Positions 1 to 64,000 of a DNA stretch of 64,000 nucleotides are shown in pieces (positions within the stretch are counted from its first letter, which is position 1; the number at the start of each line of letters is the position of its first letter). Origin of the DNA: Pleurocapsa minor GSE-CHR-MK 17-07R (GTDB lineage: Bacteria > Chloroflexota > Anaerolineae > Aggregatilineales > Phototrophicaceae); assembly GCA_019359125.1 (NCBI GenBank), contig JAHHHY010000018.1, forward strand, positions 1-64,000. Direction: 5' to 3'. A program made the translations under genes and the position numbers. Below the pieces are notes generated by a model. That model was not told where the DNA came from. It did not search any database and saw only the letters and a program-made list of their open reading frames with translations.

Positions 1-53
1 GGGGTGGGCTTCATCTCTCCATCAGGCTTGTTGCCTCAAGGGACTGCCAAGCG

Positions 54-122
54 CTCACCCCCTGTTCTGCTTGCCGTCTTATTCTACGGCCTTTTCAAGA
101 TACAAGGGGACCGAGGGGTGAG
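54..122. repeat. Inverted-repeat element at the left edge
   Basis: CTCACCCC at 54-61 is the reverse complement of GGGGTGAG at 115-122, enclosing about 53 bp without a gene. The same terminal arms bound the element at 20669-20749, which suggests a dispersed non-coding repeat family. It lies just beyond the 3' end of the SDR gene. The first 50 bases hold nothing else I can recognise. Confidence 0.45.
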
Positions 123-152
123 GCTGGCTTTTGAACAAGCCCGGCCTTACGC

Positions 153-1022
153 TCAGGCGCGGACGGGGGTGCTGACTTCCGCGATGCGCTCGCTCAGCGC
201 CCACAGGTCACGCTGATGCTGCTCGTTATACGATTCCCCGCTGGAGCGCACAGCCCGCGACTTGTCGAAATACGCGGCGGTGACGCCCTTCACTTCCGGC
301 GATGACGCCAGATAAATCGAGGTCTGCGCGCCTTTTTCAGGCGTCAGCATGAACGGTCGCATCAGCGAGAACATCATGGTGAAGATGCCGCTGCTGCCGC
401 TGCCAAAGCCGGTCTGCACCGTGCCTGGGTGCAGCGCATTGGACGTGATGCCGGTGCCGCTCACGCGCTTCGCCAGCTCGTAGGCAAACAGCACATTCAT
501 CAGCTTCGACTTGCCATAGGCGCCGAAACTGCTGTAGCGGCGTTCGCTCTGTGCATCACTGATATCAAATTTACGCACCACCATATGCGCCCCGCTCGAC
601 ACGCTGATCACGCGCGCTTCGCCGGTCTCGGCGGCGGACTTGCGCAGCGCCCCCAGCAGCAGATGCGTCATCAGGAAATAGCTCATGTGATTGAGCGCGA
701 ATGTCATTTCCAGCCCTTCGCTGGTCACCTGACGCTCGTTGAACACGCCGCCCGCATTGTTCAGCAGCACATCCAGCCGATCATGGCGCTCCAGGAACTT
801 CGCCGCGACGGCGCGCACACCAGACATCAGCGACAGGTCTCCCGTGATTGCTTCCACGTTCTGATGGCCTGCTGCCGCCTGAATCTCTTTCACCGCCGCG
901 GCTGTGCGTTCTGCGCTGCGACCCACCACCACGACCGACGCGCCCATCTTTGCCAGCGCCAGCGCAGCCGCCTTGCCGATGCCATTGGTGGCACCGGTCA
1001 CCATCACCAGTTTTCCCTGCAT
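153..1022 (-). CDS. Short-chain dehydrogenase/reductase (retinol dehydrogenase-like)
   Basis: A 289-residue NAD(P)-dependent oxidoreductase of the classical SDR family, cytoplasmic; the substrate cannot be read from sequence. The Rossmann glycine motif TGATNGIG lies at residues 9-16, the NNAGG motif around residue 88, and the catalytic YGKSK (YxxxK) around residue 170, preceded by a Ser-rich strand (VISVSSGAH). Length and the 'HPGTVQTGFG' region match the retinol dehydrogenase/WW-oxidoreductase-like subgroup. The gene starts with ATG at 1022 and is monocistronic. Its 3' end abuts the inverted repeat at 54-122. The family assignment is secure; the substrate is unknown. Confidence 0.88.
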   Translation of the reverse strand: MQGKLVMVTGATNGIGKAAALALAKMGASVVVVGRSAERTAAAVKEIQAAAGHQNVEAITGDLSLMSGVRAVAAKFLERHDRLDVLLNNAGGVFNERQVTSEGLEMTFALNHMSYFLMTHLLLGALRKSAAETGEARVISVSSGAHMVVRKFDISDAQSERRYSSFGAYGKSKLMNVLFAYELAKRVSGTGITSNALHPGTVQTGFGSGSSGIFTMMFSLMRPFMLTPEKGAQTSIYLASSPEVKGVTAAYFDKSRAVRSSGESYNEQHQRDLWALSERIAEVSTPVRA

Positions 1023-1213
1023 GTTGATCCCTCAGTACGTCAAATTGACGCCTCATCATAGCGCGCAATTATGAGGGGAAAACTGACCGTCTGATGAGCA
1101 GGGCATGATCAATCGGCCAGGGTTGTGCCAGCCCGAAAAGGAGTGCAAGAATCGGATAGAAGCGCGCATCAGCCTGTCGTATGCTGTAACTCAGCATGAG
1201 AGAGGAACCCCGC

Positions 1214-1612
1214 ATGAACGAACACATCACCGTCCTGTTTATCGGCCCCGAAACACTGGGGGCTGCCCTGGAAGCCGACGCCGCCGACGGGGCCCTGCAC
1301 TGGGTGCTGGAAAGCGAGCTGTTTCCCGCCCTGGGCGCGTACCTGATCGCGATGCCGGGCATCATCGTCATCGACAGCACGCATCCCGCAGCAGAAGACG
1401 CGTGGGTGCATCTGCGCTCGGTCGACGCCGGGCCATTCGTGCTGCTGACGGGCGACATCGCCGCGCCGTGGATGCTCCGCCAGGGCGCCTACAGCCAGGT
1501 CGACACCTTCATCGTGCCAGCGTCTCAACCGGCCGACCTGCTGGCCGCCTCGATTCGCGCCTTCATCAGCGGCGAACTATTGGCCTTCCAGGGTGCTATA
1601 CGAACAGGCTGA
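1214..1612 (+). CDS. Small receiver-like protein of unknown function
   Basis: A 132-residue protein. I chose the ATG at 1214 because a GAGAGGAA Shine-Dalgarno precedes it at good spacing; an in-frame ATG at 1196 lacks one. The alternating beta/alpha pattern resembles a response-regulator receiver domain: an early strand (VLFIG), a central 'GIIVIDSTHP' strand where a receiver carries its phospho-Asp, and 'FVLLTGD' at the position of the conserved Thr/Ser strand. The usual acidic pair after strand 1 and the conserved Lys are not evident, so it is at best a degenerate receiver. It runs directly towards the Ada-like gene 48 bp downstream and may be co-transcribed with it. The function is not known. 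Confidence 0.55.
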   Translation: MNEHITVLFIGPETLGAALEADAADGALHWVLESELFPALGAYLIAMPGIIVIDSTHPAAEDAWVHLRSVDAGPFVLLTGDIAAPWMLRQGAYSQVDTFIVPASQPADLLAASIRAFISGELLAFQGAIRTG

Positions 1613-1660
1613 ACCAGCCTACACTGAAATTTCACACGTCAGGACAAGGGAGACAGTGCC

Positions 1661-2566
1661 TTGCTGGAAAGAACGCGATCCACCCAACCCGTGCCCCCTA
1701 AACGCGCTGACATCGATGTGACGCGTCAGCTTATGCGTTTCATCGATGACCGCTGCGAAGATGCGCCCACGCTGCAGGAGATGAGCGAGCATGTCAGCCT
1801 GAGCCCGTTCTATGTGCAGCGCCTGTTCAAGCGCGTGACCGGACTGTCTCCCCGTGAATATGCCGAGGCCAAACGCCTGCAGCGTTTTAAGGCGCATCTG
1901 CGCGACGGCCGCGAGGTCACGCACGCGCTGTATGACGCCGGATTCGGCAGCAGCAGCCGCGCCTATGAGCGTGCGCCGGAAAAAATGGGCATGACCCCGG
2001 CGGTGTACAAGCGCGGCGGCGCGGGCATGCGCATCGGCTACTCGATCGTCGATACCACGCTGGGGCGCATGCTGGTGGCCACCACCGAGCACGGTGTGTG
2101 CTCCGTACATCTGGGCAGCAGCCACAGCCGCGACTGTGATGCCGAGCTAGAGGACGTGCTGCATGCGGAATATCCGCTGGCACACATCACACGCAACCGC
2201 GACATGATCTGCGACTGGGTGGACGCCATCGTGCACCATGTCAACACCTGCCAGAGCAATCTGTCCATTTTTGACCTGCCGCTGGACATCCGCGCGACCG
2301 CCTTCCAGCTTCGCGTGTGGCAGGAGCTGCGCCGCATCCCGTTTGGCGAGACGCGCACGTACGGCGAGATTGCCGCCGCGCTGGGGCATCCGGGCGCAGC
2401 CAGCGCCGTGGCCGGCGCGGTCGATGCCAACCCGGTCGCCGTTCTGGTGCCGTGCCATCGTGCCGAACGCCGCGACGGACAAACGTCCAGCTACTATTCG
2501 CAGCGCGCCAGGACCGCGCGCGAGGCGCTGATTGCCAGTGAGCGTGGCAAGCCACACCAAACCTAG
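1661..2566 (+). CDS. AraC-type HTH / O6-methylguanine-DNA methyltransferase fusion (Ada-like)
   Basis: A 301-residue alkylation-damage repair protein. Residues about 15-105 form an AraC-type double HTH (LSPFYVQRLFKRVTGLSPREY). Residues about 120-295 are a methylated-DNA-cysteine methyltransferase domain with the acceptor Cys in VPCHR near residue 265. The N-terminal zinc Ada domain that senses methylphosphotriesters in classical Ada is absent, so this is the Ada/AlkA-type shortened form. The segment after PCHR (AERRDGQTSSYYSQ) departs from the usual GGYRWG-like loop. I chose the TTG start at 1661 because AAGGGAG precedes it by about 8 nt and no ATG fits. The stop overlaps by 4 bp the end of the convergent phage-like gene. 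Confidence 0.85.
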   Translation: MLERTRSTQPVPPKRADIDVTRQLMRFIDDRCEDAPTLQEMSEHVSLSPFYVQRLFKRVTGLSPREYAEAKRLQRFKAHLRDGREVTHALYDAGFGSSSRAYERAPEKMGMTPAVYKRGGAGMRIGYSIVDTTLGRMLVATTEHGVCSVHLGSSHSRDCDAELEDVLHAEYPLAHITRNRDMICDWVDAIVHHVNTCQSNLSIFDLPLDIRATAFQLRVWQELRRIPFGETRTYGEIAAALGHPGAASAVAGAVDANPVAVLVPCHRAERRDGQTSSYYSQRARTAREALIASERGKPHQT

Positions 2567-3027
2567 CAGCGCAGCACCCACACGTGGCGGAAGGCAGCCC
2601 CGTAGCAGGCATCGCTGATATAGCGCACCACGCCCGGATCGGCGGACACGCGGGCTGGCTCGCGCAGCGTCCCGCCCAGCAGCGGGTCCGCCGCCAGCGC
2701 GGCGAAATAGGCGTCCATCAACGTGACGATGCGCGGGTAATGCGAGCGCAGGCCCAGCCCGTCCTGGGCCAGACTGGTCACCAGCAGGTGCGTGACCGCG
2801 ACCGTCAGCGTGCTGGCCGCGCCTGAGAAGCCAGACGCCTCGAATCCTTCGGCGCGGCTGGCGAACCACGACGCCCCGCCCGCGCCATAATCACCGGGAA
2901 TCACGAGCAGCGCAGGCAGATGCCCGCGGGCGATGCGGTCGGGCAGGGTGACATGCGTGAAATGCTGCGCCACGCCAGTCACGGCCAGCGCGCCCAGTTG
3001 TAACAATGCGTCTTCGTAAGCGCCCAT
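2563..3027 (-). CDS. Phage tail-terminator/completion-like protein
   Basis: A 154-residue protein encoded immediately downstream of the head-tail connector gene (16-nt gap, same strand), the order in which siphophage neck and tail-completion genes follow the connector. It opens with a helix (MGAYEDALLQLGALAVTGV), then a beta strand 'LPALLVIPGDYG' and a long middle helix, a layout reminiscent of tail terminator proteins. I recognise no diagnostic motif, so the call rests mainly on context. I chose ATG at 3027 over the one at 3033 because AAAGGA lies at workable spacing only for the former. It converges on the Ada-like gene with a 4-bp overlap. The alternative is a host protein of unknown function. 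Confidence 0.45.
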   Translation of the reverse strand: MGAYEDALLQLGALAVTGVAQHFTHVTLPDRIARGHLPALLVIPGDYGAGGASWFASRAEGFEASGFSGAASTLTVAVTHLLVTSLAQDGLGLRSHYPRIVTLMDAYFAALAADPLLGGTLREPARVSADPGVVRYISDACYGAAFRHVWVLRC

Positions 3028-3043
3028 CAGCATCCTTTCTGCA

Positions 3044-3811
3044 TCACGACACGCGCGGGCGAACCGGCAGCGCGGCATCCGCCAGCACACCAGCCAACGG
3101 CTCGCGCCGGGCGAGCGCAGCCGCGATGCGCACAGCCAGCGCACGCACCACCGGCATCGGCTGAAAAACTAAAATCGGCGTCCCGGCAGCATGCGCCTGG
3201 GGCGTGCTGCCCTGCACAGCGCGCACCACGCCCAGCGTATTGGCCTCCGCGTCAGTAGCCGTCACCAGCAGGTACTCTGTCCCCACAGACAGCAACTGCC
3301 CAACCTGAAAACGCGGATTCTCGCCCAGCCCGTTTGCGCCTGACACAGCATCCACCGAGACCAGCACCGCATCCGCCGTGATACCCGCGCCATCCGTGAT
3401 GCTGTCGCCGCTGTCCAGCCACACCTTAGCAGCATGAATGTGCCAGCCCCACAGGCCGGTCACGCGAACTTCTCCGGAAAACAGGCCGCTGTCCGTCCGG
3501 CGCAGCAGCGACGCCGGGCCGCTTTCAGGCAGCAGGGCGACATCCTCCGGGGCGATCATCCCGCCGTCGTCTTCCAGCGCGGTCAGCGCCAGCAGGTCGT
3601 CGTGCAACGTCAGCTCGGCAGACGGCCTGCGCGGAGCGGGATGCGTGATCGTCGCCAGACGCGGCGCAAAAGAACGTCCGCAGGCCTGATCGATCCAGTC
3701 GGTCGCGGCACGCAGGGCGTCCAGCAGGCGCGCATCGTCACTCGTCTCAGCCTCAGACAAATGCAGCTCGCGCCGCAGCGCCGTCAGCGTGGCGTACAGG
3801 GGTGTTGTCAT
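3044..3811 (-). CDS. Phage head-tail connector protein (gp6-like)
   Basis: A 255-residue protein. The N-terminal helical part (LTALRRELHLSEAETSDDARLLDALRAATDWIDQACGRSF) is the typical start of phiE/gp6-like head-tail adaptors, where a tandem-helix segment of the form 'LK.yLrI...DD..l...i.aA...ie...gR.F' is followed by beta strands. Here a beta-rich insertion of about 100 residues (about 85-205) separates this from a final helix (VVRALAVRIAAALARRE), making it longer than simple gp6-like adaptors. Start ATG 3811 has AAAGGA 7 nt upstream. It is probably cotranscribed with the 2563-3027 gene. No portal or terminase adjoins it; the capsid gene is 7 kb away on the same strand. Confidence 0.65.
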   Translation of the reverse strand: MTTPLYATLTALRRELHLSEAETSDDARLLDALRAATDWIDQACGRSFAPRLATITHPAPRRPSAELTLHDDLLALTALEDDGGMIAPEDVALLPESGPASLLRRTDSGLFSGEVRVTGLWGWHIHAAKVWLDSGDSITDGAGITADAVLVSVDAVSGANGLGENPRFQVGQLLSVGTEYLLVTATDAEANTLGVVRAVQGSTPQAHAAGTPILVFQPMPVVRALAVRIAAALARREPLAGVLADAALPVRPRVS

Positions 3812-3984
3812 ACGATTGTCCTTTGGGTCAGCTTGGAACGATAGCGTGAGCGCGGGAGTCTGGATGCAGACCACCCCGAAATTCAGCGAATTCCAGGGCG
3901 GGCGCAGGGAGATGTCAGCTTGTCAGGGGGACACGGGGCATGACACAGCCGTCAGGCTGGCATGCTCCAGGGGGACGCTGCGCT

Positions 3985-4233
3985 TTACTTCGGGGCCGAT
4001 TTCTTCGACAGCTCGCGGCGTCCCCAGAAGATGGCAGCGGCCATCAGGGCAATCACGGCGATCGCTGAAAACGGCGGCGGCAGATACAGCGCCAGCAGAA
4101 TCGCGCCAGCCACCATCATGCCAATGCCAACCACCCGCGCCATGCGCGCGCTGGACCGGCCAGCTTTGACCGGGGGAGGGGCACTGGTTTCAGGAGAGGG
4201 CATGCCCGGAGCATCTGTCTGCGGTGGCATCAT
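3985..4233 (-). CDS. Small two-TM membrane protein
   Basis: An 82-residue protein of unknown function. A Pro-rich N-terminus (MPPQTDAPGMPSPETSAPPP) is followed by two adjacent hydrophobic segments at about residues 34-52 and 56-73 and a basic tail ending in KKSAPK, predicting a small integral membrane hairpin. I chose the ATG at 4233 because GGAAGGA sits 7 nt upstream; an in-frame ATG at 4254 would place that Shine-Dalgarno inside the gene. It is divergent from the DUF3352 gene. No family is recognised. Confidence 0.6.
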   Translation of the reverse strand: MMPPQTDAPGMPSPETSAPPPVKAGRSSARMARVVGIGMMVAGAILLALYLPPPFSAIAVIALMAAAIFWGRRELSKKSAPK

Positions 4234-4470
4234 CGGCTGTTCCTTCCAAAACATCGGCTACGGGGAGAGCACCCCGCCTGTTTTATAAGTGTACGATCAA
4301 CTGCGTCTGTATAAACCATAACACACGCCCGCCCTGTCAGGCGAATAATCGGCCCCATCCATGTCGGGCTGAAACCACCCGTTTGGCAACGCAGTGCAAC
4401 GAAAGGAGTCATTCTGGCGTATAGTTTGACTGTAACAATCATTTCGGTATTGAGGAGCTTCAGAACTGCT

Positions 4471-6258
4471 ATGCGTAGATTACTGCTGATTGGTCTCACC
4501 ATCCTGCTCGTGAGTATTTTCGCGCTGCCCGCCGCCGCCATCCCCACATCGGATCTGGCCAGCCTGGCGAGCTACTATCCGGCGAATGCCGCGTTTTACG
4601 TCGGCTTCCGCACCGATCAGGCCTTCATCGACACGCTGGACGGCGTGATTTCACGCGTCGAACGCGTCGGTGACCCGACCGCCAGCGGCAGCAACCTGCT
4701 GGAGGGTCTGGACGAAGCCACGCAGACGCTGACGCGTGATGCAAATGCCACGTTTATGGAGACGCTGCGCCCGCTGCTGGGCGATATCGGCGCCGTCGGC
4801 ACGACTGATGCCTTCCCGCTGATCGACGAAGATCCCAGCAACGACGACAAGGCTGGCGTCGGCGTCGCCTTACAGATCACCGACCGCGCGGGCGTCACCG
4901 CCCTGCTGCAGGACATGATTTCGGCCAATGATGGCAACGCCATGTTCGTGGTCGAATCGACCGACGCAGCCGATACCATTGTGCCCTCCGGCAGCAATCA
5001 GATGCCCGTGCCCTACTACTTCTACGTGGGCAACGATGTGCTGCTGGTCGGCAACACGGATGCCGTGCTGACCGCTGCCAGCCTGACGAACACCCTGGCC
5101 GGCGCGGAAGATTTCAACAGCACCATCAGCCAGCTTCCGAATGGCGACTATAACATCGCTGCCTATCTGGCCATCGGCCCGATCGCCCGCGCGCAGATGA
5201 GCACGCTGGAAGCGATGACCGCCGACATGCCCGAACTGGATGCGCAGATGGCGCAGCTGGACGCGCTGAGCGGCGTGTATAACAGCATCAACGGCGTCGC
5301 CGTCGGCTTCGTCATCCTCGAAGAGGTTCATTTCACGATGGACTTTTTCGTCAGCATCGATTCCTCGGCGTATCTGGAACAACTGGGCATCTCGCCCGAC
5401 GTGCTGGCGGGCTTCACCCCGTTTGACCCTGCCTTTGCGTCTCGCCTGCCGGCAGATGCGGCAGCCGTCATCCTCAGCTCTAATCTGGGCGCCAATATCG
5501 ACAACAGCCTGAGCACCAACCTGCAAATGATGGGGGACATGCAGGGCATGGGCGCTGAAGAATTCGAAGCGGCGCTGAACCAGATCAATTTCGTGCTGCG
5601 CGGCGCCACCGGCCTGACGCTGGATGAAATCACCGCCAGCCTGAACGGCCAGTTTGCGCTCGGCCTCAGCATTAACCCCGAAGCGCTCATGGCGGGCCTG
5701 ATGGGCGGCGGTGAGCCGATTGTCGACCTGTTCGGCTTTGGTCTCGTGTTTGAAAATGTCGACGGCGGCATCCAGCCGCTGTACGACGGCATCGCCCAGG
5801 CCGTGCAGCAGTTCCTGCCGATGGCCGAAGAATCCGGCATCACGCTGGAAGCCCTCGATGTGCCGGGCGGCAGCGGCTGGACGATCACGATTCCGCCGCA
5901 AACCACTGACCTGTCGTACCCGCTGTTGATTCAGATGGCCGTGAACGACAGCGTGTTCGTGCTGGGCACGCCCGACTACGTGACGCAGGCGCTCAGCGCG
6001 GATGGCGGACTGGCGGCCGATGCGTCGTTCCAGAGCTCGCTTAGCACGTCTCTGCCCGGCGCGCCCGCCTTCCTGTATCTGGCGCCCAGCGCCGTCAGCA
6101 TCATCGACCTGGCCGCCCTGGGGCGCAGCATGAATGAAGGCGCACCGTCGGTCGGCGCGATCCTCGACAGCCTGAATATCTCGTCAGGGATGACGGCTGA
6201 AGGCGAACTGTCCGCCGCTGGCCGCGCGGTCATCACGCTGCAGAGCGCGGGCGAGTAA
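4471..6258 (+). CDS. DUF3352-type secreted protein
   Basis: A 595-residue exported protein. It opens with a Sec signal peptide (MRRLLLIGLTILLVSIFALPAAA, cleavage near residue 24) and has no lipobox. The start of the mature chain, 'LASYYPANAAFYVGFRTDQAF', and the later paired 'LPADAAAVILSSNLG' and 'GAPAFLYLAPSAV' segments follow the DUF3352 pattern, a family of unknown function found in Cyanobacteria and Chloroflexota. I chose ATG 4471 rather than 4426 because only the former begins the signal peptide; GAGGAG lies 13 nt upstream. A TATAGT box at 4420-4425 is a possible -10. A strong terminator follows at 6290-6325. Monocistronic. Confidence 0.7.
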   Translation: MRRLLLIGLTILLVSIFALPAAAIPTSDLASLASYYPANAAFYVGFRTDQAFIDTLDGVISRVERVGDPTASGSNLLEGLDEATQTLTRDANATFMETLRPLLGDIGAVGTTDAFPLIDEDPSNDDKAGVGVALQITDRAGVTALLQDMISANDGNAMFVVESTDAADTIVPSGSNQMPVPYYFYVGNDVLLVGNTDAVLTAASLTNTLAGAEDFNSTISQLPNGDYNIAAYLAIGPIARAQMSTLEAMTADMPELDAQMAQLDALSGVYNSINGVAVGFVILEEVHFTMDFFVSIDSSAYLEQLGISPDVLAGFTPFDPAFASRLPADAAAVILSSNLGANIDNSLSTNLQMMGDMQGMGAEEFEAALNQINFVLRGATGLTLDEITASLNGQFALGLSINPEALMAGLMGGGEPIVDLFGFGLVFENVDGGIQPLYDGIAQAVQQFLPMAEESGITLEALDVPGGSGWTITIPPQTTDLSYPLLIQMAVNDSVFVLGTPDYVTQALSADGGLAADASFQSSLSTSLPGAPAFLYLAPSAVSIIDLAALGRSMNEGAPSVGAILDSLNISSGMTAEGELSAAGRAVITLQSAGE

Positions 6259-6289
6259 ACGCCAGCGCACAACACATGTCATGAATACA

Positions 6290-6325
6290 GCAGGCGGACT
6301 CGCACGGGTCCGCCTGCTTTTGTTT
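6290..6325 (+). terminator. Intrinsic terminator of the DUF3352 gene
   Basis: GCAGGCGGAC (6290-6299) pairs perfectly with GTCCGCCTGC (6308-6317) around an 8-nt loop and is followed by TTTTGTTT. It sits 31 nt after the DUF3352 stop codon. Confidence 0.9.
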
Positions 6326-6347
6326 CCAAAGATGGTGTGGAAAAAGT

Positions 6348-6887
6348 TTAGGAATCGCTCAGCACCAGTTCAATTTCCGCGATCATGCCAGCTTCGTTTT
6401 CGCTGACCGCCGAGCTGCCCTCGACATTGGCCTCGGCCACGCGCTGCACCAGCTCGCGCACGACAGCCTTGTAGATCGACACCTCGTCAGCATTGGCTTT
6501 GGTGACCATCAGCGCCAGGGCATCGCGCAGGGTATTCAGGCTCATCAGAGCCAGCGTCTCATAATCGATGCGATCGTAGGCGCGCAGCGCATCGACCGCC
6601 TTGCGCGAAAGAAGCTGTGTCAGCAGGGCGCCCAGCACCGGGTAGCCCACATGCACTTTCAGTTCTTCAGCCAGCGCGTCGTACAGCGCCAGCATCTCCA
6701 CCAGCGTGCCCCCGCGCTCGACCATCGAGACCGCCAGTGCCGGCTGAAGGATTCCCGCGATCAACAATTCCCATTCTTCCGGAATAAATGCCGACTGTCC
6801 CGTCATCGTGTCCTCAATCCCCCTCAGGCCGATCACGTGCGCGTTGTGCAGCACGTCCCACAAATAGTCTACCGCCAGTTGGCGCAT
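6348..6887 (-). CDS. Helical protein of unknown function
   Basis: A 179-residue protein predicted to be almost entirely alpha-helical, with no signal peptide or transmembrane segment. Heptad-like stretches such as 'MLALYDALAEELKVHVGY' and 'SIYKAVVRELVQRVAEANVEG' suggest a soluble helical bundle. The start is taken as ATG 6887; its upstream Shine-Dalgarno is poor. It is divergent from the CPBP gene and converges on the DUF3352 gene, so it is transcribed alone. No family is recognised and the role is unknown. It shares the strand of the phage-like genes on either side but shows no phage feature. Confidence 0.55.
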   Translation of the reverse strand: MRQLAVDYLWDVLHNAHVIGLRGIEDTMTGQSAFIPEEWELLIAGILQPALAVSMVERGGTLVEMLALYDALAEELKVHVGYPVLGALLTQLLSRKAVDALRAYDRIDYETLALMSLNTLRDALALMVTKANADEVSIYKAVVRELVQRVAEANVEGSSAVSENEAGMIAEIELVLSDS

Positions 6888-6985
6888 CCGGCCTATAGTA
6901 ACATCGGGTCAGGCAGTTTTTTCACGCGGCGCTATAATGGTCACGTTAGCATTTTGTATGGTGCACCCATCGGATTTCATCACCT

Positions 6986-7837
6986 GTGATTGATCCCATC
7001 CGGCCAGCGCGTCGCGGCACCCTGACGCTCTTTGTCGCGGCCCACGCTGCCCTCACCGTCGTCATCAACCTGGGGCTGTTCGCCTCGCACGCGCTCACCC
7101 CACTGGCCAGCGCCACCGGCGGCCTGCTGACCGGCTCGCTGCTGGCGAACTGGGCGCTCCTGGCCCTGCTGGTGGGCGGCGTCATGCTGGGCTATGGCCA
7201 TCTGCGCCGCTATGACCTGGGCATCGCGCCGGGCAAGCTGCGCCGCGCCGCGGGCATCACGCTGGGCATATGGCTGGCTGCACAGGGCGTCCATCTGCTG
7301 GGCGGGGTGCTGGCGCACGGCGATATCCGCCTGCACTGGTGGTGGCAGGGCGGCGCCATCCCGCTGGTCGGACTGCTGCTGACGCAGCTGCTGGGCAACG
7401 CGCTGTTTGAGGAAATCGCCTTTCGCGGGCTGCTGTTTCCGCAAATGCTGCTGCGCCTGTCGCGGATTGCCACGCCGCGCACACGCATCGCCGTCGCTAT
7501 CGGCATCTCGCAGGGCATTTTTGCGCTCATCCACATCCCCAACCGGCTGTATCTGGGCATGGACGCGCCCGCCATGCTGGTCGATCTGGTCATGCTGCTG
7601 CTGTGCGGCGTGCTGCTCACCTGCATCTACATCCGCACCGACAACCTGTTCATCTGCGTGGGCATCCATGCGCTGGGCAACACGCCTACGACGCTGTTTG
7701 CCAGCCATCCCGCCCTGGAAGGCTCTGGCGCCAGCCTGCTGATGTATGGCCTTGGCGTGTGTGCGGTGTTCGTCATTCCGGCAGCATGGCAGTCTATACG
7801 TCCTTCGCGGTACATTAGGGCATACACTGGTGCTTAA
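6986..7837 (+). CDS. CPBP-family intramembrane metalloprotease
   Basis: A 283-residue polytopic membrane protein of the CAAX-protease/bacteriocin-processing (CPBP, 'Abi') family. All three motifs are present: EExxxR as EEIAFRG near residue 142, FxxxH as FALIH near residue 178, and HxxxN as HALGN near residue 230, so the glutamate/histidine active site is intact. About eight hydrophobic segments are visible. The start is GTG at 6986. Bacterial members act in bacteriocin self-immunity, protein processing or sigma-factor release; nothing nearby identifies the substrate here. The following membrane-anchored gene lies 41 bp downstream and may be cotranscribed. Confidence 0.85.
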   Translation: MIDPIRPARRGTLTLFVAAHAALTVVINLGLFASHALTPLASATGGLLTGSLLANWALLALLVGGVMLGYGHLRRYDLGIAPGKLRRAAGITLGIWLAAQGVHLLGGVLAHGDIRLHWWWQGGAIPLVGLLLTQLLGNALFEEIAFRGLLFPQMLLRLSRIATPRTRIAVAIGISQGIFALIHIPNRLYLGMDAPAMLVDLVMLLLCGVLLTCIYIRTDNLFICVGIHALGNTPTTLFASHPALEGSGASLLMYGLGVCAVFVIPAAWQSIRPSRYIRAYTGA

Positions 7838-7878
7838 CTGCTTCTTGATCTCTGCGGGGCGACAGCCGAGGGCGACAC

Positions 7879-9057
7879 ATGGCCAAAAAACAGGATAAAA
7901 AATCCCAGCAGCGTGAATTTGATCCGCGCTTTGATGACCCGAATGACGATGATGGCATGATGACGGGCGACCCGTTCACCACCAGCAGTTCGTCTGGCGG
8001 GCTGGCCGAGCGCGCGCGCGCTTCGTCGGGGCGACGCACGAAGTCCAAACAGGGCATCGGCGTGCTGGGCATCATCGGCGGCTTCATCCAGGTCATCCTG
8101 AATGCGCTGCTGCTGCTGGTGCTGCTGGCTGTGCTGGGCATCGGCGGGGTGTATCTCGCGCAGTCGTTCGGCCTGATCGACCCTCCGGCCGCGTCCAGCG
8201 CCTCGCTGCTGGGCATCCCGCCGCTGATCGCCACCCCGGCGCCAGCCCCGGAAGCGCTGACCGACTCCGCAGGAATCGACTCGATGACTGACTCCGCAGG
8301 GATCGACTCGATGACCGACGGGGATGCCGTGGACACGGTCTGCGCGGCGCCGCTCGACTGGTGGAATACCGTCAGCGCGTCGTTTGAGTCGATTGTGATC
8401 AGCTATGCGCCGCTCTATTTCAGCCCCGGCCAGAGCATCAGCGAGACGCTCGACACTGTCCGCGGTGCGCGCGATATCATCGCCAATGCCGCCGCCGATG
8501 ACTGCGCGCTGCCGCTGCGTGAAACCGTGCTGGCCGCCGTCGATGCGCAAATCAACGCGATCGTCACGCTGCAGAATGCCGACCGCGCGGGCAGTAACCC
8601 GCAGGCGCGCATTGCTGCCGCCCAGTTTGCCAGCATCTATGACCTGCTGTGGGAGACAGGCCTGAATACCAGCCCTGAGTCGCCGATCAACCAGAATGTG
8701 TCGCGCGGCGGCGGCGAATGCCCCGGCCTGCCCGAGTGGAACGCCCAGATCGCGCCGCTGCTGGCCGCCTTCGAGGCCACGCTGTTACCGGTCACTGACC
8801 CGACTATCGATCCGGCCACAGCAGGCCCGGCCGCCGACAGCGCCCGCCTGATTTCCGCGCAGATCGTCCAGCTGACCGCGCCGCCCTGCGCCGCCGAGGC
8901 CCAGAACCAGGCGGTCATCACCACCAGCCGTCTGGCGGATGGCGTGCTGGGCTACCTCAGCGGGCAGGCAGACGCTTCGTCCGCCTCGGTGGATTATGCG
9001 CGCGCCAGTGTGCTGCTCGATGCGTGGCTGCGCTGGCTGGGCCTGACGACGGCCTGA
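7879..9057 (+). CDS. Bitopic membrane protein of unknown function with a 9-residue tandem repeat
   Basis: A 392-residue protein. A polar, acidic/basic N-terminus (about 75 residues) precedes one transmembrane helix at about 76-98, after which about 290 residues are predicted extracytoplasmic. A Pro/Ala linker holds two perfect copies of TDSAGIDSM, encoded by two 27-bp units at 8260-8313. The C-terminal domain contains two similar halves, each with spaced cysteines ('ECPGLPEWN' and 'PPCAAEA'), suggesting disulfide-stabilised helical repeats. No family is recognised. It follows the CPBP protease by 41 bp and could be co-expressed. Confidence 0.6.
   Translation: MAKKQDKKSQQREFDPRFDDPNDDDGMMTGDPFTTSSSSGGLAERARASSGRRTKSKQGIGVLGIIGGFIQVILNALLLLVLLAVLGIGGVYLAQSFGLIDPPAASSASLLGIPPLIATPAPAPEALTDSAGIDSMTDSAGIDSMTDGDAVDTVCAAPLDWWNTVSASFESIVISYAPLYFSPGQSISETLDTVRGARDIIANAAADDCALPLRETVLAAVDAQINAIVTLQNADRAGSNPQARIAAAQFASIYDLLWETGLNTSPESPINQNVSRGGGECPGLPEWNAQIAPLLAAFEATLLPVTDPTIDPATAGPAADSARLISAQIVQLTAPPCAAEAQNQAVITTSRLADGVLGYLSGQADASSASVDYARASVLLDAWLRWLGLTTA
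8260..8313 (+). repeat. 27-bp tandem repeat inside a coding region
   Basis: Two adjacent 27-bp units differ at only two positions and encode two identical copies of TDSAGIDSM. This is a recent in-frame duplication in the extracytoplasmic linker of the 7879-9057 protein. Confidence 0.85.
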
Positions 9058-9082
9058 GGCCATCCGTCGGCCCAATACGGTT

Positions 9083-9102
9083 GGGCGCGTCGCGACGCGC
9101 CC
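9083..9102. repeat. 20-bp perfect palindrome (GGGCGC-N-TCGCGA-N'-GCGCCC family)
   Basis: A perfect palindrome in the gap between two plus-strand genes, of the form GGGCGC-G-TCGCGA-C-GCGCCC. Two further members with compensating changes at the variable pair lie at 51675-51694 (A/T) and 51787-51806 (C/G). It is 26 nt after a stop codon but has no T-run, so a classical terminator role is unlikely. Confidence 0.7.
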
Positions 9103-9293
9103 GCCGATGCATTCCAGACAATCGGGTGTGAATCCTCCCCAGGGATGAGGCTGGTTAGTCACGCACGCCCATTGCCCCGTCCCTTAATCTTCCTGTGCCG
9201 GTTCTTTAATTTTACGCAACACTCCCTTAAAAGTTTCCTCATATACTCCCGACATCCATAACCCTGACCAACCATTTTCGGGAGAATCCTCAC

Positions 9294-10835
9294 ATGCGTA
9301 AACTTCGTTTGTTTTCGGCCGCCGCCGCCCTGGCTCTGCTGGCCGCTGCTCCTGCCTTTGCGCAGGAAGGCGCGCTGACACTCACCCCGCTGGGCACCTA
9401 TGCCGCGGGTGCTTTCGATGAAGGCGCGGCCGAAATCGTGGCCTTCCATCCGGCAACCAGCCAGTTGTATGTCGTCAATGGCGCCACGGCCTCGATCGAT
9501 ATCCTGAATATTGCCGATCCGTCCGCGCCGACGCTGGTGAGCAGCATCGATGTCACCCCCTACGCTGAAGGTTCCACCCATGTCACCATTTTTGGTGACC
9601 TGCTGGCTGTCGCGCTGGAAAATGGCCAGGCCAACGGTGCTGTCGGTTTCTTCAATCCCGATGGCTCGTTCATCGCCAGCTATGAAGTGGGCGCCCTGCC
9701 GGACATGCTCACCTTCACGCCCGATGGCACCAAAGTGTTGACGGCCAACGAAGGCGAGCCGAACAGCGATTACTCGGTGGACCCTGAAGGCTCGGTCAGC
9801 ATCGTCGACATCAGCGCCGGCGTTGAAGCCGCCACCGTGACCACCGTCAGCTTTGCCGATGTCATGCTCGACCCGGCCGTGCGCGTTTTCGGGCCGAATG
9901 CCACGCAGGCGCAGGACCTGGAACCGGAATACGTCGCCGTGTCGGCTGACGGCGCCACCGCCTATGTCACCCTGCAGGAAGCCAATGCCCTCGGCGTGAT
10001 CGATATCGCCAGCGCGACCGTCACCGCTGTGGTGCCGCTGGGCCTGAAGGACCACAGCCTGCCCGGCAACGAACTGGATGCCAGCGACGAAGACGGCGCA
10101 ATCAACATCACCAGCCATCCGGTGTTTGGCCTGTACCAGCCGGATGCCGTGGTCGCTTATGAAGTCAACGGCGAGACCTTCCTGGTGACTGCCAACGAAG
10201 GCGACACCCGCGACTACGAGACCTTTGCTGAAGAAGAGCGCGTGGAAGATATGACGCTCGACGCCGAAGCCTTCCCCAACGCTGCTGAGCTGCAGGCGCC
10301 GGAAGTCCTGGGCCGCCTGACCATCCTCACGCCGTTCAGCGACACCGACGGAGATGGCGACCTGGACGTGCTCTATGTCCCCGGCGCGCGCTCGTTCTCC
10401 ATCTGGGCGGCCGATGGCACGCTGGTCTACGACAGTGGTTCTCAGCTGGAAACCCTCATCGCGGAGCTGGTGCCGGAAGAATTCAACGCGACCAACGACG
10501 AGAATGGTTCGTTCGACAACCGCAGCGACAACAAGGGCCCTGAGCCGGAAGGCGTCGCAATCGGTCAGATCGGTGACGCCACCTACGCCTTCATCGGCCT
10601 GGAGCGCATCGGCGGCGTGATGGTCTACGACATCAGCGACCCGGCCGCGCCGGTGTTCGTCACCTATGCCAACAATCGCGACTATACGGGCGATGCTGAA
10701 GCCGGCACAGCAGGCGACCTCGGCCCTGAAGGCCTGCGCTTCATCCCCGCGTCGGACAGCCCGACCGGCGAAGCGCTGCTGGTGGTGGCCAACGAAATCA
10801 GCGGCACGACCACCGTCTACAGCGTCACGCAGTAA
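9294..10835 (+). CDS. Secreted choice-of-anchor I protein (beta-propeller-like)
   Basis: A 513-residue exported protein with a clear signal peptide (MRKLRLFSAAAALALLAAAPAFA). The sequence follows the choice-of-anchor I domain, related to the alkaline-phosphatase-associated/mesenchyme glycoprotein-like propeller: 'GAAEIVAFHPATSQLYVVNG', 'GEPNSDYSVDPEGSVSIVD', 'LEPEYVAVS', 'TANEGDTRDYETF' and 'GPEPEGVAIG' are its hallmark strands. Acidic loops such as 'SDTDGDGDLD' look like calcium sites. The C-terminus stops after the domain with no sorting tail, so it is likely released or surface-bound by other means. GGGAG precedes the ATG. Two hairpins follow, the second a terminator at 10901-10942. Confidence 0.85.
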   Translation: MRKLRLFSAAAALALLAAAPAFAQEGALTLTPLGTYAAGAFDEGAAEIVAFHPATSQLYVVNGATASIDILNIADPSAPTLVSSIDVTPYAEGSTHVTIFGDLLAVALENGQANGAVGFFNPDGSFIASYEVGALPDMLTFTPDGTKVLTANEGEPNSDYSVDPEGSVSIVDISAGVEAATVTTVSFADVMLDPAVRVFGPNATQAQDLEPEYVAVSADGATAYVTLQEANALGVIDIASATVTAVVPLGLKDHSLPGNELDASDEDGAINITSHPVFGLYQPDAVVAYEVNGETFLVTANEGDTRDYETFAEEERVEDMTLDAEAFPNAAELQAPEVLGRLTILTPFSDTDGDGDLDVLYVPGARSFSIWAADGTLVYDSGSQLETLIAELVPEEFNATNDENGSFDNRSDNKGPEPEGVAIGQIGDATYAFIGLERIGGVMVYDISDPAAPVFVTYANNRDYTGDAEAGTAGDLGPEGLRFIPASDSPTGEALLVVANEISGTTTVYSVTQ

Positions 10836-10861
10836 GGCTTCAAATCTATTCTTCATGCGAG

Positions 10862-10889
10862 CAGGGGCGGACTTGTGTGTCCGCCCCTG
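10862..10889. repeat. Perfect 11-bp stem hairpin downstream of the choice-of-anchor I gene
   Basis: CAGGGGCGGAC (10862-10872) pairs perfectly with GTCCGCCCCTG (10879-10889) around a 6-nt loop. No T-run follows directly, so it may protect the 3' end or assist the terminator that follows. Confidence 0.7.
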
Positions 10890-10900
10890 GTGGCTTCCAG

Positions 10901-10942
10901 CGGGCAGGGTCGTGGCTTTTCACGCACGACCCTGCCCGTTTT
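10901..10942 (+). terminator. Strong intrinsic terminator between convergent genes
   Basis: A 14-bp perfect stem (10901-10914 with 10925-10938) and 10-nt loop are followed by TTTT on the plus strand. It ends transcription of the choice-of-anchor I gene 8 bp before the converging capsid-fusion gene ends. Confidence 0.9.
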
Positions 10943-10950
10943 GCATCCCG

Positions 10951-12723
10951 CTACACGGCGATGTTGTACAGCGCGGCGGCCACCTTCGTATCATACGAGG
11001 CCAGCGCCAGGCGCACCGTCGCGGTCATCTGATAGCTGTCGGTATAGCTGATGTAGTCCACGCTCACGGCGATGCGGCGGCGATAGCCCACCACCCAGCC
11101 CGGGCGATATACGCACAGCGCGGTGCCGCGGTCATTCGGGCCAGCGCCCACCTTGCCATCAGCCTCGGTCAGTGGCAGCTCGCTCGACACCATCACCGGC
11201 GACCCGTCGATCATGCCGATCTGGCCGGTCAGCACGGTCGCGGCCGGCCCCACCTTGTCCATCGTCATGAATTCGCTCAGCGAGAGCAGCTTGGCATACG
11301 TGCCGCTGTCCACAATCCACAGCAGGTCGGCCGGGCGCACAGCATAACGCGCATCCAGCCGGAAACGCGCCTGGCGCAGCAGGGCTAGCGTGGGCGCGAC
11401 GTTGGCCGCATCCACTTTGGCGGCCGTATTCGTCACCAGAGGCAGCTTGCGCAGGCCATCCAGCGCCAGATACTTGTCAGTGGCCGCCGGCGCGGCATGG
11501 TCTTTGTTGATATTACCCGTGCCCGCCGTGACCGTATCGCCGTTCAGGATGACATTGTCCAGCGCATCGGTGATGGCGCGCACCGCCTGCGCGCGGTACA
11601 GCGACAGCACGGGGACGATGGCATCTTCCACCAGCTCGGCGCTGAAGCCGGCCCGCAGCGCCAGCTTGCGCGCATTCAGCGTCACTTTGCCGGTGCCAAT
11701 CTTCGAGTCGGGAATCGGATTCAGCCCGCCCAGCGTCAGCTGCGCTTCGTCAGCCGTCTCAGGCACGAAATACACGGTCGGGTCCATACTCTCGGTGGGC
11801 AGCTCAAACGGATTGCTCAGCATCTCCACCGACGGCAGCGCGGGCAGGATCAGGTTATCCTGGCGCGCCTTGCTCCAGATCTGCGCGCTCCACAGGTCGG
11901 GCACCCACTCGTCGCCGTAGCCGGTCAGCGTGCTGCGGCTCAACTCATCGGCCTTGATAGCGCTCATGCCCGTCCCGCGCATGCGGTGCGCCAGCGCATT
12001 GGCATAACGCTCTGTCACGCCCTGGAACCCGCGCGCGTGGCGCATCAGCATATAGCCGTGCAGCAGGTCAAACGCATCCAGCCCGTCAAACGGACTGCCC
12101 ACCTCGACCGCGGCGCGTTCTCCCTCGCCAGACTTGCCGGCAGGCAGGCGCTTGCGCGGCACGTCGTTCGTCATCGTCATCTGGTCCATGGTGTCCTCTC
12201 CGGCCCTTTTGGGCATCCCCTGCGATAAAGCCAGCGCGTCGGTATTCAGCCCCAGCGCGTCAAATGCCATCTTCACGGTGCGCACATCGGTGCGGCGCGG
12301 CTCTGCGGGCGTCGGCGTCAGGCTGCCTTCTACCACCGGCCAGCGGCGGATATGGCCGTCCTCGGCCACGTCCACCAGATGCGCAAGGCTGCCCGAAGAC
12401 CAGCCCAGCGCCCCACGATCGATCAGCCCCAGCACGGCGCGCGCATACGTATGGCGCAGGTCAAGCTGCGCCTCCGCCCACACGCCCGTGTCGTCGGTCG
12501 CCAGCGTGTCGATGGCGCCGATCACGCTTGTTTTCACGGCCTCGTCCAGCCCGTGCTGATACAGCACAGGCCGCCGCGCATACCAGTCGAGCGCCAGCTC
12601 GGTCTCTGGCGTGAAATATTCCCCGTGCAGGTCGCGCTGGTCGTGCGCGCCCCACACAATCAGGTAACCACCGATGCGCCCGCCGCCCATCGTTTTCAGC
12701 GGCGGGGCTGCGCGTATCATCAT
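10951..12723 (-). CDS. Phage prohead protease-major capsid protein fusion (HK97 type)
   Basis: A 590-residue two-domain phage structural protein. Residues about 12-145 resemble HK97-type prohead proteases (S78): 'GYLIVWGAHDQRDLHGEYF' opening strands, a candidate catalytic His in YQHGLD (residue 57), the Ser in GWSSGSL (109/110) and the terminal 'EGSLTPTPAEPR' signature. A linker of about 50 residues (about 145-195) leads to an HK97-fold capsid domain to the C-terminus, recognisable by 'YGDEWVPDLWSAQIWSKARQDN', the central 'LARKLALRAGFSAELVED'-like strand-helix and the final 'YISYTDSYQMTATVRLAL' strand. I chose ATG 12723 because AAAGGA lies 9 nt upstream. The frame is fully open. No terminase, portal, integrase or lysis gene is adjacent. 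Confidence 0.85.
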   Translation of the reverse strand: MMIRAAPPLKTMGGGRIGGYLIVWGAHDQRDLHGEYFTPETELALDWYARRPVLYQHGLDEAVKTSVIGAIDTLATDDTGVWAEAQLDLRHTYARAVLGLIDRGALGWSSGSLAHLVDVAEDGHIRRWPVVEGSLTPTPAEPRRTDVRTVKMAFDALGLNTDALALSQGMPKRAGEDTMDQMTMTNDVPRKRLPAGKSGEGERAAVEVGSPFDGLDAFDLLHGYMLMRHARGFQGVTERYANALAHRMRGTGMSAIKADELSRSTLTGYGDEWVPDLWSAQIWSKARQDNLILPALPSVEMLSNPFELPTESMDPTVYFVPETADEAQLTLGGLNPIPDSKIGTGKVTLNARKLALRAGFSAELVEDAIVPVLSLYRAQAVRAITDALDNVILNGDTVTAGTGNINKDHAAPAATDKYLALDGLRKLPLVTNTAAKVDAANVAPTLALLRQARFRLDARYAVRPADLLWIVDSGTYAKLLSLSEFMTMDKVGPAATVLTGQIGMIDGSPVMVSSELPLTEADGKVGAGPNDRGTALCVYRPGWVVGYRRRIAVSVDYISYTDSYQMTATVRLALASYDTKVAAALYNIAV

Positions 12724-12924
12724 AGGATTCAGTCCTTTCATGACGGGGACTGTTCGTCCCCGCGCCAATCAGGTTTCGTGGCCGCCTCTGTCCGTGCGGC
12801 CATGCGGTTGTTAAGGTGCGGCGCGAAACATCCTATGCGCTGCCCAGCAGAATAGACCACATGTTCTGTTTTCAGGTGGAAATTTGGTCGGAAATACGGT
12901 CACAAATTGCGCCGTGCCAGGCAA

Positions 12925-12954
12925 ACAAAAACCCCTCTCGGATGGAAAGGGGTT
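12925..12954 (-). terminator. Intrinsic terminator of the MFS gene
   Basis: On the minus strand AACCCCT...AGGGGTT (7-bp stem, 12930-12936 with 12948-12954) is followed by TTTTTGTTTG. It lies 35 nt beyond the stop of the MFS transporter gene. Confidence 0.85.
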
Positions 12955-12988
12955 GGGATAACTTTGGATATACAGCGCGTTTACAGCA

Positions 12989-14410
12989 TCAATGCCCTAC
13001 GGGCGGCGGCGGCCCTGCCGTGGCCGCGCCAGCCTGGTCCTCAGCGCCGCCTGTCAGGCGGGCACGGGCCACGCCCAGCAGCACCAGCAGCAGGACAGCG
13101 CTGGCCGCAAACGGCGCAAACAGGCCAAATGCCTGCGCCAGCACGCCAGCCATCAGCGGGCCGATGGTGTTGGCCGCGCTCTGGAACGCGCTGTTCAGGC
13201 CCAGCACCGTGCCCACCTCACGCCGGTCCACGCGCTTGGTAATCAGGCTGACGATGCTCACCTGAAGCATGCTGTTGCCAAACGGGATGCACGTCAGCGC
13301 CAGCAGCACGAAGCCCACGCCCAGATAGCCACGCGGCGCATCATCGGACGGCGGCACCAGCGCCGACGTCACATCCACCGCCAGGCCCTCGCCCGCAGGC
13401 GCGGCTTCCCCCTGCTCAAGCTGGGCCAGCGCCTCCTGCTGCGAATAACTGGGCAGCGGCATGGTGGGCGTGACCGCTAGCAGCGCCATCCCCAGCGCCA
13501 GCAGCCCCAGCCCGGTGAACACCAGCCGACGCTCGCCAAAGCGGCGCGCCAGCGGGCCGATCAGCCGCCCCTGCACCAGCACCAGGATGATGCCCACGTA
13601 GGCGAAGAAGATCGCGTTGGCGCTGCCGCTCAGCCCCAGGCGCGAAAAGGTCAGCGGGGTGACATACGTCTGGAATGCGCCAAACGCGGCCCACAGGAAA
13701 AAGTACAGCGTCAGCAGGATGCCGATGGCCGGATTGACCAGCGCCCGGTACATACGCGGGAACACGCCGGTCACCAGCGATAGCGCGCTCAGCGGGGCTG
13801 TGCTGCGGCGTTCAGGCGGCAGCGTCTCGCGGAACATGACGCTGGTCAGGATGATCGAGCCCAGCGAAAAAGCCGCCGCGATAAAGGCCGGCACGCGAAA
13901 GTCATTGTTGGAGGCCTGCAGCGCGATGGCTGAAATCACCGGCCCAAACACGAAGCCGAGGCCAAACGCCGCGCCCACGATGCCCAGCGCCTGCGCACGA
14001 CGTTTCGGTGGGGTGCTGTCGCTGATGGCGGCCTGCGCCGTGGCGATATTCGCGCCCGACAGGCCATCGATGGCGCGGGCCAGCAGCAGCAGACCGAGCG
14101 AATTGGCCAGCCCCATGACGATGAAGCCAGTAAACGTGCCGATCTGGCTGATGAGCAATACCGGCTTGCGGCCAAAACGGTCGCCCAGGCTGCCCAGGAT
14201 CGGCCCGCCGATAAACTGCATCAGCGGGTAGACCGCCTGCATCACGCCCAGCAGGAAGGGCGTCGCGCCAAAGCTGCTGGCATACAGCGGCAGCACCGGG
14301 ATGATGATCGTCAGGCCCATCAGGTCGACAAAAATGATGATGAAAATAGGCAGAATGCGCCGGAAATCGAGTGGCTCGTCGGGGACGGCGGCCTGTGCGG
14401 CTGAACTCAT
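12989..14410 (-). CDS. MFS transporter, DHA1 (TetA-like) drug:H+ antiporter type
   Basis: A 473-residue inner-membrane transporter with about 12 hydrophobic segments and a polar, Glu-rich loop of about 60 residues between the halves. The motif A-like loop GSLGDRFGRKPVLL between TM2 and TM3 and the 'GLSGANIATAQAAISD' TM4-5 region match the TetA/DHA1 drug-exporter group. Substrate unknown. I chose ATG 14410, preceded by AAGGA at 11 nt, because the upstream in-frame extension is polar and unlike the family. Terminated by the hairpin at 12925-12954. It is upstream of, and on the same strand as, the capsid-fusion gene but separated from it by this terminator. Confidence 0.88.
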   Translation of the reverse strand: MSSAAQAAVPDEPLDFRRILPIFIIIFVDLMGLTIIIPVLPLYASSFGATPFLLGVMQAVYPLMQFIGGPILGSLGDRFGRKPVLLISQIGTFTGFIVMGLANSLGLLLLARAIDGLSGANIATAQAAISDSTPPKRRAQALGIVGAAFGLGFVFGPVISAIALQASNNDFRVPAFIAAAFSLGSIILTSVMFRETLPPERRSTAPLSALSLVTGVFPRMYRALVNPAIGILLTLYFFLWAAFGAFQTYVTPLTFSRLGLSGSANAIFFAYVGIILVLVQGRLIGPLARRFGERRLVFTGLGLLALGMALLAVTPTMPLPSYSQQEALAQLEQGEAAPAGEGLAVDVTSALVPPSDDAPRGYLGVGFVLLALTCIPFGNSMLQVSIVSLITKRVDRREVGTVLGLNSAFQSAANTIGPLMAGVLAQAFGLFAPFAASAVLLLVLLGVARARLTGGAEDQAGAATAGPPPPVGH

Positions 14411-14556
14411 CGTGGCTGTTATCCTTGGTTGTGGTTTTGAACGTGCCTGTGGCCGGGGCATGTGGATTCCCCACTGCTCAGTGTAAACCCGCAGCACCTG
14501 TTTTGTCGCCTGTCCATTTGCGCGGGTGTGGGCTCGTGCACATGGCGGCCATGTTC

Positions 14557-14596
14557 ATAAAAACACCTCGCCCCTGAGGATACCAAGGGCGAGGTG
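14557..14596 (-). terminator. Intrinsic terminator of the WD40-like gene
   Basis: CACCTCGCCC (14564-14573) and GGGCGAGGTG (14587-14596) form a 10-bp perfect stem, followed on the minus strand by TTTTT. It lies 43 nt after the stop codon of the 14639-15691 gene. Confidence 0.92.
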
Positions 14597-14638
14597 ATAC
14601 GCGTTTGTACGATGCCAGGCTGTTTGCGCCGCCTGCCT

Positions 14639-15691
14639 TCACTCCACCCGCTGACCTGTCGTCATGTCATACACGAAGCGCGTTTCGCCATCCGGTGTCT
14701 CGGCGACCAGGGTGTTGTTATCGGCAAAATACACCCGGCTTTGACCAATCTGCGCGTTCGGAAGGGGCAGGCGATAGATGGGCAGGCGGTCAGCGAGATT
14801 TTCGGGCAACGCGTGCAGGTCCCAGACACGGATCGCTGTATAGCTCATGGTCAGGTAGCGGTTGTCTGGCGACAGCGCCACCGTCCCGGCGCCGTTCAGT
14901 TCCGGGTTTACCTGTATACCGGTGCCTGCTGCAATGTCGTAGACCGTAAACGTCGGCTGTGTATTACCAAACATGAGACTCTGTCCGTGTAAGGCAACAA
15001 AACTGCGATCAGGCGAAAACGTAAATGATGAGACTGCCCCTTGAAAGTAGTATTCAAGATCCGGTGGATTTCGAAAATCTATTGTGCGAGCGCCGCTCTC
15101 AACATCGAACGCCGCGATGCCTCCAATGCCACTCGACCATAACCAACCGCGCTCATCATCCCATTCTACCTGAAGCAAACTTGGTTGAACCTCGTACGAA
15201 GAACCTTCGGATTCAAGCAGTATGAGCTGATTGCGGTCGGGATACCAAAGATAACGATCGGTCGTACTAAAATTTGCTGCCAGCCTGCCTCGATACCATT
15301 CACTGATTATCGCAACGCTGTTATCTGGTTTCCAAATCACGCGAGGGAAAGTTGTACCACCTGTGTCACACATTCCATTAAATGATTGCATCCGTTCGCC
15401 GCTCACCGCATTCCAGATAATCAGCCCAGGGCCGCAGTCTCGATAGCCGATGGCGTTACCAAACAGGAAGCGGCAGTCCGGGGAATACCTGAATGTGTAG
15501 GCATAGGGCAGCGTTTCCGTGTGCACAACCTGATTCGTCTGCGGGTCGATCAGGCTTAACTGAAGGTCGTTGTTCAGCCGCGGGCTGAGCGTCGGGCAGT
15601 CTGTCGTACCGTCAGGCTGCGCGCTGGTAGACAGCGCAAGTGCCAGGAACAGGACCGCGATAAACCATCCCACGAAAAGCTTTCTGATCAT
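14639..15691 (-). CDS. Secreted WD40-like beta-propeller protein
   Basis: A 350-residue exported protein. The signal peptide spans about residues 1-24 (MIRKLFVGWFIAVLFLALALSTSA). Repeated units ending in blade-like motifs follow: 'YRDCGPGLIIWNAVSGERMQSF', 'GIAAFDVESGARTIDF', 'TFTVYDIAAGTGI', 'YTAIRVWDLHAL' and 'TRFVYDMTTGQRVE', the pattern of a WD40/YVTN propeller, probably six or seven blades. Segments 'RYSPDCRFLFG' and 'ALSPDNRYLTMS' are the usual strand before each blade end. ATG 15691 has GAGG 6-7 nt upstream. Its base composition (about 15.0-15.5 kb) is visibly richer in A/T than its neighbours, which hints at a different origin. Function unknown. Confidence 0.75.
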   Translation of the reverse strand: MIRKLFVGWFIAVLFLALALSTSAQPDGTTDCPTLSPRLNNDLQLSLIDPQTNQVVHTETLPYAYTFRYSPDCRFLFGNAIGYRDCGPGLIIWNAVSGERMQSFNGMCDTGGTTFPRVIWKPDNSVAIISEWYRGRLAANFSTTDRYLWYPDRNQLILLESEGSSYEVQPSLLQVEWDDERGWLWSSGIGGIAAFDVESGARTIDFRNPPDLEYYFQGAVSSFTFSPDRSFVALHGQSLMFGNTQPTFTVYDIAAGTGIQVNPELNGAGTVALSPDNRYLTMSYTAIRVWDLHALPENLADRLPIYRLPLPNAQIGQSRVYFADNNTLVAETPDGETRFVYDMTTGQRVE

Positions 15692-16026
15692 GCTAAACCT
15701 CGCTTTCGCTGACAGCGGTTGTTCGCGCCGTCTATTCTGTTAATGATCTTCCTGATCGAATTCAGCGCCGCCCCGAAAGTTTATTACCTGTCACTGTCCG
15801 GGCAGTCGTCTTTTGAAGCCTGATTTTATCAGGCCGGCTGCTATTACATCTAATATTTCTTTTCCGGCTGACGCCGTCATGCTTCCGCGCACCCAGCGGG
15901 ACGGGTCAGGCGTGCATCCGGCCTGTGTCAATCACTCTTTTATTTCCTATACAATTCTTTCAGACGCGGGCATGGTTCGTGGTATAGTCTGCCGTCATTA
16001 GTTTTTCTGTTTTCAGCGGATACAGC
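15692..16026. other. AT-richer divergent intergenic region
   Basis: These 335 bp separate the WD40-like gene from the sigma-factor gene. Composition is more A/T-rich than the flanks. TATAGT at 15983-15988 is a plausible -10 box for the sigma-factor gene, without a good -35; TATACAAT at 15949-15956 is another candidate. I see no gene or clear repeat in it. Confidence 0.5.
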
Positions 16027-16680
16027 ATGGCAGACCGTAGCAACGAACAATGGCTGCACGAGTTACGCGCTTCAGGTGATGCCCAGGAGGCCGCCCTCCA
16101 GGACCTGAAAGAACGCCTGCAGCGGGGCATCTACTATTACCTCAGCCGCGAACGCAGCGACCTGTCCGGCCTGTCTTCGCACGAGCTGGAGCAGATGTCC
16201 GCCGACATGGCCCAGGATGCCACCCTGCGCGTGCTGGACAACCTCGACAGCTTTCGCGGCGACAGCATGTTCACCACCTGGGCGACGCGTATCGCCGTGC
16301 GCGTGGCCATCAGCGACCTGCGCCGCGCACGCTACAAAGACTTCAGCCTTGACCACATCATGGGCGAAAGCGACTTCCTGCCCGCCAATGCCAATCCGGT
16401 GCTGGGCGAAAAACCGCAGCAGCCGGAACGCGTGGCCGAGCGCGACGACGTCATGGTGAAGGTGCGCGCCGCCCTCAAAGATGTGCTGACCGACCGCCAG
16501 TATCGCGCGCTGTTCGCCGTCGCCGTGCAGAATATTCCGCTGGACGTGGTGGCCGACGAAATGCACACCAACCGCAACGCCCTCTACAAGCTCATCCACG
16601 ATGCCCGCCGCAAACTGCGCGCGCATTTCGAGGAACAGGGGCTGAATATGGACTATCTGCTCAATTTGTTTCAGGAATGA
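16027..16680 (+). CDS. Sigma-70 family RNA polymerase sigma factor
   Basis: A 217-residue alternative sigma factor. Region 2 lies at about residues 60-120 with the family pattern 'DATLRVLDNLDSFRGDSMFTTWATRIAVRVAISDLRRAR'. Region 4 lies at about 155-205 (LKDVLTDRQYRALFAVAV...ADEMHTNRNALYKLIHDARRKLR), a helix-turn-helix. There is no region 3, which fits an ECF-like factor. Downstream is a short Cys-rich protein and then a thioredoxin reductase, all co-directional with gaps of about 100 bp or an overlap, so the Cys-rich protein is the natural candidate for a redox- or zinc-sensing regulator. A TATAGT box lies about 40 bp upstream. Confidence 0.88.
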   Translation: MADRSNEQWLHELRASGDAQEAALQDLKERLQRGIYYYLSRERSDLSGLSSHELEQMSADMAQDATLRVLDNLDSFRGDSMFTTWATRIAVRVAISDLRRARYKDFSLDHIMGESDFLPANANPVLGEKPQQPERVAERDDVMVKVRAALKDVLTDRQYRALFAVAVQNIPLDVVADEMHTNRNALYKLIHDARRKLRAHFEEQGLNMDYLLNLFQE

Positions 16681-16776
16681 GCATAGTTTGTACTTTTAGA
16701 CCATGGAACCTTGTAAGATGAAGATGACGCGTATCGTCATATTTTGCATATCACAGTGAATGAAGGATACAGCGCA

Positions 16777-17094
16777 GTGGACGCACAACTGCGGCAGCTA
16801 CTTGACATGATTTTTGAAAGCCACCAGCCCGAATCCGGCGACGGATGCGTGGACTGCGAGATGTGTATGGAACAACTGCACACCTTGTGGGATATGGTCG
16901 AAAAAGGCGCAGATCTGCACCAGTTGCTCCCTGCCATCGCCGATCACTTCGACCTGTGTCCGGAGTGTAACGAGGAATACCAGGCATTTTTGTGCATCAT
17001 GCGCGCTGAACAGGAAGGCCTGACGGCCAACTGCCTGCCCAGCCAGGCCTCAGCAGAATTAAAGACATCAGAGGACAGTCAATCACATGCGTAA
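16777..17094 (+). CDS. Cys-rich small protein, candidate zinc-binding anti-sigma factor
   Basis: A 105-residue soluble protein. The start is taken as GTG at 16777 because AAGGA precedes it by 9 nt; upstream in-frame TTG and GTG codons lack a Shine-Dalgarno. It contains CVDCEMC (CxxCxxC) near residue 26 and HFDLCPEC (HxxxCxxC) near residue 68, together a plausible zinc or Fe-S site, and further Cys residues near 80 and 90. Its position directly after a sigma-factor gene and 8-bp overlap with thioredoxin reductase suggest a redox-sensitive anti-sigma factor. That is inference: the canonical HxxxCxxC order of ZAS anti-sigma factors is only partly matched. Confidence 0.55.
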   Translation: MDAQLRQLLDMIFESHQPESGDGCVDCEMCMEQLHTLWDMVEKGADLHQLLPAIADHFDLCPECNEEYQAFLCIMRAEQEGLTANCLPSQASAELKTSEDSQSHA

Positions 17095-18067
17095 AGTAAG
17101 GGTTCTCATCATCGGTTCCGGGCCGTCTGGCCTGACGGCCGCGCTGTACAGCGCCCGTGCCCAGCTCAGCACCGTGGTCATCACCGGGATGCAGTTTGGC
17201 GGACAGATCGCCACCACGCACGACGTGGACAATTTCCCCGGCTTCCCCGATGGCGTGCAGGGGCCGGACCTGACCGACAAGATGCGCCTGCAGGCCGAGC
17301 GGTTCGGCGCTGAAATGGTCTACGACATCGTCACCGAGATCGACTTTGCCGGTGGCTCGCCCTTCCGCGTGAAGACGCAGAACGAAGAATTCCTGGCCGA
17401 CAGCGTAATCGTCACCATCGGGGCCAGCCCGCGCCGCCTGAACGTGCCCGGCGAGAACGAATTCATCGGACGCGGGGTGAGCTGGTGCGCCACCTGCGAC
17501 GGCTTCTTCTTCCGCGGCAAGGACATCCTGGTCGTGGGCGGCGGCGACAGCGCGCTGCAGGAAGCCATCTTCCTGACCAAGTTTGCCAGCACTGTCACCA
17601 TCGTGCATCGCCGTGACGAGCTGCGCGCCAGCGTAGCGCTTCAGTCGCGCGCGCTGAATCACGAGAAGATTCGCTTCATCTATGACACCGTGATCGATGA
17701 GATCAAGGGCGAGAACGGACTGGTCAAGGGAGCCGTGCTGCGCAACCTGAAGACCGGCGCGGTGGAAGAAAAGCCCACCGACGGCGTGTTCATCTTCATC
17801 GGCTACACGCCCAACAGCGCGGTCTTCAACGGCCAGCTCAAGACCGACCCGGCGGGTTACGTGATCGTCGATAACCGCATGGCCACCAATATCGATGGCG
17901 TGTTCGCGGGCGGCGAGATTCACGACGATGTCTTCCGCCAGGCGATCACGGCTTCCGGCCAGGGCGCGGCCGCCGCGCTGATGGCCGTCAACTGGATCGG
18001 CGAGCGCGAAGGCCTGGGCCTGCTGCAACCCATCGAAGAACCCGCCACCGTGCCCGCTGGTTCTTAA
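17087..18067 (+). CDS. trxB: Thioredoxin reductase (NADPH)
   Basis: A 326-residue FAD/NADPH flavoenzyme that reduces thioredoxin. The FAD-binding GSGPSG is at residues 11-16, the redox-active CATC at about 140-143 followed by DG, the NADPH-binding GGGDSA at about 160, and the C-terminal FAD signature 'AGGEIHDDVFRQAITASGQG' near 280. In this last motif Gly-Glu replaces the common Gly-Asp of low-molecular-weight reductases. Length is typical. ATG 17087 has GAGGA 11 nt upstream and lies inside the end of the Cys-rich gene, indicating translational coupling. A strong terminator follows at 18091. Confidence 0.93.
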   Translation: MRKVRVLIIGSGPSGLTAALYSARAQLSTVVITGMQFGGQIATTHDVDNFPGFPDGVQGPDLTDKMRLQAERFGAEMVYDIVTEIDFAGGSPFRVKTQNEEFLADSVIVTIGASPRRLNVPGENEFIGRGVSWCATCDGFFFRGKDILVVGGGDSALQEAIFLTKFASTVTIVHRRDELRASVALQSRALNHEKIRFIYDTVIDEIKGENGLVKGAVLRNLKTGAVEEKPTDGVFIFIGYTPNSAVFNGQLKTDPAGYVIVDNRMATNIDGVFAGGEIHDDVFRQAITASGQGAAAALMAVNWIGEREGLGLLQPIEEPATVPAGS

Positions 18068-18090
18068 CCAGCGCCGCAGTTCACAAACGA

Positions 18091-18126
18091 AAAGGCCGCC
18101 AGAGGATGACACTGGCGGCCTTTTAT
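18091..18126. terminator. Bidirectional intrinsic terminator
   Basis: AAAGGCCGCCAG (18091-18102) pairs perfectly with CTGGCGGCCTTT (18112-18123). A short T-run follows on the plus strand. It separates trxB from the converging HhH gene and could serve both. Confidence 0.9.
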
Positions 18127-18143
18127 GTTCGTATCCGGGCTGG

Positions 18144-18764
18144 CTAATCGCCGCTCTGTGCTTTCAGGCTGGCATTGTAGGCCAGCAGGCCCGCCATATC
18201 GCCGTTCTTCAGGAATTCCGCCTGGCGCGGCCAGGTCGGCACCGAGTCGGCTACGGAGCCCGTCAGGCGAACGCCCGCGTTGACGACGATGTCATGCAGG
18301 GCTTCCGGCGTGGCGGCGGCCAGCGCGGCATAGGTCGTGATGCCGGCGGCATTCAGCGCGGCGCTGATCTTCGGCCCGATGCCATTCACCACCAGCAGGT
18401 TATCCGCATGCGGGGCTTCGGCCTCAGCGACGGCAGGCGTCTCGGCGGCGGGTGCGGGGGCGCTGGCCAGCGCGGGTGCTGCTGCCGGGGCCTCCACAGC
18501 CACCTCAACCGGCGCGGCGGCATGCGGCAGATATTCGCGCTCATGCACAGCTACAGGGGCAGATACTTCTTCCGGCGCATCAAAAGCCGCCGATCGGCGC
18601 GGCAGCTCGAACACCAGGAACAGCACGCCCAGCACGGCCAGCGCCGCAGGCAGCGCGAAGCTCAGCAGGTCACCGCCAGTGACGGCGTTGTTTGTGAACA
18701 CGAAAACGGCCGCGACAAAAAACAGGGCCGCGAGGGTGATGCGCCCGTTACGATCGATCGTCAT
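18144..18764 (-). CDS. Membrane-anchored helix-hairpin-helix protein
   Basis: A 206-residue protein. Two hydrophobic segments at about residues 9-27 and 33-53 form a membrane hairpin. A long Ala/Pro/Glu-rich linker (about 70-120) follows, then a helix-hairpin-helix domain with 'LLVVNGIGPKISAALNAAGITTYAALA' near 122-150, the GIGPK hairpin found in DUF4332/Rad51-N-like and ribosomal L21-associated proteins. The C-terminal 'PTWPRQAEFLKNGDMAGLL' is also typical of the 'NGIGPK' family. It may tether DNA or a protein partner to the membrane; the true role is unknown. AAAGGA lies 8 nt before ATG 18764. Confidence 0.75.
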   Translation of the reverse strand: MTIDRNGRITLAALFFVAAVFVFTNNAVTGGDLLSFALPAALAVLGVLFLVFELPRRSAAFDAPEEVSAPVAVHEREYLPHAAAPVEVAVEAPAAAPALASAPAPAAETPAVAEAEAPHADNLLVVNGIGPKISAALNAAGITTYAALAAATPEALHDIVVNAGVRLTGSVADSVPTWPRQAEFLKNGDMAGLLAYNASLKAQSGD

Positions 18765-18811
18765 GCAAATCGTCCTTTAACATGTCTTGCCTGAACATCC
18801 ATATCGTCCCA

Positions 18812-18841
18812 TTATAGCGGACAACCGGCCTGCGTTTCCAC
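18812..18841 (-). promoter_or_regulatory. Promoter of the membrane HhH gene
   Basis: On the minus strand a perfect TATAAT (18812-18817) lies 18 bp downstream of TGGAAA (4 of 6 matches to TTGACA). The predicted start point is about 40 nt before the ATG at 18764. Confidence 0.6.
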
Positions 18842-18865
18842 AGCGCACGTCTCATCAGGTTTTTA

Positions 18866-19065
18866 TTTGCGCATGCCCGAAGGACGTGTTACCTTCAGGC
18901 ATATGAACGCTTCCGTCTGTCGCCACGCCATGTCGATGTGCTGCTGCTGTATGCAGACAGCCGCTGATTTGCGTTTGGGACGCGCGGAGTGAATTCTCAC
19001 CGCACCTGGTAACGATGACTTCATCCGAGCCGACCTCCCAGACGGGGTCGGCTCGGTTTTGTTTT
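18866..19065 (+). ncRNA. Candidate structured leader or small RNA ending in an intrinsic terminator
   Basis: The region holds no credible reading frame but a series of stem-loops. 18871-18902: ATGCC-C-GAAGG pairs with CCTTC-A-GGCAT. About 18976-18995: GCGG-AG-TGA pairs with TCACCGC. The run ends in a very strong terminator at 19025-19065, with no upstream gene on this strand. It precedes a solute-binding-protein gene by 56 nt, so it may be a riboswitch-like attenuator or an independent sRNA. I cannot match it to tmRNA, RNase P, SRP RNA, 6S or a known riboswitch by eye. Confidence 0.4.
19025..19065 (+). terminator. Strong terminator without an upstream coding gene
   Basis: CCGAGCCGACC (19025-19035) pairs perfectly with GGTCGGCTCGG (19046-19056), followed by TTTTGTTTT. 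No plus-strand CDS lies between the trxB terminator and this one, so the terminated transcript must be non-coding. Confidence 0.9.
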
Positions 19066-19121
19066 CCGGCCTGATGCGGTGTTCATGTGTGCGTATTATG
19101 GGATTCCATTGAGGTGAATGT

Positions 19122-20648
19122 ATGAAGAAGCTGCTCGTCGTCCTGCTGCTGGGCATCCTCGCGGTGCTCTCCGTTTTTGGTACTGTTGGCGCTGCTGGTT
19201 CGGTTTACACCGAGCTGCCCGACCTCGAAGGCCAGGAAATCGTGTTCGCGGTGGAGAATCTGTATCCGCCGTTCCAGTTTGAAGACCCGGCCACGGGTGC
19301 GCCTGTCGGTTACGAATACGACTTCATCAACGAACTGGCTGCCCGCCTGAACTTCACGCCCGTCTTCCAGACCACCAGCTTCGACGTGCTGATCTCCGCC
19401 GTCGGCGAAGGCCAGTATGACGCAGGCATCACCGGCATCAGCATCCGCGAGGAGCGCCGCTCGGTGGTGGATTTCAGCGCGCCCTACATCAACCTCGACC
19501 AGTTCCTGCTCGTGCGCGGCGATGAAGAGCGCTTCACCAGCCTGGAAGAACTGGCCGCCAATGACGAGCTGATCCTCGGCGTGCAGGCCGGCACCTCCGG
19601 CTTCTTCGTCACCGATGGCGCCGTGCCCGAAGACCGCCGCGTCGTCTACAACGAATTCGGCGCCCTGATCGCCGCCCTCGTCAATGGCGACATCGATGCC
19701 ATCCCCGCCGACGCTTCGGCGGCCGCTGGCTTCATCAGCACCACCGGCGCCGGCGTCAAGCTGGTCGGTGAGCCGATCAGCCGCGACGAATTCGGCATCA
19801 TCTTCCCGATCGGCAGCGAGCTGGTCCCGGCCTTCGACGCGGCTATCGCCAGCGTCACCGCCGACGGCTTCCTCGATTACCTCTACTACAAGTGGTTCTT
19901 CGACTACAACTCGGCCTCCGGGGCGCTGTATGAATCCCTGCCCGACCTCGAAGGCCAGGAAATCGTGTTCGCGGTGGAGAACCTGTATCCGCCGTTCCAG
20001 TTTGAAGACCCGGCCACCGCTGAGCCCGTCGGTTACGAATACGACTTCATCAATGAACTGGCAGCCCGCCTGAACTTCACGCCCGTCTTCCAGACCACCA
20101 GCTTCGATGTGCTGATTTCCGCCGTCGGCGAGGGCCAGTATGACGCAGGCATCACCGGCATCAGCATCCGCGAAGAACGCCGCTCGGTCGTCGATTTCAG
20201 CGCGCCCTACATCAACCTCGACCAGTTCCTGCTCGTGCGCGGCGATGAAGAGCGCTTCACCAGCCTGGAAGAACTGGCCGCCAATGACGAGCTCATCCTG
20301 GGCGTGCAGGCCGGCACCTCCGGCTTCTTCGTCACCGATGGCGCCGTGCCTGAAGACCGCCGCGTCGTCTACAACGAATTCGGCGCCTTAATCGCCGCCC
20401 TCGTCAACGGCGACATCGACGCCATCCCGGCTGATGCTTCGGCTGCCGCTGGCTTCATCAGCACCACTGGCGCCGGCGTCAAGCTGGTCGGTGAGCCGAT
20501 CAGCCGCGACGAATTCGGCATCATCTTCCCGATCGGCAGCGAGCTGGTCCCGGCCTTCGACGCGGCAATCGCCAGCGTCACCGCCGACGGCTTCCTCGAC
20601 TTCCTGTACTACAAGTGGTTCTTCGACTACGTGCCCGCGGCCCAGTAG
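19122..20648 (+). CDS. Tandem-duplicated amino-acid-type solute-binding protein
   Basis: A 508-residue exported protein made of two nearly identical family-3 (SBP_bac_3) domains, about residues 30-262 and 271-503. A Sec signal peptide (MKKLLVVLLLGILAVLSVFGTVGAAG) precedes them; there is no lipobox. Each copy has the diagnostic 'NLYPPFQFEDPATG...GYEYDFINELAARLNF', 'GQYDAGITGISI' and 'FYDYLYYKWFFDY'-like end. Family-3 domains bind polar amino acids for ABC importers, but no permease or ATPase gene lies in this window. The two halves are separated by an 11-residue linker and differ at few residues. SD GAGGTG is 5 nt before the ATG. A structured RNA lies upstream and a palindromic element downstream. 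Confidence 0.88.
   Translation: MKKLLVVLLLGILAVLSVFGTVGAAGSVYTELPDLEGQEIVFAVENLYPPFQFEDPATGAPVGYEYDFINELAARLNFTPVFQTTSFDVLISAVGEGQYDAGITGISIREERRSVVDFSAPYINLDQFLLVRGDEERFTSLEELAANDELILGVQAGTSGFFVTDGAVPEDRRVVYNEFGALIAALVNGDIDAIPADASAAAGFISTTGAGVKLVGEPISRDEFGIIFPIGSELVPAFDAAIASVTADGFLDYLYYKWFFDYNSASGALYESLPDLEGQEIVFAVENLYPPFQFEDPATAEPVGYEYDFINELAARLNFTPVFQTTSFDVLISAVGEGQYDAGITGISIREERRSVVDFSAPYINLDQFLLVRGDEERFTSLEELAANDELILGVQAGTSGFFVTDGAVPEDRRVVYNEFGALIAALVNGDIDAIPADASAAAGFISTTGAGVKLVGEPISRDEFGIIFPIGSELVPAFDAAIASVTADGFLDFLYYKWFFDYVPAAQ
19218..20630 (+). repeat. Two 690-bp near-identical direct repeats (723-bp period)
   Basis: Positions 19218-19907 recur at 19941-20630 with only scattered, mostly synonymous differences, separated by a 33-bp linker. 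The repeats encode the two solute-binding domains. The near identity at third codon positions points to a recent duplication or ongoing gene conversion. Confidence 0.92.
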
Positions 20649-20668
20649 CGAGGATATAAATTCACTAA

Positions 20669-20749
20669 CCTCACCCCGTTTCGCTGCGCTCAACCGCCCC
20701 TCTCCACAACGTGGAGAGGGGCAAAAACCCGCAGGGTTTTGGGGTGAGG
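20669..20749. repeat. Palindromic element with CCTCACCCC termini
   Basis: CCTCACCCC (20669-20677) and GGGGTGAGG (20741-20749) are inverted ends; inside, GCCCCTCTCCAC (20696-20707) and GTGGAGAGGGGC (20711-20722) form a perfect 12-bp stem. ATATAAA and TTTATAT flank it symmetrically. It resembles a MITE or REP-like element and may end transcription of the solute-binding gene. A related element lies at 54-122. Confidence 0.7.
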
Positions 20750-20833
20750 CTTTATATGGCCACCCGGCATGTCTCCCCGCCCGCGCGTCGTGTAAAATAG
20801 CCATCACTCGTCCCAACCATTCAGAGACTCCCC

Positions 20834-21694
20834 ATGCCCGAACTTCCTGAAGTAGAAACCGTCGTCCGTGGGCTGCGCGAACCGCTCGTCGGGCGCACCA
20901 TCCTCGATGTCTGGACCGACTGGCCGAATTCGCTGCGCGGGGCCGACCCGGCGGCAGTGTCCGCACGCATCCGGGGACAGCAGGTCGTCGCTATCGACCG
21001 GCGCGCCAAATACATCCTGTGTCGGCTCAGCGGCGGCGATGTGCTGGTCGTGCACCTGAAAATGACCGGCCGCCTGTACGTCGCCCAGGCCGACGAAGTG
21101 CATGACGCCGACCGCTGGGTGCATGTGCGCCTGTCTCTCGACGAGGGTCGACAACTGCGCTTCAGCGATGCGCGCAAATTTGGCTTTGTCTCGGTCGTCT
21201 CGGACGTGAAAGAGCTGGCGCCAAATCTGGGGCCAGAGCCGCTGACCGATGACTTCACGCCCGCCTACCTGGCCGCCCAGCTCAAGCGCCACCACAAGGC
21301 AATTAAAGCCCTGCTGCTGGACCAGGAATTTATCGCGGGCGTGGGCAATATCTATGCCGACGAAGCCCTGTTCCGCGCCGGCATCCACCCGCTGCGCGCC
21401 GCCGATTCGCTCACCAAAGCGGAATCCGCGCGCCTGTTTGGCACCATCCGCGAGGCCCTGACAGCCGGCCTTGAGCGCGAGGGCGCCAGCATCAACTGGT
21501 ACCGCAAGCCAGATGGCACGTCCGGCAGCGCACAGCTTCATTTCATGGCCTACGACCGCGAGGGCCAGCCGTGCGTCACCTGCGGCACGCCGATCGAAAA
21601 GATTCGCGTGGCCCAGCGCGGCACCCATTTCTGCCCGTCGTGCCAGCCCGCCAAACGACGCACGGCCCGCAAGGGGCGCCCCGCGCAGACCTGA
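20834..21694 (+). CDS. mutM: Formamidopyrimidine-DNA glycosylase (Fpg/MutM)
   Basis: A 286-residue base-excision repair enzyme that removes 8-oxoguanine and formamidopyrimidines and cuts the abasic site. The catalytic N-terminus PELPEVE (Pro after Met, then Glu) is intact. Lys59 (RRAKY), the H2TH helix region 'QEFIAGVGNIYADEALFRAGIHP' and the C-terminal zinc finger 'CVTCGTPIEKIRVAQRGTHFCPSCQ' are all present. A short basic tail follows. Length is typical. It is followed after 80 bp by hisS in the same direction. A TAAAAT box lies upstream at about 20792. Confidence 0.95.
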   Translation: MPELPEVETVVRGLREPLVGRTILDVWTDWPNSLRGADPAAVSARIRGQQVVAIDRRAKYILCRLSGGDVLVVHLKMTGRLYVAQADEVHDADRWVHVRLSLDEGRQLRFSDARKFGFVSVVSDVKELAPNLGPEPLTDDFTPAYLAAQLKRHHKAIKALLLDQEFIAGVGNIYADEALFRAGIHPLRAADSLTKAESARLFGTIREALTAGLEREGASINWYRKPDGTSGSAQLHFMAYDREGQPCVTCGTPIEKIRVAQRGTHFCPSCQPAKRRTARKGRPAQT

Positions 21695-21774
21695 GTTTCC
21701 GCTTCATTTGCGCGGCATGCTGCGCTACACTTTGCAGCATGCTGCCAGATACCCATTGCTGAAGGATTATCCCC

Positions 21775-23109
<1,335 letters not shown>

Positions 23110-23188
23110 CCAATCTCGTTCATGCTGGCCACGCCCGCGTTATAATCGCGCTCTCTTCGTCCGCCAATGGCATCGAAAGCACGGCACC

Positions 23189-23767
23189 ATGATCGAAATC
23201 GTCTGTATCCTCCTCGGCCTGTACCTGCTCTACCGGGGCCAGTTCAAGATCGCCGGGCGCTACATCGCCAAGCCGCAGGGGCGGCGTATCGGCCTGCTGC
23301 TGCTCATGCCGTCGGTGGCCACCTTCTGCGCCAGCTTCTGGGTCACGCTCAACAGCGTCACGGTTTCCGAGGACGGCACCGCGTCGATAAACCTGGATGA
23401 TGCCCTGCTGGGGAATCTGCTCACCTTTCAGCTGATTGTCCTGGCGGTCGTGCTGGTCATCATCGCCTCGATCATCTACAACGCGCCGCGCACCCCGCCT
23501 GAAGAAGTGCCCTATGTCCCGCCCACGCCCGGCGGACTGCCGCCTGCATCTGACCCGTGGCACACGCCCGCGCCGATTCAGCCGCGCGCCCCAGCGCAGC
23601 GCCCGCCCGACATCATGACGGTGCAGGAAGCGGCCGGTTATATGCGCATCAGCGAGCAGGAAGTGCTTAACCTGATCGAAGACGGCAAGCTGCCCGCGGC
23701 GCGCATGGGCGGCAACAACTACCGCATCGCCCGCATCGCCATTGACGATTTCGTCTCCGGGAAATAA
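23189..23767 (+). CDS. Membrane protein with C-terminal excisionase-type HTH
   Basis: A 192-residue protein. Three hydrophobic segments lie at about residues 2-12, 28-50 and 72-92. A Pro-rich cytoplasmic linker (about 95-140) follows, and the end (about 142-192) is a helix-turn-helix of the excisionase/MerR-like HTH_17 type ('IMTVQEAAGYMRISEQEVLNLIEDGKLPAARMGGNNYRIARIAIDDFV'). Such domains bind DNA, here on a membrane-tethered platform. Start ATG 23189 has a weak upstream Shine-Dalgarno. It follows hisS by 79 bp. The specific target is unknown. Confidence 0.75.
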   Translation: MIEIVCILLGLYLLYRGQFKIAGRYIAKPQGRRIGLLLLMPSVATFCASFWVTLNSVTVSEDGTASINLDDALLGNLLTFQLIVLAVVLVIIASIIYNAPRTPPEEVPYVPPTPGGLPPASDPWHTPAPIQPRAPAQRPPDIMTVQEAAGYMRISEQEVLNLIEDGKLPAARMGGNNYRIARIAIDDFVSGK

Positions 23768-23795
23768 GCGTTCAACCACTGTTTTAGGCAAACAA

Positions 23796-23829
23796 AAAGG
23801 CCGCCCGACATTTCTGCCGGGCGGCCTTT
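23796..23829 (-). terminator. Terminator of the Flp pilin gene (works both ways)
   Basis: AAAGGCCGCCCG (23796-23807) pairs perfectly with CGGGCGGCCTTT (23818-23829). On the minus strand it is followed by TTTTTGTTTG, so it is best placed to end the pilin transcript; on the plus strand it can also end the HTH gene. Confidence 0.92.
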
Positions 23830-23849
23830 CGTTTGGCTCTAGGTGAGAA

Positions 23850-23996
23850 CTAGAGGGCGTTGACGATGTTCGAGAAGATGTTACCGATGGCCGGGCCAAG
23901 CAGGGCCAGGATGACGATAACGACGACGGCGACGAGCACGAGGATCAGCGCGTACTCAACGAGACCTTGACCTTCTTCGCGGGGCATGTACATCAT
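23850..23996 (-). CDS. Flp-type type IVb pilin
   Basis: A 48-residue prepilin read on the minus strand from ATG 23996 to TAG at 23850. The sequence begins MMYMPREEGQGLVEYALIL and continues into one long hydrophobic helix (LVLVAVVVIVILALLGPAIG) ending NIFSNIVNAL. 'EEGQGLVEYALIL' is the Flp/Fap pilin signature: class III prepilin cleavage after Gly, the processed Flp chain starting near Gln-Gly, and the Glu-Tyr pair at positions 5-6. AGGAG lies 10 nt upstream. No tad assembly genes (ATPase, platform, prepilin peptidase) adjoin it, so it is an orphan subunit in this window. An AT-rich stretch (24030-24120) precedes it and may hold the promoter. Confidence 0.88.
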   Translation of the reverse strand: MMYMPREEGQGLVEYALILVLVAVVVIVILALLGPAIGNIFSNIVNAL

Positions 23997-24120
23997 GATG
24001 ACAGTTCTCCTGATGAGATAATCGTTCTTACGGTGTCATTCACACCTAGAAATCATGCTATCACATGAATGTTGTTTGGCGAGTGTTGAAACCATAAAAA
24101 ATTTGTGAAGATTTCTTCAT

Positions 24121-24573
24121 TCATCCGCCCGGCCGCGGCGGCTGAGCGAGATGTTCGCCCAAGGCCCCGATTTTCCCCGCCAATTGTGCAGAAATCTCTA
24201 CACATTCGCTGGCCTTCAGCACCGCGAATCGATCATTGAGATTCGAGGCCTGAATCGCCAGCGTCGCGTACTGGCCCCCCTGGCGCACCAGATGCGGAAA
24301 TTCCTCGGCGGCATGAAAACGCACCGTCTCCAGGATGGTCAGCAGCGACAGGTCGCGCTTGTCAACGCGCACCGTCAGCGCCAGCAGGTCCACCTGCTCA
24401 GCCGCCGCAGCAGCCTTGATGGCATCCACCTGGCGGACAGACTCGCGGCACCATGTCAGCAGCGGGCTGGCGGCCTGTTCATTTTTCAGCGTCTGCGGCG
24501 TCTGTCCGCTGGCCGTCATGCGGACGGCCTTCACAAAGGCGCGCAGATAATCCTGAAGCGATCGACGCGTCAT
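24121..24573 (-). CDS. Helical protein of unknown function
   Basis: A 150-residue protein predicted to be all helical and soluble, without signal peptide. I chose ATG 24573 because a GAGG lies 8 nt upstream; the longer reading from 24624 includes a segment unlike a start region. The longest helices are 'TWCRESVRQVDAIKAAAAAEQ' and 'RFAVLKASECVEISAQLAGKIGALGEHL', which could form a four-helix bundle. Genes on both sides encode surface proteins (Flp pilin, CAP/LysM) and all three run on the minus strand, so a loose surface-related cluster is possible but not shown. No family recognised. Confidence 0.5.
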   Translation of the reverse strand: MTRRSLQDYLRAFVKAVRMTASGQTPQTLKNEQAASPLLTWCRESVRQVDAIKAAAAAEQVDLLALTVRVDKRDLSLLTILETVRFHAAEEFPHLVRQGGQYATLAIQASNLNDRFAVLKASECVEISAQLAGKIGALGEHLAQPPRPGG

Positions 24574-24653
24574 AGTTTGCCTCAACTGCCTGGGGCACAT
24601 TCTGGATGTGTTGTCATTGTACACAAGTGCATGAGCAGCGCGTGATGAGCGCG

Positions 24654-25841
24654 CTATTTCCGGCGTCCGCGCCGCACATACTCAGCGCCGGCATAGGCCA
24701 GCACGGCCACCTGCACCGCCACCGCCGCCGCGATAATCACGCCCAGCCCACCCGGCTGACCGGCCGTATTCGCGGATGAAGCCGACGCAGGTGCTGGCGT
24801 ACCCGATGCATCCGGGGACGGGCTGCTGGTGGCGGCGATGCTGGCCAGCGCGGCGATTTCTTCCGGCAGAGCAGCAGCCGTCGCCACACCCGGCGTTTCT
24901 GTCGGCGTGGGCGTCAGCGTGACCGTCAGCGCAACAATCGGCGTGACCACCAGCGTGGCCTGCTGCACTGGCATCAGCGCCACATACGGCGTGATACTGG
25001 CCGGCACAGGCGTTTGCGTGGGCGGCACGGGTGTCGGCGTATTCGTCGGGCCGCCCGGCGTCGGCGTAAACGTGCCTCCGCGTGGCGGCACCAGGAACAT
25101 CGACCCCACTTCCAGGTCGCGCACGTCGGTCAGGTTATTGGCGGCCATCATGCGCGGCAGGTCATCCCAGTTGTAGCCGTAGATCAGCGCGATATCGCCC
25201 AGCGTATCGCCCTGCTGCACCACATGCAGGATGTTGCCATTGGCGTCCACACCCGCAAAATAGGCGGGCGGACCGCTTTGCGCCGGGCTGGAGCCGCCGC
25301 TGTTGCCCGCCGCTGCCACGGCTGCACCGGCGCTTGCGCCTGAGTTAGCCGGCGGCGGGGGCGGCCCGCCAGAATTGCCGAACACCAGCACAAATGCCGC
25401 GCCTGATGCGTCAGCCGCCACGCCGACGCCCATCTCGGTGAAGGCCGCGTTAACCATGCCGTTATAGTGCACGCCGGAATTGACCCAGAACGTCCACGCC
25501 GTGTCGACGCTCGCCAGGCCGCCGATATAGATATTTTCGCCCACAGTCGTGCTGGGATAGCCCGCGTTCAGAGCGCGCGTGCGCGGGCCGCTGCCATCCG
25601 GCCGCGTGTGGCTGACCGATCCGGTCGCCAGCATCCAGTTCGCCTGGTCCTGGGCCGCGGCCGCCAGCGCGCCGTTATAGGCATAGGGCCCGCGCCCCAC
25701 CGAAGCACGCAGGTTATTCACACGGCTGAATAACTCACTGGCCGCGTCCTGGGCATGCGCTGCCCAGCCCCCACCCGCCAGCAGCGACAGGCAGACGGCG
25801 CACAGCATGCGTACGAAAAATCGATTCAGATTCTGCATCAT
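24654..25841 (-). CDS. Membrane-anchored CAP/LysM surface protein
   Basis: A 395-residue protein with signal peptide (about 1-30) and domains in order: a CAP/SCP-like domain (about 33-155; 'LFSRVNNLRASVGRGPYAYNGALAAAAQDQANWML', 'GENIY', 'SGVHYNGMVN'), a Gly/Ser/Pro linker, a LysM motif (about 205-255; 'HVVQQGDTLGDIALIYGYNWDDLPRMMAANNL') and a Thr/Pro stalk (TFTPTPGGPTNTPTPVPPTQ). A C-terminal transmembrane helix ends in a basic RRGRRK tail. LysM would bind peptidoglycan-like glycans. The architecture is an exported protein held at the cell surface. ATG 25841 has only a weak upstream SD; 25838 is an alternative. Confidence 0.85.
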   Translation of the reverse strand: MMQNLNRFFVRMLCAVCLSLLAGGGWAAHAQDAASELFSRVNNLRASVGRGPYAYNGALAAAAQDQANWMLATGSVSHTRPDGSGPRTRALNAGYPSTTVGENIYIGGLASVDTAWTFWVNSGVHYNGMVNAAFTEMGVGVAADASGAAFVLVFGNSGGPPPPPANSGASAGAAVAAAGNSGGSSPAQSGPPAYFAGVDANGNILHVVQQGDTLGDIALIYGYNWDDLPRMMAANNLTDVRDLEVGSMFLVPPRGGTFTPTPGGPTNTPTPVPPTQTPVPASITPYVALMPVQQATLVVTPIVALTVTLTPTPTETPGVATAAALPEEIAALASIAATSSPSPDASGTPAPASASSANTAGQPGGLGVIIAAAVAVQVAVLAYAGAEYVRRGRRK

Positions 25842-25982
25842 GCCCGTATTCTATCAAATGCTGCCTGATGCGGAAGTCAGCGCACACCCGCCGATTGGCC
25901 GATGATGCCAGCGTATGAAGGCAGCCGCCAAAAACGGTACACTAGCGGCGCAGTTTATGGCTGGCCTGACGGCGTATACCAC

Positions 25983-27437
25983 ATGACACACATACAGCAC
26001 AATCCATTCCTCTCGCGGGCAGGACAATTTTTCTGGCGCTATGCCGGCGCGGTCAGCGTGCGCGTGAAAGTGCTGGGCATCGTGCTGGGCGTCATCATCC
26101 TGCTGGGCATCTTCATCATCGTGCAGATGCGCGCCGTGCTCACCTCCGTCCTGTTGTGGGACCTGGGCCAGCAGGGCATCGCCATCACGCGCAATATCGT
26201 GCTGGAAACAGACACGATCATGCAGGACGGGACCATCGATGACCTGGGCGAACTGTTCAGCGAACGACGCGAGCATTTCTCGTCGCCCAGCCACAACACC
26301 CAGGTCGACTATATCGCGCTGACCGGCCCGGATGGGGCCGTGCTGCTGGCCGAAGGATTGTACGACCCCGCCGAAACGCTCATCAGCATCGCCCAGCCGG
26401 AAGGATCGTCGCACGAGCTGTTCGTCTCCAGTGACGAGACCGTGACGGAAGTACGCGAAGGCACGGCCTACGGCACCCTGCATGTCGGCCTGTCACAGCT
26501 GCTGGTGCATCAGACGGTCGATCAGGCCTCATTCAACATCTTCTCGGTCACCATCGTCATGGTGGCGGTCGGCTTTGCGGCCGCTTTCCTGCTCACCTGG
26601 GTGCTCACGCGCCCGCTGACCGACCTGGTGGCCGCCGCCAGCGCCGTCGAGCGCGGGGACCTGGAACGCACCGTGCCGCGCTGGGCCGATGACGAAATCG
26701 GCGAGCTGGCGACCGCCTTCAATGCCATGACCGCCTCGCTCAAACGCGCCGACGAAGAACGCGGTGAACGCGAACGCCTGCGCGAGCAGTACATCAGCGG
26801 CATCATCGACGCGCAGGAAAATGAACGCCAGCGCATCGCCCGCGAGCTGCACGACAGCACCAGCCAGTCGCTGACCTCGCTGCTGGTCGGCCTGCAAAAT
26901 CTGCACGGCACGCGCTCGCCAGACGAACTGCCCGCCCGTATTGAAACGCTGCGCGGCATCGTCGCCCACACGCTGGATGAAGTGCGCCAGCTTTCATGGC
27001 AGCTGCGCCCCAGCATCCTCGACGATCTCGGCCTGAAAAGCGCGCTGGCGCATCATATCGAAAGCGCCCAGGCGCAGTATGGCCTGCCGGTCGATCTGGT
27101 GATTCAGGGGCTGGATGACCGCCTGCCCGCCGCGCTGGAGACGACCGTCTACCGCATCGTGCAGGAATCGCTGACAAACGTCGTCCGCTATGCCAAAGCG
27201 ACCGCCGTCAGCGTGTTCGTGGGCGTGCGCGGCGAGACTATCCGCGTGATCGTGGAGGACAACGGCGTCGGCTTTGACCCGGCCGCTGTGCAGCGCGAGA
27301 AGAAAAGCCTCGGCCTGCAGGGCATCCGCGAACGCGCCGGCCTGTTCGGCGGCACGCTCACCATCGAATCCAGTCCCGGCGCAGGGGCCACCCTTGTGAT
27401 CGAAATCCCGTATCCTACAGAACAGGCCGTCTCATGA
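25983..27437 (+). CDS. NarL-type sensor histidine kinase
   Basis: A 484-residue membrane sensor kinase. TM1 lies at about 30-50, a periplasmic-side sensor domain at about 51-183, TM2 at about 184-206, HAMP at about 207-262, and a HisKA_3 domain with 'RIARELHDSTSQSL', phospho-acceptor His290. The HATPase domain follows with N-box 'VVRYAK', G1 'EDNGVGFDP' and G2 'SLGLQGIRERAGLFGG'. This is the NarX/DesK class that pairs with a LuxR/NarL regulator. The sensor domain is small and its signal unknown. I chose ATG 25983 as the start; an ATG at 25902 is also in frame but its encoded N-terminus is unlikely. The 3' end overlaps the response regulator by 4 bp (ATGA), showing translational coupling. Confidence 0.9.
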   Translation: MTHIQHNPFLSRAGQFFWRYAGAVSVRVKVLGIVLGVIILLGIFIIVQMRAVLTSVLLWDLGQQGIAITRNIVLETDTIMQDGTIDDLGELFSERREHFSSPSHNTQVDYIALTGPDGAVLLAEGLYDPAETLISIAQPEGSSHELFVSSDETVTEVREGTAYGTLHVGLSQLLVHQTVDQASFNIFSVTIVMVAVGFAAAFLLTWVLTRPLTDLVAAASAVERGDLERTVPRWADDEIGELATAFNAMTASLKRADEERGERERLREQYISGIIDAQENERQRIARELHDSTSQSLTSLLVGLQNLHGTRSPDELPARIETLRGIVAHTLDEVRQLSWQLRPSILDDLGLKSALAHHIESAQAQYGLPVDLVIQGLDDRLPAALETTVYRIVQESLTNVVRYAKATAVSVFVGVRGETIRVIVEDNGVGFDPAAVQREKKSLGLQGIRERAGLFGGTLTIESSPGAGATLVIEIPYPTEQAVS

Positions 27438-28102
27438 CCCTTACACCTTTACGCATCCTGCTGGCCGACGACCACGCCATCCTGCGCGCCGGGCTGCGCC
27501 TGCTGCTCAGCAATGAGCCCGGCTGGGAAGTCGTGGACGAAGCTGAAAACGGGGCTGAAGCCCTGGCCAAGGCGACGCAGCTTCAGCCCGATGTGCTGCT
27601 GCTGGACATCAACATGCCGCAGGTGGATGGCCTGAGCGTGATTCCCGCGCTGCGCGTCGCCGCGCCCGCGACGCGCATACTGGTGCTGACCATGCACGAC
27701 GATGGCAGCTATCTCACCCAGGCGATTCAGTCGGGCGCGGCCGGCTATGTGCTCAAAAAGGCCGTCGATACCGAGCTGCTGATGGCCATTCGCGCTGTCA
27801 TGCGCGGCGAGACCTACGTCCATTCCGCCATGATGGGCCACCTGTTGAATCCCCGGCAGGCCAGTGCGGCCGACTCTAGCACATCCGAAGCCGGGGCTGA
27901 TCCCTGGAAAGAGCTTTCAGAACGCGAATTTGATGTGCTCAAGCGGGTCGCGCTGGGCTATACCAATGCCGAGATTGCCGATGAACTATTCCTGAGCACC
28001 AAGACCGTTGAGACCTATCGCGCGCGCGGCATGGAAAAACTGGGCATGGATACACGGGCGCGCCTGGTGAAGTCCGCCATGGAGCACGGCCATCTCAAGT
28101 AG
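27434..28102 (+). CDS. NarL/LuxR-family response regulator
   Basis: A 222-residue transcription factor. The receiver domain (about 5-122) has Asp12-Asp13 in ADDH, phospho-acceptor Asp58 in LLLDINMP, Thr in 'VLTMHD' and Lys in 'GYVLKK'. The LuxR-type HTH (about 158-215) reads 'LSEREFDVLKRVALGYTNAEIADELFLSTKTVETYRARGMEKLGM', the classic GerE motif. It overlaps the upstream histidine kinase gene by 4 bp and is its cognate partner. The regulon is unknown. Palindromic repeats begin directly after its stop. Confidence 0.93.
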   Translation: MTLTPLRILLADDHAILRAGLRLLLSNEPGWEVVDEAENGAEALAKATQLQPDVLLLDINMPQVDGLSVIPALRVAAPATRILVLTMHDDGSYLTQAIQSGAAGYVLKKAVDTELLMAIRAVMRGETYVHSAMMGHLLNPRQASAADSSTSEAGADPWKELSEREFDVLKRVALGYTNAEIADELFLSTKTVETYRARGMEKLGMDTRARLVKSAMEHGHLK

Positions 28103-28390
28103 CCGGACAATGCCCGCGTTGTCCGGCGGTGCATTCTCCAATTTTCCCCGTTTGCCCGGCGGACGCGGCAGGCCGCGTCCCTACAGCCAAACATGATTCT
28201 GTAGGGACAACGCTCGCGTTGTCCGGCTGTGCACTATCCGATTTTTCCCCGTTTGCCCGGCGGACGCGGCAGGCCGCGTCCCTACAGCCAAACATGATTC
28301 TGTAGGGACAACGCCCGCGTTGTCCGGCTGTGCACTATCCGATTTTTCCCGGTTTGCCCGGCAGACGCGGCAGGCCGCGTCCCTACGCCA
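28103..28390. repeat. Array of palindromes with a 101-bp period
   Basis: About 290 bp following the response regulator are three near-copies of a 101-bp unit; 'TTTGCCCGGC' recurs at 28151, 28252 and 28353. Each unit contains GGACGCGGC-AGG-CCGCGTCC-type palindromes (28161-28180, 28262-28281, 28363-28382 with one change) and GGACAACGC-NN-GCGTTGTCC-type ones (28205-28224, 28306-28325, and a divergent one near 28105). Each palindrome is bounded by GTAGGG or CTAC on one side and CGGC on the other, as at 51675 and 51787. The remaining 130 bp up to the DoxX gene hold only its leader. Confidence 0.85.
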
Positions 28391-28520
28391 CAATGATTCG
28401 GGAAAAACCTGACACCCTGCCCGCCAGGACGCGGGTTTTGCCTGCTACAAGCCCCCTTTGAATCAGACTATGCTTTTGTCATCAAACGAAGGCAGCACAT
28501 AAACAGCAGGAGACGACAAA

Positions 28521-29126
28521 ATGCTCGATTTTCTGAAGGTGAAGCAGCACAGGGTGATTACCGATCCGCCATTCGTCACCCGATTCCTGACCGACTCGCG
28601 CTTCTCGGTCCTGTTTCTGGTCCTGCGCGTGTGGCTCGGCATCCAGTGGCTGACCTCGGCCGGTGGCAAGCTGACCAACCCGGAATGGATGGAAACCGGC
28701 GTCGCCCTTCAGAACTACTGGCTGCGCGCCGTCGCCATCCCTGAAACCGGACGCCCGGCCATCAGCTTCGACTGGTACCGCAGCTTCCTGCAGGGCATGC
28801 TTGACGCCAACGCTCACACCTGGTTCGCCAAGCTGATCGTTTTCGGCGAGCTGCTGGTCGGTATCGGCCTGATCATCGGTGCATTCGTCGGCATCGCCGC
28901 CTTCTTCGGCGCTGTGCTCAACTTCAACTTCATGCTCGCTGGATCCGCCAGTACCAACCCGGTCCTGTTCGTGGTCGCCCTGATCCTCATCGCCGCCTGG
29001 AAGACCGCTGGTTTCATCGGCGCAGACTACTTCCTGCTGAACTGGATCGGCACCCCCTGGGCTCGTGGCAAGTTCGCCGATTCGTCAGGATCGCAGCAGA
29101 AGAAGGCCGTCACCCAGGCAGGCTGA
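28521..29126 (+). CDS. DoxX-family membrane protein
   Basis: A 201-residue polytopic protein of the DoxX/TQO-small-subunit family. Four to five hydrophobic helices are visible, with 'FLVLRVWLGIQWLTSAGGKLTNPEWM' in the first (the hallmark Arg and Trp-Leu-x-Ser-Gly-Lys) and 'GELLVGIGLIIGAFVGIAAFFGAVLNFNFMLAGSASTNPVLF' in the middle. DoxD subunits take part in thiosulfate:quinone oxidoreduction in some archaea; most bacterial members have no assigned activity. AGGAGA lies upstream of the ATG. It ends in a terminator at 29161-29198. Apparently monocistronic. Confidence 0.88.
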   Translation: MLDFLKVKQHRVITDPPFVTRFLTDSRFSVLFLVLRVWLGIQWLTSAGGKLTNPEWMETGVALQNYWLRAVAIPETGRPAISFDWYRSFLQGMLDANAHTWFAKLIVFGELLVGIGLIIGAFVGIAAFFGAVLNFNFMLAGSASTNPVLFVVALILIAAWKTAGFIGADYFLLNWIGTPWARGKFADSSGSQQKKAVTQAG

Positions 29127-29160
29127 CATCCCCGATAACTCCCCTAACACCCCTCCTCGG

Positions 29161-29198
29161 AAACACCCTCGATGACCACCATCGGGGGTGTTTCTTTT
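29161..29198 (+). terminator. Terminator of the DoxX gene
   Basis: AAACACCC-TCGATG and CATCG-GGGGTGTTT form a near-perfect stem followed by TTTCTTTT. Confidence 0.88.
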
Positions 29199-29233
29199 GC
29201 TGCTCCGCGCAACGTCCGCGCCCAAACCTGGGC

Positions 29234-29267
29234 AAATAAAAACGCCCCCGATTTCTCGGAGGCGTTT
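29234..29267 (-). terminator. Terminator of the cold-shock gene
   Basis: On the minus strand AAACGCCTCCG...CGGGGGCGTTT is followed by TTTTATTTG. It lies about 30 nt after the stop codon of the cold-shock gene. Confidence 0.9.
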
Positions 29268-29296
29268 GATGTTGTGCGTTTGTTGTAAGCGGAAGC

Positions 29297-29509
29297 TTAC
29301 TTGCTGCTCACAACGACAGCGCTGGCCTGCTTGCCCTTCTTGCCGTCGGTGATTTCGAATTCGACCTTGTCGCCTTCGTTCAGCGTGCGGTAGCCGTTAC
29401 CCTGAATTTCAGAGTAGTGGACGAACAGGTCGGGGCCATTTTCCTGGGTGATGAAGCCATAGCCCTTTTCGCCATTGAACCACTTGACGGTGCCGGTAGT
29501 ACGTGCCAT
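29297..29509 (-). CDS. Cold-shock protein (CspA family)
   Basis: A 70-residue cold-shock-domain protein, an RNA/single-stranded DNA chaperone. RNP1 (KGYGFIT at about 15-21) and RNP2 (LFVHYSEI at about 28-35) are intact, and the length equals that of CspA. AGGAG lies 8 nt upstream of ATG 29509. The 130 bp of non-coding sequence before it (up to about 29640) could be a long 5' leader as is common in cold-shock genes; I see no conserved cold box. Apparently monocistronic. Confidence 0.95.
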
Positions 29510-29919
29510 TTGGAGTTCTCCTGAATTGATCTGGTCTTACTAGCCTTGATGTCCACTACTAACCCAGTCAACGCAGGGTATTGATGTGACACTCCGCTTC
29601 GGCGTGATTACTCACACGCTTGCGGCCTGGCCCGATGCCTAACCACAGCACCGAATGTGGTCCAGAGCTACATTGCTCTTGTGATAATTCCACATCGCAA
29701 ATATCAGCATACTACGGTTTGTGAATTTGTCTATACCTGTATTTGCCCGAATTCCGGTTTTGATGCATTTCATACAGTTCGAATGCTCTGTTGCCCGCAT
29801 GCCACGGCGAAAACGGACTGGCGCACAGCCGCGACACTTTGGATTGACAAACCCTCGCCCCGCTTTTATGATATCGGCAAGTTTCGTGCCTGCGGGGCGA
29901 AACCGGCACGTTTCAGCCA
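29510..29919. other. Divergent intergenic region between the cold-shock gene and tRNA-Thr
   Basis: About 410 bp between the cold-shock gene (transcribed to the left) and the tRNA cluster (to the right). The left half probably contains the cold-shock promoter and 5' leader. The centre is richer in A/T than the flanks (about 29690-29780). I see no gene or distinct repeat in it. Confidence 0.5.
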
Positions 29920-29949
29920 TTGAGTGTCACAGTCTGCGTGTGCTATACT
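29920..29949 (+). promoter_or_regulatory. Promoter of the tRNA-Thr/Tyr/Thr-rpmG unit
   Basis: TTGAGT (29920-29925) and TATACT (29944-29949) with 18-bp spacing lie just upstream of the first tRNA. Confidence 0.65.
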
Positions 29950-29959
29950 TTTCAGACAC

Positions 29960-30031
29960 GCCGCTGTAGCTCAACGGCAGAGCAACCGCCTTGTAAGCGG
30001 TAGGTTACGAGTTCAAATCTCGTCAGCGGCT
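29960..30031 (+). tRNA. tRNA-Thr (TGT)
   Basis: 72 nt with a full cloverleaf: acceptor GCCGCTG/CAGCGGC, anticodon stem ACCGC/GCGGT with loop CTTGTAA giving anticodon TGT, and T-arm containing GTTCAAAT. CCA is not encoded; the discriminator is T. Confidence 0.95.
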
Positions 30032-30056
30032 CTGGTGTCAGCACGTTTAACATCCT

Positions 30057-30139
30057 GGGTCGATGTCCCGAGTGGCAAAGGGGGCGGACTGTAAATCCGC
30101 TGGCAGAAGCCTTCGTAGGTTCGAGTCCTACTCGGCCCA
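30057..30139 (+). tRNA. tRNA-Tyr (GTA)
   Basis: 83 nt, class II with an extended variable arm. Acceptor GGGTCGA/TCGGCCC contains one G-T pair; the anticodon loop CTGTAAA gives GTA. T-arm GGTTCGAGTCC is canonical; the discriminator is A. CCA is not encoded. Confidence 0.94.
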
Positions 30140-30162
30140 CATTATATCGCGCAGTACGGCAT

Positions 30163-30235
30163 GCTTCAGTAGCTCAGTCGGTAGAGCACACCCTTGGTAA
30201 GGGTGAGGTCACGAGTTCAAATCTCGTCTGAAGCT
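30163..30235 (+). tRNA. tRNA-Thr (GGT)
   Basis: 73 nt with acceptor GCTTCAG/CTGAAGC, anticodon stem CACCC/GGGTG with loop TTGGTAA (anticodon GGT), and T-arm GTTCAAATC. The second threonine isoacceptor in the cluster. Confidence 0.95.
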
Positions 30236-30286
30236 CTTTTCTTTCTCTGGTAGTCGGGTCAGTCAAAAGAACAGGTAGTTGGAACC

Positions 30287-30448
30287 ATGGCAAAAAAGGG
30301 CAATCGCGTTCTGGTGAAGATGAAGAGCACCGAGAGCGGCCACATGTACTACACGCAGAAGAATCGCAAGAACGACACTGCGCGTCTCGAGCTGAAGAAG
30401 TACGATCCGTTCGTACGCAAGCACGTCACCTACCGCGAAACCAAGTAG
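30287..30448 (+). CDS. rpmG: 50S ribosomal protein L33 (bL33), cysteine-free form
   Basis: A 53-residue ribosomal protein starting [20 protein letters not shown]. It continues '[33 protein letters not shown]', the L33 fold: KNRKN followed by LxLxKYDPxxRKHVxYxExK. No cysteine is present, so it is a zinc-independent (C-minus) L33. Position between tRNA genes and ahead of tRNA-Trp, secE and nusG is the canonical bacterial order, although tufA and the tRNA-Gly that often stand here are absent. The start is ATG 30287; GGTAGTTGGAA lies upstream. A terminator follows at 30457. Confidence 0.93.
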
Positions 30449-30456
30449 TCGGCACG

Positions 30457-30484
30457 CTCCCGCATCCTGCATGCGGGAGATTTT
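30457..30484 (+). terminator. Terminator of rpmG
   Basis: CTCCCGCAT (30457-30465) and ATGCGGGAG (30471-30479) form a perfect 9-bp stem with A and TTTT following. Confidence 0.87.
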
Positions 30485-30502
30485 ATGTTTGTACGTCTTC
30501 CA

Positions 30503-30532
30503 TTGACGCGCGTCGTGGGGGTCGTGTAAACT
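30503..30532 (+). promoter_or_regulatory. Promoter of tRNA-Trp
   Basis: TTGACG (30503-30508) and TAAACT (30527-30532) with 18-bp spacing lie about 30 bp upstream of tRNA-Trp. Confidence 0.6.
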
Positions 30533-30563
30533 AAGCGCTGGCGGGTTCTCGCCGTTCCGTTCT

Positions 30564-30634
30564 AGGGGTATGGTGAAACGGCATCATTACGCTCTCCAAA
30601 AGCGTCGTTCTTGGTTCGAATCCAGGTGCCCCTG
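30564..30634 (+). tRNA. tRNA-Trp (CCA)
   Basis: 71 nt with acceptor AGGGGTA/TGCCCCT, anticodon stem ACGCT/AGCGT with loop CTCCAAA (anticodon CCA), T-arm GGTTCGAATCC and G discriminator, the identity marker of tRNA-Trp. The D-arm is short and atypical (TGGTGAAACGGCATCA). Position before secE-nusG is typical. Confidence 0.9.
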
Positions 30635-30651
30635 CTCAAGAATGAAAGAAG

Positions 30652-30677
30652 ACACCGTCGCTTGCGGCGGTGTTTTC
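30652..30677 (+). terminator. Terminator downstream of tRNA-Trp
   Basis: ACACCGTCGC (30652-30661) pairs with GCGGCGGTGT (30664-30673) with one mismatch and is followed by TTTT. It separates tRNA-Trp from secE, whose promoter should lie between 30678 and 30766. Confidence 0.75.
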
Positions 30678-30766
30678 AATACAGGATTCGGTTCGTTTCG
30701 CACAGTTCAGCACAGACCACGGACGCCGCCTGATACGCAGCGTTCGCTGACACGAGGAGAGTTTCG

Positions 30767-31252
30767 ATGGCAGCCGACAAGACCACCCGCGAACAGCAGA
30801 AGAAGGCCAAACTGGCCACCGATGAACTGCGCGAGGCAGAAGACGCCGAAATCATCGAGGCCGATGAGTCGGAAGAGTCACGCGGGGTAACGGCCGCCAA
30901 GGGCCGCGCCACCCCCAGCCGCCGCCAGCGCGAAGAAGAGCTGGACGAGCCGCAGCGCAATTTCTTCCAGCGCCTGATTTTCAACCTGCGTGATTATTTC
31001 GAAGGCGTGCGCGGTGAAATTCAGAAGATTTCCTGGCCCACCCGCGCCGAGGTGCGCCGCCTGACCATCATCGTGCTGGTCGCGCTGGTCATTTCGTCGA
31101 TCGTGCTGGGCACCATCGCCGGTCTGTTCACCGAGCTGTTCCGTCTGGGCCTGACCAATCCGCTGCTGATCCTGATCTTCATGGCGGGTGGCGCCGTCGC
31201 GCTGTTCTTTATCGGTCGCTATTTCAACCGCACCACAGACAGCCGCTTCTAA
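30767..31252 (+). CDS. secE: Preprotein translocase subunit SecE with a long N-terminal extension
   Basis: A 161-residue membrane subunit of the Sec translocon. The core (about residues 65-161) has the conserved amphipathic helix 'FFQRLIFNLRDYFEGVRGEIQKISWPTRAEVRRLTIIVLVALVISSIVLGTIAGLFTELF': the SecE signature 'E..KisWPtr.E' is clear, followed by the single essential TM helix. A second hydrophobic stretch near the C-terminus (about 130-152) gives one more TM than the minimal family. The first 60 residues are charged and low-complexity, unusual in length. GAGGAGA precedes ATG 30767. It is followed 21 bp later by nusG. Confidence 0.9.
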   Translation: MAADKTTREQQKKAKLATDELREAEDAEIIEADESEESRGVTAAKGRATPSRRQREEELDEPQRNFFQRLIFNLRDYFEGVRGEIQKISWPTRAEVRRLTIIVLVALVISSIVLGTIAGLFTELFRLGLTNPLLILIFMAGGAVALFFIGRYFNRTTDSRF

Positions 31253-31273
31253 CGCGGCGTTAGGGAAACACAG

Positions 31274-31954
31274 ATGGCCAAGAAGGACGAGAGCAAGTTT
31301 CAGCCTCAGGAAACCGATTACGATCCTATTCCGATCGATCTTGAGAATCTGACCACCTCCGAAGAACCCGCCGAGTCGCTGTTTGATGGCGACGAGCAGA
31401 TTACCCGCATCGCCACCAGCAATGAACGCCTGTGGTATGTGGTGCACTGCTATTCGGGCCAGGAAAAGAAGGTCGAGCACTCGATCCAGCAGCGCATCGA
31501 CTCGATGGGCATGCGCGATTACATCTTTGACGTGATTGTGCCCACCGAGGAAGAAATCGAAGTCAAGGACGGCAAACGCCGGACCGTGCAGAAACGTGTG
31601 TTTCCTGGCTATATCCTCGTCGAAATGAAGATGAACGAGGACTCGTGGTTTGTGGTGCGCAATACCCCTGGCGTGACCGGCTTTGTGGGCATGGGCAACC
31701 AGCCGACGCCGCTCACCGTGGCGGAAGTCAAGGCGATCATCGACCGCATGTCGGAAGGCTCGCCCAAGATCAAGGTCAATTACAAAATCGGCCAGAAAGT
31801 GCGCATCGTCGACGGCCCCTTCAACGACTTTATCGGCGTGGTGGCCGCCATCGACGTGGACAAATCCAAAGTGCGCGTGATGGTCAATTTCTTCGGGCGC
31901 GATACGCCCGTCGAGCTGGACTTTCTGGAAGTGGAAAAGGCCGCAGGGAACTAA
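31274..31954 (+). CDS. nusG: Transcription termination/antitermination factor NusG
   Basis: A 226-residue RNA polymerase-associated factor. After a charged extension of about 55 residues, the NGN domain (about 55-165; 'LWYVVHCYSGQEKKVEHSIQQRI', 'KRVFPGYILVEMKMNEDSWFVVRNTPGVTGFVG') and the C-terminal KOW domain (about 175-220; 'KIGQKVRIVDGPFNDFIGVVAAIDVDKSKVRVMVNFFGRDTPVELDF') are complete. It is coupled with secE by a 21-bp gap and leads into rplK after 111 bp. The 55-residue acidic N-terminus is longer than in E. coli. Confidence 0.95.
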   Translation: MAKKDESKFQPQETDYDPIPIDLENLTTSEEPAESLFDGDEQITRIATSNERLWYVVHCYSGQEKKVEHSIQQRIDSMGMRDYIFDVIVPTEEEIEVKDGKRRTVQKRVFPGYILVEMKMNEDSWFVVRNTPGVTGFVGMGNQPTPLTVAEVKAIIDRMSEGSPKIKVNYKIGQKVRIVDGPFNDFIGVVAAIDVDKSKVRVMVNFFGRDTPVELDFLEVEKAAGN

Positions 31955-32065
31955 GCTCTCCCGCGCACCAGCCACAGCATCACCCTGTGTGAATCCCCCG
32001 GGGCGGCGGCGTCTGCTGCCCTGTGTGATTGTGAAGAAACGGAACTATAGGCAGAGGCATACCTC

Positions 32066-32491
32066 ATGGCAAAGAAAATCAAGGCAGTGGTGACACTGCA
32101 GCTCAACGCGGGCAAGGCCAACCCAGCCCCGCCGGTCGGTCCCGCGCTCGCGCAGCACGGTATCAACCTGATGGGTTTCTGCAAGGAATATAACGCCCGC
32201 ACCAGCGCGCGCATCGGCGAAATCATTCCCGCGGAAATCACCATTTTCAGCGACGGCTCGTTCAAGTTTGAGCTCAAGAGCCCCCCGACCACCTTCCTCA
32301 TTATGAAGGCTGCCGGCATCCAGAAGGGCTCGTCGCGCCCGAACACCGAGAAGGTCGGCAAGATCACGCGCAAGCAGATCCGCGACATCGCTGACATCAA
32401 GCTGAAAGACATGAACACCGCCAAGATGGAAAGCATCATGCTCCAAATCGAAGGCACCGCGCTCAACATGGGCGTGGAAGTGACTGACTAA
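32066..32491 (+). CDS. rplK: 50S ribosomal protein L11
   Basis: A 141-residue ribosomal protein of the GTPase centre. The N-terminal 'KAVVTLQLNAGKANPAPPVGPALAQHGINLMGFCKEYNA' and C-terminal 'KVGKITRKQIRDIADIKLKDMNTAKMESIMLQIEGTALNMGV' are canonical and of normal length. It follows nusG. The downstream L1 gene is separated by 202 bp, unusually long, because a repeat element occupies the gap. Confidence 0.96.
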   Translation: MAKKIKAVVTLQLNAGKANPAPPVGPALAQHGINLMGFCKEYNARTSARIGEIIPAEITIFSDGSFKFELKSPPTTFLIMKAAGIQKGSSRPNTEKVGKITRKQIRDIADIKLKDMNTAKMESIMLQIEGTALNMGVEVTD

Positions 32492-32502
32492 CAATCAGTA
32501 CC

Positions 32503-32623
32503 GAGTGCTGAGCAATGAGCAATGAGTGTTGAAAAATGCTCAGCACTCTCTTTTCCTGGGTAGCGAGAAATAAGTTTCACTACAGATGCACTACTCAGAA
32601 CTCATTGCTCAGCACTCAGCACT
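32503..32623. repeat. MITE-like inverted repeat between rplK and rplA
   Basis: AGTGCTGAGCAATGAG (32504-32519) and CTCATTGCTCAGCACT (32601-32616) are perfect 16-bp inverted arms of a 120-bp element; partial copies of the same words (ATGAGTG, TCAGCACT) also recur inside. A relative lies at 52625-52708, built of ATGAGTGATGAGT-like words. Confidence 0.8.
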
Positions 32624-32693
32624 TTCTTTTCAGATGAAGTTCGTGGCAGGACGGAAGACGCACGTCCGATAACGACCACAGGAGACAAAAACA

Positions 32694-33428
32694 ATGGCAC
32701 TACACGGAAAGCGGTATCAGAACGCCGCCAAACTGATCGATGCAGAAAAGTCGTATGTCCTGGCCGACGCCGTCGGTCTGGTGAAGCAGATCTCCACCGC
32801 CAAGTTCGATGAGACCGTCGAGCTGCACTTCCGCCTCGGCATTGACCCGCGCCACAGCGACCAGCAGGTGCGCAGCACCGTGCTGCTGCCGCACGGCCTG
32901 GGCAAGAGCGTGCGCGTGCTGGTGTTCGCTGAAGGCGAAGACGCCCGTGCCGCGCAGGCTGCCGGTGCTGACCTGATCGCCGATGATGAGCTCATCAACC
33001 GCATCCTGAAGGAAGGCTTCCTCGATTTCGAAGCCGCACTCGCTGTCCCCGCGATGATGCCCAAGGTCGGTCGTCTCGGCCGTATCCTCGGCACGCGCGG
33101 TCTGATGCCGAACCCGAAGGCTGGCACGGTGGTGCAGCCGGAAGACATCGCCAAGGCCGTCACCGAGCTGAAGGCTGGTCGCGTGGAATTCCGCAACGAC
33201 AAGACGGGTAATCTGCACATTCCGGTCGGCAAGGCCAGTTTCGACGCGGAAAAGCTGGTCGATAACGCGCAGGCGATTATCGACGCAGTCAACCGCCAGA
33301 AGCCGTCGGCGGTGAAGGGCATCTACATCAAGAAAGCTGCCATCACCACCACGATGAGCCCGGCCATCCGCCTCGACCTCAGCGCAGCCGGTGCTGCTGC
33401 TGCGGCCGCTGCTGCTGCTGCAAAATAA
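32694..33428 (+). CDS. rplA: 50S ribosomal protein L1
   Basis: A 244-residue ribosomal protein of the L1 stalk, which also represses its own operon in many bacteria. The sequence is canonical: 'GKRYQNAAKLIDAEKSYVLADAVGLVKQISTAKFDETVELHFRLGIDPRHSDQQVRSTVLLPHG', 'MPKVGRLGRILGTRGLMPNPKAGTV' and 'GRVEFRNDKTGNLHIPVGKASF'. A C-terminal poly-Ala tail of about 12 residues is an unusual feature. It ends the cluster; rplJ and rplL, usually next, are absent. The terminator at 33451-33490 follows. Confidence 0.96.
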   Translation: MALHGKRYQNAAKLIDAEKSYVLADAVGLVKQISTAKFDETVELHFRLGIDPRHSDQQVRSTVLLPHGLGKSVRVLVFAEGEDARAAQAAGADLIADDELINRILKEGFLDFEAALAVPAMMPKVGRLGRILGTRGLMPNPKAGTVVQPEDIAKAVTELKAGRVEFRNDKTGNLHIPVGKASFDAEKLVDNAQAIIDAVNRQKPSAVKGIYIKKAAITTTMSPAIRLDLSAAGAAAAAAAAAAK

Positions 33429-33450
33429 GCCGTTTCTCTCACAGTCTGTA

Positions 33451-33490
33451 AAACGCGGCTGGTGGCACACGCTATCAGCCGCGTTTTTTT
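33451..33490 (+). terminator. Terminator after rplA
   Basis: AAACGCGGCTG (33451-33461) and CAGCCGCGTTT (33476-33486) form a perfect 11-bp stem, followed by a T-run to 33490. Confidence 0.93.
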
Positions 33491-33519
33491 ATGCCCAACT
33501 CTTTATCCCCCGACTTGCC

Positions 33520-33548
33520 TTGACAAATGACATTCCGACCGCTACCAT
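33520..33548 (+). promoter_or_regulatory. Promoter of the zinc-binding protein gene
   Basis: TTGACA (33520-33525), a perfect -35, and TACCAT (33543-33548), a 4-of-6 match to TATAAT, are 17 bp apart. The predicted start lies within the palindrome at 33551-33565. Confidence 0.65.
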
Positions 33549-33550
33549 TT

Positions 33551-33565
33551 TGATACACTGTATCA
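33551..33565. promoter_or_regulatory. Zur-like operator
   Basis: TGATACA-C-TGTATCA, a perfect 7-1-7 palindrome, overlaps the predicted transcription start. Known cyanobacterial Zur boxes have the form TGATAAT-N-ATTATCA, so the architecture matches a Fur-family metal-repressor site. Its position immediately before a zinc-uptake gene supports this; the exact regulator is inferred. Confidence 0.6.
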
Positions 33566-33592
33566 TTAACGTAAAAGTGAGAGGAATGCCGC

Positions 33593-34654
33593 ATGAGGTT
33601 TCAAAAATCTTCGTTGATTGCGCTGGCCGCCACGCTGACCCTGAGCGGGGCCAGCCTCGCGCAGGAGGCACCGCTTCGCGTCGTCGCCACGACCACGATT
33701 GTGGCCGATATCGCCCAGAATGTGGCCGGGGATATGCTCACGATTGAAACGCTGCTGCCCCCCGATACCGACACACATGCCTACGAACCGACCATCGACG
33801 ACGCCAATCGTCTGGCCGGGGCCAGCCTGCTGTTCACGGTCGGCGCGGGCTACGAAAGCTTTATCGAGGGGCTGCTGGAAAACGTCGGCGGCGATATCCC
33901 CGTAACCGAGCTGAACCAGGGCGTGGAAATCCTGGCCTTCAGCGGCGACCACAGCCACGAGGGCGAAGCGGCAGAGTCGGCGGAAACGGCCGAAGAACAC
34001 GGCGCCTTTGAGGTGCTGGGCGTGCTGGGCGAAGGCCTGACCTGCGGCGAGCATGCGCACGAAGGCGAAGAAGAACATGCCGACGAAGAAGAACACGCGG
34101 ATGAGGAACATGCTGGTGAAGCCTGCGACCCGCACACGTGGATGAATCCGCTCAATGTCGCCGTGTGGGCGCAGAACGTGGCCGATGCGCTGTCTGCCGC
34201 TGACCCGGCCAATGCCGAGGCATACGCAGCCAACGCCGAAGCCTATATCGCGGAGCTGACCGCGCTGGACGCCGAGCTGGAGGCGCTGACCGCCCAGCTT
34301 CCAGAGGATGCGCGCGTGCTGGTCACCAACCACGAATTCATGGGTTATTTTGCCGCGCGCTATGGCTTTGAAGTCGCGGCGACCGTGCTGCCCGGCGGCT
34401 CCACAGGTGCCGAGGTCGATCCGCAGGCGCTGTCCGAGCTGATCGCCTTCATCCAGGCCGAAGGCGTGCCCGCCATCTTCGCGGAAATTACGGCCAATCC
34501 GGAGCTTGCCGATATCGTGGCGCAGGATGCCGGCATCCAGGTCGTCAGTGACCTGTACAGCGAGGCGCTCAGCGATGCTTCCGGCCCGGCCTCCACTTAC
34601 ATCGACTTCATGCGCTATAACGCGCAGGTCATCGTGGACGCGCTGAGCGGCTGA
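33593..34654 (+). CDS. Zinc ABC transporter substrate-binding protein (ZnuA-like)
   Basis: A 353-residue exported binding protein of cluster A-I. Signal peptide at about 1-23 (no lipobox). The metal-site His62 (DTHAYEP), the second His in CDPHTWMNP near residue 182, and the third in 'TNHEFMGYFAARYGF' near 248 are intact. Between the first two lies a His/Glu/Asp-rich loop (about 119-178; 'HAHEGEEEHADEEEHADEEHAG'), characteristic of zinc-specific members. A canonical Zur-like operator and promoter lie just upstream; GAGAGGA is the SD. The partner permease and ATPase genes are not in the window. Confidence 0.88.
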   Translation: MRFQKSSLIALAATLTLSGASLAQEAPLRVVATTTIVADIAQNVAGDMLTIETLLPPDTDTHAYEPTIDDANRLAGASLLFTVGAGYESFIEGLLENVGGDIPVTELNQGVEILAFSGDHSHEGEAAESAETAEEHGAFEVLGVLGEGLTCGEHAHEGEEEHADEEEHADEEHAGEACDPHTWMNPLNVAVWAQNVADALSAADPANAEAYAANAEAYIAELTALDAELEALTAQLPEDARVLVTNHEFMGYFAARYGFEVAATVLPGGSTGAEVDPQALSELIAFIQAEGVPAIFAEITANPELADIVAQDAGIQVVSDLYSEALSDASGPASTYIDFMRYNAQVIVDALSG

Positions 34655-34734
34655 ATCCCGCAGGCATGATGCCATAGTTCAGATGCCGGGGCATTTTGAA
34701 GTATGCTCCGGCACCATACTTTAACGATCATTTG

Positions 34735-34979
34735 AACCGCCAAGACGCCAAGAGCGCCAGAAATTGAAGCACAGAAGCCATCTGATGGCGAACAATCAGG
34801 CCAGGCATGCGTGACACGGGTCAATATTTACACAGTCGCCAGCGAGTTGTTCATGCTGTCTTGGCGTCTTGGCGGTTAAGCCTTCTTTCGCTTTTAAAAA
34901 AGCAATGCCTATGGATCAATGTTTACACAGATGCCACTTCTGCATGATCCCTTGGAGTTCCTGGCGTCCTGGCGGTTAA
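34735..34979. repeat. AACCGCCAAGACGCCAAGA inverted/direct repeat element
   Basis: The 19-bp word AACCGCCAAGACGCCAAGA at 34735-34753 recurs in reverse complement perfectly at 34859-34877 and imperfectly at 34959-34979. GTCAATATTTACACAG (34820-34835) and ATCAATGTTTACACAG (34915-34930) are direct repeats in the same phase, so the right part is an imperfect tandem of about 100 bp. The rest of 34655-35120 holds no gene. Confidence 0.8.
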
Positions 34980-35107
34980 ACGTTCTTTCGTGCACAGGAC
35001 TTTCCTCCCAGACAGGCAAGCCCTCCGCCTCGCATTTCCCGTGCGTCATGCCCCCGGCGCCCCAATAACCGTATTTCATCCTTATTTTCCCGCACGACAG
35101 GATGTGC

Positions 35108-35120
35108 TATAGTCTTCTGC
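35108..35120 (+). promoter_or_regulatory. Possible leaderless promoter of the 35-47 kb cluster
   Basis: TATAGT (35108-35113) is a good -10 and stands only 7 nt before the ATG at 35121, so a transcript would start at or next to the start codon. No clear -35 or Shine-Dalgarno is visible. Confidence 0.45.
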
Positions 35121-35390
35121 ATGGCAGAAACGCGCACACAGCCGCCCGAGTGGCTCACCGGCATCAAATCACGCGGCATGGCCGATGCGCTGTCTACCTG
35201 CCTGGATATCACAGAACCGTTCGGGGTGCTGGCCGCCCAGATGATTTACGTCGCGTCGCCTGTGCTCGGTCTGGCAGGATGGCGCGCCGCGGCCATGGAC
35301 ATCGCCAGGGCGCTGGAACAGCCCGACGAACTCGAACGTCTGCGCGGTTGGTTGGCTTCATCAGATTCAGGGGATCCCAGACGTGGATAG
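35121..35390 (+). CDS. Small hypothetical protein, first gene of the 35-47 kb cluster
   Basis: An 89-residue protein beginning MAETRTQPPEWLTGIKSRGM. A middle segment (about 31-63, 'PFGVLAAQMIYVASPVLGLAGWRAAAMDIA') is moderately hydrophobic; 'QPPEWLTGI' resembles the W-L motifs of the giant protein in the same cluster. Its C-terminal part is charged. The stop overlaps the next gene by 8 bp, which indicates translational coupling. No family recognised. Confidence 0.6.
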   Translation: MAETRTQPPEWLTGIKSRGMADALSTCLDITEPFGVLAAQMIYVASPVLGLAGWRAAAMDIARALEQPDELERLRGWLASSDSGDPRRG

Positions 35391-36198
35391 CACCACCCGT
35401 GTGCTCACGATTCTCATCATCCTGTTCGCCTTTGCCGCTGTGGCCATCGCGATTCAGTTCGTGCGCCGCCGCCGCGAGGCATTTCCGCTGATCGCCAGCG
35501 ACGCCTATACGGCCATGCCGCAGGTGGTTGGCGCAGGCATCGAGTCTGGCCGGCCCGTGCTGATCGCCCACAACGGTGATGCGCTGGGCGGCACCAACAC
35601 CCCATTTGCGCTCATCGCCGCTGAAATGACCTATCAGATCGCCTACCGCGCCGCCGTCGGCGGGGTCGCCCCGGTCATGGCCATCAGTGAATCCACCGTG
35701 CTGCCGCTCGCCTATGGCACGCTCACCCGCGCCCACAAGGCGCGCAATCGTTTAGCCGGTTTCATCAGCCCGGACCATGTGCACTGGGCGCCCGCCGGCA
35801 ACCGGTCGATGGCATTCGCCGCACTTCTGACCGGCATGCTGCGCACGCACAATGCGGCCGGCGCGGTCTTCACCGGCAATTACGGCTCCGAACTCGCGCT
35901 GCCGCTGTGGAGCGCGACGCGCCAGCGCGTGCCCACCATCGCAGCCACCCACAACATCGAGGGGCAGGCCATCGCCTTTGCCCTGGCCGATCATGCCATG
36001 CTGGGCGACGAATTCTCGCTGTCCGGGGCGTATCTGGGCAGCGACAGCACCGCGCTTGGCGGCGTGGTCGCGGCCAGCATCCTGCGCATCGCGGTCATCG
36101 TTGGCCTGCTCATTCCCACGCTGTATATCGTGGGCGACGAAGTCACCGGCGGCGCCATCTCGCGCCTGCTGGCGGGCCTTTTCGGGGGAGGAAGCTAA
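35383..36198 (+). CDS. DUF6754-like membrane protein
   Basis: A 271-residue protein with GTG start at 35383. An N-terminal TM helix (about 6-26) and a C-terminal one (about 228-250) enclose an alpha/beta domain of about 200 residues: 'PVLIAHNGDALGGTNTPFALIAAEMTYQIAYRAAVGGVAPVMAISESTVLPLAYGTLTRAH', 'FTGNYGSELALPLW' and 'DHAMLGDEFSLSGAYLGSDS'. This matches, from memory, the DUF6754 family of Chloroflexota and other bacteria, function unknown. It overlaps the upstream gene by 8 bp and is followed after 4 bp by a polytopic membrane protein. Confidence 0.6.
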   Translation: MDSTTRVLTILIILFAFAAVAIAIQFVRRRREAFPLIASDAYTAMPQVVGAGIESGRPVLIAHNGDALGGTNTPFALIAAEMTYQIAYRAAVGGVAPVMAISESTVLPLAYGTLTRAHKARNRLAGFISPDHVHWAPAGNRSMAFAALLTGMLRTHNAAGAVFTGNYGSELALPLWSATRQRVPTIAATHNIEGQAIAFALADHAMLGDEFSLSGAYLGSDSTALGGVVAASILRIAVIVGLLIPTLYIVGDEVTGGAISRLLAGLFGGGS

Positions 36199-36202
36199 CG
36201 CC

Positions 36203-36811
36203 ATGGGCCGCATTGCCACGCTCATCGCCTCGGCACTCGCCATCAGCATCGGCCTGATCGTGCTGGTCGGGCTGCTCACGGGCAGCACCCTGGCAGGCCT
36301 GACCGGCCTCGTGCTCCAGATTGCCGTCATCACCGCCGCCATGACTGTGCTCATCGGCGTGCTCAACCTGCTGATCCTGCATCTGCGCCGCATCTTCGGG
36401 CGCGAACGCGGCATCATTTACAGCATCACGCTGGTCGTCAGCTTCCTGCTCGTCATCGCGCTGTATGTGCTTGACCAGCCGGACGCCCGCCGCGTCGTGC
36501 TGGAAGATGTGGCCGTCTCGATCGAATCGACGCTTTCGGCGCTGCTCGTGTTTGCGCTGGTCTACGGCGCGTACCGCCTGATGCGCCGGCGCGTCACCTG
36601 GGCGGCCGTGCTCTTTACCGCCATTGTGCTCATCACGCTGCTGGGGGCGGTGCCGCTCAGCCAGCTTGCCCTGCTGGAACAACTGCGCGCCTGGATACTT
36701 GCCGTGCCGGCCAGTGCGGGTGCACGCGGATTGCTGCTGGGCATCGCCCTGGCGGCCATCATCGCGGGCATGCGCGTCCTGATCGGCCAGGAACGGGCAG
36801 TACGGGAATAG
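36203..36811 (+). CDS. Polytopic membrane protein of unknown function
   Basis: A 202-residue protein with about six hydrophobic helices ('LIASALAISIGLIVLVGLLTG', 'LVLQIAVITAAMTVLIGVLNLLIL', 'IIYSITLVVSFLLVIALYVL' and others) connected by short loops. GGGGGAGGAAG lies 5-6 nt before ATG 36203. It stands between the DUF6754-like gene and the 2261-residue protein gene with 4- and 3-bp gaps, so it is certainly part of the operon. It resembles no transporter I know. Confidence 0.65.
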   Translation: MGRIATLIASALAISIGLIVLVGLLTGSTLAGLTGLVLQIAVITAAMTVLIGVLNLLILHLRRIFGRERGIIYSITLVVSFLLVIALYVLDQPDARRVVLEDVAVSIESTLSALLVFALVYGAYRLMRRRVTWAAVLFTAIVLITLLGAVPLSQLALLEQLRAWILAVPASAGARGLLLGIALAAIIAGMRVLIGQERAVRE

Positions 36812-36814
36812 CCG

Positions 36815-39800
36815 ATGACTTTCAGAAACGACCCCCCTGACAATTCGGGCGATGAACTGCCCCCCTGGCTGCGCGACGAAGGCAGCACGCCGCCGCCTGC
36901 GCCCACGCCGCCATCTTCACCGAAGCCGCTGAAGAAGCTGAATGCGCCGCCCCCCGCCGAGGACGACGACTCGTTGCCGCCGTGGCTGCGCGCCGAAGAA
37001 AAAGCCGCCTCAGACCAGCAAAGCTGGCTTTCCAGCGGCGCCAATCTGGCCGATAGCCTCGATACCGAGCTGACCTATGACGACTGGGCGGCCGTCCAGG
37101 CCGAGATGAACCGCGAAAAGAGCATCGAGGAAGAAATCCCCGATCTGTCTTCGCCGGTGCCCGATGCTCCGCTGGAGACCGGCCCGCTGGGCACAGGGCC
37201 ACTGGCCAGCGCGGGCGAATTGCCCGACTGGTTCCTTGGGCTGGAGGCCCTCGACACGCAGGATGCGCCCGACTGGTTTACCGGCACGGGGACGGGCATC
37301 CTTGAGGAGGAACCGCCAGTCGAGCTGCCACCCCAGATGCCCCATCCTGAAAAACGGCCGGATTCGATCGCGTCTTTTTTCGCATCGCTTCAGGAAGTGC
37401 CCGTTTATGACGAGCCTGAGGCCTACAACCCGTTTAACCCCGCGGAAAGCGAAGGCCCGGCCAGCGAGCGCGCAGAAGACGATGACGAGCTGCCGGAGCT
37501 GGACTGGATCGCCGCCCAGCCCTACGAACCGGCACAGATAGACGACAGCTTCCGCGGCACCGAAATGGACGCCTTCTTCCAGTCGCTCAGCGGGCAGACT
37601 GCCGCTGTGGTCACTGGCGAGCTGCGCCTGCCAGACGACATGATCGAGCCTGTGCAGCCTGCCGACACCGAGCCGGTCCTGTCGATTTCCGTGGATCCCG
37701 AGCCGCCCGCCCCGCCAACCAATGACGACATCCCCGACGTGGACTGGTTCGCGGCCGCTGGCCTGGAATCGATCAAGCAGACGCTGAATGCCACCGCAGA
37801 CGACGAGGAACCGGATTTCGGCATGCTGTTCGGCGCGGCCGAGGAATACGAAGCGCCCCGCTATCCCAGCCTGCCCGGCTTTGACGATGACGTGACCCCG
37901 CAGGCCGAGGTGGAAAGCGAGTCCGCCGAGCCGGATGCAGGCACGCTGAGCTGGCTGAGCGAGCTGGAAAACATCGTCACCTCGGTCACCACGCCAGCTT
38001 CTGAGTACCCGGAAGAAGATATCGACGTCGAGGAAGCTTTCGCGTCCTTCACCCAGTCAGACAGCGACGATGTCCCCCAGTTCAACACCGGCATGCTGCG
38101 CGACGCAGGCTTTGAAGCGCCTGAGCCAGAACCCGCCGCTGCCGCTGATGACTTTGACTGGGACGCCGCCCCAACCGCTGAAGAAGCCGAGCACGTGCCG
38201 CTGATGGCGGAAACGAACGACGGCGCGGCCGTGGGCTGGCTGAACAAAATCGATGATGAGGCGCTGGCCGCTGCCGACAACCCCATCGACGAGGACGAAG
38301 CGCCGCTGCCCAAAGGCATCGACCTGCTGCCGCCAGTCGAAAAACCCAGCTATAAATTCACCGGGATGCTGGTGGCCACCGGCCTGCAGGAGCCCGAACC
38401 AGAGCCCGCACCCGAAACGCCGGGCCCTGTCAGCGAGTGGGGCTTCCCCGAAGATGAAGTCAACGCCTGGGATGCTATGTTCCAGAGCGATGCGTCCGGC
38501 GCGCCTGCCAGTGAACAAACGATGTTCGATGCGCAGTTCGGCGGGGATGATGCCCTGCGCGACGCGTGGATGACCGATGCGCTGATCTCGCGTGCAGAGC
38601 TTCCATCCGAGCCAGCCGCGGCGGCGGAAACTGATGACTGGAATACCGGCCTGTCCTTTGACGATCTGGCCGCCAGCGCCGCAATCGCTCCTGAAGCCCA
38701 AACCACTTCGGACAACGACTTCTATGGCGTCGCGGCCGCAGAAGCCGAAGCAGCGGCAGAGTCCGCCGAGCCGGATATGAGCTGGCTGGAATCGATCGGC
38801 ACAGAAGACTACAGCCAGCAGGGTGAGGCGGTCAATTCTCATCCGCTGGAAGACAGCGGTGACGAAGGCCTGGATACCTCGCACGCATTCGGGGGATTCG
38901 CGCTCGAAGAACCGTCCAGCCTGGCCGCTGAAAACGCCCCGACGGATGGCGACATCGACTGGCTGATCGCCATGCAAAGCGGCGGCGAGCTGTCGGTCGA
39001 GACGCCGGAACCCCCGGCCACACCCCAGCAGGACCTGGCCTCGTTCGAGGCCGCGCTGTTTGGCGGCGCACAGCCCGTCGCAGCAGACCCCAGCCTGGTC
39101 GATAACTTTGACGACGACCTGTTTGGCCTGCCCACCACGGGCATGCTGACAGGCGATGTCGCGCTGGAACAGGACGCCGCCCTGATGGCCGAGAGCGAAA
39201 GCGGCGGCTGGATGGACGATGAGCTGTTCGCCGGGGAGCCTGAAGCAGCGCCCCAGGACGAGCCGCTGACGCTGGATATGGCCGCGCTGGACATGGAGCT
39301 GTTCGACGTGTCCGAGCTGTCCACGCCACCGCCGCATCCTGAAGCCATCGAAGGCTATGAGGCCGAATACGCGGCTGACCTGGCCGAGCTGGCGATTCCC
39401 GACAGCGGCACCTCATTTGCGGATGCTGGCATCAGCGACGCAGGCATCCTGTCTGACAACGCGCCGGACTTCGCCTGGGGCATCGGCATGGATGCCAGCG
39501 CCGATCCCGACGGCACGCCCGATTATGCGCGCGACCTGCTGCCTGGCAATGACTATGAAGACCTGTTCGCAGGCCTGACGCCAGAAGACGCCCTCGCATC
39601 AGAGACGGACGTGTACTCCCCTCAGTCTGAAGCCGAAGGGCTGGGCATCGGCGAATCGACGCTGAATTTCAGCGAGATGGCCGGCCTGGAAGCCCTGATG
39701 GCAGCCGAAGAAGCCGCCGCCGAACCGGTCGATAACGCGCCGATCGTCAGCGACACCAGCGCCTACAGCTTCGCCTCGACAGCCGATGCCGAGCCCGAAT

Positions 39801-42800
39801 TTGACTTCAACGCCGCCGATATGTTCGCGGCTGAGGGCGGCATCGATCATCTGTCTGACGCGCTCGACGGCCTGGAGACCGCGCAGGACGCCCTGCCGTC
39901 CGAAACAGACGCCTACAGCTTCGCCTCGGCAGCCGATGCCGAGCCCGAATTTGACTTCAACGCCGCCGATATGTTCGCGGCTGAGGGCGGCATCGATCAT
40001 CTGTCTGACGCGCTCGACGGCCTGGAGACCGCGCAGGACGCCCAGCCGTCCGACACCGACGCCTACAGCTTCGCCTCGGCAGCCGATGCCGAGCCCGAAT
40101 TTGACTTCAACGCCGCCGATATGTTCGCAGCTGAGGGCGGCCCCGATCGCCTGTCTGACGCGCTCGACAGCCTGGGCGCGCCGGCACAATCCAGCGGCGA
40201 ACAGCAACCTGAAGAAGAACAGTTTTACGTGGCCTCCGAGCTGGAGTACCCAGCTCCGCGAGTCACCGATTACGCCTATGCGCTCAGCGACAGCGAAGAC
40301 GATTTCATCGACGACGAAGCCCCGATTTCGGGCATGTTTGCCGAAGAACAGAACCTGCTGCCCGACACCGGCATGCTGACCGGCGCTGCCGATCAATTGC
40401 CCCAGGCTGACGCAGCGGGCGACGAATACGAGTCCTTCGAATTTGCGTCGTCCCTCGACGAAGAACCGGCGACCGGACTCGGCATGGGCATGGACCCGGC
40501 CCTGGACGACGCGCTGTATACCGCGGCCACCATGCCCGACGACTACACCAGCGGGCTGGAATCGGCGCTGGAGCCGGGCGCACCCGCGCAGGATGATAAT
40601 CCGTTTGGCCAGCCAGACCAGAATTTCGACTGGCAAAGCGGCCTGACCTTTGGCGATGACGCCCCGCTGGCAGACGAATCCGTACCGGGCTGGGTGCAGG
40701 CCAATGAAGACGCCTATGTGCTCGATGAAGACGCGCTCCAGTCAGACGATGCGCTGCCGGTGGGGGCAGTTGCCGGGGCAGACGAGCTGCCGCCGGACGA
40801 CTTCTTTGCCTCCTTTGGCATGGGTGCCGAGGCAGAGCAGGAACCGGTTGTGGCCGATGCTGGCGAGTTCTATTTCTCACCCGATGAAACCGCGCTGGAA
40901 TATGACGAATCGGCCCCGCCGGGCATGGACTGGGCTGCTATTGGCGCCGAAAGCGATGCCGACGACGGGCTGTCCGCCTTTGAGGCCATCGCCGGCGCTG
41001 CGGGCACCTCCCAGGCAATGCCGCCAGTCCCCGATCCGGATGCGTGGCTGGAAGCCTATCAGGCGGAACTGCCCGCTGAAGACCAGTTTGTGCTGCCCGC
41101 CGCCGAGACGCCCGCCGAAGAACCTGTCTACGGCGACCTCGACAGCTATCTGAAGACGCTCAGCATCCAGACCGGCGAACTGAAGCCGATCACGCGCACG
41201 CTGCTGGAGCCGGATGCCGACCTGGAAGCGATGCTGGAAGCGAAGGCCACCGAAGACGACGCCAGCCCGCAGGACTATAACCCGTTCAGCGGCGCGAAAG
41301 CCTTCACCGCCATCGACGCCGAAATGGCCGAGCTGGCCGACGCGGATACCCCCGACTGGCTGTCTGATGTCAGCGTGGGCGAAGTGAGCGCGACGGCCAT
41401 CGTGCGCCAGCGCAAAGACCGCGATGTCAGCGCGCTGGATGATCGCCTGCGCAAGCTGCGTCAGCGCGGGGAAAATCTGCCCACCGAGGCCGCCGCATCC
41501 AAAGACTCGCTCTCGTCGGTGCTGCCCGGCATGGAAGACACCCTCGCCCCGGCCATCATCAAGGCAACCACGGGCGTTGGCGCGGGCGGCATCGCCCTCA
41601 CCGACGAACAGCAGAAGCGCGTAGCCCTGCTGCGTTCCCTCGTGTCCACGGTCACCGATACGGCTGTCGGCAGCGGCGCTGAGCCCCGCGAAAGCGCCAT
41701 CGACGAGACCTTTGACGACACCTATTTCCCCGACTTTGGCGAAGACCAGCTCATTCAGCCGGTCGGCGCAAAGGCCAAAGCCGGAGCCTCCGAGAAAGAC
41801 CAGGCCAAAGCCGCGCGCCGAGCGAAAAATGCCCGCGCCCGTGCCCGCCGCGCCCGCCGGATTCGCTCGCGGCTGGAACGCGCTGTGCTGGCCGTCGTGC
41901 TGCTGGGCGCCGCTGCGCTGCCGTTTGTGGTGCGCGAGGCCCGCGTGGGTGATTTGCCCCCGGTGGCCTTTGACGCAGGCTCATCGGGCCAGGCCGCCTG
42001 GTCGCTGGTGGAAAATCTGCGCCCCGGCTCGGTCGTGCTCGTCGGCATTGAATACAATGCGGGCAGCGCGGGCGAGCTGGACAGCGCAGCCGACGCCGCG
42101 CTGCGTCACGTGCTCATGCGCGGGGCCTACCCGGTCGTCGTCAGCACCAACCCGATCGCGCTGCTGCGTGCTGAAACCCTGCTGGCGACGATCGCCGCTG
42201 ACGAAGCCTTCCTCGAACGCCTGGGCGTGAGCGCGCTGGAGAGCAATCGGGATTACTTCCTCGTGCAGAATATTCCCGGCGGCGCCATCGGCCTGCGCGC
42301 CTTCAGCGAGAACACCGCCTCTGTGCTGGTCAATGACCTGCGCGGCCAGGTCACCGGCCTCACGCTGACCACCCTGCGCGACTTCTCGGCCATCATTGTC
42401 GTCAGCGACAGCATGGAAGAAATCCGCGCCTGGGCCGAGCAGATCGCGGCGGCAGCACAGGCCCCCGCCATCGCCTTCGTCAGCTACAGCGCAGCGCCGC
42501 TGGCCGAGCCGTATATCGGCGTGAACAACGCGCTGGATGGCCTCGTCGTTGGCTACGCGGGCGCCTACACTTACAACACCTTGATCGGCAACCTGCCGCC
42601 TGCCCCGGTCGTCGCGTCCGAAGCCACCGAAGAAGTGACCGACGAAAGCGGCACTCCGGCAGCGACCCCCACGCCCACATCGACCATCGCGGCGCAGATC
42701 GCCCCGCGTGAGACGAATCGCCCGGCGCCGCTGCTGTTCACGCCGACGGCCACCTTTACGCCCACCAATACGGCGACCAACACGCCCACGGCCACCTTCA

Positions 42801-43600
42801 CGCCGTCGAACACCTTCACCCCGACCTTCACGCCCACTCCGGTCGTAGGCGTGGTGCAGAGCAGCCAGGCGGTCAACCTGCGCTCCGAGCCGTCTGTGGC
42901 TTCAACTGTCATCACCCAACTTGCCCCCGGCACGCAGGTCACCATCATCGGCATCAGCGATGACACCGAGTGGTACAACGTGCAGCTGGCCAGCGGCACA
43001 TCCGGCTGGATCAACCGCACCCTGCTCACCATCCCGCAGGCAGGCGCTTTTAATCCCGCCAGTCTGCTAATGAAACCGGCCGCGCAGGAGACCGCCCGCC
43101 CGCCGATCGATTTTGCAGCCACCGCGACCGCCATGTCTGGCGGGGGCAGCGCGGCACAGTCAGCCAGCAGCACGCCGACGCCGCGCCCGCCCACAGCCAC
43201 CCGTGCCATTGCGGTCGATGACGGGGAGGATACCGGCGTCGAAATACGCCCCAGCGCCACCCGCACCCCGCGCCCCACCAACGAGGCTGTCGAGCCGACC
43301 AGCACGCGCACGACCCGGGCTTCGGCCACCGCACAGGCGACCGCCACGCGCACGCCCCGGCCCACGAATACCTCCCGGCCGACCGCCGAGGTGACGCCAG
43401 AAGTCACCCCGGAAATAACCCCTGAAGCGACTCCGGAAGCCGTGGCCGTCATCGTGCCACCACCGCCGCCGTCGCCCGGCCTGCGCGACGAGCGCTGGTT
43501 CAGCATCACCGCCGGCATCATCGCATCCTCGGCCATCATTGGCGCGGGTGCGCTGCTCAATATCGGACGCAGCATCGCACGCAGGAGACGCGCCCGATGA
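36815..43600 (+). CDS. Giant acidic bitopic scaffold-like protein with an SH3b domain
   Basis: A 2261-residue protein. Residues 1 to about 1670 are strongly acidic, Ala/Pro/Glu-rich and predicted disordered and cytoplasmic, with dozens of short repeated motifs: W-L motifs (PPWLRDE, PDWFTGT, LSWLSEL, MSWLESI, IDWLIAM, PDWLSDV) and TGML motifs (at least four). Three near-perfect 50-residue copies are encoded at 39761-40190. A basic stretch (about 1665-1685) and a TM helix (about 1687-1708) follow, then an extracytoplasmic domain (about 1710-1960), a Thr/Pro stalk, an SH3b domain (about 2016-2072), a second stalk, and a C-terminal TM (about 2229-2250) with RRRRAR. SH3b may bind peptidoglycan. 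Position in the operon is fourth. Confidence 0.85.
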   Translation: MTFRNDPPDNSGDELPPWLRDEGSTPPPAPTPPSSPKPLKKLNAPPPAEDDDSLPPWLRAEEKAASDQQSWLSSGANLADSLDTELTYDDWAAVQAEMNREKSIEEEIPDLSSPVPDAPLETGPLGTGPLASAGELPDWFLGLEALDTQDAPDWFTGTGTGILEEEPPVELPPQMPHPEKRPDSIASFFASLQEVPVYDEPEAYNPFNPAESEGPASERAEDDDELPELDWIAAQPYEPAQIDDSFRGTEMDAFFQSLSGQTAAVVTGELRLPDDMIEPVQPADTEPVLSISVDPEPPAPPTNDDIPDVDWFAAAGLESIKQTLNATADDEEPDFGMLFGAAEEYEAPRYPSLPGFDDDVTPQAEVESESAEPDAGTLSWLSELENIVTSVTTPASEYPEEDIDVEEAFASFTQSDSDDVPQFNTGMLRDAGFEAPEPEPAAAADDFDWDAAPTAEEAEHVPLMAETNDGAAVGWLNKIDDEALAAADNPIDEDEAPLPKGIDLLPPVEKPSYKFTGMLVATGLQEPEPEPAPETPGPVSEWGFPEDEVNAWDAMFQSDASGAPASEQTMFDAQFGGDDALRDAWMTDALISRAELPSEPAAAAETDDWNTGLSFDDLAASAAIAPEAQTTSDNDFYGVAAAEAEAAAESAEPDMSWLESIGTEDYSQQGEAVNSHPLEDSGDEGLDTSHAFGGFALEEPSSLAAENAPTDGDIDWLIAMQSGGELSVETPEPPATPQQDLASFEAALFGGAQPVAADPSLVDNFDDDLFGLPTTGMLTGDVALEQDAALMAESESGGWMDDELFAGEPEAAPQDEPLTLDMAALDMELFDVSELSTPPPHPEAIEGYEAEYAADLAELAIPDSGTSFADAGISDAGILSDNAPDFAWGIGMDASADPDGTPDYARDLLPGNDYEDLFAGLTPEDALASETDVYSPQSEAEGLGIGESTLNFSEMAGLEALMAAEEAAAEPVDNAPIVSDTSAYSFASTADAEPEFDFNAADMFAAEGGIDHLSDALDGLETAQDALPSETDAYSFASAADAEPEFDFNAADMFAAEGGIDHLSDALDGLETAQDAQPSDTDAYSFASAADAEPEFDFNAADMFAAEGGPDRLSDALDSLGAPAQSSGEQQPEEEQFYVASELEYPAPRVTDYAYALSDSEDDFIDDEAPISGMFAEEQNLLPDTGMLTGAADQLPQADAAGDEYESFEFASSLDEEPATGLGMGMDPALDDALYTAATMPDDYTSGLESALEPGAPAQDDNPFGQPDQNFDWQSGLTFGDDAPLADESVPGWVQANEDAYVLDEDALQSDDALPVGAVAGADELPPDDFFASFGMGAEAEQEPVVADAGEFYFSPDETALEYDESAPPGMDWAAIGAESDADDGLSAFEAIAGAAGTSQAMPPVPDPDAWLEAYQAELPAEDQFVLPAAETPAEEPVYGDLDSYLKTLSIQTGELKPITRTLLEPDADLEAMLEAKATEDDASPQDYNPFSGAKAFTAIDAEMAELADADTPDWLSDVSVGEVSATAIVRQRKDRDVSALDDRLRKLRQRGENLPTEAAASKDSLSSVLPGMEDTLAPAIIKATTGVGAGGIALTDEQQKRVALLRSLVSTVTDTAVGSGAEPRESAIDETFDDTYFPDFGEDQLIQPVGAKAKAGASEKDQAKAARRAKNARARARRARRIRSRLERAVLAVVLLGAAALPFVVREARVGDLPPVAFDAGSSGQAAWSLVENLRPGSVVLVGIEYNAGSAGELDSAADAALRHVLMRGAYPVVVSTNPIALLRAETLLATIAADEAFLERLGVSALESNRDYFLVQNIPGGAIGLRAFSENTASVLVNDLRGQVTGLTLTTLRDFSAIIVVSDSMEEIRAWAEQIAAAAQAPAIAFVSYSAAPLAEPYIGVNNALDGLVVGYAGAYTYNTLIGNLPPAPVVASEATEEVTDESGTPAATPTPTSTIAAQIAPRETNRPAPLLFTPTATFTPTNTATNTPTATFTPSNTFTPTFTPTPVVGVVQSSQAVNLRSEPSVASTVITQLAPGTQVTIIGISDDTEWYNVQLASGTSGWINRTLLTIPQAGAFNPASLLMKPAAQETARPPIDFAATATAMSGGGSAAQSASSTPTPRPPTATRAIAVDDGEDTGVEIRPSATRTPRPTNEAVEPTSTRTTRASATAQATATRTPRPTNTSRPTAEVTPEVTPEITPEATPEAVAVIVPPPPPSPGLRDERWFSITAGIIASSAIIGAGALLNIGRSIARRRRAR
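39761..40190 (+). repeat. Three 150-bp in-frame tandem repeats
   Basis: Units start at 39761, 39911 and 40061 with 'GCCTACAGCTTCGCCTCG'. They encode 50 residues each, opening AYSFAS and containing EPEFDFNAADMFAAEGG. Copies 1 and 2 are nearly identical; copy 3 diverges in its last 50 bp. Confidence 0.93.
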
Positions 43601-44262
43601 CGCTCGATCAAATCGGACTGATCGCAGGGTTTGTGTGTACCCTGCTCATTTTCAGCTATCTGCTGGGCGATAATTTTCTCTATCGCCTGGCTATTTATGC
43701 GTTCGCGGGCATCACGGCGGGCTATGTGACCGTCGTCACCGTCGAAAGCGTCATCCTGCCGTGGATTCGCGGCACCTTCGGCAGCGGCGACCCAATCGGC
43801 CTGGTGGTCGGCGCGGTGCCGCTGGTGCTGGGCGTGCTGCTGCTGCTCAAGTCGGTCAATCGCTATCAGCGCGCGGGCAATATCGCGCTGGCGGTGCTGA
43901 TTGGCGTCGGCGCGGCGGTCGGTCTGGTGGGCGCTATCAGCGGCACGCTGCTGCCGGTCATGCGCGACACCGTGGAGACGCTGCGGCCGGGTGACAACGC
44001 CGAGAGCAATATAGCCCTCGTGAACGGCTTCATCATCATCGGCGGCGTGATGTGCACGCTGGTCTATTTCGGGCGCATCGCCCGGCGTGGGCCAGACGGC
44101 GCGCCACAGCGGCCGCGCCTGTTTGGCCGCTTCATCAGCACGCTGGGGCAGGGCTTCGTCGTCATCGCGCTGGGCGCCCTGTACGGCGGCGCTATCCTCA
44201 CCGGGCTGACCATCCTCAGCGAGCGCCTGGCTTTTATTTTCCTCACGATAGGCGGTGGATGA
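43597..44262 (+). CDS. Polytopic membrane protein of unknown function
   Basis: A 221-residue protein with about seven hydrophobic helices ('GLIAGFVCTLLIFSYLLG', 'LAIYAFAGITAGYVTVVTVESVI', 'GLVVGAVPLVLGVLLLL', 'FVVIALGALYGGAILTGLTIL' among others). The start ATG at 43597 overlaps the giant gene's TGA by 4 bp, and its own stop overlaps the next start by 4 bp, so three genes are translationally coupled. It differs from the polytopic protein upstream of the giant gene. No family recognised. Confidence 0.65.
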   Translation: MTLDQIGLIAGFVCTLLIFSYLLGDNFLYRLAIYAFAGITAGYVTVVTVESVILPWIRGTFGSGDPIGLVVGAVPLVLGVLLLLKSVNRYQRAGNIALAVLIGVGAAVGLVGAISGTLLPVMRDTVETLRPGDNAESNIALVNGFIIIGGVMCTLVYFGRIARRGPDGAPQRPRLFGRFISTLGQGFVVIALGALYGGAILTGLTILSERLAFIFLTIGGG

Positions 44263-46331
44263 CGGCCATGCCAGCAGCCTTAAGCTCCATCCTCGCAGTC
44301 GATTTCGGGAACGTCAACACGCGCGCCGTGCTGCTTGAGCTCGTCGACGGCACCTACACCGTAGTCGCGCAGGCTGAAGAACGCACGACCGCCGGCTTCC
44401 CCAACCACGATGTCAGCATCGGCCTTGGGCGCATCGCCCGCCAGATCGGCATCAGCACCGGCCGCATGATGCTCTCGCCGGACAACCGCCTCATCATGCC
44501 CGAACAGGCCGACCGCAGTGGCGTCGATGGTTTCATCGCCACCGCCAGCATTGGCCGACCGCTGCGCACCGTATTGGTGGGCCTGGTGCCCGAAATCAGC
44601 GTGGCCAGCGCCCTGCGCGCTGCGGCCGGCACCTACATCGACATCCTCGACACCATCACGCTGGAAGACGATCGCCCGGTGCAGGAGCGGCTGAATGCCA
44701 TCATCCTGGCGCGGCCAGACCTGATCTTCATGGCGGGCGGCACCGATGACGGCGCACGTGGCCCGGTGCTGGAGCTGGCGCGGCTGGTGCGCACGGCCGT
44801 CAGCCTGATGCGCGGCCACGCCCCGCTGGTCTTGTATGCTGGCAACAGCGACCTGCGCGACGATCTCAAGCAGATGATCGGCGGCGTGGCCGATATCTTC
44901 TTCACCGACAATGTGCGCCCCACCCGCGAAATCGAGCGGCTGGAAGCGGCCCAGGCGGAGCTTGGCTCGGCCTACAACCGCTTCGCCGGGCAGCGCGGCA
45001 TGGGCTTCGACACGGTCTCGCGGCTGACACAGCTCGGCGTGCTGCCCAATGCCCAAAGCTACCACCTCGTCACCGAATATCTGGGGCGCATCGGCGGCCC
45101 GAAATCAAACGTCATGGTCATCGATATAGGCGCATCGGCCAGCACCATCAGCGCATGGGTCAGCGGCCATGTCTCTACCAGCATCCGCACCGATATCGGC
45201 CTGGGCGCCAGCGCCCGCAGCACGCTCGATATCGTCGGGCTGGAGGCCATCGACCGCTGGCTGCCCTTCATCACCTACGAGGACGAAATCCTGTCGTATG
45301 CGATGAACAAGACGCTGCGCCCCGGCCTGGTGCCTGATACCCTGCGCGCCATGTATCTGGAGCACGGCTTCCTGCGCGCGGCCATCGCCGGGCTGGTGGA
45401 CGCTGCGCGCCCCACCTGGACGCCAAACAGCGCGCTGGATGACCTCAGCCAGCCGCTCCAGCACTTCGACCGCATCATCGGCGCAGGCGCGGGCCTGTGC
45501 AACACCGGCCGACCGGGCATGAGCGCCATGCTGCTGCTGGACGCTCTCCAGCCGCGCGGCGTCGTGCGCCTCCAGCTCGACAACGCGGCGCTCATTCCCG
45601 CGCTGGGCGCGCTGGCCCGCCTGAATCCCGAAGCTGCCGTGCAGCTCATGGATGGCGGCGGCTTTGAAGACCTGGGCACAGCCGTCAGTTTGACGGGCAC
45701 ACCGCGTGCCGGACGCGCCGCCGCCGAAGTCACCATCGTGACGCGCGGCGTCACCGAGAAGCATAAAATCGAAGCCGGTATGCTCTGGCTACACGAAGTT
45801 TCCCCTGGGACACAGGCCGATGTGACCATTCGCACGGCGCGTGGCATGAGCATCAACGGCGCACGCAAGGTCAAATTCACGATGGCGGGCGGCAGCGCCG
45901 GCCTGATCGTCGACACACGCGGTCGCCCGCTCTCGCTGGCCGTCGATGCCAAAGGCTTCGCGGCACAGCTTTCCAACTGGTACGCACAGTCCACCGGCGA
46001 CCCCGTGCGCGAGGTGTCGATTGGCTGGCTGGAAGACATGATGGCCGAGAATATCGCCGGGGTGCAGCGCGAAACCGTGACTCAGCCTGCCAAACGGCGC
46101 TTCGGCCGCGGCCCGAAACCGCCCAAAGCCAGCAAGATCAGGGGCAACAGCCCGGCCGGGATTCGCGACAGTTCAGAGCTGCCCGAAGTGCCCGTCTATG
46201 ACACGGCCAAACCTGCCTCCGGCGGGCGGCGCGGCGTGAAAAAACTCGGCAAAAAAGATGCTGCGGCATCAGATGCGCCAGCCCCACAAACGGAACTGAG
46301 TGACGATGACCTTAGAAACCTACTATCCTGA
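44259..46331 (+). CDS. GlmL/MutL-family ASKHA protein (not DNA-mismatch MutL)
   Basis: A 690-residue protein. 'SSILAVDFGNVNTRAVLLELVDGTYTVVAQAEERTT' near residue 8 is an ASKHA phosphate-1 loop, and 'SNVMVIDIGASASTISAWVSG' near residue 285 is the second Asp-Gly loop. Between them lie 'IFMAGGTDDGARGP' and 'VLYAGNSDLRDDLKQ'; later 'RIIGAGAGLCNTGRPGMSAMLLLDALQPRGVV' is typical of the GlmL family. GlmL/MutL proteins accompany glutamate mutase and are thought to reactivate or protect the B12 enzyme. No mutase subunit or B12 gene is here, so this copy has probably been recruited to another job. A basic, disordered tail (about 600-690) carries 'KKPPKASK'-like patches. ATGA overlap with the upstream gene. 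Confidence 0.75.
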   Translation: MTAMPAALSSILAVDFGNVNTRAVLLELVDGTYTVVAQAEERTTAGFPNHDVSIGLGRIARQIGISTGRMMLSPDNRLIMPEQADRSGVDGFIATASIGRPLRTVLVGLVPEISVASALRAAAGTYIDILDTITLEDDRPVQERLNAIILARPDLIFMAGGTDDGARGPVLELARLVRTAVSLMRGHAPLVLYAGNSDLRDDLKQMIGGVADIFFTDNVRPTREIERLEAAQAELGSAYNRFAGQRGMGFDTVSRLTQLGVLPNAQSYHLVTEYLGRIGGPKSNVMVIDIGASASTISAWVSGHVSTSIRTDIGLGASARSTLDIVGLEAIDRWLPFITYEDEILSYAMNKTLRPGLVPDTLRAMYLEHGFLRAAIAGLVDAARPTWTPNSALDDLSQPLQHFDRIIGAGAGLCNTGRPGMSAMLLLDALQPRGVVRLQLDNAALIPALGALARLNPEAAVQLMDGGGFEDLGTAVSLTGTPRAGRAAAEVTIVTRGVTEKHKIEAGMLWLHEVSPGTQADVTIRTARGMSINGARKVKFTMAGGSAGLIVDTRGRPLSLAVDAKGFAAQLSNWYAQSTGDPVREVSIGWLEDMMAENIAGVQRETVTQPAKRRFGRGPKPPKASKIRGNSPAGIRDSSELPEVPVYDTAKPASGGRRGVKKLGKKDAAASDAPAPQTELSDDDLRNLLS

Positions 46332-47379
46332 ACAGCGGCAGATGCTCAGCACGGCCATCATCCGGCGGGCCCGCCTGCTGCCGGAGGATGCGTTTGATGC
46401 TGAGGTGGAAATGGCCATGGGCGCGCGCGTTGGCGTGCGTGATGTGGTCGCGCGCGGCAGCACGCCCGCCCCGTTCCTGGTCATCGATGCCGCCGCCCAT
46501 TTTGGCCTGCGCAGGCACGATCAGCTCCCCGGCCTGATGACGGCCGGCCTGGGCGATTATGTCGAGCGCGGGCAGATCATCGCGCAGAAGCGCCGTCGTC
46601 GGCTGACCGCCCCGGTCACCGGGCGCATCGTGCAGGTCGAAAATGGCACCATCATCCTGCAGCAGCTTTCCGACGCCATCGACCTCGAAGCCGGGCTGAA
46701 CGGCAGCGTCATCGAAGTCCGTTCGCCGCGCGGCGTCGTCATCGAGACGATGGGCGCGCTCTTGCAGGGCGTGTGGGGCAACAACAAACGCGCTATCGGC
46801 GTGCTGCGCTTCGAGCCCGAAGGCGGCGTCGAAAATATGGACGCCGAGTCGCTCGACCTCGAATACCGCGGCGCGATCGTCATCCTGCGCCAGTCGCTCA
46901 CGCTGCCCGCCATCCGCGCCATCGCCGAGCAAAAGCTGGCCGGGCTGGTCGTCCCCAGCATCGAAGTCCGCCTGATTGACGCGGCGCTGCATGCCGAAGG
47001 GGCTATCCTGCTGACGGAAGGCTTCGGCGGCATGCGCATGAACCCGCAGATTTCCACGTTCCTCGAGCTGATGGCCGGACGCCAGGGCATGATCGATGCC
47101 CGCACGCCCGATGCCGACGGCCGGCCGGAACTGTTCATCAACGTGCCGCTGGCCAATGAACGCCCCAGCGCGCCGCTGACCAGCCTCAGCCTGCAGATTG
47201 GCATGCAGGTGCGCGTGGTGCGCGCCGATATGCCCAGTGGCTACGGGCAGGTCATCAGTATTCCGGGCGAGCCGGTCATGCTGGAAAATGGCCTCGTGTG
47301 CCCGTGCGCGCACGTGGAAATGGTCACCGGCGAGCGCGTGTTTGTGCCGCTGGGTAACCTGGAAATAGCAGGGCGGTAA
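46306..47379 (+). CDS. Protein with a barrel-sandwich-like segment, last gene of the 35-47 kb cluster
   Basis: A 357-residue soluble protein overlapping the GlmL-like gene by 26 bp. ATG 46306 is chosen as start; GTG 46300 is equally in frame. Residues about 78-110 ('GLGDYVERGQIIAQKRRRRLTAPVTGRIVQVENGTIILQQ') look like a biotinyl/lipoyl-type barrel-sandwich hybrid half with the 'APVTGRIV' hairpin but without a modifiable Lys. The C-terminus 'LQIGMQVRVVRADMPSGYGQVISI...VEMVTGERVFVPLGNLEI' resembles a KOW/SH3-like barrel. The middle alternates strands and helices. No complete family is recognised. Confidence 0.6.
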   Translation: MTLETYYPEQRQMLSTAIIRRARLLPEDAFDAEVEMAMGARVGVRDVVARGSTPAPFLVIDAAAHFGLRRHDQLPGLMTAGLGDYVERGQIIAQKRRRRLTAPVTGRIVQVENGTIILQQLSDAIDLEAGLNGSVIEVRSPRGVVIETMGALLQGVWGNNKRAIGVLRFEPEGGVENMDAESLDLEYRGAIVILRQSLTLPAIRAIAEQKLAGLVVPSIEVRLIDAALHAEGAILLTEGFGGMRMNPQISTFLELMAGRQGMIDARTPDADGRPELFINVPLANERPSAPLTSLSLQIGMQVRVVRADMPSGYGQVISIPGEPVMLENGLVCPCAHVEMVTGERVFVPLGNLEIAGR

Positions 47380-47587
47380 GTCGGGCAGGCGGCAGCGATT
47401 CGCGCCATCCCGGCGCATCGTTCCCCTGTACTTCAGTCCGCTTGCACCATATTTTTAGCCGTGTCATAATGTCAGGCTACAATAAGCGCAATCATCTACA
47501 CCAGTCTTCAACGCAGCAACGCGCGAAGAAGCACACACCGTCTGGGAAAGCTCGCGTGGCTGCACCCGCACCTGCAGGGGGAAAAGC

Positions 47588-49090
47588 ATGACGAATAAAC
47601 CGAACGACTTCAATTTTGACGAAGACCCGTTTGGCGATGGGGATAATGATCCGTTTGGGGGCAGCGCGCAGAAGAACGATTTCTCGTTCGACGACCTGGG
47701 CGATGATTCCAGCAGCTTTATCTTCGACGACGATGATGACTTAAATGCGCTTCCCCCGGGCCTCGGCGACGATGTCGGCGGGGATATGCCCGTGCTGGCC
47801 GAAGAAGGCGGCGGCGGCACCAGCCGCACCTTCATCGCGCTGGCCGTGCTGATGATCCTGCTGTTTCTCGGCGGCCTGGCGCTGGTCGTGGTGCTGCTGC
47901 TGCGCCCCACCGGCCCGACCGACATCGAGCTGACCGCCACCCAGATCGTGCAGCTCAACGAAACCGTGGCCGCCCAGCTCGCGCAGACACAGACCCAGGC
48001 GCTCATCTTCCAGGGGCAGACGCAGACGGTGGAAGCTTTCACCGACACGCCCACCCCCACCGAGACGCCGACCGTCGCGACGCGCCCGCCCACCCGTACG
48101 CCCACCGCCACGCTGGATCCCACCGAGCTGGCCGGCACAGCGCAGGCTGAAGCCCTCGCCCTGACCGCCACCTTCCTGGCCCAGCCCACCGGCGAGGTCG
48201 TCACCCGTCCGCCCACCGTCACGCCGACGGTCTTCCAGGCGCAGTCTGAAGCCGGACTGGCCGAGTTCTTCGCCACCCAGGTCGCCTTTGCCACCGCGCA
48301 GGGGCAGGCCCAGCAAGGCATGATGGCCACCATGATGGCCGGCTCTGACCCGAACGCGATGGCTGGCGCCCAGGCAACGATGGATGCCATGGTCAACGTG
48401 GGCGGCAACGATGTCGCCACCGCGATTGCCGAGGTCGATGCCGGCCTGGCCAATTTCGCCCAGACTGCCGCGCCGATCGCCACCCAGCTTGCCCAGGGCA
48501 CGCTCGATGCGCCGTCCACCCAGGCAGCTCTCAACCAGATCGTCGGACAGGCCACCTTCGCCGCGCAGGCCACGCAGGCCGCGGTCGAGATCATGATGGC
48601 CGAAATGACGCCTGAAATGACCGAAGAAGCGCCCGGTACGCAGGTCGCGATGGTGCCCGCGCTGGCCCAGACTGCCGTGTTCGCGGCCACGCAGAATGCC
48701 CAGCAGGGCTCTGCCTTCGTCGCCACGGCTGAAGGCCAGGCCACGCAGATCGCGCTGGCCACCCGCTCCGCGCTGGTGGAACAGGCGCTCAGCGGCGTGC
48801 TGATCGTGCAGGCGCCCACCACCCCGGCGCTCAGCGGCATTAACCAGACGGCCACCGCCATCGCCCAGGCGTTCCAGGCGGCCACCCGTGAAGTCCTGCC
48901 CACGCTGGAGCCGGGCGTACAGCCCACGCTCGCCTTCCCGACGCTCATCCCGACGCCGAACATCCTGCCCGATACCGGCCTGTTTGATGAAGCCAGCGGC
49001 GGCCTCGGCTACGTGGGCATCGGCATGATGGTGGTCGGCCTGCTCGGTGTGGCCGCCATCGCCCGCTACCTGCGCCGCAAGGAAGACTAG
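47588..49090 (+). CDS. Bitopic Ala/Thr-rich surface protein with LPDTG-TM-RRK tail
   Basis: A 500-residue protein. An acidic, Asp/Phe-rich cytoplasmic N-terminus ('NDFNFDEDPFGDGDNDPFGG') lasts to about residue 80; a TM helix lies at about 85-107. A Thr/Pro stalk ('TPTPTETPTVATRPPTRTPT') and a long Ala/Gln/Thr-rich helical region follow. The end is 'LPDTG' near residue 461, a short linker, a hydrophobic helix (about 474-492) and RRKED. This is the layout of a Gram-positive sortase signal, in a protein that also has an N-terminal membrane anchor. Both ends are therefore anchored unless the tail is cleaved. A terminator follows at 49109. Confidence 0.75.
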   Translation: MTNKPNDFNFDEDPFGDGDNDPFGGSAQKNDFSFDDLGDDSSSFIFDDDDDLNALPPGLGDDVGGDMPVLAEEGGGGTSRTFIALAVLMILLFLGGLALVVVLLLRPTGPTDIELTATQIVQLNETVAAQLAQTQTQALIFQGQTQTVEAFTDTPTPTETPTVATRPPTRTPTATLDPTELAGTAQAEALALTATFLAQPTGEVVTRPPTVTPTVFQAQSEAGLAEFFATQVAFATAQGQAQQGMMATMMAGSDPNAMAGAQATMDAMVNVGGNDVATAIAEVDAGLANFAQTAAPIATQLAQGTLDAPSTQAALNQIVGQATFAAQATQAAVEIMMAEMTPEMTEEAPGTQVAMVPALAQTAVFAATQNAQQGSAFVATAEGQATQIALATRSALVEQALSGVLIVQAPTTPALSGINQTATAIAQAFQAATREVLPTLEPGVQPTLAFPTLIPTPNILPDTGLFDEASGGLGYVGIGMMVVGLLGVAAIARYLRRKED

Positions 49091-49108
49091 CTCTCGCATT
49101 ACAACCAC

Positions 49109-49147
49109 AAAACAGGGCGCATGACTCACCTCGTGCGCCCTGTTTTT
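49109..49147 (+). terminator. Terminator of the LPDTG-tail gene
   Basis: AAAACAGGGCGCA (49109-49121) pairs perfectly with TGCGCCCTGTTTT (49134-49146), ending in a T-run. Confidence 0.93.
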
Positions 49148-49226
49148 ATGCCCCGACAAATTCGACCGAATGCCTGTCGCCTGCTACACTTGGCGCTATC
49201 GACCGCTGACAGCCTCGAAACCTCAT

Positions 49227-49967
49227 ATGCGCTTTGATACCCACCGCGTTGGCGCGTTTCTCGTAGACGCCCTGCAGAAGGCGCGTCCCCGCCTTGAAGT
49301 CATCGTCGACGACGGCGATATCATCCACGTCCGCGTGCATCCCAATCACACGGCCGCCATCTATCTGGTCGAGACCGCGATCTCCACCGCTGAAATCCGC
49401 TACCTGATCGAGACCAACACCCGCGACGGCGTGTATACGCTATTCGTGCTGTGGGGAGAGCTGCTGATGCCGCAGCACGGGCAGCAGTTCCGCCCCTACG
49501 ACTGGATGCACACGCTGCTGGCCCTGTACGGCGACAAAATCTACACGTTTGACCCGTATCTGGGCGATGACCTGGTCTACCCGGTGCACTTTGAGCGCCA
49601 GGCGGGCAAGTACACGCGCAATATTCGCTATGGCAAGCCCATCGACGCCACAAAGCTGTCGTGCGCGCATGTGCAGGTGCACACAGCCGGGCTGAACGGC
49701 GGCTGCAACGTGGCTGAATTTGAGCCACGCTGGACGCATGGGGTAGCCACGGCCGAGGCCATCCTCGCGCACGACCCGCTGGCCGAGTATTTCACACTGC
49801 TCGGCATCGAGCGCAAGGCCACGCCAGAGCTGACGCGCATCGCCGTCAAACATGCCTTCCGGCGCATGGCGCGCCGCTTTCACCCCGACGTCAATGCCTC
49901 GCCCGGCGCGGCCGACCACATGCGCCGCATCAACGAAGCGTATCAGGTGCTGCTGCGCGAAATCTAG
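49227..49967 (+). CDS. C-terminal J-domain protein
   Basis: A 246-residue protein. I chose ATG 49227 (MRFDTHRVGAFLVD) as the start. Residues about 1-175 form a mixed alpha/beta N-terminal domain of unknown type ('LEVIVDDGDIIHVRVHPNHTAAIYLVETAI'); the last about 70 residues are a J-domain, 'YFTLLGIERKATPELTRIAVKHAFRRMARRFHPDVNASP', with the catalytic HPD tripeptide intact. It should stimulate a DnaK-type Hsp70. The domain order, J-domain at the C-terminus, is the reverse of DnaJ. Partners unknown. Confidence 0.82.
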   Translation: MRFDTHRVGAFLVDALQKARPRLEVIVDDGDIIHVRVHPNHTAAIYLVETAISTAEIRYLIETNTRDGVYTLFVLWGELLMPQHGQQFRPYDWMHTLLALYGDKIYTFDPYLGDDLVYPVHFERQAGKYTRNIRYGKPIDATKLSCAHVQVHTAGLNGGCNVAEFEPRWTHGVATAEAILAHDPLAEYFTLLGIERKATPELTRIAVKHAFRRMARRFHPDVNASPGAADHMRRINEAYQVLLREI

Positions 49968-50154
49968 CGCGCCAGCCCCCTTTCGCGCGTTTGAATCCCC
50001 CAACTTTGAGGCGGAAATGCTGGCCTTTTTCCAGACACTGTGCTAGAATAGATGTTCGTATAGAGTGCTGCAATGCTGCGGCCTGTGTACGTTTATATCA
50101 GCCCCGCCGTACAGAGATACCATGTGCGGACTATGCGATAAGTGAGGACGAATT

Positions 50155-50589
50155 ATGGCAGGCTGGCAGCAAACGATCATCGTCGGCAACGTCGGGAATG
50201 ATCCCGAATCCAAGATGCTACCGAGTGGTCAGAACGTGACCAATTTTAATGTGGCCGTCACCCGCAAGTGGAACGACCGCGACAGCAACGAGCGCAAGGA
50301 AGAGACGACCTGGTTCCGCGTGGCCTGTTATCGCAACCTGGCCGATATCGCCAGCCAGTACGTGCGCAAAGGCTCGCAGGTGATGGTGGTCGGGCGCGTC
50401 TCTGCCCGCGCCTACATCGACAAGAACCAGCAGCCGGCCGTCTCGCTGGAGCTGAACGCCGATAACTTCCAGATGCTGGGCAGCCGCGCCGATGCGATGG
50501 GCGATGGCGGCGGGTACAGCGGCGGGAGTGGCGCCCGCCAGAGCAGCAACAGCGGCCCAGACGAGGAATTCCGCAACATCCCGTTCTAG
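50155..50589 (+). CDS. ssb: Single-stranded DNA-binding protein
   Basis: A 144-residue OB-fold protein that coats single-stranded DNA during replication and repair. The core 'WQQTIIVGNVGNDPESKMLPSGQNVTNFNVAVTRKWNDRDSNERKEETTWFRVACYRNLADIASQYVRKGSQVMVVGRVSARAYIDKNQQP' is canonical. A Gly/Ser-rich linker leads to an acidic-hydrophobic tail (DEEFRNIPF) like the conserved DDDIPF tip. Possible -10 TAGAAT at 50044-50049. A terminator follows at 50612. Confidence 0.95.
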   Translation: MAGWQQTIIVGNVGNDPESKMLPSGQNVTNFNVAVTRKWNDRDSNERKEETTWFRVACYRNLADIASQYVRKGSQVMVVGRVSARAYIDKNQQPAVSLELNADNFQMLGSRADAMGDGGGYSGGSGARQSSNSGPDEEFRNIPF

Positions 50590-50611
50590 CCCGCGCACGC
50601 AGGGGACAGCA

Positions 50612-50647
50612 AACGAGGCAGATACACGCGTATCCGCCTCGTTTTTA
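50612..50647 (+). terminator. Terminator of ssb
   Basis: A stem of ACGAGGC-A-GATAC with GTATC-C-GCCTCGT around a 4-nt loop is followed by TTTTTATTT. Confidence 0.88.
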
Positions 50648-50668
50648 TTTCCTGAGGAATTTACCCTT

Positions 50669-51529
50669 TTACATGCCCACCAGGCCCAGCAGTCGTGCGG
50701 GGCCGCCACCGCTGGCTTCCCAGCGCGGCACGCCCACCACCACCCAGGCGCCCACTGCGGGCAGCGCACCGGCATTGGCGACGTTCTCCAGGCCATATTT
50801 ATCCGCGCCGAGGATGCCATAATGCGCATCAAACGTGGTCGAGATGCCCGGATCAAGGCTGAGCGTATCCACGCCGATGCCGTTGACAGCGCGATTCTCC
50901 AGCAGCCAGGCCACCGCCTCGCCGCTGAAACCCGGGTAATGCTGGCCACCCTCGGCGTCGGTGCCACGGAAGGCATCTGGCTCGCTCCACTTGGCATCCC
51001 AGCCGCTGTTCATGATGACGACTGCGCCTTCGGGAATCTCGCCATTGGCCGCTTCCCAGGCTTCCAGGTCGGCCACATCCAGCGTCGTATCCGGATTTTC
51101 AGCCGCCTTCGCGCTGATATCCACCACGACGGCGGGCGCGATCAGCAGGCCGGGGTCGTAATCGGCCACCTGGGTGCCGCCGGCGATAAAATGCGCCGGG
51201 AAGTCGACATGCGTGCCGCTGTGCTCAAACAACGTCCAGATGTTGATCAGGAAGCCGTTGGCCTCCACCGTGACATATTCCTCGCGCGTGGGGCCTTCGC
51301 CCGGCGAATAGGTCGCCATGCCAGGGCCATACACATGCGACAGGTCCACCACGGTCAGGCCGGAACCTTCCTGGGCGGCAGCACGACGGGCGGGCAGTCC
51401 CACGCCGGCGGCAGCCAGACCGGCAAAGGCAGCGCCGCTCATCTTCAGCAGGCCGCGACGGGATACCTGGGGCAATCCCTCGCGGGCAATACGTTCCTGG
51501 ACAACTTTGGCAACTTCAGGTGAGCACAT
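50669..51529 (-). CDS. Tat-exported cyclase-family hydrolase (kynurenine formamidase-like)
   Basis: A 286-residue metal-dependent hydrolase of the cyclase family. A twin-arginine signal (SRRGLLKMSGAAFAGLAAAG at about residues 23-42) targets it to the Tat pathway. The zinc-site motif 'HSGTHVDFPAHF' (HxGTHxDxPxH) near residue 108 is intact, and further conserved features include 'VVDLSHVYGPGMATYSPGEG' and 'GIGVDTLSLDPGIST'. Members hydrolyse N-formylkynurenine, isatin or related compounds; which one is unknown here. I chose ATG 51529 because GGAGAG is at 7 nt; 51535 is a worse fit. It converges on ssb with the terminator between them. Confidence 0.85.
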   Translation of the reverse strand: MCSPEVAKVVQERIAREGLPQVSRRGLLKMSGAAFAGLAAAGVGLPARRAAAQEGSGLTVVDLSHVYGPGMATYSPGEGPTREEYVTVEANGFLINIWTLFEHSGTHVDFPAHFIAGGTQVADYDPGLLIAPAVVVDISAKAAENPDTTLDVADLEAWEAANGEIPEGAVVIMNSGWDAKWSEPDAFRGTDAEGGQHYPGFSGEAVAWLLENRAVNGIGVDTLSLDPGISTTFDAHYGILGADKYGLENVANAGALPAVGAWVVVGVPRWEASGGGPARLLGLVGM

Positions 51530-51974
51530 GGGCATTCTCTCCGGACGAAAATAATCTGCGCTGATATTACATAAGATACGAGTTCAATTAGAGAAGTAGT
51601 CTGATTCTTTGTCAAATTCTGGTGTGCGAGGCGTCAGGGGGTGTTCGAGAACTATTTTGATTGACGACATCGGCGGGCGCATCGCGATGCGCCCCTACAC
51701 CTTCAACCATCTGAAGAAATAAATTAACCCGGTGGCTGTTCGCCATTAAGGCTACTTTTTGATGACCTGCACGTCGATTGTCGTAGGGGCGCCTCGCGAG
51801 GCGCCCGGCGGTATCATCTGCGCAGGTTCGCCCCGAGGCCGCATCTCTTCGAGCAGCACCCACAGCGCCTTTCAGAACGCGGATTTCAGCAAACCCGCCG
51901 CCTGTCCTATAGCAATTCACCCCCCATATGGCATAATCCGCCCGTTATGTCATCGTTTGGACTAAAGAGGGCAA
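51530..51974. other. 445-bp intergenic region with two GGGCGC-type palindromes
   Basis: No gene is supported. It holds GGGCGC-A-TCGCGA-T-GCGCCC (51675-51694) flanked by CGGC and CTAC, and GGGCGC-C-TCGCGA-G-GCGCCC (51787-51806) flanked by GTAG and CGGC, in opposite orientation. The flanks near 51570-51605 are A/T-rich and likely contain the promoter of the cyclase gene; GGCATAATC near 51940 is a -10 candidate for gpm. Confidence 0.8.
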
Positions 51975-52619
51975 ATGACAATGGCAGCTAAAACAGGCAC
52001 GCTCATCCTGATCCGGCACGGGCAGTCGCAGTGGAACCTGGAAAACCGCTTCACGGGCTGGGTCGATGTCCCGCTGTCCCCGCTGGGCGTGGAAGAAGCC
52101 ACCCGCGCCGGCCAGATTCTCAAAAGCTATGGCTATGTGTTTGACCGTGGCTTTACGTCCGCGCTGATTCGCGCCCAGGACACGCTGCGCATCGTGCTGG
52201 AGCAGATGGGCCAGACCGACCTGTCGATTGAGCAGAGCGAAAAGCTGAACGAGCGCCACTATGGTGACTTGCAGGGGCTGAACAAGGCCGAGACGGCCAA
52301 ACAGTATGGTGACGAGCAGGTGCACATCTGGCGCCGCTCGTATGACGTGCCTCCCCCGAATGGCGAGAGCCTGAAGATGACGCTGGAGCGCACGCTGCCC
52401 TACTACAAAGAGAAGATTGAGCCGCATGTGCTGGCCGGCGAGACGATCATCGTCGCTGCCCACGGCAACAGCCTGCGCTCGCTGGTGAAAATGCTCGACA
52501 ACATCAACGACACCGACATCCTCGAGCTCAACATTCCCACCGGCGTCCCGCGCCGCTACATCATCGCCGCCGACGGCACGGTGCTGGAGCGCGGCTATCT
52601 GGAGGCGGAAAAGGCCTAA
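51975..52619 (+). CDS. gpmA: 2,3-bisphosphoglycerate-dependent phosphoglycerate mutase
   Basis: A 214-residue glycolytic enzyme interconverting 3- and 2-phosphoglycerate. The phosphoenzyme loop '[20 protein letters not shown]' places the catalytic His at residue 15. '[11 protein letters not shown]' with the conserved Arg, '[16 protein letters not shown]', and '[15 protein letters not shown]' with the second His are all canonical. The chain is shorter than E. coli GpmA by about 35 residues. ATG 51975 fits AGAGGG upstream; ATG 51981 is an alternative. A repeat element follows immediately. Confidence 0.93.
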
Positions 52620-52620
52620 A

Positions 52621-52708
52621 CAACAGTGATGAGTGATGGGTAATGAGTGATGAGTGCACTCAATTTGATACGAACTTACTCATCACTCGTCACTCATTAC
52701 TCATCACT
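52621..52708. repeat. Inverted repeat of ATGAGTGATGAGT-type words
   Basis: The left arm (52625-52655) of AGTGATGAGTGAT-like words is the near-perfect reverse complement of the right arm (52674-52708). It separates gpmA from the converging hydrolase gene. The word structure resembles the element at 32503-32623, suggesting one dispersed family. Confidence 0.75.
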
Positions 52709-52716
52709 ATCTTCCC

Positions 52717-53415
52717 TCACACCCCCGGAATCGTGAACGATCCGCCGGGGTCCAGCACGACCGGGACAGCATTGGTTTCGCTGCTCACACGGTTAGCCCA
52801 GCCGCTGGCATCCTGCGCGATGAGGGGCATGGTGTTGTAGTGCATCGGCACCACGAAGCGCGGCCGAATGTAGCGAATGGCGCGGATCGAATCGGCCACG
52901 CCCATCGTGAAATGATCGCCAATCGGCAGGAAGGCGACATCGATGCGCTCGTCCCCGATCAGCTCCATATCTGAAAACAGCGAGGTATCGCCCGCATAAT
53001 ACAGACGCTGACCGCTCTGGCGCGCCGTCACGATAAAGCCGTTCGGGTTTCCGCCATACGATCCGTCCGGGAACGACGAGCTGTGCACCGCGTCGGTGAA
53101 TTTCACCGTCAGGAAGTCAAACGAGTGGCTGCCGCCCGAATTCATGCCCTGCGTATGGGTTACCCCGTGCGCGCCCAGCCAGCGGGTAATCTCGACATTG
53201 CTGATGACCGGCGCGCCCGTGCGCGTCGCAATCGCCACCGTGTCACCCAGGTGATCGCCGTGCGCGTGGCTGAGGAAAATCAGCTCCGGATCCAGCGCGT
53301 CGTGCGCCACCGGGGCCAGCGGATTGCCCGTGATAAACGGGTCAAACAACACCTTGTGCCCGTCAATCTCCACTTCAAAAGCGGAATGTCCAAACCACGT
53401 ATATTTAATCGCCAT
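52717..53415 (-). CDS. UPF0173-like metal-dependent hydrolase (metallo-beta-lactamase fold)
   Basis: A 232-residue predicted hydrolase. The metal motif SHAHGDH (HxHxDH) lies at about residues 49-55; further ligands are in 'SSSFPDG' region, 'LYYAGDTSLFSDM' (Asp near 142) and 'VVPMHYNTMPLI' (His near 187). These and the opening 'KYTWFGHSAFEVEIDGHKVLFDPFITGNPLAP' match the UPF0173 family, whose substrate is unknown. Length is typical. ATG 53415 follows a weak Shine-Dalgarno. It converges on gpmA across a repeat. Confidence 0.9.
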   Translation of the reverse strand: MAIKYTWFGHSAFEVEIDGHKVLFDPFITGNPLAPVAHDALDPELIFLSHAHGDHLGDTVAIATRTGAPVISNVEITRWLGAHGVTHTQGMNSGGSHSFDFLTVKFTDAVHSSSFPDGSYGGNPNGFIVTARQSGQRLYYAGDTSLFSDMELIGDERIDVAFLPIGDHFTMGVADSIRAIRYIRPRFVVPMHYNTMPLIAQDASGWANRVSSETNAVPVVLDPGGSFTIPGV

Positions 53416-53495
53416 AAGAAGTCATCTCCGCGTGACATAAGCTGGAAATTCGGCTATAGCGCCCGTCGCTTTGATGCATGTTACCCATCCCCGCG

Positions 53496-54740
53496 TCAGC
53501 CCAGCGGCAGCGCGATGATGAAGGTTGATCCCTGATTCAGCCCCGGGCTGGTCACCCACAGGCGGCCGCCGTGGGCCTGCACCAGCGCCCGGGCGATGCT
53601 CAGGCCGATGCCCAGGCCGCCGTTCTGGCGCGTCATGTGGTCTTCCACCTGCACGAAGCGGTCGAAAATACGCTCATGATTGGCCGGCGCGATGCCGATG
53701 CCATTGTCTTTAACCATGATCCACAGTTCGCGGCCGCGTGTCTCCACATCGATGCGGATTTCGCCATTCTCCGGCGTAAAGCGCACCGCGTTGTTCAGGA
53801 TGTTCGACAGCGCCATGCCCAGCCGCACCCGGTCGATCGAAATCGACATCGGCATCATCGGCCGGATGTGCAGCTTATGCCCGCGCGCCTCGGCCACCGG
53901 GCGAATTTCGGCCAGGTTCTCGCGGATGAATTCATCCACGTGCACGGTCTCTTTATTCAGGTCGGCCTCGCCCTGCTCAAAATAGCGCAGGTTGGTCAGG
54001 TCTTCGATGATGCGGCGCAGCTGCGTCGCGCTGTTGACCACCTTGCTGGCCAGACCGCGCACTTCCTCATCGTTGCTGTCCTGCAGGAAGCTGGCATAGC
54101 CCAGGATGACGCCCAGCGGGGTGCGCAGCTCGTGGCTGGCGATGGCGATAAAATCGCCTTTCAGCTTGTCCAGCTGGCTCAGCTCGTCATTGGCCTTTTG
54201 CAGCGCCGCCACGAGCTGCGCGTTCTCAATCGCGACAGCGGCCTGTGCGGCCAGAATTTCGAGGAAATGCTCATCATCATCGGTCCATGGCAGCGACCGT
54301 TTGTTGACGGCCTCCAGCACGCCGATCACGCGGTTTTTCGAGCGCATCGGCACGCCCAGCAGCGAGCGCGTCTGAAACGCAATCGCCTTGTCCACCTTGT
54401 CGTAATGCTCCAGCGATTCCTGGGTGTTGTCCACGATGATGGCGCGGTTCTCGCGCATCACCTTGCCGGCGATGCTGCCTTCCAGCGGCACCACCTTGCC
54501 TATCAGTTGCAGGCTGCTTTCATCTTTGTTGCTGGTGGCCGCAAAGCGCAGCTCGTTGCTGTTGGCATCCCACAGCAGCACCGAGGCCGCTTCCGAGTCT
54601 GCAATTTCCGCCGCTGATTCCATCAGTGCATTCAGCAGTGGCTTCAGTTTCATGGTCGAGTTCAGGACCGCTGTAATTTCAGCCAGGCGGGTCAGCACCC
54701 GTACGCGCTGCTCCAGCTTTTGTACACTCGTCTCTTGCAT
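53496..54740 (-). CDS. Cytoplasmic GAF-domain histidine kinase
   Basis: A 414-residue soluble sensor kinase with no TM segment. The N-terminal GAF domain spans about residues 25-175 ('LLWDANSNELRFAATSN', 'SIAGKVMRENRAIIVDN', 'TRSLLGVPMRSKNRVIGVLEAVNK'). A coiled segment (about 176-195) leads to the HisKA domain with His203 in 'IASHELRTPLGVILGY', then HATPase_c (about 305-410; N-box 'LSNILNNAVRFTPENG', G1 'VKDNGIGI', G2 'GLGIGLSI'). No response regulator is adjacent. It probably senses a small cytoplasmic ligand or redox state. ATG 54740 is supported by the start of a helical region. Confidence 0.9.
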   Translation of the reverse strand: MQETSVQKLEQRVRVLTRLAEITAVLNSTMKLKPLLNALMESAAEIADSEAASVLLWDANSNELRFAATSNKDESSLQLIGKVVPLEGSIAGKVMRENRAIIVDNTQESLEHYDKVDKAIAFQTRSLLGVPMRSKNRVIGVLEAVNKRSLPWTDDDEHFLEILAAQAAVAIENAQLVAALQKANDELSQLDKLKGDFIAIASHELRTPLGVILGYASFLQDSNDEEVRGLASKVVNSATQLRRIIEDLTNLRYFEQGEADLNKETVHVDEFIRENLAEIRPVAEARGHKLHIRPMMPMSISIDRVRLGMALSNILNNAVRFTPENGEIRIDVETRGRELWIMVKDNGIGIAPANHERIFDRFVQVEDHMTRQNGGLGIGLSIARALVQAHGGRLWVTSPGLNQGSTFIIALPLG

Positions 54741-55595
54741 CGTTTTGTCCGCCGCGAATCCGCTTAGTACGCTGGGCCCAGAACCGCTCGATATTTTCTT
54801 CAGTGTAACACTGCTTGACCGTTTGTGTTGCTATGGTGTTGGGTATTCTTTTTAGAAGTTCATCTCTTTGTTTTTATATTTCTTTATTGTAGTAGCAGTA
54901 GTAGGGGGTGTTCAAACTGTTCAGGGAAATGGGCGCATGTCAGGATTTCACAGATTTAACGCAAATTTAGTCTTTCCAGCATCCGGATATGCGAAATGGT
55001 TGGGTTAAAGTGGCAATTGGCCGCCCAAAACTCTGAACAGGCCGCTGTTCACAACTCGGCTGCGTTTTGAACAGCCTGTTCAAAACTGTCAACAACTTTT
55101 CGCAGGTATCCCAACACGGGAGAAGTTTTGAACAGCCTGCTTGGTTTCCCTCTACAGAGTTCTCTACAGCTTTGAACACATTCGACCGTGTTTTGAACAG
55201 GCTTTGAACAAAGTTTTGAACATCACGAATTTTCGTAAGATAAAACGCAATAGTTTTTGCTGCCAGTTTGGATTAACCTGCGATTACTTTGGGATATATC
55301 ACAGACACATGGACTGTCAATAGTTTTGGGATATCCCGCCCTGAACCCGAAACACGTTATCCCCAGGAAGTTTGGGCTTGGGAAATACCGATCATCCTGT
55401 TCCCGTGGCTGCTGCTGACGATAACGTGTTTTCGTCGTCCGTTAATGCAAATAGTCAAGTGATAACATCGCCCTCAGTCCTGTCTGCGATATTCTGGCGA
55501 TAAATTCCGTCCTGCTGTTTGCTTTCGATTGCTTGCATATCGTCAGCCACGTGCGCTACAGTGCCCGCACTGCGCAGGCTGGGGGAGAAACGCCA
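54741..55595. other. 855-bp AT-rich intergenic region with a TGAACA array
   Basis: The longest gene-free stretch in the window. It holds eleven TGAACA/TGTTCA hexamers between 54909 and 55222, a 21-bp palindrome at 55065-55085, and an inverted pair AAACACGTTATC (55350-55361) / GATAACGTGTTT (55420-55431). Short AT-rich blocks (54840-54900, 55240-55320) flank these. No reading frame here is credible. It lies between divergent genes, so some promoters are expected. Confidence 0.85.
54909..55222. repeat. Dense array of TGAACA iterons
   Basis: TGAACA or TGTTCA starts at 54909, 54918, 55034, 55046, 55068, 55077, 55129, 55173, 55194, 55205 and 55217. Several extend to TTTTGAACAG; at 55065-55085 TTTTGAACAG, one C, and the exact reverse complement form a perfect 21-bp palindrome. 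About 0.15 occurrences would be expected by chance in this length. Confidence 0.9.
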
Positions 55596-56477
55596 ATGGA
55601 AATCGCGATGCATACATGGATGCGCCCGGAGCCGATCGACGTCACGCTGGAGCGCCTGGCGGCCTGTGGCTATGACGGCGTGGAAATCATGGGCGAGCCG
55701 CGCCGCTTTCACATCCCGTCGGTGAAGGCGAAGCTGGAGCAGCTCAACCTGAAATGCTATGGCTCGGTCACGGTGACGCTGGCCGGGCGCGACATCATCC
55801 ATGCCGACTCGTATCTGCGCGAGATGACCGTGGCCTATATGAATGAGGTATGCGATATGGTGGATACGCTGGGCGGCACGATCATCACGCTGGTGCCCAG
55901 CGAGGTCGGCAAGGTCGTGCCGATGGCGGACCCGGAAACCGAGTGGAACTGGGCCGTCGAGAGCATCCGCGCGGTGGCCGATTACGCCTCGCGCTATCCG
56001 AAAATGCGCATCGGCATCGAGCCGCTCAATCGCTTCGAGACCAATTTTATCAACCGGCATGACCAGGCGCTGCGCCTGATGGAAGATGTCGGCCGGTCCA
56101 ACGTCGGCGTGGTGCTGGATGCCTTCCATCTGCATATCGAAGAGAAAGACATGTTCCAGGCCATCCTGAACAGCCGTGCCCATCTGGTCGACTTTCATGT
56201 GGCGGACAACAACCGCAGGCCGTGCGGCGATGGCTCGATCGACTGGCCGCGCGTGATTTCAACGCTGAAGCAGGCGGGCTATGCCGGCCCGATCGCGGTC
56301 GAATTCGTCGTCCCGCCAGACCGGTCGCCGCTGGCCGAGCGCGAGGAAGAAGACACGATCGCCTCGGAGACCGAACGCAAGTTCATCCGCGATCACGGCT
56401 CAGACCTGATTTCCGATGCCCGCTACACGCGCTATACCCAGGCCTGCATCAACCATCTACGGGCCAGCGGCGCCTGA
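55596..56477 (+). CDS. Sugar phosphate isomerase/epimerase (xylose-isomerase-like TIM barrel)
   Basis: A 293-residue metal-dependent TIM-barrel enzyme of the AP-endonuclease-2 superfamily. 'MEIAMHTWMRPEPIDVTLERLAACGYDGVEIMGEP' opens the barrel, followed by 'IGIEPLNRFETNFINRHDQALRLMEDVGRSNVGVVLDAFHLHIEE' with the metal-binding Glu and His residues and 'HVADNNRRPCGDGSIDWPRVISTLKQAGYAGPIAVEFVV'. Members act on sugars such as D-tagatose or inosose; the substrate is not evident. I chose ATG 55596 because GGGGGAG precedes it; a longer in-frame reading lacks an SD. Its 3' end overlaps the convergent M14 gene by 21 bp. Confidence 0.85.
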   Translation: MEIAMHTWMRPEPIDVTLERLAACGYDGVEIMGEPRRFHIPSVKAKLEQLNLKCYGSVTVTLAGRDIIHADSYLREMTVAYMNEVCDMVDTLGGTIITLVPSEVGKVVPMADPETEWNWAVESIRAVADYASRYPKMRIGIEPLNRFETNFINRHDQALRLMEDVGRSNVGVVLDAFHLHIEEKDMFQAILNSRAHLVDFHVADNNRRPCGDGSIDWPRVISTLKQAGYAGPIAVEFVVPPDRSPLAEREEEDTIASETERKFIRDHGSDLISDARYTRYTQACINHLRASGA

Positions 56478-57461
56478 CGCCCACGCCATCAGCGCCAGCA
56501 CGCCGCGCAGGTTGCGCTCAAATTCCGCGTCGGTGCTGGTATACAGCTCGACATCGGCGGATGCGATGCCCTGTCCATCCGCCCACGAGGCAGCCGTGCC
56601 GGTCACCGGGTACGCGCTGAACGACTGGCCGAAGCTGTAGCCAGCCGCCTCGCCATAGACCGCGCTCATCTGCGCGCTGTCGGCATCGCGCAGCGGCTGG
56701 GCGCAGTTCCCGGCAAACACGCCCCCGGCGGCACTGTGATAAAACAGAGCGGCGGTCGGCTGCACCTGCATCAGAAAGGCGGACAGCGCCTGCGTCTCCG
56801 GCTCGCTGAAGGGGCGCTCTCCCGCGCTCACGGCCTGGTCGCGCCAGTAGGCTTCCGCCTGCCAGCCGCAGCCCCAGTTGCGATTCAGATCGACGCCGTG
56901 CGCGTTAAAGCGTCCGTCAGCCGTGCGCCCGCGGGGCAGGCCGTCCGGGTTGACGACCGGAATCAGGTACAGCGTGACGTCTGGCGGCACATCCCCCGGA
57001 TTCGCCTCAAAATGCGCGATCAGACCCTCCATCAGCGCGACGGTATTGGCTTCCCAGCCGCCGTGCATCCCGCCCGCCAGCACGATGCGGACAGGCCCGC
57101 TGCCAAACCGGCGTGCATGAATCTCGCGCCCCTCTGCTGACAGCCCAATCGGGATGGCCGCCAGCACGTCCGCTTCCGGGCGCGATAGCGCGGTCTGCGG
57201 CGCGGGCAGGGTGAAGGTGGGTAGGGGTGTGACCGGCGGAAGTGTCGGCTGCATTGGCGGCGGGCTGCTGGTCGGGATGCTGCCCAGGTTTCGCGTGGAC
57301 TCCGCCAGATTCAGCACGACGGGCGTCGCTGCTGGCAGGCTGGTCGCGCTCGGCAGTTGAGCAACCTCCGGCGAGGTTTGGCACGCAGACGCGAACATTC
57401 CTATAATACATAGCAGGATAAACAGCGTGCAGGTTCGTTGGAAAGGATACGCAATGCGCAT
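56457..57461 (-). CDS. Lipoprotein M14-family zinc carboxypeptidase
   Basis: A 334-residue lipoprotein. The signal peptide '[27 protein letters not shown]' carries the lipobox FASAC. A Pro/Thr-rich linker precedes the M14 domain: zinc ligands His and Glu in '[10 protein letters not shown]' (HxxE), substrate-binding Arg in 'GVDLNRNW', third ligand His in '[12 protein letters not shown]' and a candidate catalytic Glu in '[12 protein letters not shown]'. Its likely role is trimming peptides or peptidoglycan outside the cell. The start codon at 57461 sits in ATGCGCAT, whose other strand starts the divergent gene at 57454. The upstream Shine-Dalgarno is weak. Its 3' end overlaps the isomerase gene by 21 bp. 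Confidence 0.8.
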
Positions 57462-58671
57462 CTCATGGGCACCCCGCTGGCTGGCGGTTGCACTATTCAC
57501 CGGCATGATCGCCGTGCTGGCTGGCTGCGGCCCGCGTGAGCCCGATGTGGTGGTGCTGCCGACGCAGGCCGTCCTGCCCACGCTGACGCCCAGCGATACG
57601 CCATCGCGCACGCCGCTGCCCACGTGGACTTCCACCCTCACGCCCAGCAACACTTTCACCAACACCCCCACGGAAACTTTCACGCCATCGCTGACGTGGA
57701 CGCTGACGCCGTCGAATACGCCGACCGACACGCCCACCCACACGCTGACGCCGTCGAATACCTTCACGCCCACCAGCACGTTCACGCCGTCGCGCACGCC
57801 TACGCCCACGCGTACGCCGACGATCACGCCCACGCTGACCATCACCAACACGCAGCGGCCCACGATTCCGCCGCCCAGCACGGCCGTCCCGACGATCCTC
57901 GGCGGGCCATCGCCCACCGTGACGATTCCTCTGGGCCCTACTATATCAGGATTCGCCGCCAATCAGGCCAGCGTGTTCAACGGTTCCACGGTCGTCTTTA
58001 GCTGGACCAGCAACGCGCAGATCGCCCAGCTGGAGCAGGTCACGGCCGCCGGCGTCGTCATCCAGTCGATCCCTGTGCCGCCCAGCGGACAGTATTCGCT
58101 CGTCGTACAGACGGTGTCCGGCGGCGGACAGCAGGTGTTCTACCGCCTGACGGCTTCGCTGAACGGTATCGTCGCTTCGTCGAACATTCTCCCGATTGGC
58201 GTGCAGTGCCCCGCGACCTGGTTCTTCGGGTCGCCGCCTCCCGGCACCGGCTGCCCGACAGCCGTCGGCGCGATTGCCAATGGCGCGTTCCAGCGCTTCG
58301 AGCGCGGCTTCATGGTCTACATCACCGCCAACGGCCTGAACCGTATCTGCATGGCGCAGGACTTCGGCGCGCAGTACATCTGCGTCTCGAACCAGTGGGA
58401 CGGCACCACGCTCAACAATACCGCGCCGCCGTCCGGGTTATTCGCGCCGGAACAGCAGTTCAACTGGTCCTACTACAACACGCTGGCCAGCGGCGGCACG
58501 TGGAACGGCGTGATCGGCTGGGCGACGATGAATATCGCCCTCGGCCCGCGCACGATTCAGTTTGAAAGTATTCCGGGTGGCGCAGAAGGGCCGTTCTTCA
58601 TCGACACGGCCGATGGCGCCATCGTTCGCTTCAGCGGCGGCACGTCGGGGACATGGTCGCGCATCCGCTAG
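57454..58671 (+). CDS. Lipoprotein with a long Thr/Pro stalk and a C-terminal beta domain
   Basis: A 405-residue lipoprotein with lipobox VLAGC near residue 25. Residues about 45-140 are a Thr/Pro/Ser stalk of TPSNTFTPT-type units; the remaining about 260 residues include an Ig-like segment ('[21 protein letters not shown]') and a beta-rich C-terminus with '[38 protein letters not shown]'. The latter looks like a cell-surface beta domain with paired Cys. No known family. AAAGGA is 6 nt before ATG 57454. The end overlaps the next gene by 19 bp. Confidence 0.7.
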
Positions 58672-60332
58672 GCACGCCACAGCCGAAGACGCCACGCGCA
58701 GCGGTGCTGATTGCCGCTGCGCTGCTGGTCTTCTCCATGCTGCCGCTGGCGGTCGCGTGGGCAGCGCAGGGCACAGACTGGCATTTTGCCGGCTCACTGC
58801 TGGGTGCGGAAGACGGCAACAGCTACCTCGGCAAGATGCGCCTGGGCGCGACCGGCGCGTGGGACTTCAGCCTGTTTTACACGACAGAGCCGCATGCGGG
58901 CGCGCCGCTGGTTTTTCTGCCCTATCTGGCTGCCGGGAGGCTGGTCAGCCTGGTCGTGCCAGAGATCAGCCCGGCCCACACCAGCGCCCTGATCATCGCC
59001 TTTCACCTGTTCCGCCTCGCTGCCAATGCCGCCTATCTGGCCGTGCTGTGGCGCTTCGTGTGCCGCTTTGTATCCGCGCCTGGCACCCGCGTGACTGCCT
59101 ACCTGCTCGCCTGTCTGGGCGGCGGGTTGGGCTTTCTGGCGCCTGTGCTCAATCTCGGTACCCCGCCGGAGTTCTACATCCCCGAGGGATTCAGCCCGCT
59201 GGTCATGCTCATCCTGCCGCATGTCGCGCTCTCGCGGGTCTTCATGCTGGGCGGGCTGCTTTGCTTCTTCGCCGCGCTCGATACGCCCGCCGACAGGCCG
59301 GTGCGCCGTGCGCTGGTCGCCGGGTTCTGCTGGGTGGTCGTCGGGCTGTGCGTGCCCTTTTACCTGCCAGTGCTGTACGCGGTGCTGGGCGCGTGGGGTG
59401 CAGTCGCCTGGCTGAAAGCGCGCCGCTTTCCGCCCGATATGCTGCGTCTGGGGCTGATCGCGTGCGCGCCCTCGCTGCCCTTTTTCGTCTGGTACTTTTA
59501 TGTCTTCAGCGCCAACCCCGCCTTCGCCGTCTGGTCGGCGCAGAATCTGCTGCCCTCGCCCTCGCCGCTGACCTACGCGCTGGCCTACATCGTGCTGGCC
59601 GTCCCTGCGATTGTCGGCGCGCGCGAGGCCTGGCGCCGTGCCTCAGAGCATCGGGCCTGGCTGCTGCTGATCGCCTGGCCGGTAGCCGCCGCGCTGCTGG
59701 TCTACATTCCGCTGAATGTGCAGCGCCGCATGAGCGAGGCCGTCATCGTGCCATTGGCGATTCTGGCGGCCATCGGCCTGCTGGGCTGGGCCGGGCGATC
59801 GCCCCTGCGCCACCGCGCCGCTGTCGCCTGGACGATGCTGGGCACGTTGTCCTCGATTCTGCTTCTCGTCGCGGTGACTGGCTCGCTGGCGCTGCCGGGG
59901 CTGCCCCTGTTTCGTCCCGCGCCGGAAGCCGACATGCTGGCCTGGCTGAATACCAACAGCCCGCCCGGCACTGTCGTGCTGGCCTCGCCCGCCACCGGCA
60001 ACGTGCTGCCCGCCGCGGCGCACCTGCGCCCGGTCATGGGCCACGGGCCGGAGACGCTGGAGTGGCAGCGCAAGACATTGCTGGTGCGCCAGTTTTTCGC
60101 CGGCGAGATGACGCCCGATGAGTCGCGCGCCCTGCTGGATGGCGGCGGCTGCCTGGAAAGCGCGCCCAGCCTGTGCGGCGACCCGGTGGACTACATCATC
60201 TTTGGCCCGCTTGAAACCGCGCTGAGGCGCGAGACCACTGCCCCCGCGCCTGATTTTGCCGCGCTGGGTTTCACGCTGCGCTATGACGACGCCGGCTATC
60301 AGGTATGGGCAGCCAATCGCTTGTCACCCTGA
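58653..60332 (+). CDS. Polytopic GT-C-like membrane protein
   Basis: A 559-residue integral membrane protein with about 11 hydrophobic helices. The first extracytoplasmic loop ('[49 protein letters not shown]') has the Asp/Glu-rich, aromatic pattern of GT-C glycosyltransferases, and the C-terminal about 120 residues form a soluble domain ('[21 protein letters not shown]...[39 protein letters not shown]') as in several bacterial membrane glycosyltransferases of unknown specificity. Start ATG 58653 overlaps the lipoprotein gene by 19 bp, indicating an operon. The assignment is from architecture, not motifs. Confidence 0.6.
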
Positions 60333-60390
60333 CGCCCGCGTATTACCCTTGTATCCTCTGTGTATCGCTTGTGCATCTGGAGAAGACCTC

Positions 60391-61629
60391 ATGGCCGTCA
60401 ATCCTCGTCGTACTGTGGACGAACTGAAGGAACTGCGCACGCTGACCGGCGACGAAAATGGCGCCCAGCGCGTGGCCTTCACCGAGACCTGGGCGCGTGC
60501 CCGTGCGTGGCTGCGCGAAAAAGCCGTGCAGATTCCCGGCCTCATCATCACGACCGATGCCGCCGGCAACACCTGGTTCACGCTGCCGGGCAAATCTAGC
60601 GATGCGCTGCTCATCGGCGGGCACATGGACAGCGTGCCCAACGGCGGCTGGCTGGATGGCTGCCTGAACGTGATTGCCGGGCTGGAAGTGCTGCGCCGCA
60701 TCGCCTCCGAAGGCACGCCGGACGTGACCGTGCGCCTGGTGGACTGGGCCGACGAGGAAGGCGCGCGTTTTGGCCGCAGCCTGTTCGGCAGCAGCGCCGC
60801 CAGCGGCACCATGAATCCCGACGACCTGCGCAACCTGAAAGACAAAGACGGCATCACGCTGCCCGAAGCGATCGGCGCGTATGACATCGCGCTGGAGACG
60901 ATCCTTCAGGCGCACGCCGAGCTGAACACCGCCAAAGCCTATCTCGAACTGCACATCGAGCAGGGGCCGGTGCTGGAAAGCATGGGGCTGGGGCTGGGCG
61001 TGGTGATCGGTACGTTTGGCGTCGAGCGCCATGCCATCCGTTTCATTGGACAGGCCGCGCATGCCGGCTCCACGCCGATGGACAAGCGCCGCGATGCCTT
61101 TGGCGCGGCCGCCAAGCTGGGCCTGGAGATTCGCGAAATTGCCAAACGCCATGGCGGCGTATGCACTGTGGGACGGGTGGAGACGAAACCCGGCATCGTC
61201 ACGGCGGTCGTGGGCCAGTGCGACATGACGCTCGACCAGCGCCACATGCAGGCCGACAAGCTCCAGCTCATGCTGGACGAGGCGAAGGCTGCCAGCGAGA
61301 AATTTGCCGCTGAAGAAGGCTGTACCGTGGAATGGAACCGCATCTGGCAGATCGCGCCGATTCCGTTTGACGCCACGCTGCAGGACTTCTGCGAGGAAGC
61401 CGTGCGCGAGGTCACCGGCACGGCGCATCGCCTGCCCAGCGGCCCGCTGCACGATGCCGCCGAAGTGGCGCGCGCAGGCGTGCCTACCGTGATGATGTTC
61501 ACGCAGAGTCTGTACGGCATCTCGCACAACAAGATTGAAGACACCAAAGAGGAACACATCGAGCAGAGCGTGCTGGCGCTGGACAAGCTGGCCAGCCGCG
61601 TTCTGGCCTGGGTCGCCGCCGGTCGCTAG
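60391..61629 (+). CDS. M20-family amidohydrolase (allantoate/N-carbamoyl-amino-acid type)
   Basis: A 412-residue zinc enzyme of the hydantoinase/carbamoylase group. 'LIGGHMDSVPNGGWLDGCLNVIAGLEVL' (metal His and Asp), 'VDWADEEGARFGRSLFGSSAASG' (catalytic Glu), 'LELHIEQGPVLE' (His) and 'GQAAHAGSTPMDKRRDA' (lid domain) are hallmarks. The last ligand is in 'QSLYGISHNKIED'. It should cleave N-carbamoyl-L-amino acids, allantoate or a related ureido compound; the substrate cannot be settled here. ATG 60391 is favoured by GGAG 8 nt upstream. No partner hydantoinase gene is near. Transcription probably ends at the palindrome at 61651-61689. Confidence 0.88.
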   Translation: MAVNPRRTVDELKELRTLTGDENGAQRVAFTETWARARAWLREKAVQIPGLIITTDAAGNTWFTLPGKSSDALLIGGHMDSVPNGGWLDGCLNVIAGLEVLRRIASEGTPDVTVRLVDWADEEGARFGRSLFGSSAASGTMNPDDLRNLKDKDGITLPEAIGAYDIALETILQAHAELNTAKAYLELHIEQGPVLESMGLGLGVVIGTFGVERHAIRFIGQAAHAGSTPMDKRRDAFGAAAKLGLEIREIAKRHGGVCTVGRVETKPGIVTAVVGQCDMTLDQRHMQADKLQLMLDEAKAASEKFAAEEGCTVEWNRIWQIAPIPFDATLQDFCEEAVREVTGTAHRLPSGPLHDAAEVARAGVPTVMMFTQSLYGISHNKIEDTKEEHIEQSVLALDKLASRVLAWVAAGR

Positions 61630-61650
61630 GGACGGTCGCGCGCAAGGCAT

Positions 61651-61689
61651 AAAAACCCCTCCGGCATATGACGTCATATGCCGGAGGGG
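61651..61689 (-). terminator. 34-bp perfect palindromic terminator between convergent genes
   Basis: CCCCTCCGGCATATGAC (61656-61672) is followed directly by its exact reverse complement (61673-61689), with T-run TTTTTATGCC on the minus strand. It ends the minus-strand secreted-protein gene and may also serve the amidohydrolase gene. Confidence 0.85.
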
Positions 61690-61714
61690 CAGGCAACCAA
61701 ATGGGCGAGGAATC

Positions 61715-62830
61715 CTAGGGCGCGTCTGGCGAAATCAGCTGGTGCACCGGGAATTCCGTGGGCAGGAACATATTGGTATACGAGACCTGTTCGCTGTTCG
61801 GGTTGCGGCGCACGTCGAAATTGCAGTTGCCGTCGTCCAGCGGATTCTCGGTGCCGGGGCCAAAGTCCGCATAGCCGTCATTGACCGGGTTGTTCCACGT
61901 GGCGCGATACTCCACTTCATAGTGGCCGGGGCGCAGGAAGCCAATATCGACCGAATAGAACACGTAGAAATTGCCATCGCGCTGGGTGATCGGGCTGCGC
62001 ACGACCTGGTTGAAGATGGCGCTGTTCATGCGCACCGAGTAGTTCACGTTGGCCAGGTGCTCCAGCATCTGCGCTTCGGTGCGGGTATACCACGACCAGT
62101 ACACGGTGATGCGGTCATTGTCGTAAATCAGGCCCGGCAGCGCGCGCGCAAAATTCTGGCAGGCGGCGTAAATCAGGCCGGGGGTCTCGCTGCGGAAGGT
62201 GTCGCTGACGCGCGCGCCCAGCACGACGGTTGGCTCGGCGGGCAGATTCGGATTCAGCACACCGCCATTGGGCGCAGGCAGCAGCAGCGAGGCCGCTGTT
62301 GTGGTGCCGCCGGTGGTGGTCGTGCCAGCCGTCGCGCCGCTATTCAGGTCGATGCTGCTGCCGCCCGGATTCTGCGGCTGGGTGGCGGCGCTGGTGCAGC
62401 CATCCTGCACGTCTGCGATCACGAAGTCAAAGTCCACACGGGTGGAATCAGTCTCGCGGGCGACGATCACGCGGGCGCTGGCTGAGCCGCCGGTGCCGAC
62501 CGTCGAGCCGGCGTTATAGCTCACGCGCTCGCTGAAGGTGAACGTGCCCGCCAGCGATACCTGGCGCAGGTTGGTCAGCGGCGTGCCACTGCCGGTCGCC
62601 CCGGCAAAAATCTGGAAATACACATCAAAATTGGCCAGCAGCGTGCCGTTCAGGTTGATCACGGCATTGGTGTCGCAGGCCACAAAATTGCCCTGCACAT
62701 TGTTGCTCGGGCCGGTCGTGGTTGGCACGGGGGTCGCGTCCTGCGCCGTGGCCAGGGCCGGGGCGATGACGAAAGCTGCCGCCGTCAGCGCGCCAATCAG
62801 GGTCGTTCTCAGAGCATGGTAGCGATTCAC
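61715..62830 (-). CDS. Secreted protein of unknown function
   Basis: A 371-residue exported protein. It starts with GTG 62830 (AAAGGA upstream) and has a signal peptide ending near residue 30 (ALATAQDA). The first half (about 45-150) looks like a beta-sandwich ('NFVACDTNAVINLNGTLLANFDVYFQIFAGATGSGTPLTNLRQVSLAGTFTFSERV') followed by a Gly/Thr/Asn-rich linker. The second half ('VVLGARVSDTFRSETPGLIYAACQNFARALPGLIYDNDRITVYWSWYTRTEAQMLEHLANVNYSVRMN') is a different beta domain. Cysteines at several places suggest disulfides. No family recognised. Confidence 0.6.
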   Translation of the reverse strand: MNRYHALRTTLIGALTAAAFVIAPALATAQDATPVPTTTGPSNNVQGNFVACDTNAVINLNGTLLANFDVYFQIFAGATGSGTPLTNLRQVSLAGTFTFSERVSYNAGSTVGTGGSASARVIVARETDSTRVDFDFVIADVQDGCTSAATQPQNPGGSSIDLNSGATAGTTTTGGTTTAASLLLPAPNGGVLNPNLPAEPTVVLGARVSDTFRSETPGLIYAACQNFARALPGLIYDNDRITVYWSWYTRTEAQMLEHLANVNYSVRMNSAIFNQVVRSPITQRDGNFYVFYSVDIGFLRPGHYEVEYRATWNNPVNDGYADFGPGTENPLDDGNCNFDVRRNPNSEQVSYTNMFLPTEFPVHQLISPDAP

Positions 62831-62973
62831 AGGCTATCCTTTCGGTCTTCCAGGCGCTTATGATAGCGCAAATTGTGCGTTTAATCTTTGTCAAATCTCT
62901 ATTAGAATCCTGCCTATTCCCCACTGACAGGGCACCGATCTGTGCTGAATCGTCTATTTTGAAGGGTATCCAC

Positions 62974-64000
62974 GTGACAAAACCGATCATTGCCGTCCTT
63001 GGCGGCGACCAGACGGGCGAAGAACTGCTGCAGGAAGCCCTGCGCGTCATCGACCCGGCCGTCACCCGCTTTCCCGTCGAGTTCAAGCGATTCGATCTGT
63101 CGCTGGAAAACCGCCGCACCACCAAAAATCAGATTGTGCGCGATGCTGCCGACTTCATCAATACGCATGGCTACGGCATCAAGGCCGCCACGATTACGCC
63201 AGAGCAGAAGGGCGACGTGGGCAGCCCAAACGCGCTGCTGCGTGAGATGATCAACGGGCAGGTTATCCTGCGTACGGGCCGCCGTATTCCGGCAGTGCGC
63301 CCGCTGGCCGGCGTGTATGCGCCGATCGCCGTGGTGCGCATGGCCGTGGAAGACGCCTATGGCGCGACGGAGTGGCGCGAGGGCGAAGGCCTGGACGAAG
63401 TCGCCTACAGCACGCGCAAGCTGTCGCGCCGTATCTGCCGTGCCGTCGCCGAATTCACCTTCCGCCATGCGCGCCGCAGCAACGCCAAAGTGTTCGGCGG
63501 GCCGAAATACACCGTCAGCCCGGTCTATGAAGGCATCTTCAAGGAAGAACTGGACCTGGCCGCCGCGCGCTATCCGGATGTGAAGTATGATCCCCAGCTC
63601 ATTGACGCGACCTATGCGCTGCTGCTGGAAACCACCGGCGAGGCGATGGTCATCCCCGCACTGAACCGTGACGGCGACACGCTGAGTGACTTGGTGCTGA
63701 AGATGTTCGGCAGCATCGCCGGGGCCGAGAGCGTCATCCTGAGCATGGACACCGATTTCAACGTCAGGACCGTGGTCACCGAAGCGCCACACGGCACCGC
63801 GCCCAGCCTGCAGGGCAAGAATCTCGCCAACCCGATGGCGATGATCCTGGCCGGGGCCGCGCTGCTGAGCTATATCCCCGACGATCATGCCCATGCGGCC
63901 AGCCGCGCCATCTACGAATCCGCCATGGAGACCGTCTACGACGGCATCCGCACCACCGACCTGGGCGGCAGCTCCAGCACCACCGACTACACCAATGAGG
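62974..64000 (+). CDS. Isocitrate dehydrogenase-like protein (partial, cut at the right edge)
   Basis: The first 342 residues of a dehydrogenase, open at the window edge. GTG 62974 is the start, with AAGGG 9 nt upstream. The sequence follows the NADP isocitrate/isopropylmalate family, closest in style to the eukaryotic-type NADP-isocitrate dehydrogenase: 'DLSLENRRTTKNQIVRDAADFINTHGYGIKAATITPEQKGDVGSPNALLREMINGQVILRTG' holds the substrate Ser-Pro-Asn-Ala region, 'YDPQLIDATYALLLETTGEAMVIPALNRDGDTLSDLVLKMFGSIAGAESV' holds the metal Asp residues, and 'TEAPHGTAPSLQGKNLANPMAMILAGAALL' is the cofactor region. NAD versus NADP preference cannot be read. Transcribed divergently from the secreted-protein gene. 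Confidence 0.85.
   Translation, partial: MTKPIIAVLGGDQTGEELLQEALRVIDPAVTRFPVEFKRFDLSLENRRTTKNQIVRDAADFINTHGYGIKAATITPEQKGDVGSPNALLREMINGQVILRTGRRIPAVRPLAGVYAPIAVVRMAVEDAYGATEWREGEGLDEVAYSTRKLSRRICRAVAEFTFRHARRSNAKVFGGPKYTVSPVYEGIFKEELDLAAARYPDVKYDPQLIDATYALLLETTGEAMVIPALNRDGDTLSDLVLKMFGSIAGAESVILSMDTDFNVRTVVTEAPHGTAPSLQGKNLANPMAMILAGAALLSYIPDDHAHAASRAIYESAMETVYDGIRTTDLGGSSSTTDYTNE

Follow-up and report, generated by a model that had tools for sequence, protein, structure and literature searches.

A conserved gene cluster of Chloroflexota around a MutL-family ASKHA protein and a motif-bearing membrane scaffold

The MutL-type ATPase family is known from the upkeep of B12-dependent enzymes. PilM and FtsA, also ASKHA proteins, grip short peptides of membrane partners. 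The locus described here lies on contig C3 of a Chloroflexota genome (G000), within a 64,000-nt stretch of DNA (the window), and encodes an ASKHA protein (g6) that compares with both. Like the GlmL/MutL proteins (PF13941; NF040745, TIGR01319, NF040744), g6 aligns over 447 of the 450 Pfam positions; however, it falls below the cut-offs of all three NCBIfam models and carries an extra conserved C-terminal region, and whereas their partner is a B12 mutase, those of g6 are another protein (g7), motif scaffolds, and membrane proteins. The likeness to PilM and FtsA is that an ASKHA gene is co-encoded with genes for membrane proteins, one of which has a motif-rich, predicted inner tail; in contrast, g6 belongs to a different ASKHA family, the conserved unit is without pilus or divisome genes, and many-copy motif arrays (in g4) take the place of one peptide. 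Searches of the open literature, with subscription papers and preprints outside their scope, found no description of the cluster and no paper naming DUF6754 (PF20539), and the parts covered of PMC10608941, PMC3150298, and PMC9316378 do not describe the cluster. The single proteins fall in known families, while the whole system matches none that could be named and looks like an undescribed membrane-linked machine.

Seven open reading frames (g1–g7, start codons chosen by us) occupy positions 35121–47379 of the window, all on the forward strand and with overlaps of 4–26 bp or gaps of 3–4 bp, as described in an earlier, sequence-only reading of this DNA. That reading closed the unit at g7 and thereby omitted an eighth gene (g8). 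Its family assignments for g2 (DUF6754, E 4.1e-13, 49.5 bits against a cut-off of 27), g4 (SH3), and g6 (MutL) were all recovered; the window's copies of g1, g3, and g5 match no Pfam family above cut-off. The features are as follows.

35121..35390, + strand: g1, small protein of 89 aa (ORF)
35383..36198, + strand: g2, DUF6754 protein with two transmembrane (TM) segments (PF20539)
36203..36811, + strand: g3, six-TM protein (hydropathy of relatives)
36815..43600, + strand: g4, motif scaffold of 2261 aa (ORF, Pfam, TM prediction, model)
36815..41839, + strand: g4 residues 1–1675, predicted cytoplasmic disordered motif region
41876..41932, + strand: g4 TM1, about residues 1688–1706, center 1697 (prediction; helix in model)
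41972..42589, + strand: g4 Rossmann-like domain, about residues 1720–1925, predicted extracytoplasmic (AlphaFold2, fold searches)
42869..43024, + strand: g4 SH3b, residues 2019–2070 (SH3_3, E 8.9e-12)
43502..43558, + strand: g4 TM2, about residues 2230–2248, center 2239 (prediction)
43597..44262, + strand: g5, polytopic protein, with six TM in the majority of relatives
44259..46331, + strand: g6, MutL-family ASKHA protein (PF13941)
46306..47379, + strand: g7, barrel-sandwich, swivel, and KOW-like protein (Pfam and model)
47588..49090, + strand: g8, LPxTG-like anchor protein, conserved downstream neighbor

The window's next neighbors are a gene for a DnaJ-domain protein (49170–49967) and another gene (33593–34654), neither of which has relatives in any of the 70 fetched loci.

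Gene order was compared across 151 sources, comprising 70 stretches around g6 matches, 80 named loci, and the window; the named loci, all titled Chloroflexota, were the best 80 of at least 542 relatives in genome contigs and were chosen by similarity. Per-gene profiles found g1 in 84 sources, g2 in 87, g3 in 89, g4 in 110, g5 in 113, g7 in 130, and g8 in 89 (g6 being present in all 151 by design), and these counts are lower bounds because contig ends truncate many of the loci. The order and strand of g1–g6 are identical in all 83 fetched loci that have all six (80 distinct loci, as three pairs share the same contig), with g7 also present in 70 of these and g8 in 62. No conserved neighbor outside g1–g8 occurs in more than 41 of the 151 sources: the largest such group is a broad response-regulator-like set (at most 41 sources), followed by a sugar-phosphomutase-like gene, mostly on the opposite strand (26 sources), both read by eye.

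A survey of 201 Chloroflexota genomes, not chosen by similarity but confined to the phylum and not independent by descent, placed g6 in 91 genomes by single-sequence search and in 121 by profile, the profile also picking up true GlmL-like proteins (e.g., in G089 and G178). Of the 113 genomes with g7, 112 also have g6 and one does not; nine genomes have g6 without g7, GlmL-like cases being among these. The two genes lie within 1.5 kb of each other in 94 of the 112 genomes that have both. Among the other 18, one has them on separate contigs, close to an end, whereas the remaining 17, in four families (f21, f31, f57, and f60), keep g1–g6 together with g7 elsewhere; in the Chloroflexia-like genome G118, g1–g6 form one block and g7 is elsewhere. 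DUF6754 occurs in 44 of the 201 genomes, every one of which has g6, and was absent from all 14 control genomes, although these co-occurrence counts, like the Fisher value given below, take no account of genome relatedness. The cluster is therefore kept together across much of Chloroflexota and is not a one-species accident. It could be argued that similarity-based choice of the best 80 of at least 542 relatives favors the picture of a housekeeping operon whose unrelated genes stay together merely by descent; however, the co-occurrence of g6, g7, and DUF6754 holds in the survey, and g7 is retained in the 17 genomes of four families though apart from g6, which makes this explanation highly improbable.

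The match of g6 to MutL (PF13941) is strong (E 5.3e-54, 184.1 bits vs a cut-off of 27, positions 1–447), while its scores are far below those required of GlmL (NF040745, 72.3 vs 475 bits), TIGR01319 (59.5 vs 204.05), and NF040744 (54.9 vs 600). Searched against solved structures, the g6 profile found one chain only (E 0.35). Invariant in eight g6 sequences are G17, T21, D289, G291, G410, D552, and R554, the first five being phosphate-loop residues; at least two of 18 wider g6 sequences (L058 and L064) depart from this in the first loop. The nucleotide-site residues are thus largely kept, and g6 is a predicted ATPase. It is longer than the MutL model by the conserved C-terminal region, which holds the sequence VIDARGRP.

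Plain hydropathy counts give six TM segments in 51 of 55 g3 relatives and in 43 of 73 g5 relatives, in agreement with the two polytopic membrane proteins of the sequence-only reading; Pfam matches to g3 and g5 were scattered and single-member (39 and 37 members, respectively). No homology between g3 and g5 was detected (hhalign probability 1.2). For g2, the K+R count rises from 0.49 ahead of the first TM to 4.23 behind it in 53 relatives; because these residues follow the first TM, the globular part is predicted to be cytoplasmic. The g2 profile had one match only among solved structures (E 0.24). The small protein g1 has no TM in 49 of 52 relatives by hydropathy count; the window's copy contains one PPEWL motif, a motif found in only one of 84 g1 sequences.

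The g7 protein comprises a barrel-sandwich hybrid domain (about residues 1–147), a swivel beta/beta/alpha domain (about 130–281), and a KOW/Tudor-like domain (294–357) in a confident model (pLDDT 88.4), which accords with the barrel-sandwich and KOW-like protein first proposed. The first domain resembles BCCP (Z 8.4, model), and the third is Tudor/KOW-like (Z 8.3, model), with KOW matched by sequence too (15 of 46 g7 sequences). The window's own RnfC_N match (E 0.0052) is below the Pfam cut-off; among the 46 sequences, RnfC_N was matched in 28 and NQRA_N in 12. Together with the two six-TM proteins, each about 200 aa long, these matches might suggest an Rnf/Nqr-type membrane complex, redox- or ion-driven, in which g7 would be the RnfC/NqrA-like subunit. 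The likeness ends with the N-terminal barrel-sandwich domain, however: the unit has neither other Rnf/Nqr domains nor redox subunits, it has no iron-sulfur or flavin family, and cysteines are scarce in the window (none in g3, two in g5), such that this interpretation is scarcely credible.

The swivel domain of g7 shares its fold with UPF0107 and rifampin phosphotransferase (Z 10.0), RraA (Z 9.3), and diol dehydratase reactivase (Z 7.9 over 112 residues), all by model comparison. In the reactivase the swivel sits within the ASKHA protein (2d0o), whereas in g7 it belongs to a separate protein, between the barrel-sandwich and KOW-like domains; the common fold shows no function. This resemblance, with the MutL family membership of g6, is what might be expected if g6 served a B12-dependent mutase as a genuine GlmL-type chaperone or reactivase and the cluster were a mutase-maintenance unit. 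A B12-binding-subunit-like mutase gene and a MeaB-like gene each lie upstream in 12 of the 151 sources (on the same strand in two and none of these, respectively; read by eye), and methylmalonyl-CoA mutase is somewhat commoner in genomes with g6 (77 of 91, vs 77 of 110 others; Fisher P 0.019, ignoring descent), a weak association. Nevertheless, no mutase was found among the eight neighboring products scanned in the window, as the sequence-only reading had also noted, and the single methylmalonyl-CoA mutase of the genome is encoded on another contig. Furthermore, 14 of the 91 g6 genomes are without methylmalonyl-CoA mutase (the only B12 mutase covered), and the conserved partners of g6 are membrane proteins and motif scaffolds. 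Because g6 scores far below the GlmL cut-off, has no adjoining mutase, and occurs in genomes without methylmalonyl-CoA mutase, it is no typical mutase helper, and we consider a mutase-maintenance role very unlikely.

The largest protein of the cluster, g4, had been taken for a bitopic protein; two TM segments are predicted instead. A long acidic N-terminal region is followed by TM1, the Rossmann-like domain, a T/P-rich linker with the SH3b domain, TM2, and a short basic tail. The K+R counts of relatives (2.67 before vs 0.88 after TM1) predict that the motif region is inside and the Rossmann-like domain outside. Within the acidic region, the motif E-[LIV]-P-D-W-L-x-x-L recurs; in relatives it usually stands behind a zinc ribbon. 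In the N-terminal parts of 68 g4 sequences, treated without correction for their relatedness, the pattern P[DEASGP]W[LMFI] accounts for 524 of 935 Trp residues, against a mean of 10.6 and a maximum of 19 in 200 shuffles. The motif is looser in the window's g4, where five occurrences of the strict P-x-W type (shuffled mean 0.2, maximum 3) and W[LFIM] at 15 of 24 Trp (shuffled mean 4.1, maximum 12) were counted, along with four TGML repeats in the N-terminal region. Relatives usually have one or two zinc ribbons at the N terminus: two or more CxxC pairs lie in the first 150 residues of 49 of 70, many of the remaining 21 being cut by contig ends, and the g4 of L153 matches the zinc-ribbon-type family DUF7577 (Pfam, E 1.8e-8). 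There is no zinc ribbon in residues 1–1675 of the window's g4. The sequence-only reading had described the cluster as built around a huge scaffold with an outer SH3b domain. Relatives have a median length of 823 aa (n = 69, some cut by contig ends), and an SH3 family is matched in the nearest relative (L102; Pfam, 3e-10) but not among the Pfam matches of L153; the giant size and SH3b are embellishments within the family, not general to it.

The outer domain of g4 was modeled with high confidence (AlphaFold2, pLDDT 90.9). The best fold match reached Z 9.7 with many unrelated Rossmann-like families close behind, and no solved relatives were found by profile at E ≤ 1; no closest family can be given for this fold, which is generic and resembles many, and homology with DUF6754 (g2) was not detected (hhalign probability 6.1). 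As g4 joins a predicted outer ligand-type fold, whose matches are nucleotide- or sugar-phosphate-binding folds, to a long inner motif array, the cluster could be a sensing or signaling hub, in which the Rossmann-like domain (with SH3b) would detect a wall or nutrient signal and relay it via g6 and g7 to motif-bearing cytoplasmic partners. The generic character of the fold matches and the finding by Pfam of no kinase, cyclase, or regulator domain in the unit argue against this, and we regard it as unlikely.

Which proteins would read the motif can be approached through loci that have g6 without the membrane genes. There were 32 fetched loci without g2, g3, and g5, two of which were dropped for short upstream sequence. 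In 19 of the remaining 30, the gene directly before g6 encodes a zinc-ribbon and/or motif protein (18 with a zinc ribbon, 14 with both); among 1147 other flanking ORFs, at least two motifs occur in eight, a zinc ribbon in 16, and both in none. The other 11 loci have no scaffold before g6, and in two of these g6 is GlmL-sized (461 and 469 aa) and g7 is lacking. Because g6 and g7 are what is left beside the motif scaffold where g2, g3, and g5 are missing, we infer that the motif reader is to be sought in g6 or g7. The g6–g7 pair is conserved more widely than the other parts and is often accompanied by a zinc-ribbon/motif protein of cytoplasmic appearance; the unit may therefore have a cytoplasmic core on which the envelope part is an elaboration. 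In loci of three Chloroflexia-like families (e.g., L043, L048, and L099), PDWL motifs lie in the g6 tail itself; any motif match in g6 was seen in six of the 151 sources, one of these inside the domain.

The motif also occurs outside the cluster. A DNA pattern for it in genome G028 clusters at two places, g4 and a TPR protein (34 occurrences, vs 16 in a reversed control). Relatives of the TPR protein are present in all 31 near relatives and in 67 of the 201 phylum genomes, 64 of these with g6, though such matches rest on the TPR part and alone say nothing of the motif; 57 of the 121 g6 genomes have no TPR match at E 1e-15. Seven genomes were examined: five (G028, G000, G226, G221, and G124) show motif enrichment in the TPR protein, whereas in G118 and G166, both Chloroflexia-like, its relatives have no motif. 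The window's genome has two motif-bearing TPR proteins side by side (1714 and 693 aa; L205), with nine motifs counted in its TPR protein compared with 0.2 in shuffles. In many lineages, though not in Chloroflexia, TPR proteins thus extend the motif network.

The downstream gene g8 encodes, in the window, a TM segment, a T/P-rich region, LPDTG, a second TM segment, and a basic tail. Its Gram_pos_anchor score is 12.4 bits against a cut-off of 20; 59 of 89 relatives have the strict motif [LVIF]PxTG, and among the others several are cut or have variant motifs. One sortase is encoded in the genome that contains the window. In a single genus, two genomes (G168 and G200) are without a sortase and also without g8 beside the cluster (L040 and L037). 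At L033, g8 is absent beside the cluster, yet the genome (G176) has sortases. The same holds for the Chloroflexia-like loci, which come from sortase-containing genomes and have no adjoining g8; the sequence of L083 stops shortly after g7.

Taken with the two polytopic proteins, the predicted outer domain, and the window's SH3b, this LPxTG-like neighbor makes the cell-envelope machine proposed by the sequence-only reading a fair guess. What stood of that interpretation is the conserved linkage and the lack of a local B12 mutase; the bitopic scaffold did not, giant size and SH3b are embellishments within the g4 family, and the part kept most widely is g6 with g7. In one form of an envelope machine, g6 would be the assembly ATPase of an envelope apparatus after the manner of PilM or FtsA, the membrane proteins would form a secretion, pilus-like, or division complex, and the motif arrays would be merely a flexible docking tail. 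The fixed order of an ASKHA gene beside genes for polytopic and two-TM proteins is in keeping with this, as is a g6 match to PilM (TIGR01175) that is weak and under the cut-off (11.6 vs 133 bits, E 0.099). However, the conserved unit includes no pilin, secretin, secretion ATPase, or peptidoglycan enzyme, and the g6–g7 pair persists at loci without g2, g3, and g5; we consider such an apparatus rather unlikely. It is the nearest rival to our main interpretation.

Our own interpretation, advanced tentatively and as possible rather than probable, is that g6 and g7 recognize the motifs and spend ATP on building or reshaping a scaffold that is coupled to an envelope complex. In this scheme, g6 and/or g7 would bind the PDWL-type motif of g4, and the hold on the motif arrays would be switched as g6 binds and hydrolyzes ATP, in a manner akin to the gripping of membrane-partner peptides by PilM or FtsA. 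The switching would cluster g4 at the membrane or release it, in many genomes together with the motif-bearing TPR protein, while g2, g3, and g5 would be the membrane seat of the assembly. The assembly would be anchored to the wall by the outer domain, the window's SH3b, and g8, and would thereby organize part of the cell surface from inside. The surface role is based on topology, g8, and SH3b, of which g8 and SH3b are not universal. In favor of the scheme are the fixed gene order, the co-occurrence of g6, g7, and DUF6754, the motif enrichment in g4 and in the TPR protein of the window's genome, the scaffolds preceding g6 at loci without the membrane genes, the predicted topology, and the modeled g7 domains; weighing against it are the 11 such loci with no scaffold, the motif-free TPR relatives of G118 and G166, and the 57 g6 genomes with no TPR match. 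A bolder version, which we hold to be doubtful, is a short-linear-motif code: PDWL arrays of the membrane scaffold and of large TPR proteins would be read by the MutL-family ASKHA protein together with its partner g7, which would form or dissolve a membrane-attached, perhaps condensate-like hub and convey its state to the cell surface.

If the main interpretation is true, much of Chloroflexota, a large and poorly understood phylum, would share a dedicated machine linking cytoplasm and envelope, and an ATPase family of B12-enzyme upkeep would form its base. DUF6754, several unnamed membrane families, and giant disordered proteins would thereby acquire names and partners that can be tested. The proposed motif code is open to in vitro testing with peptides; if it holds, a family of enzyme-repair ATPases would have been turned into a motif-reading organizer of the cell envelope.

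The motif scaffold of the window (the 2261-aa g4 protein) carries four copies of TGML alongside its W motifs (36815-41839), where shuffled sequences lead to an expectation of 0.002, and its nearest relative (L102) also has one TGML. In some Chloroflexia-like loci (L043, L048, L099, L100, and L101), two PDWL-type motifs (after E-[LIV]-P-D-W-L-x-x-L, the short repeat of g4 relatives) are located on the tail of the MutL-family ASKHA protein (g6) itself, and these might dock on the core of the same protein. PDWL-type motifs are also encoded elsewhere in the window's own genome, on contig C19 (L205), in two adjoining genes:

4105-9249, large TPR protein with PDWL-type motifs
9265-11346, second large TPR protein with PDWL-type motifs

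Relatives of these TPR proteins were identified in all 31 near relatives searched.

Upstream of g1, a TATAGT hexamer is positioned ~10 bases before the start of the gene (35104-35121), which could point to a leaderless g1 transcript. The intergenic stretch 5' of g1 (about 34700-35000) also contains repeated and partly inverted pieces related to CTTGGCGTCTTGGCGGTTAA. Two genes follow the cluster:

47588-49090, g8, conserved cluster neighbour; its T/P-rich product has an LPDTG signal and two TM segments
49170-49967, gene 3' of g8, whose product ends in a DnaJ domain

g8 falls outside the interval that the sequence-only reading had delimited (35121-47379), and no relative of the DnaJ-domain protein was found beside the cluster in 70 loci.

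Two loci (L068 and L065) encode MutL proteins of GlmL size (461 and 469 aa, respectively) without the barrel-sandwich protein g7; these are likely ordinary GlmL relatives, and the genome of L068 also encodes the clustered form. A B12-binding mutase-subunit-like gene was identified upstream of g6 in 12 sources, as was a MeaB-like gene (also 12), both mostly on the opposite strand and about 6-7 kb 5' of g6 (L152, L145, and similar loci); this arrangement probably represents the local synteny of one clade.
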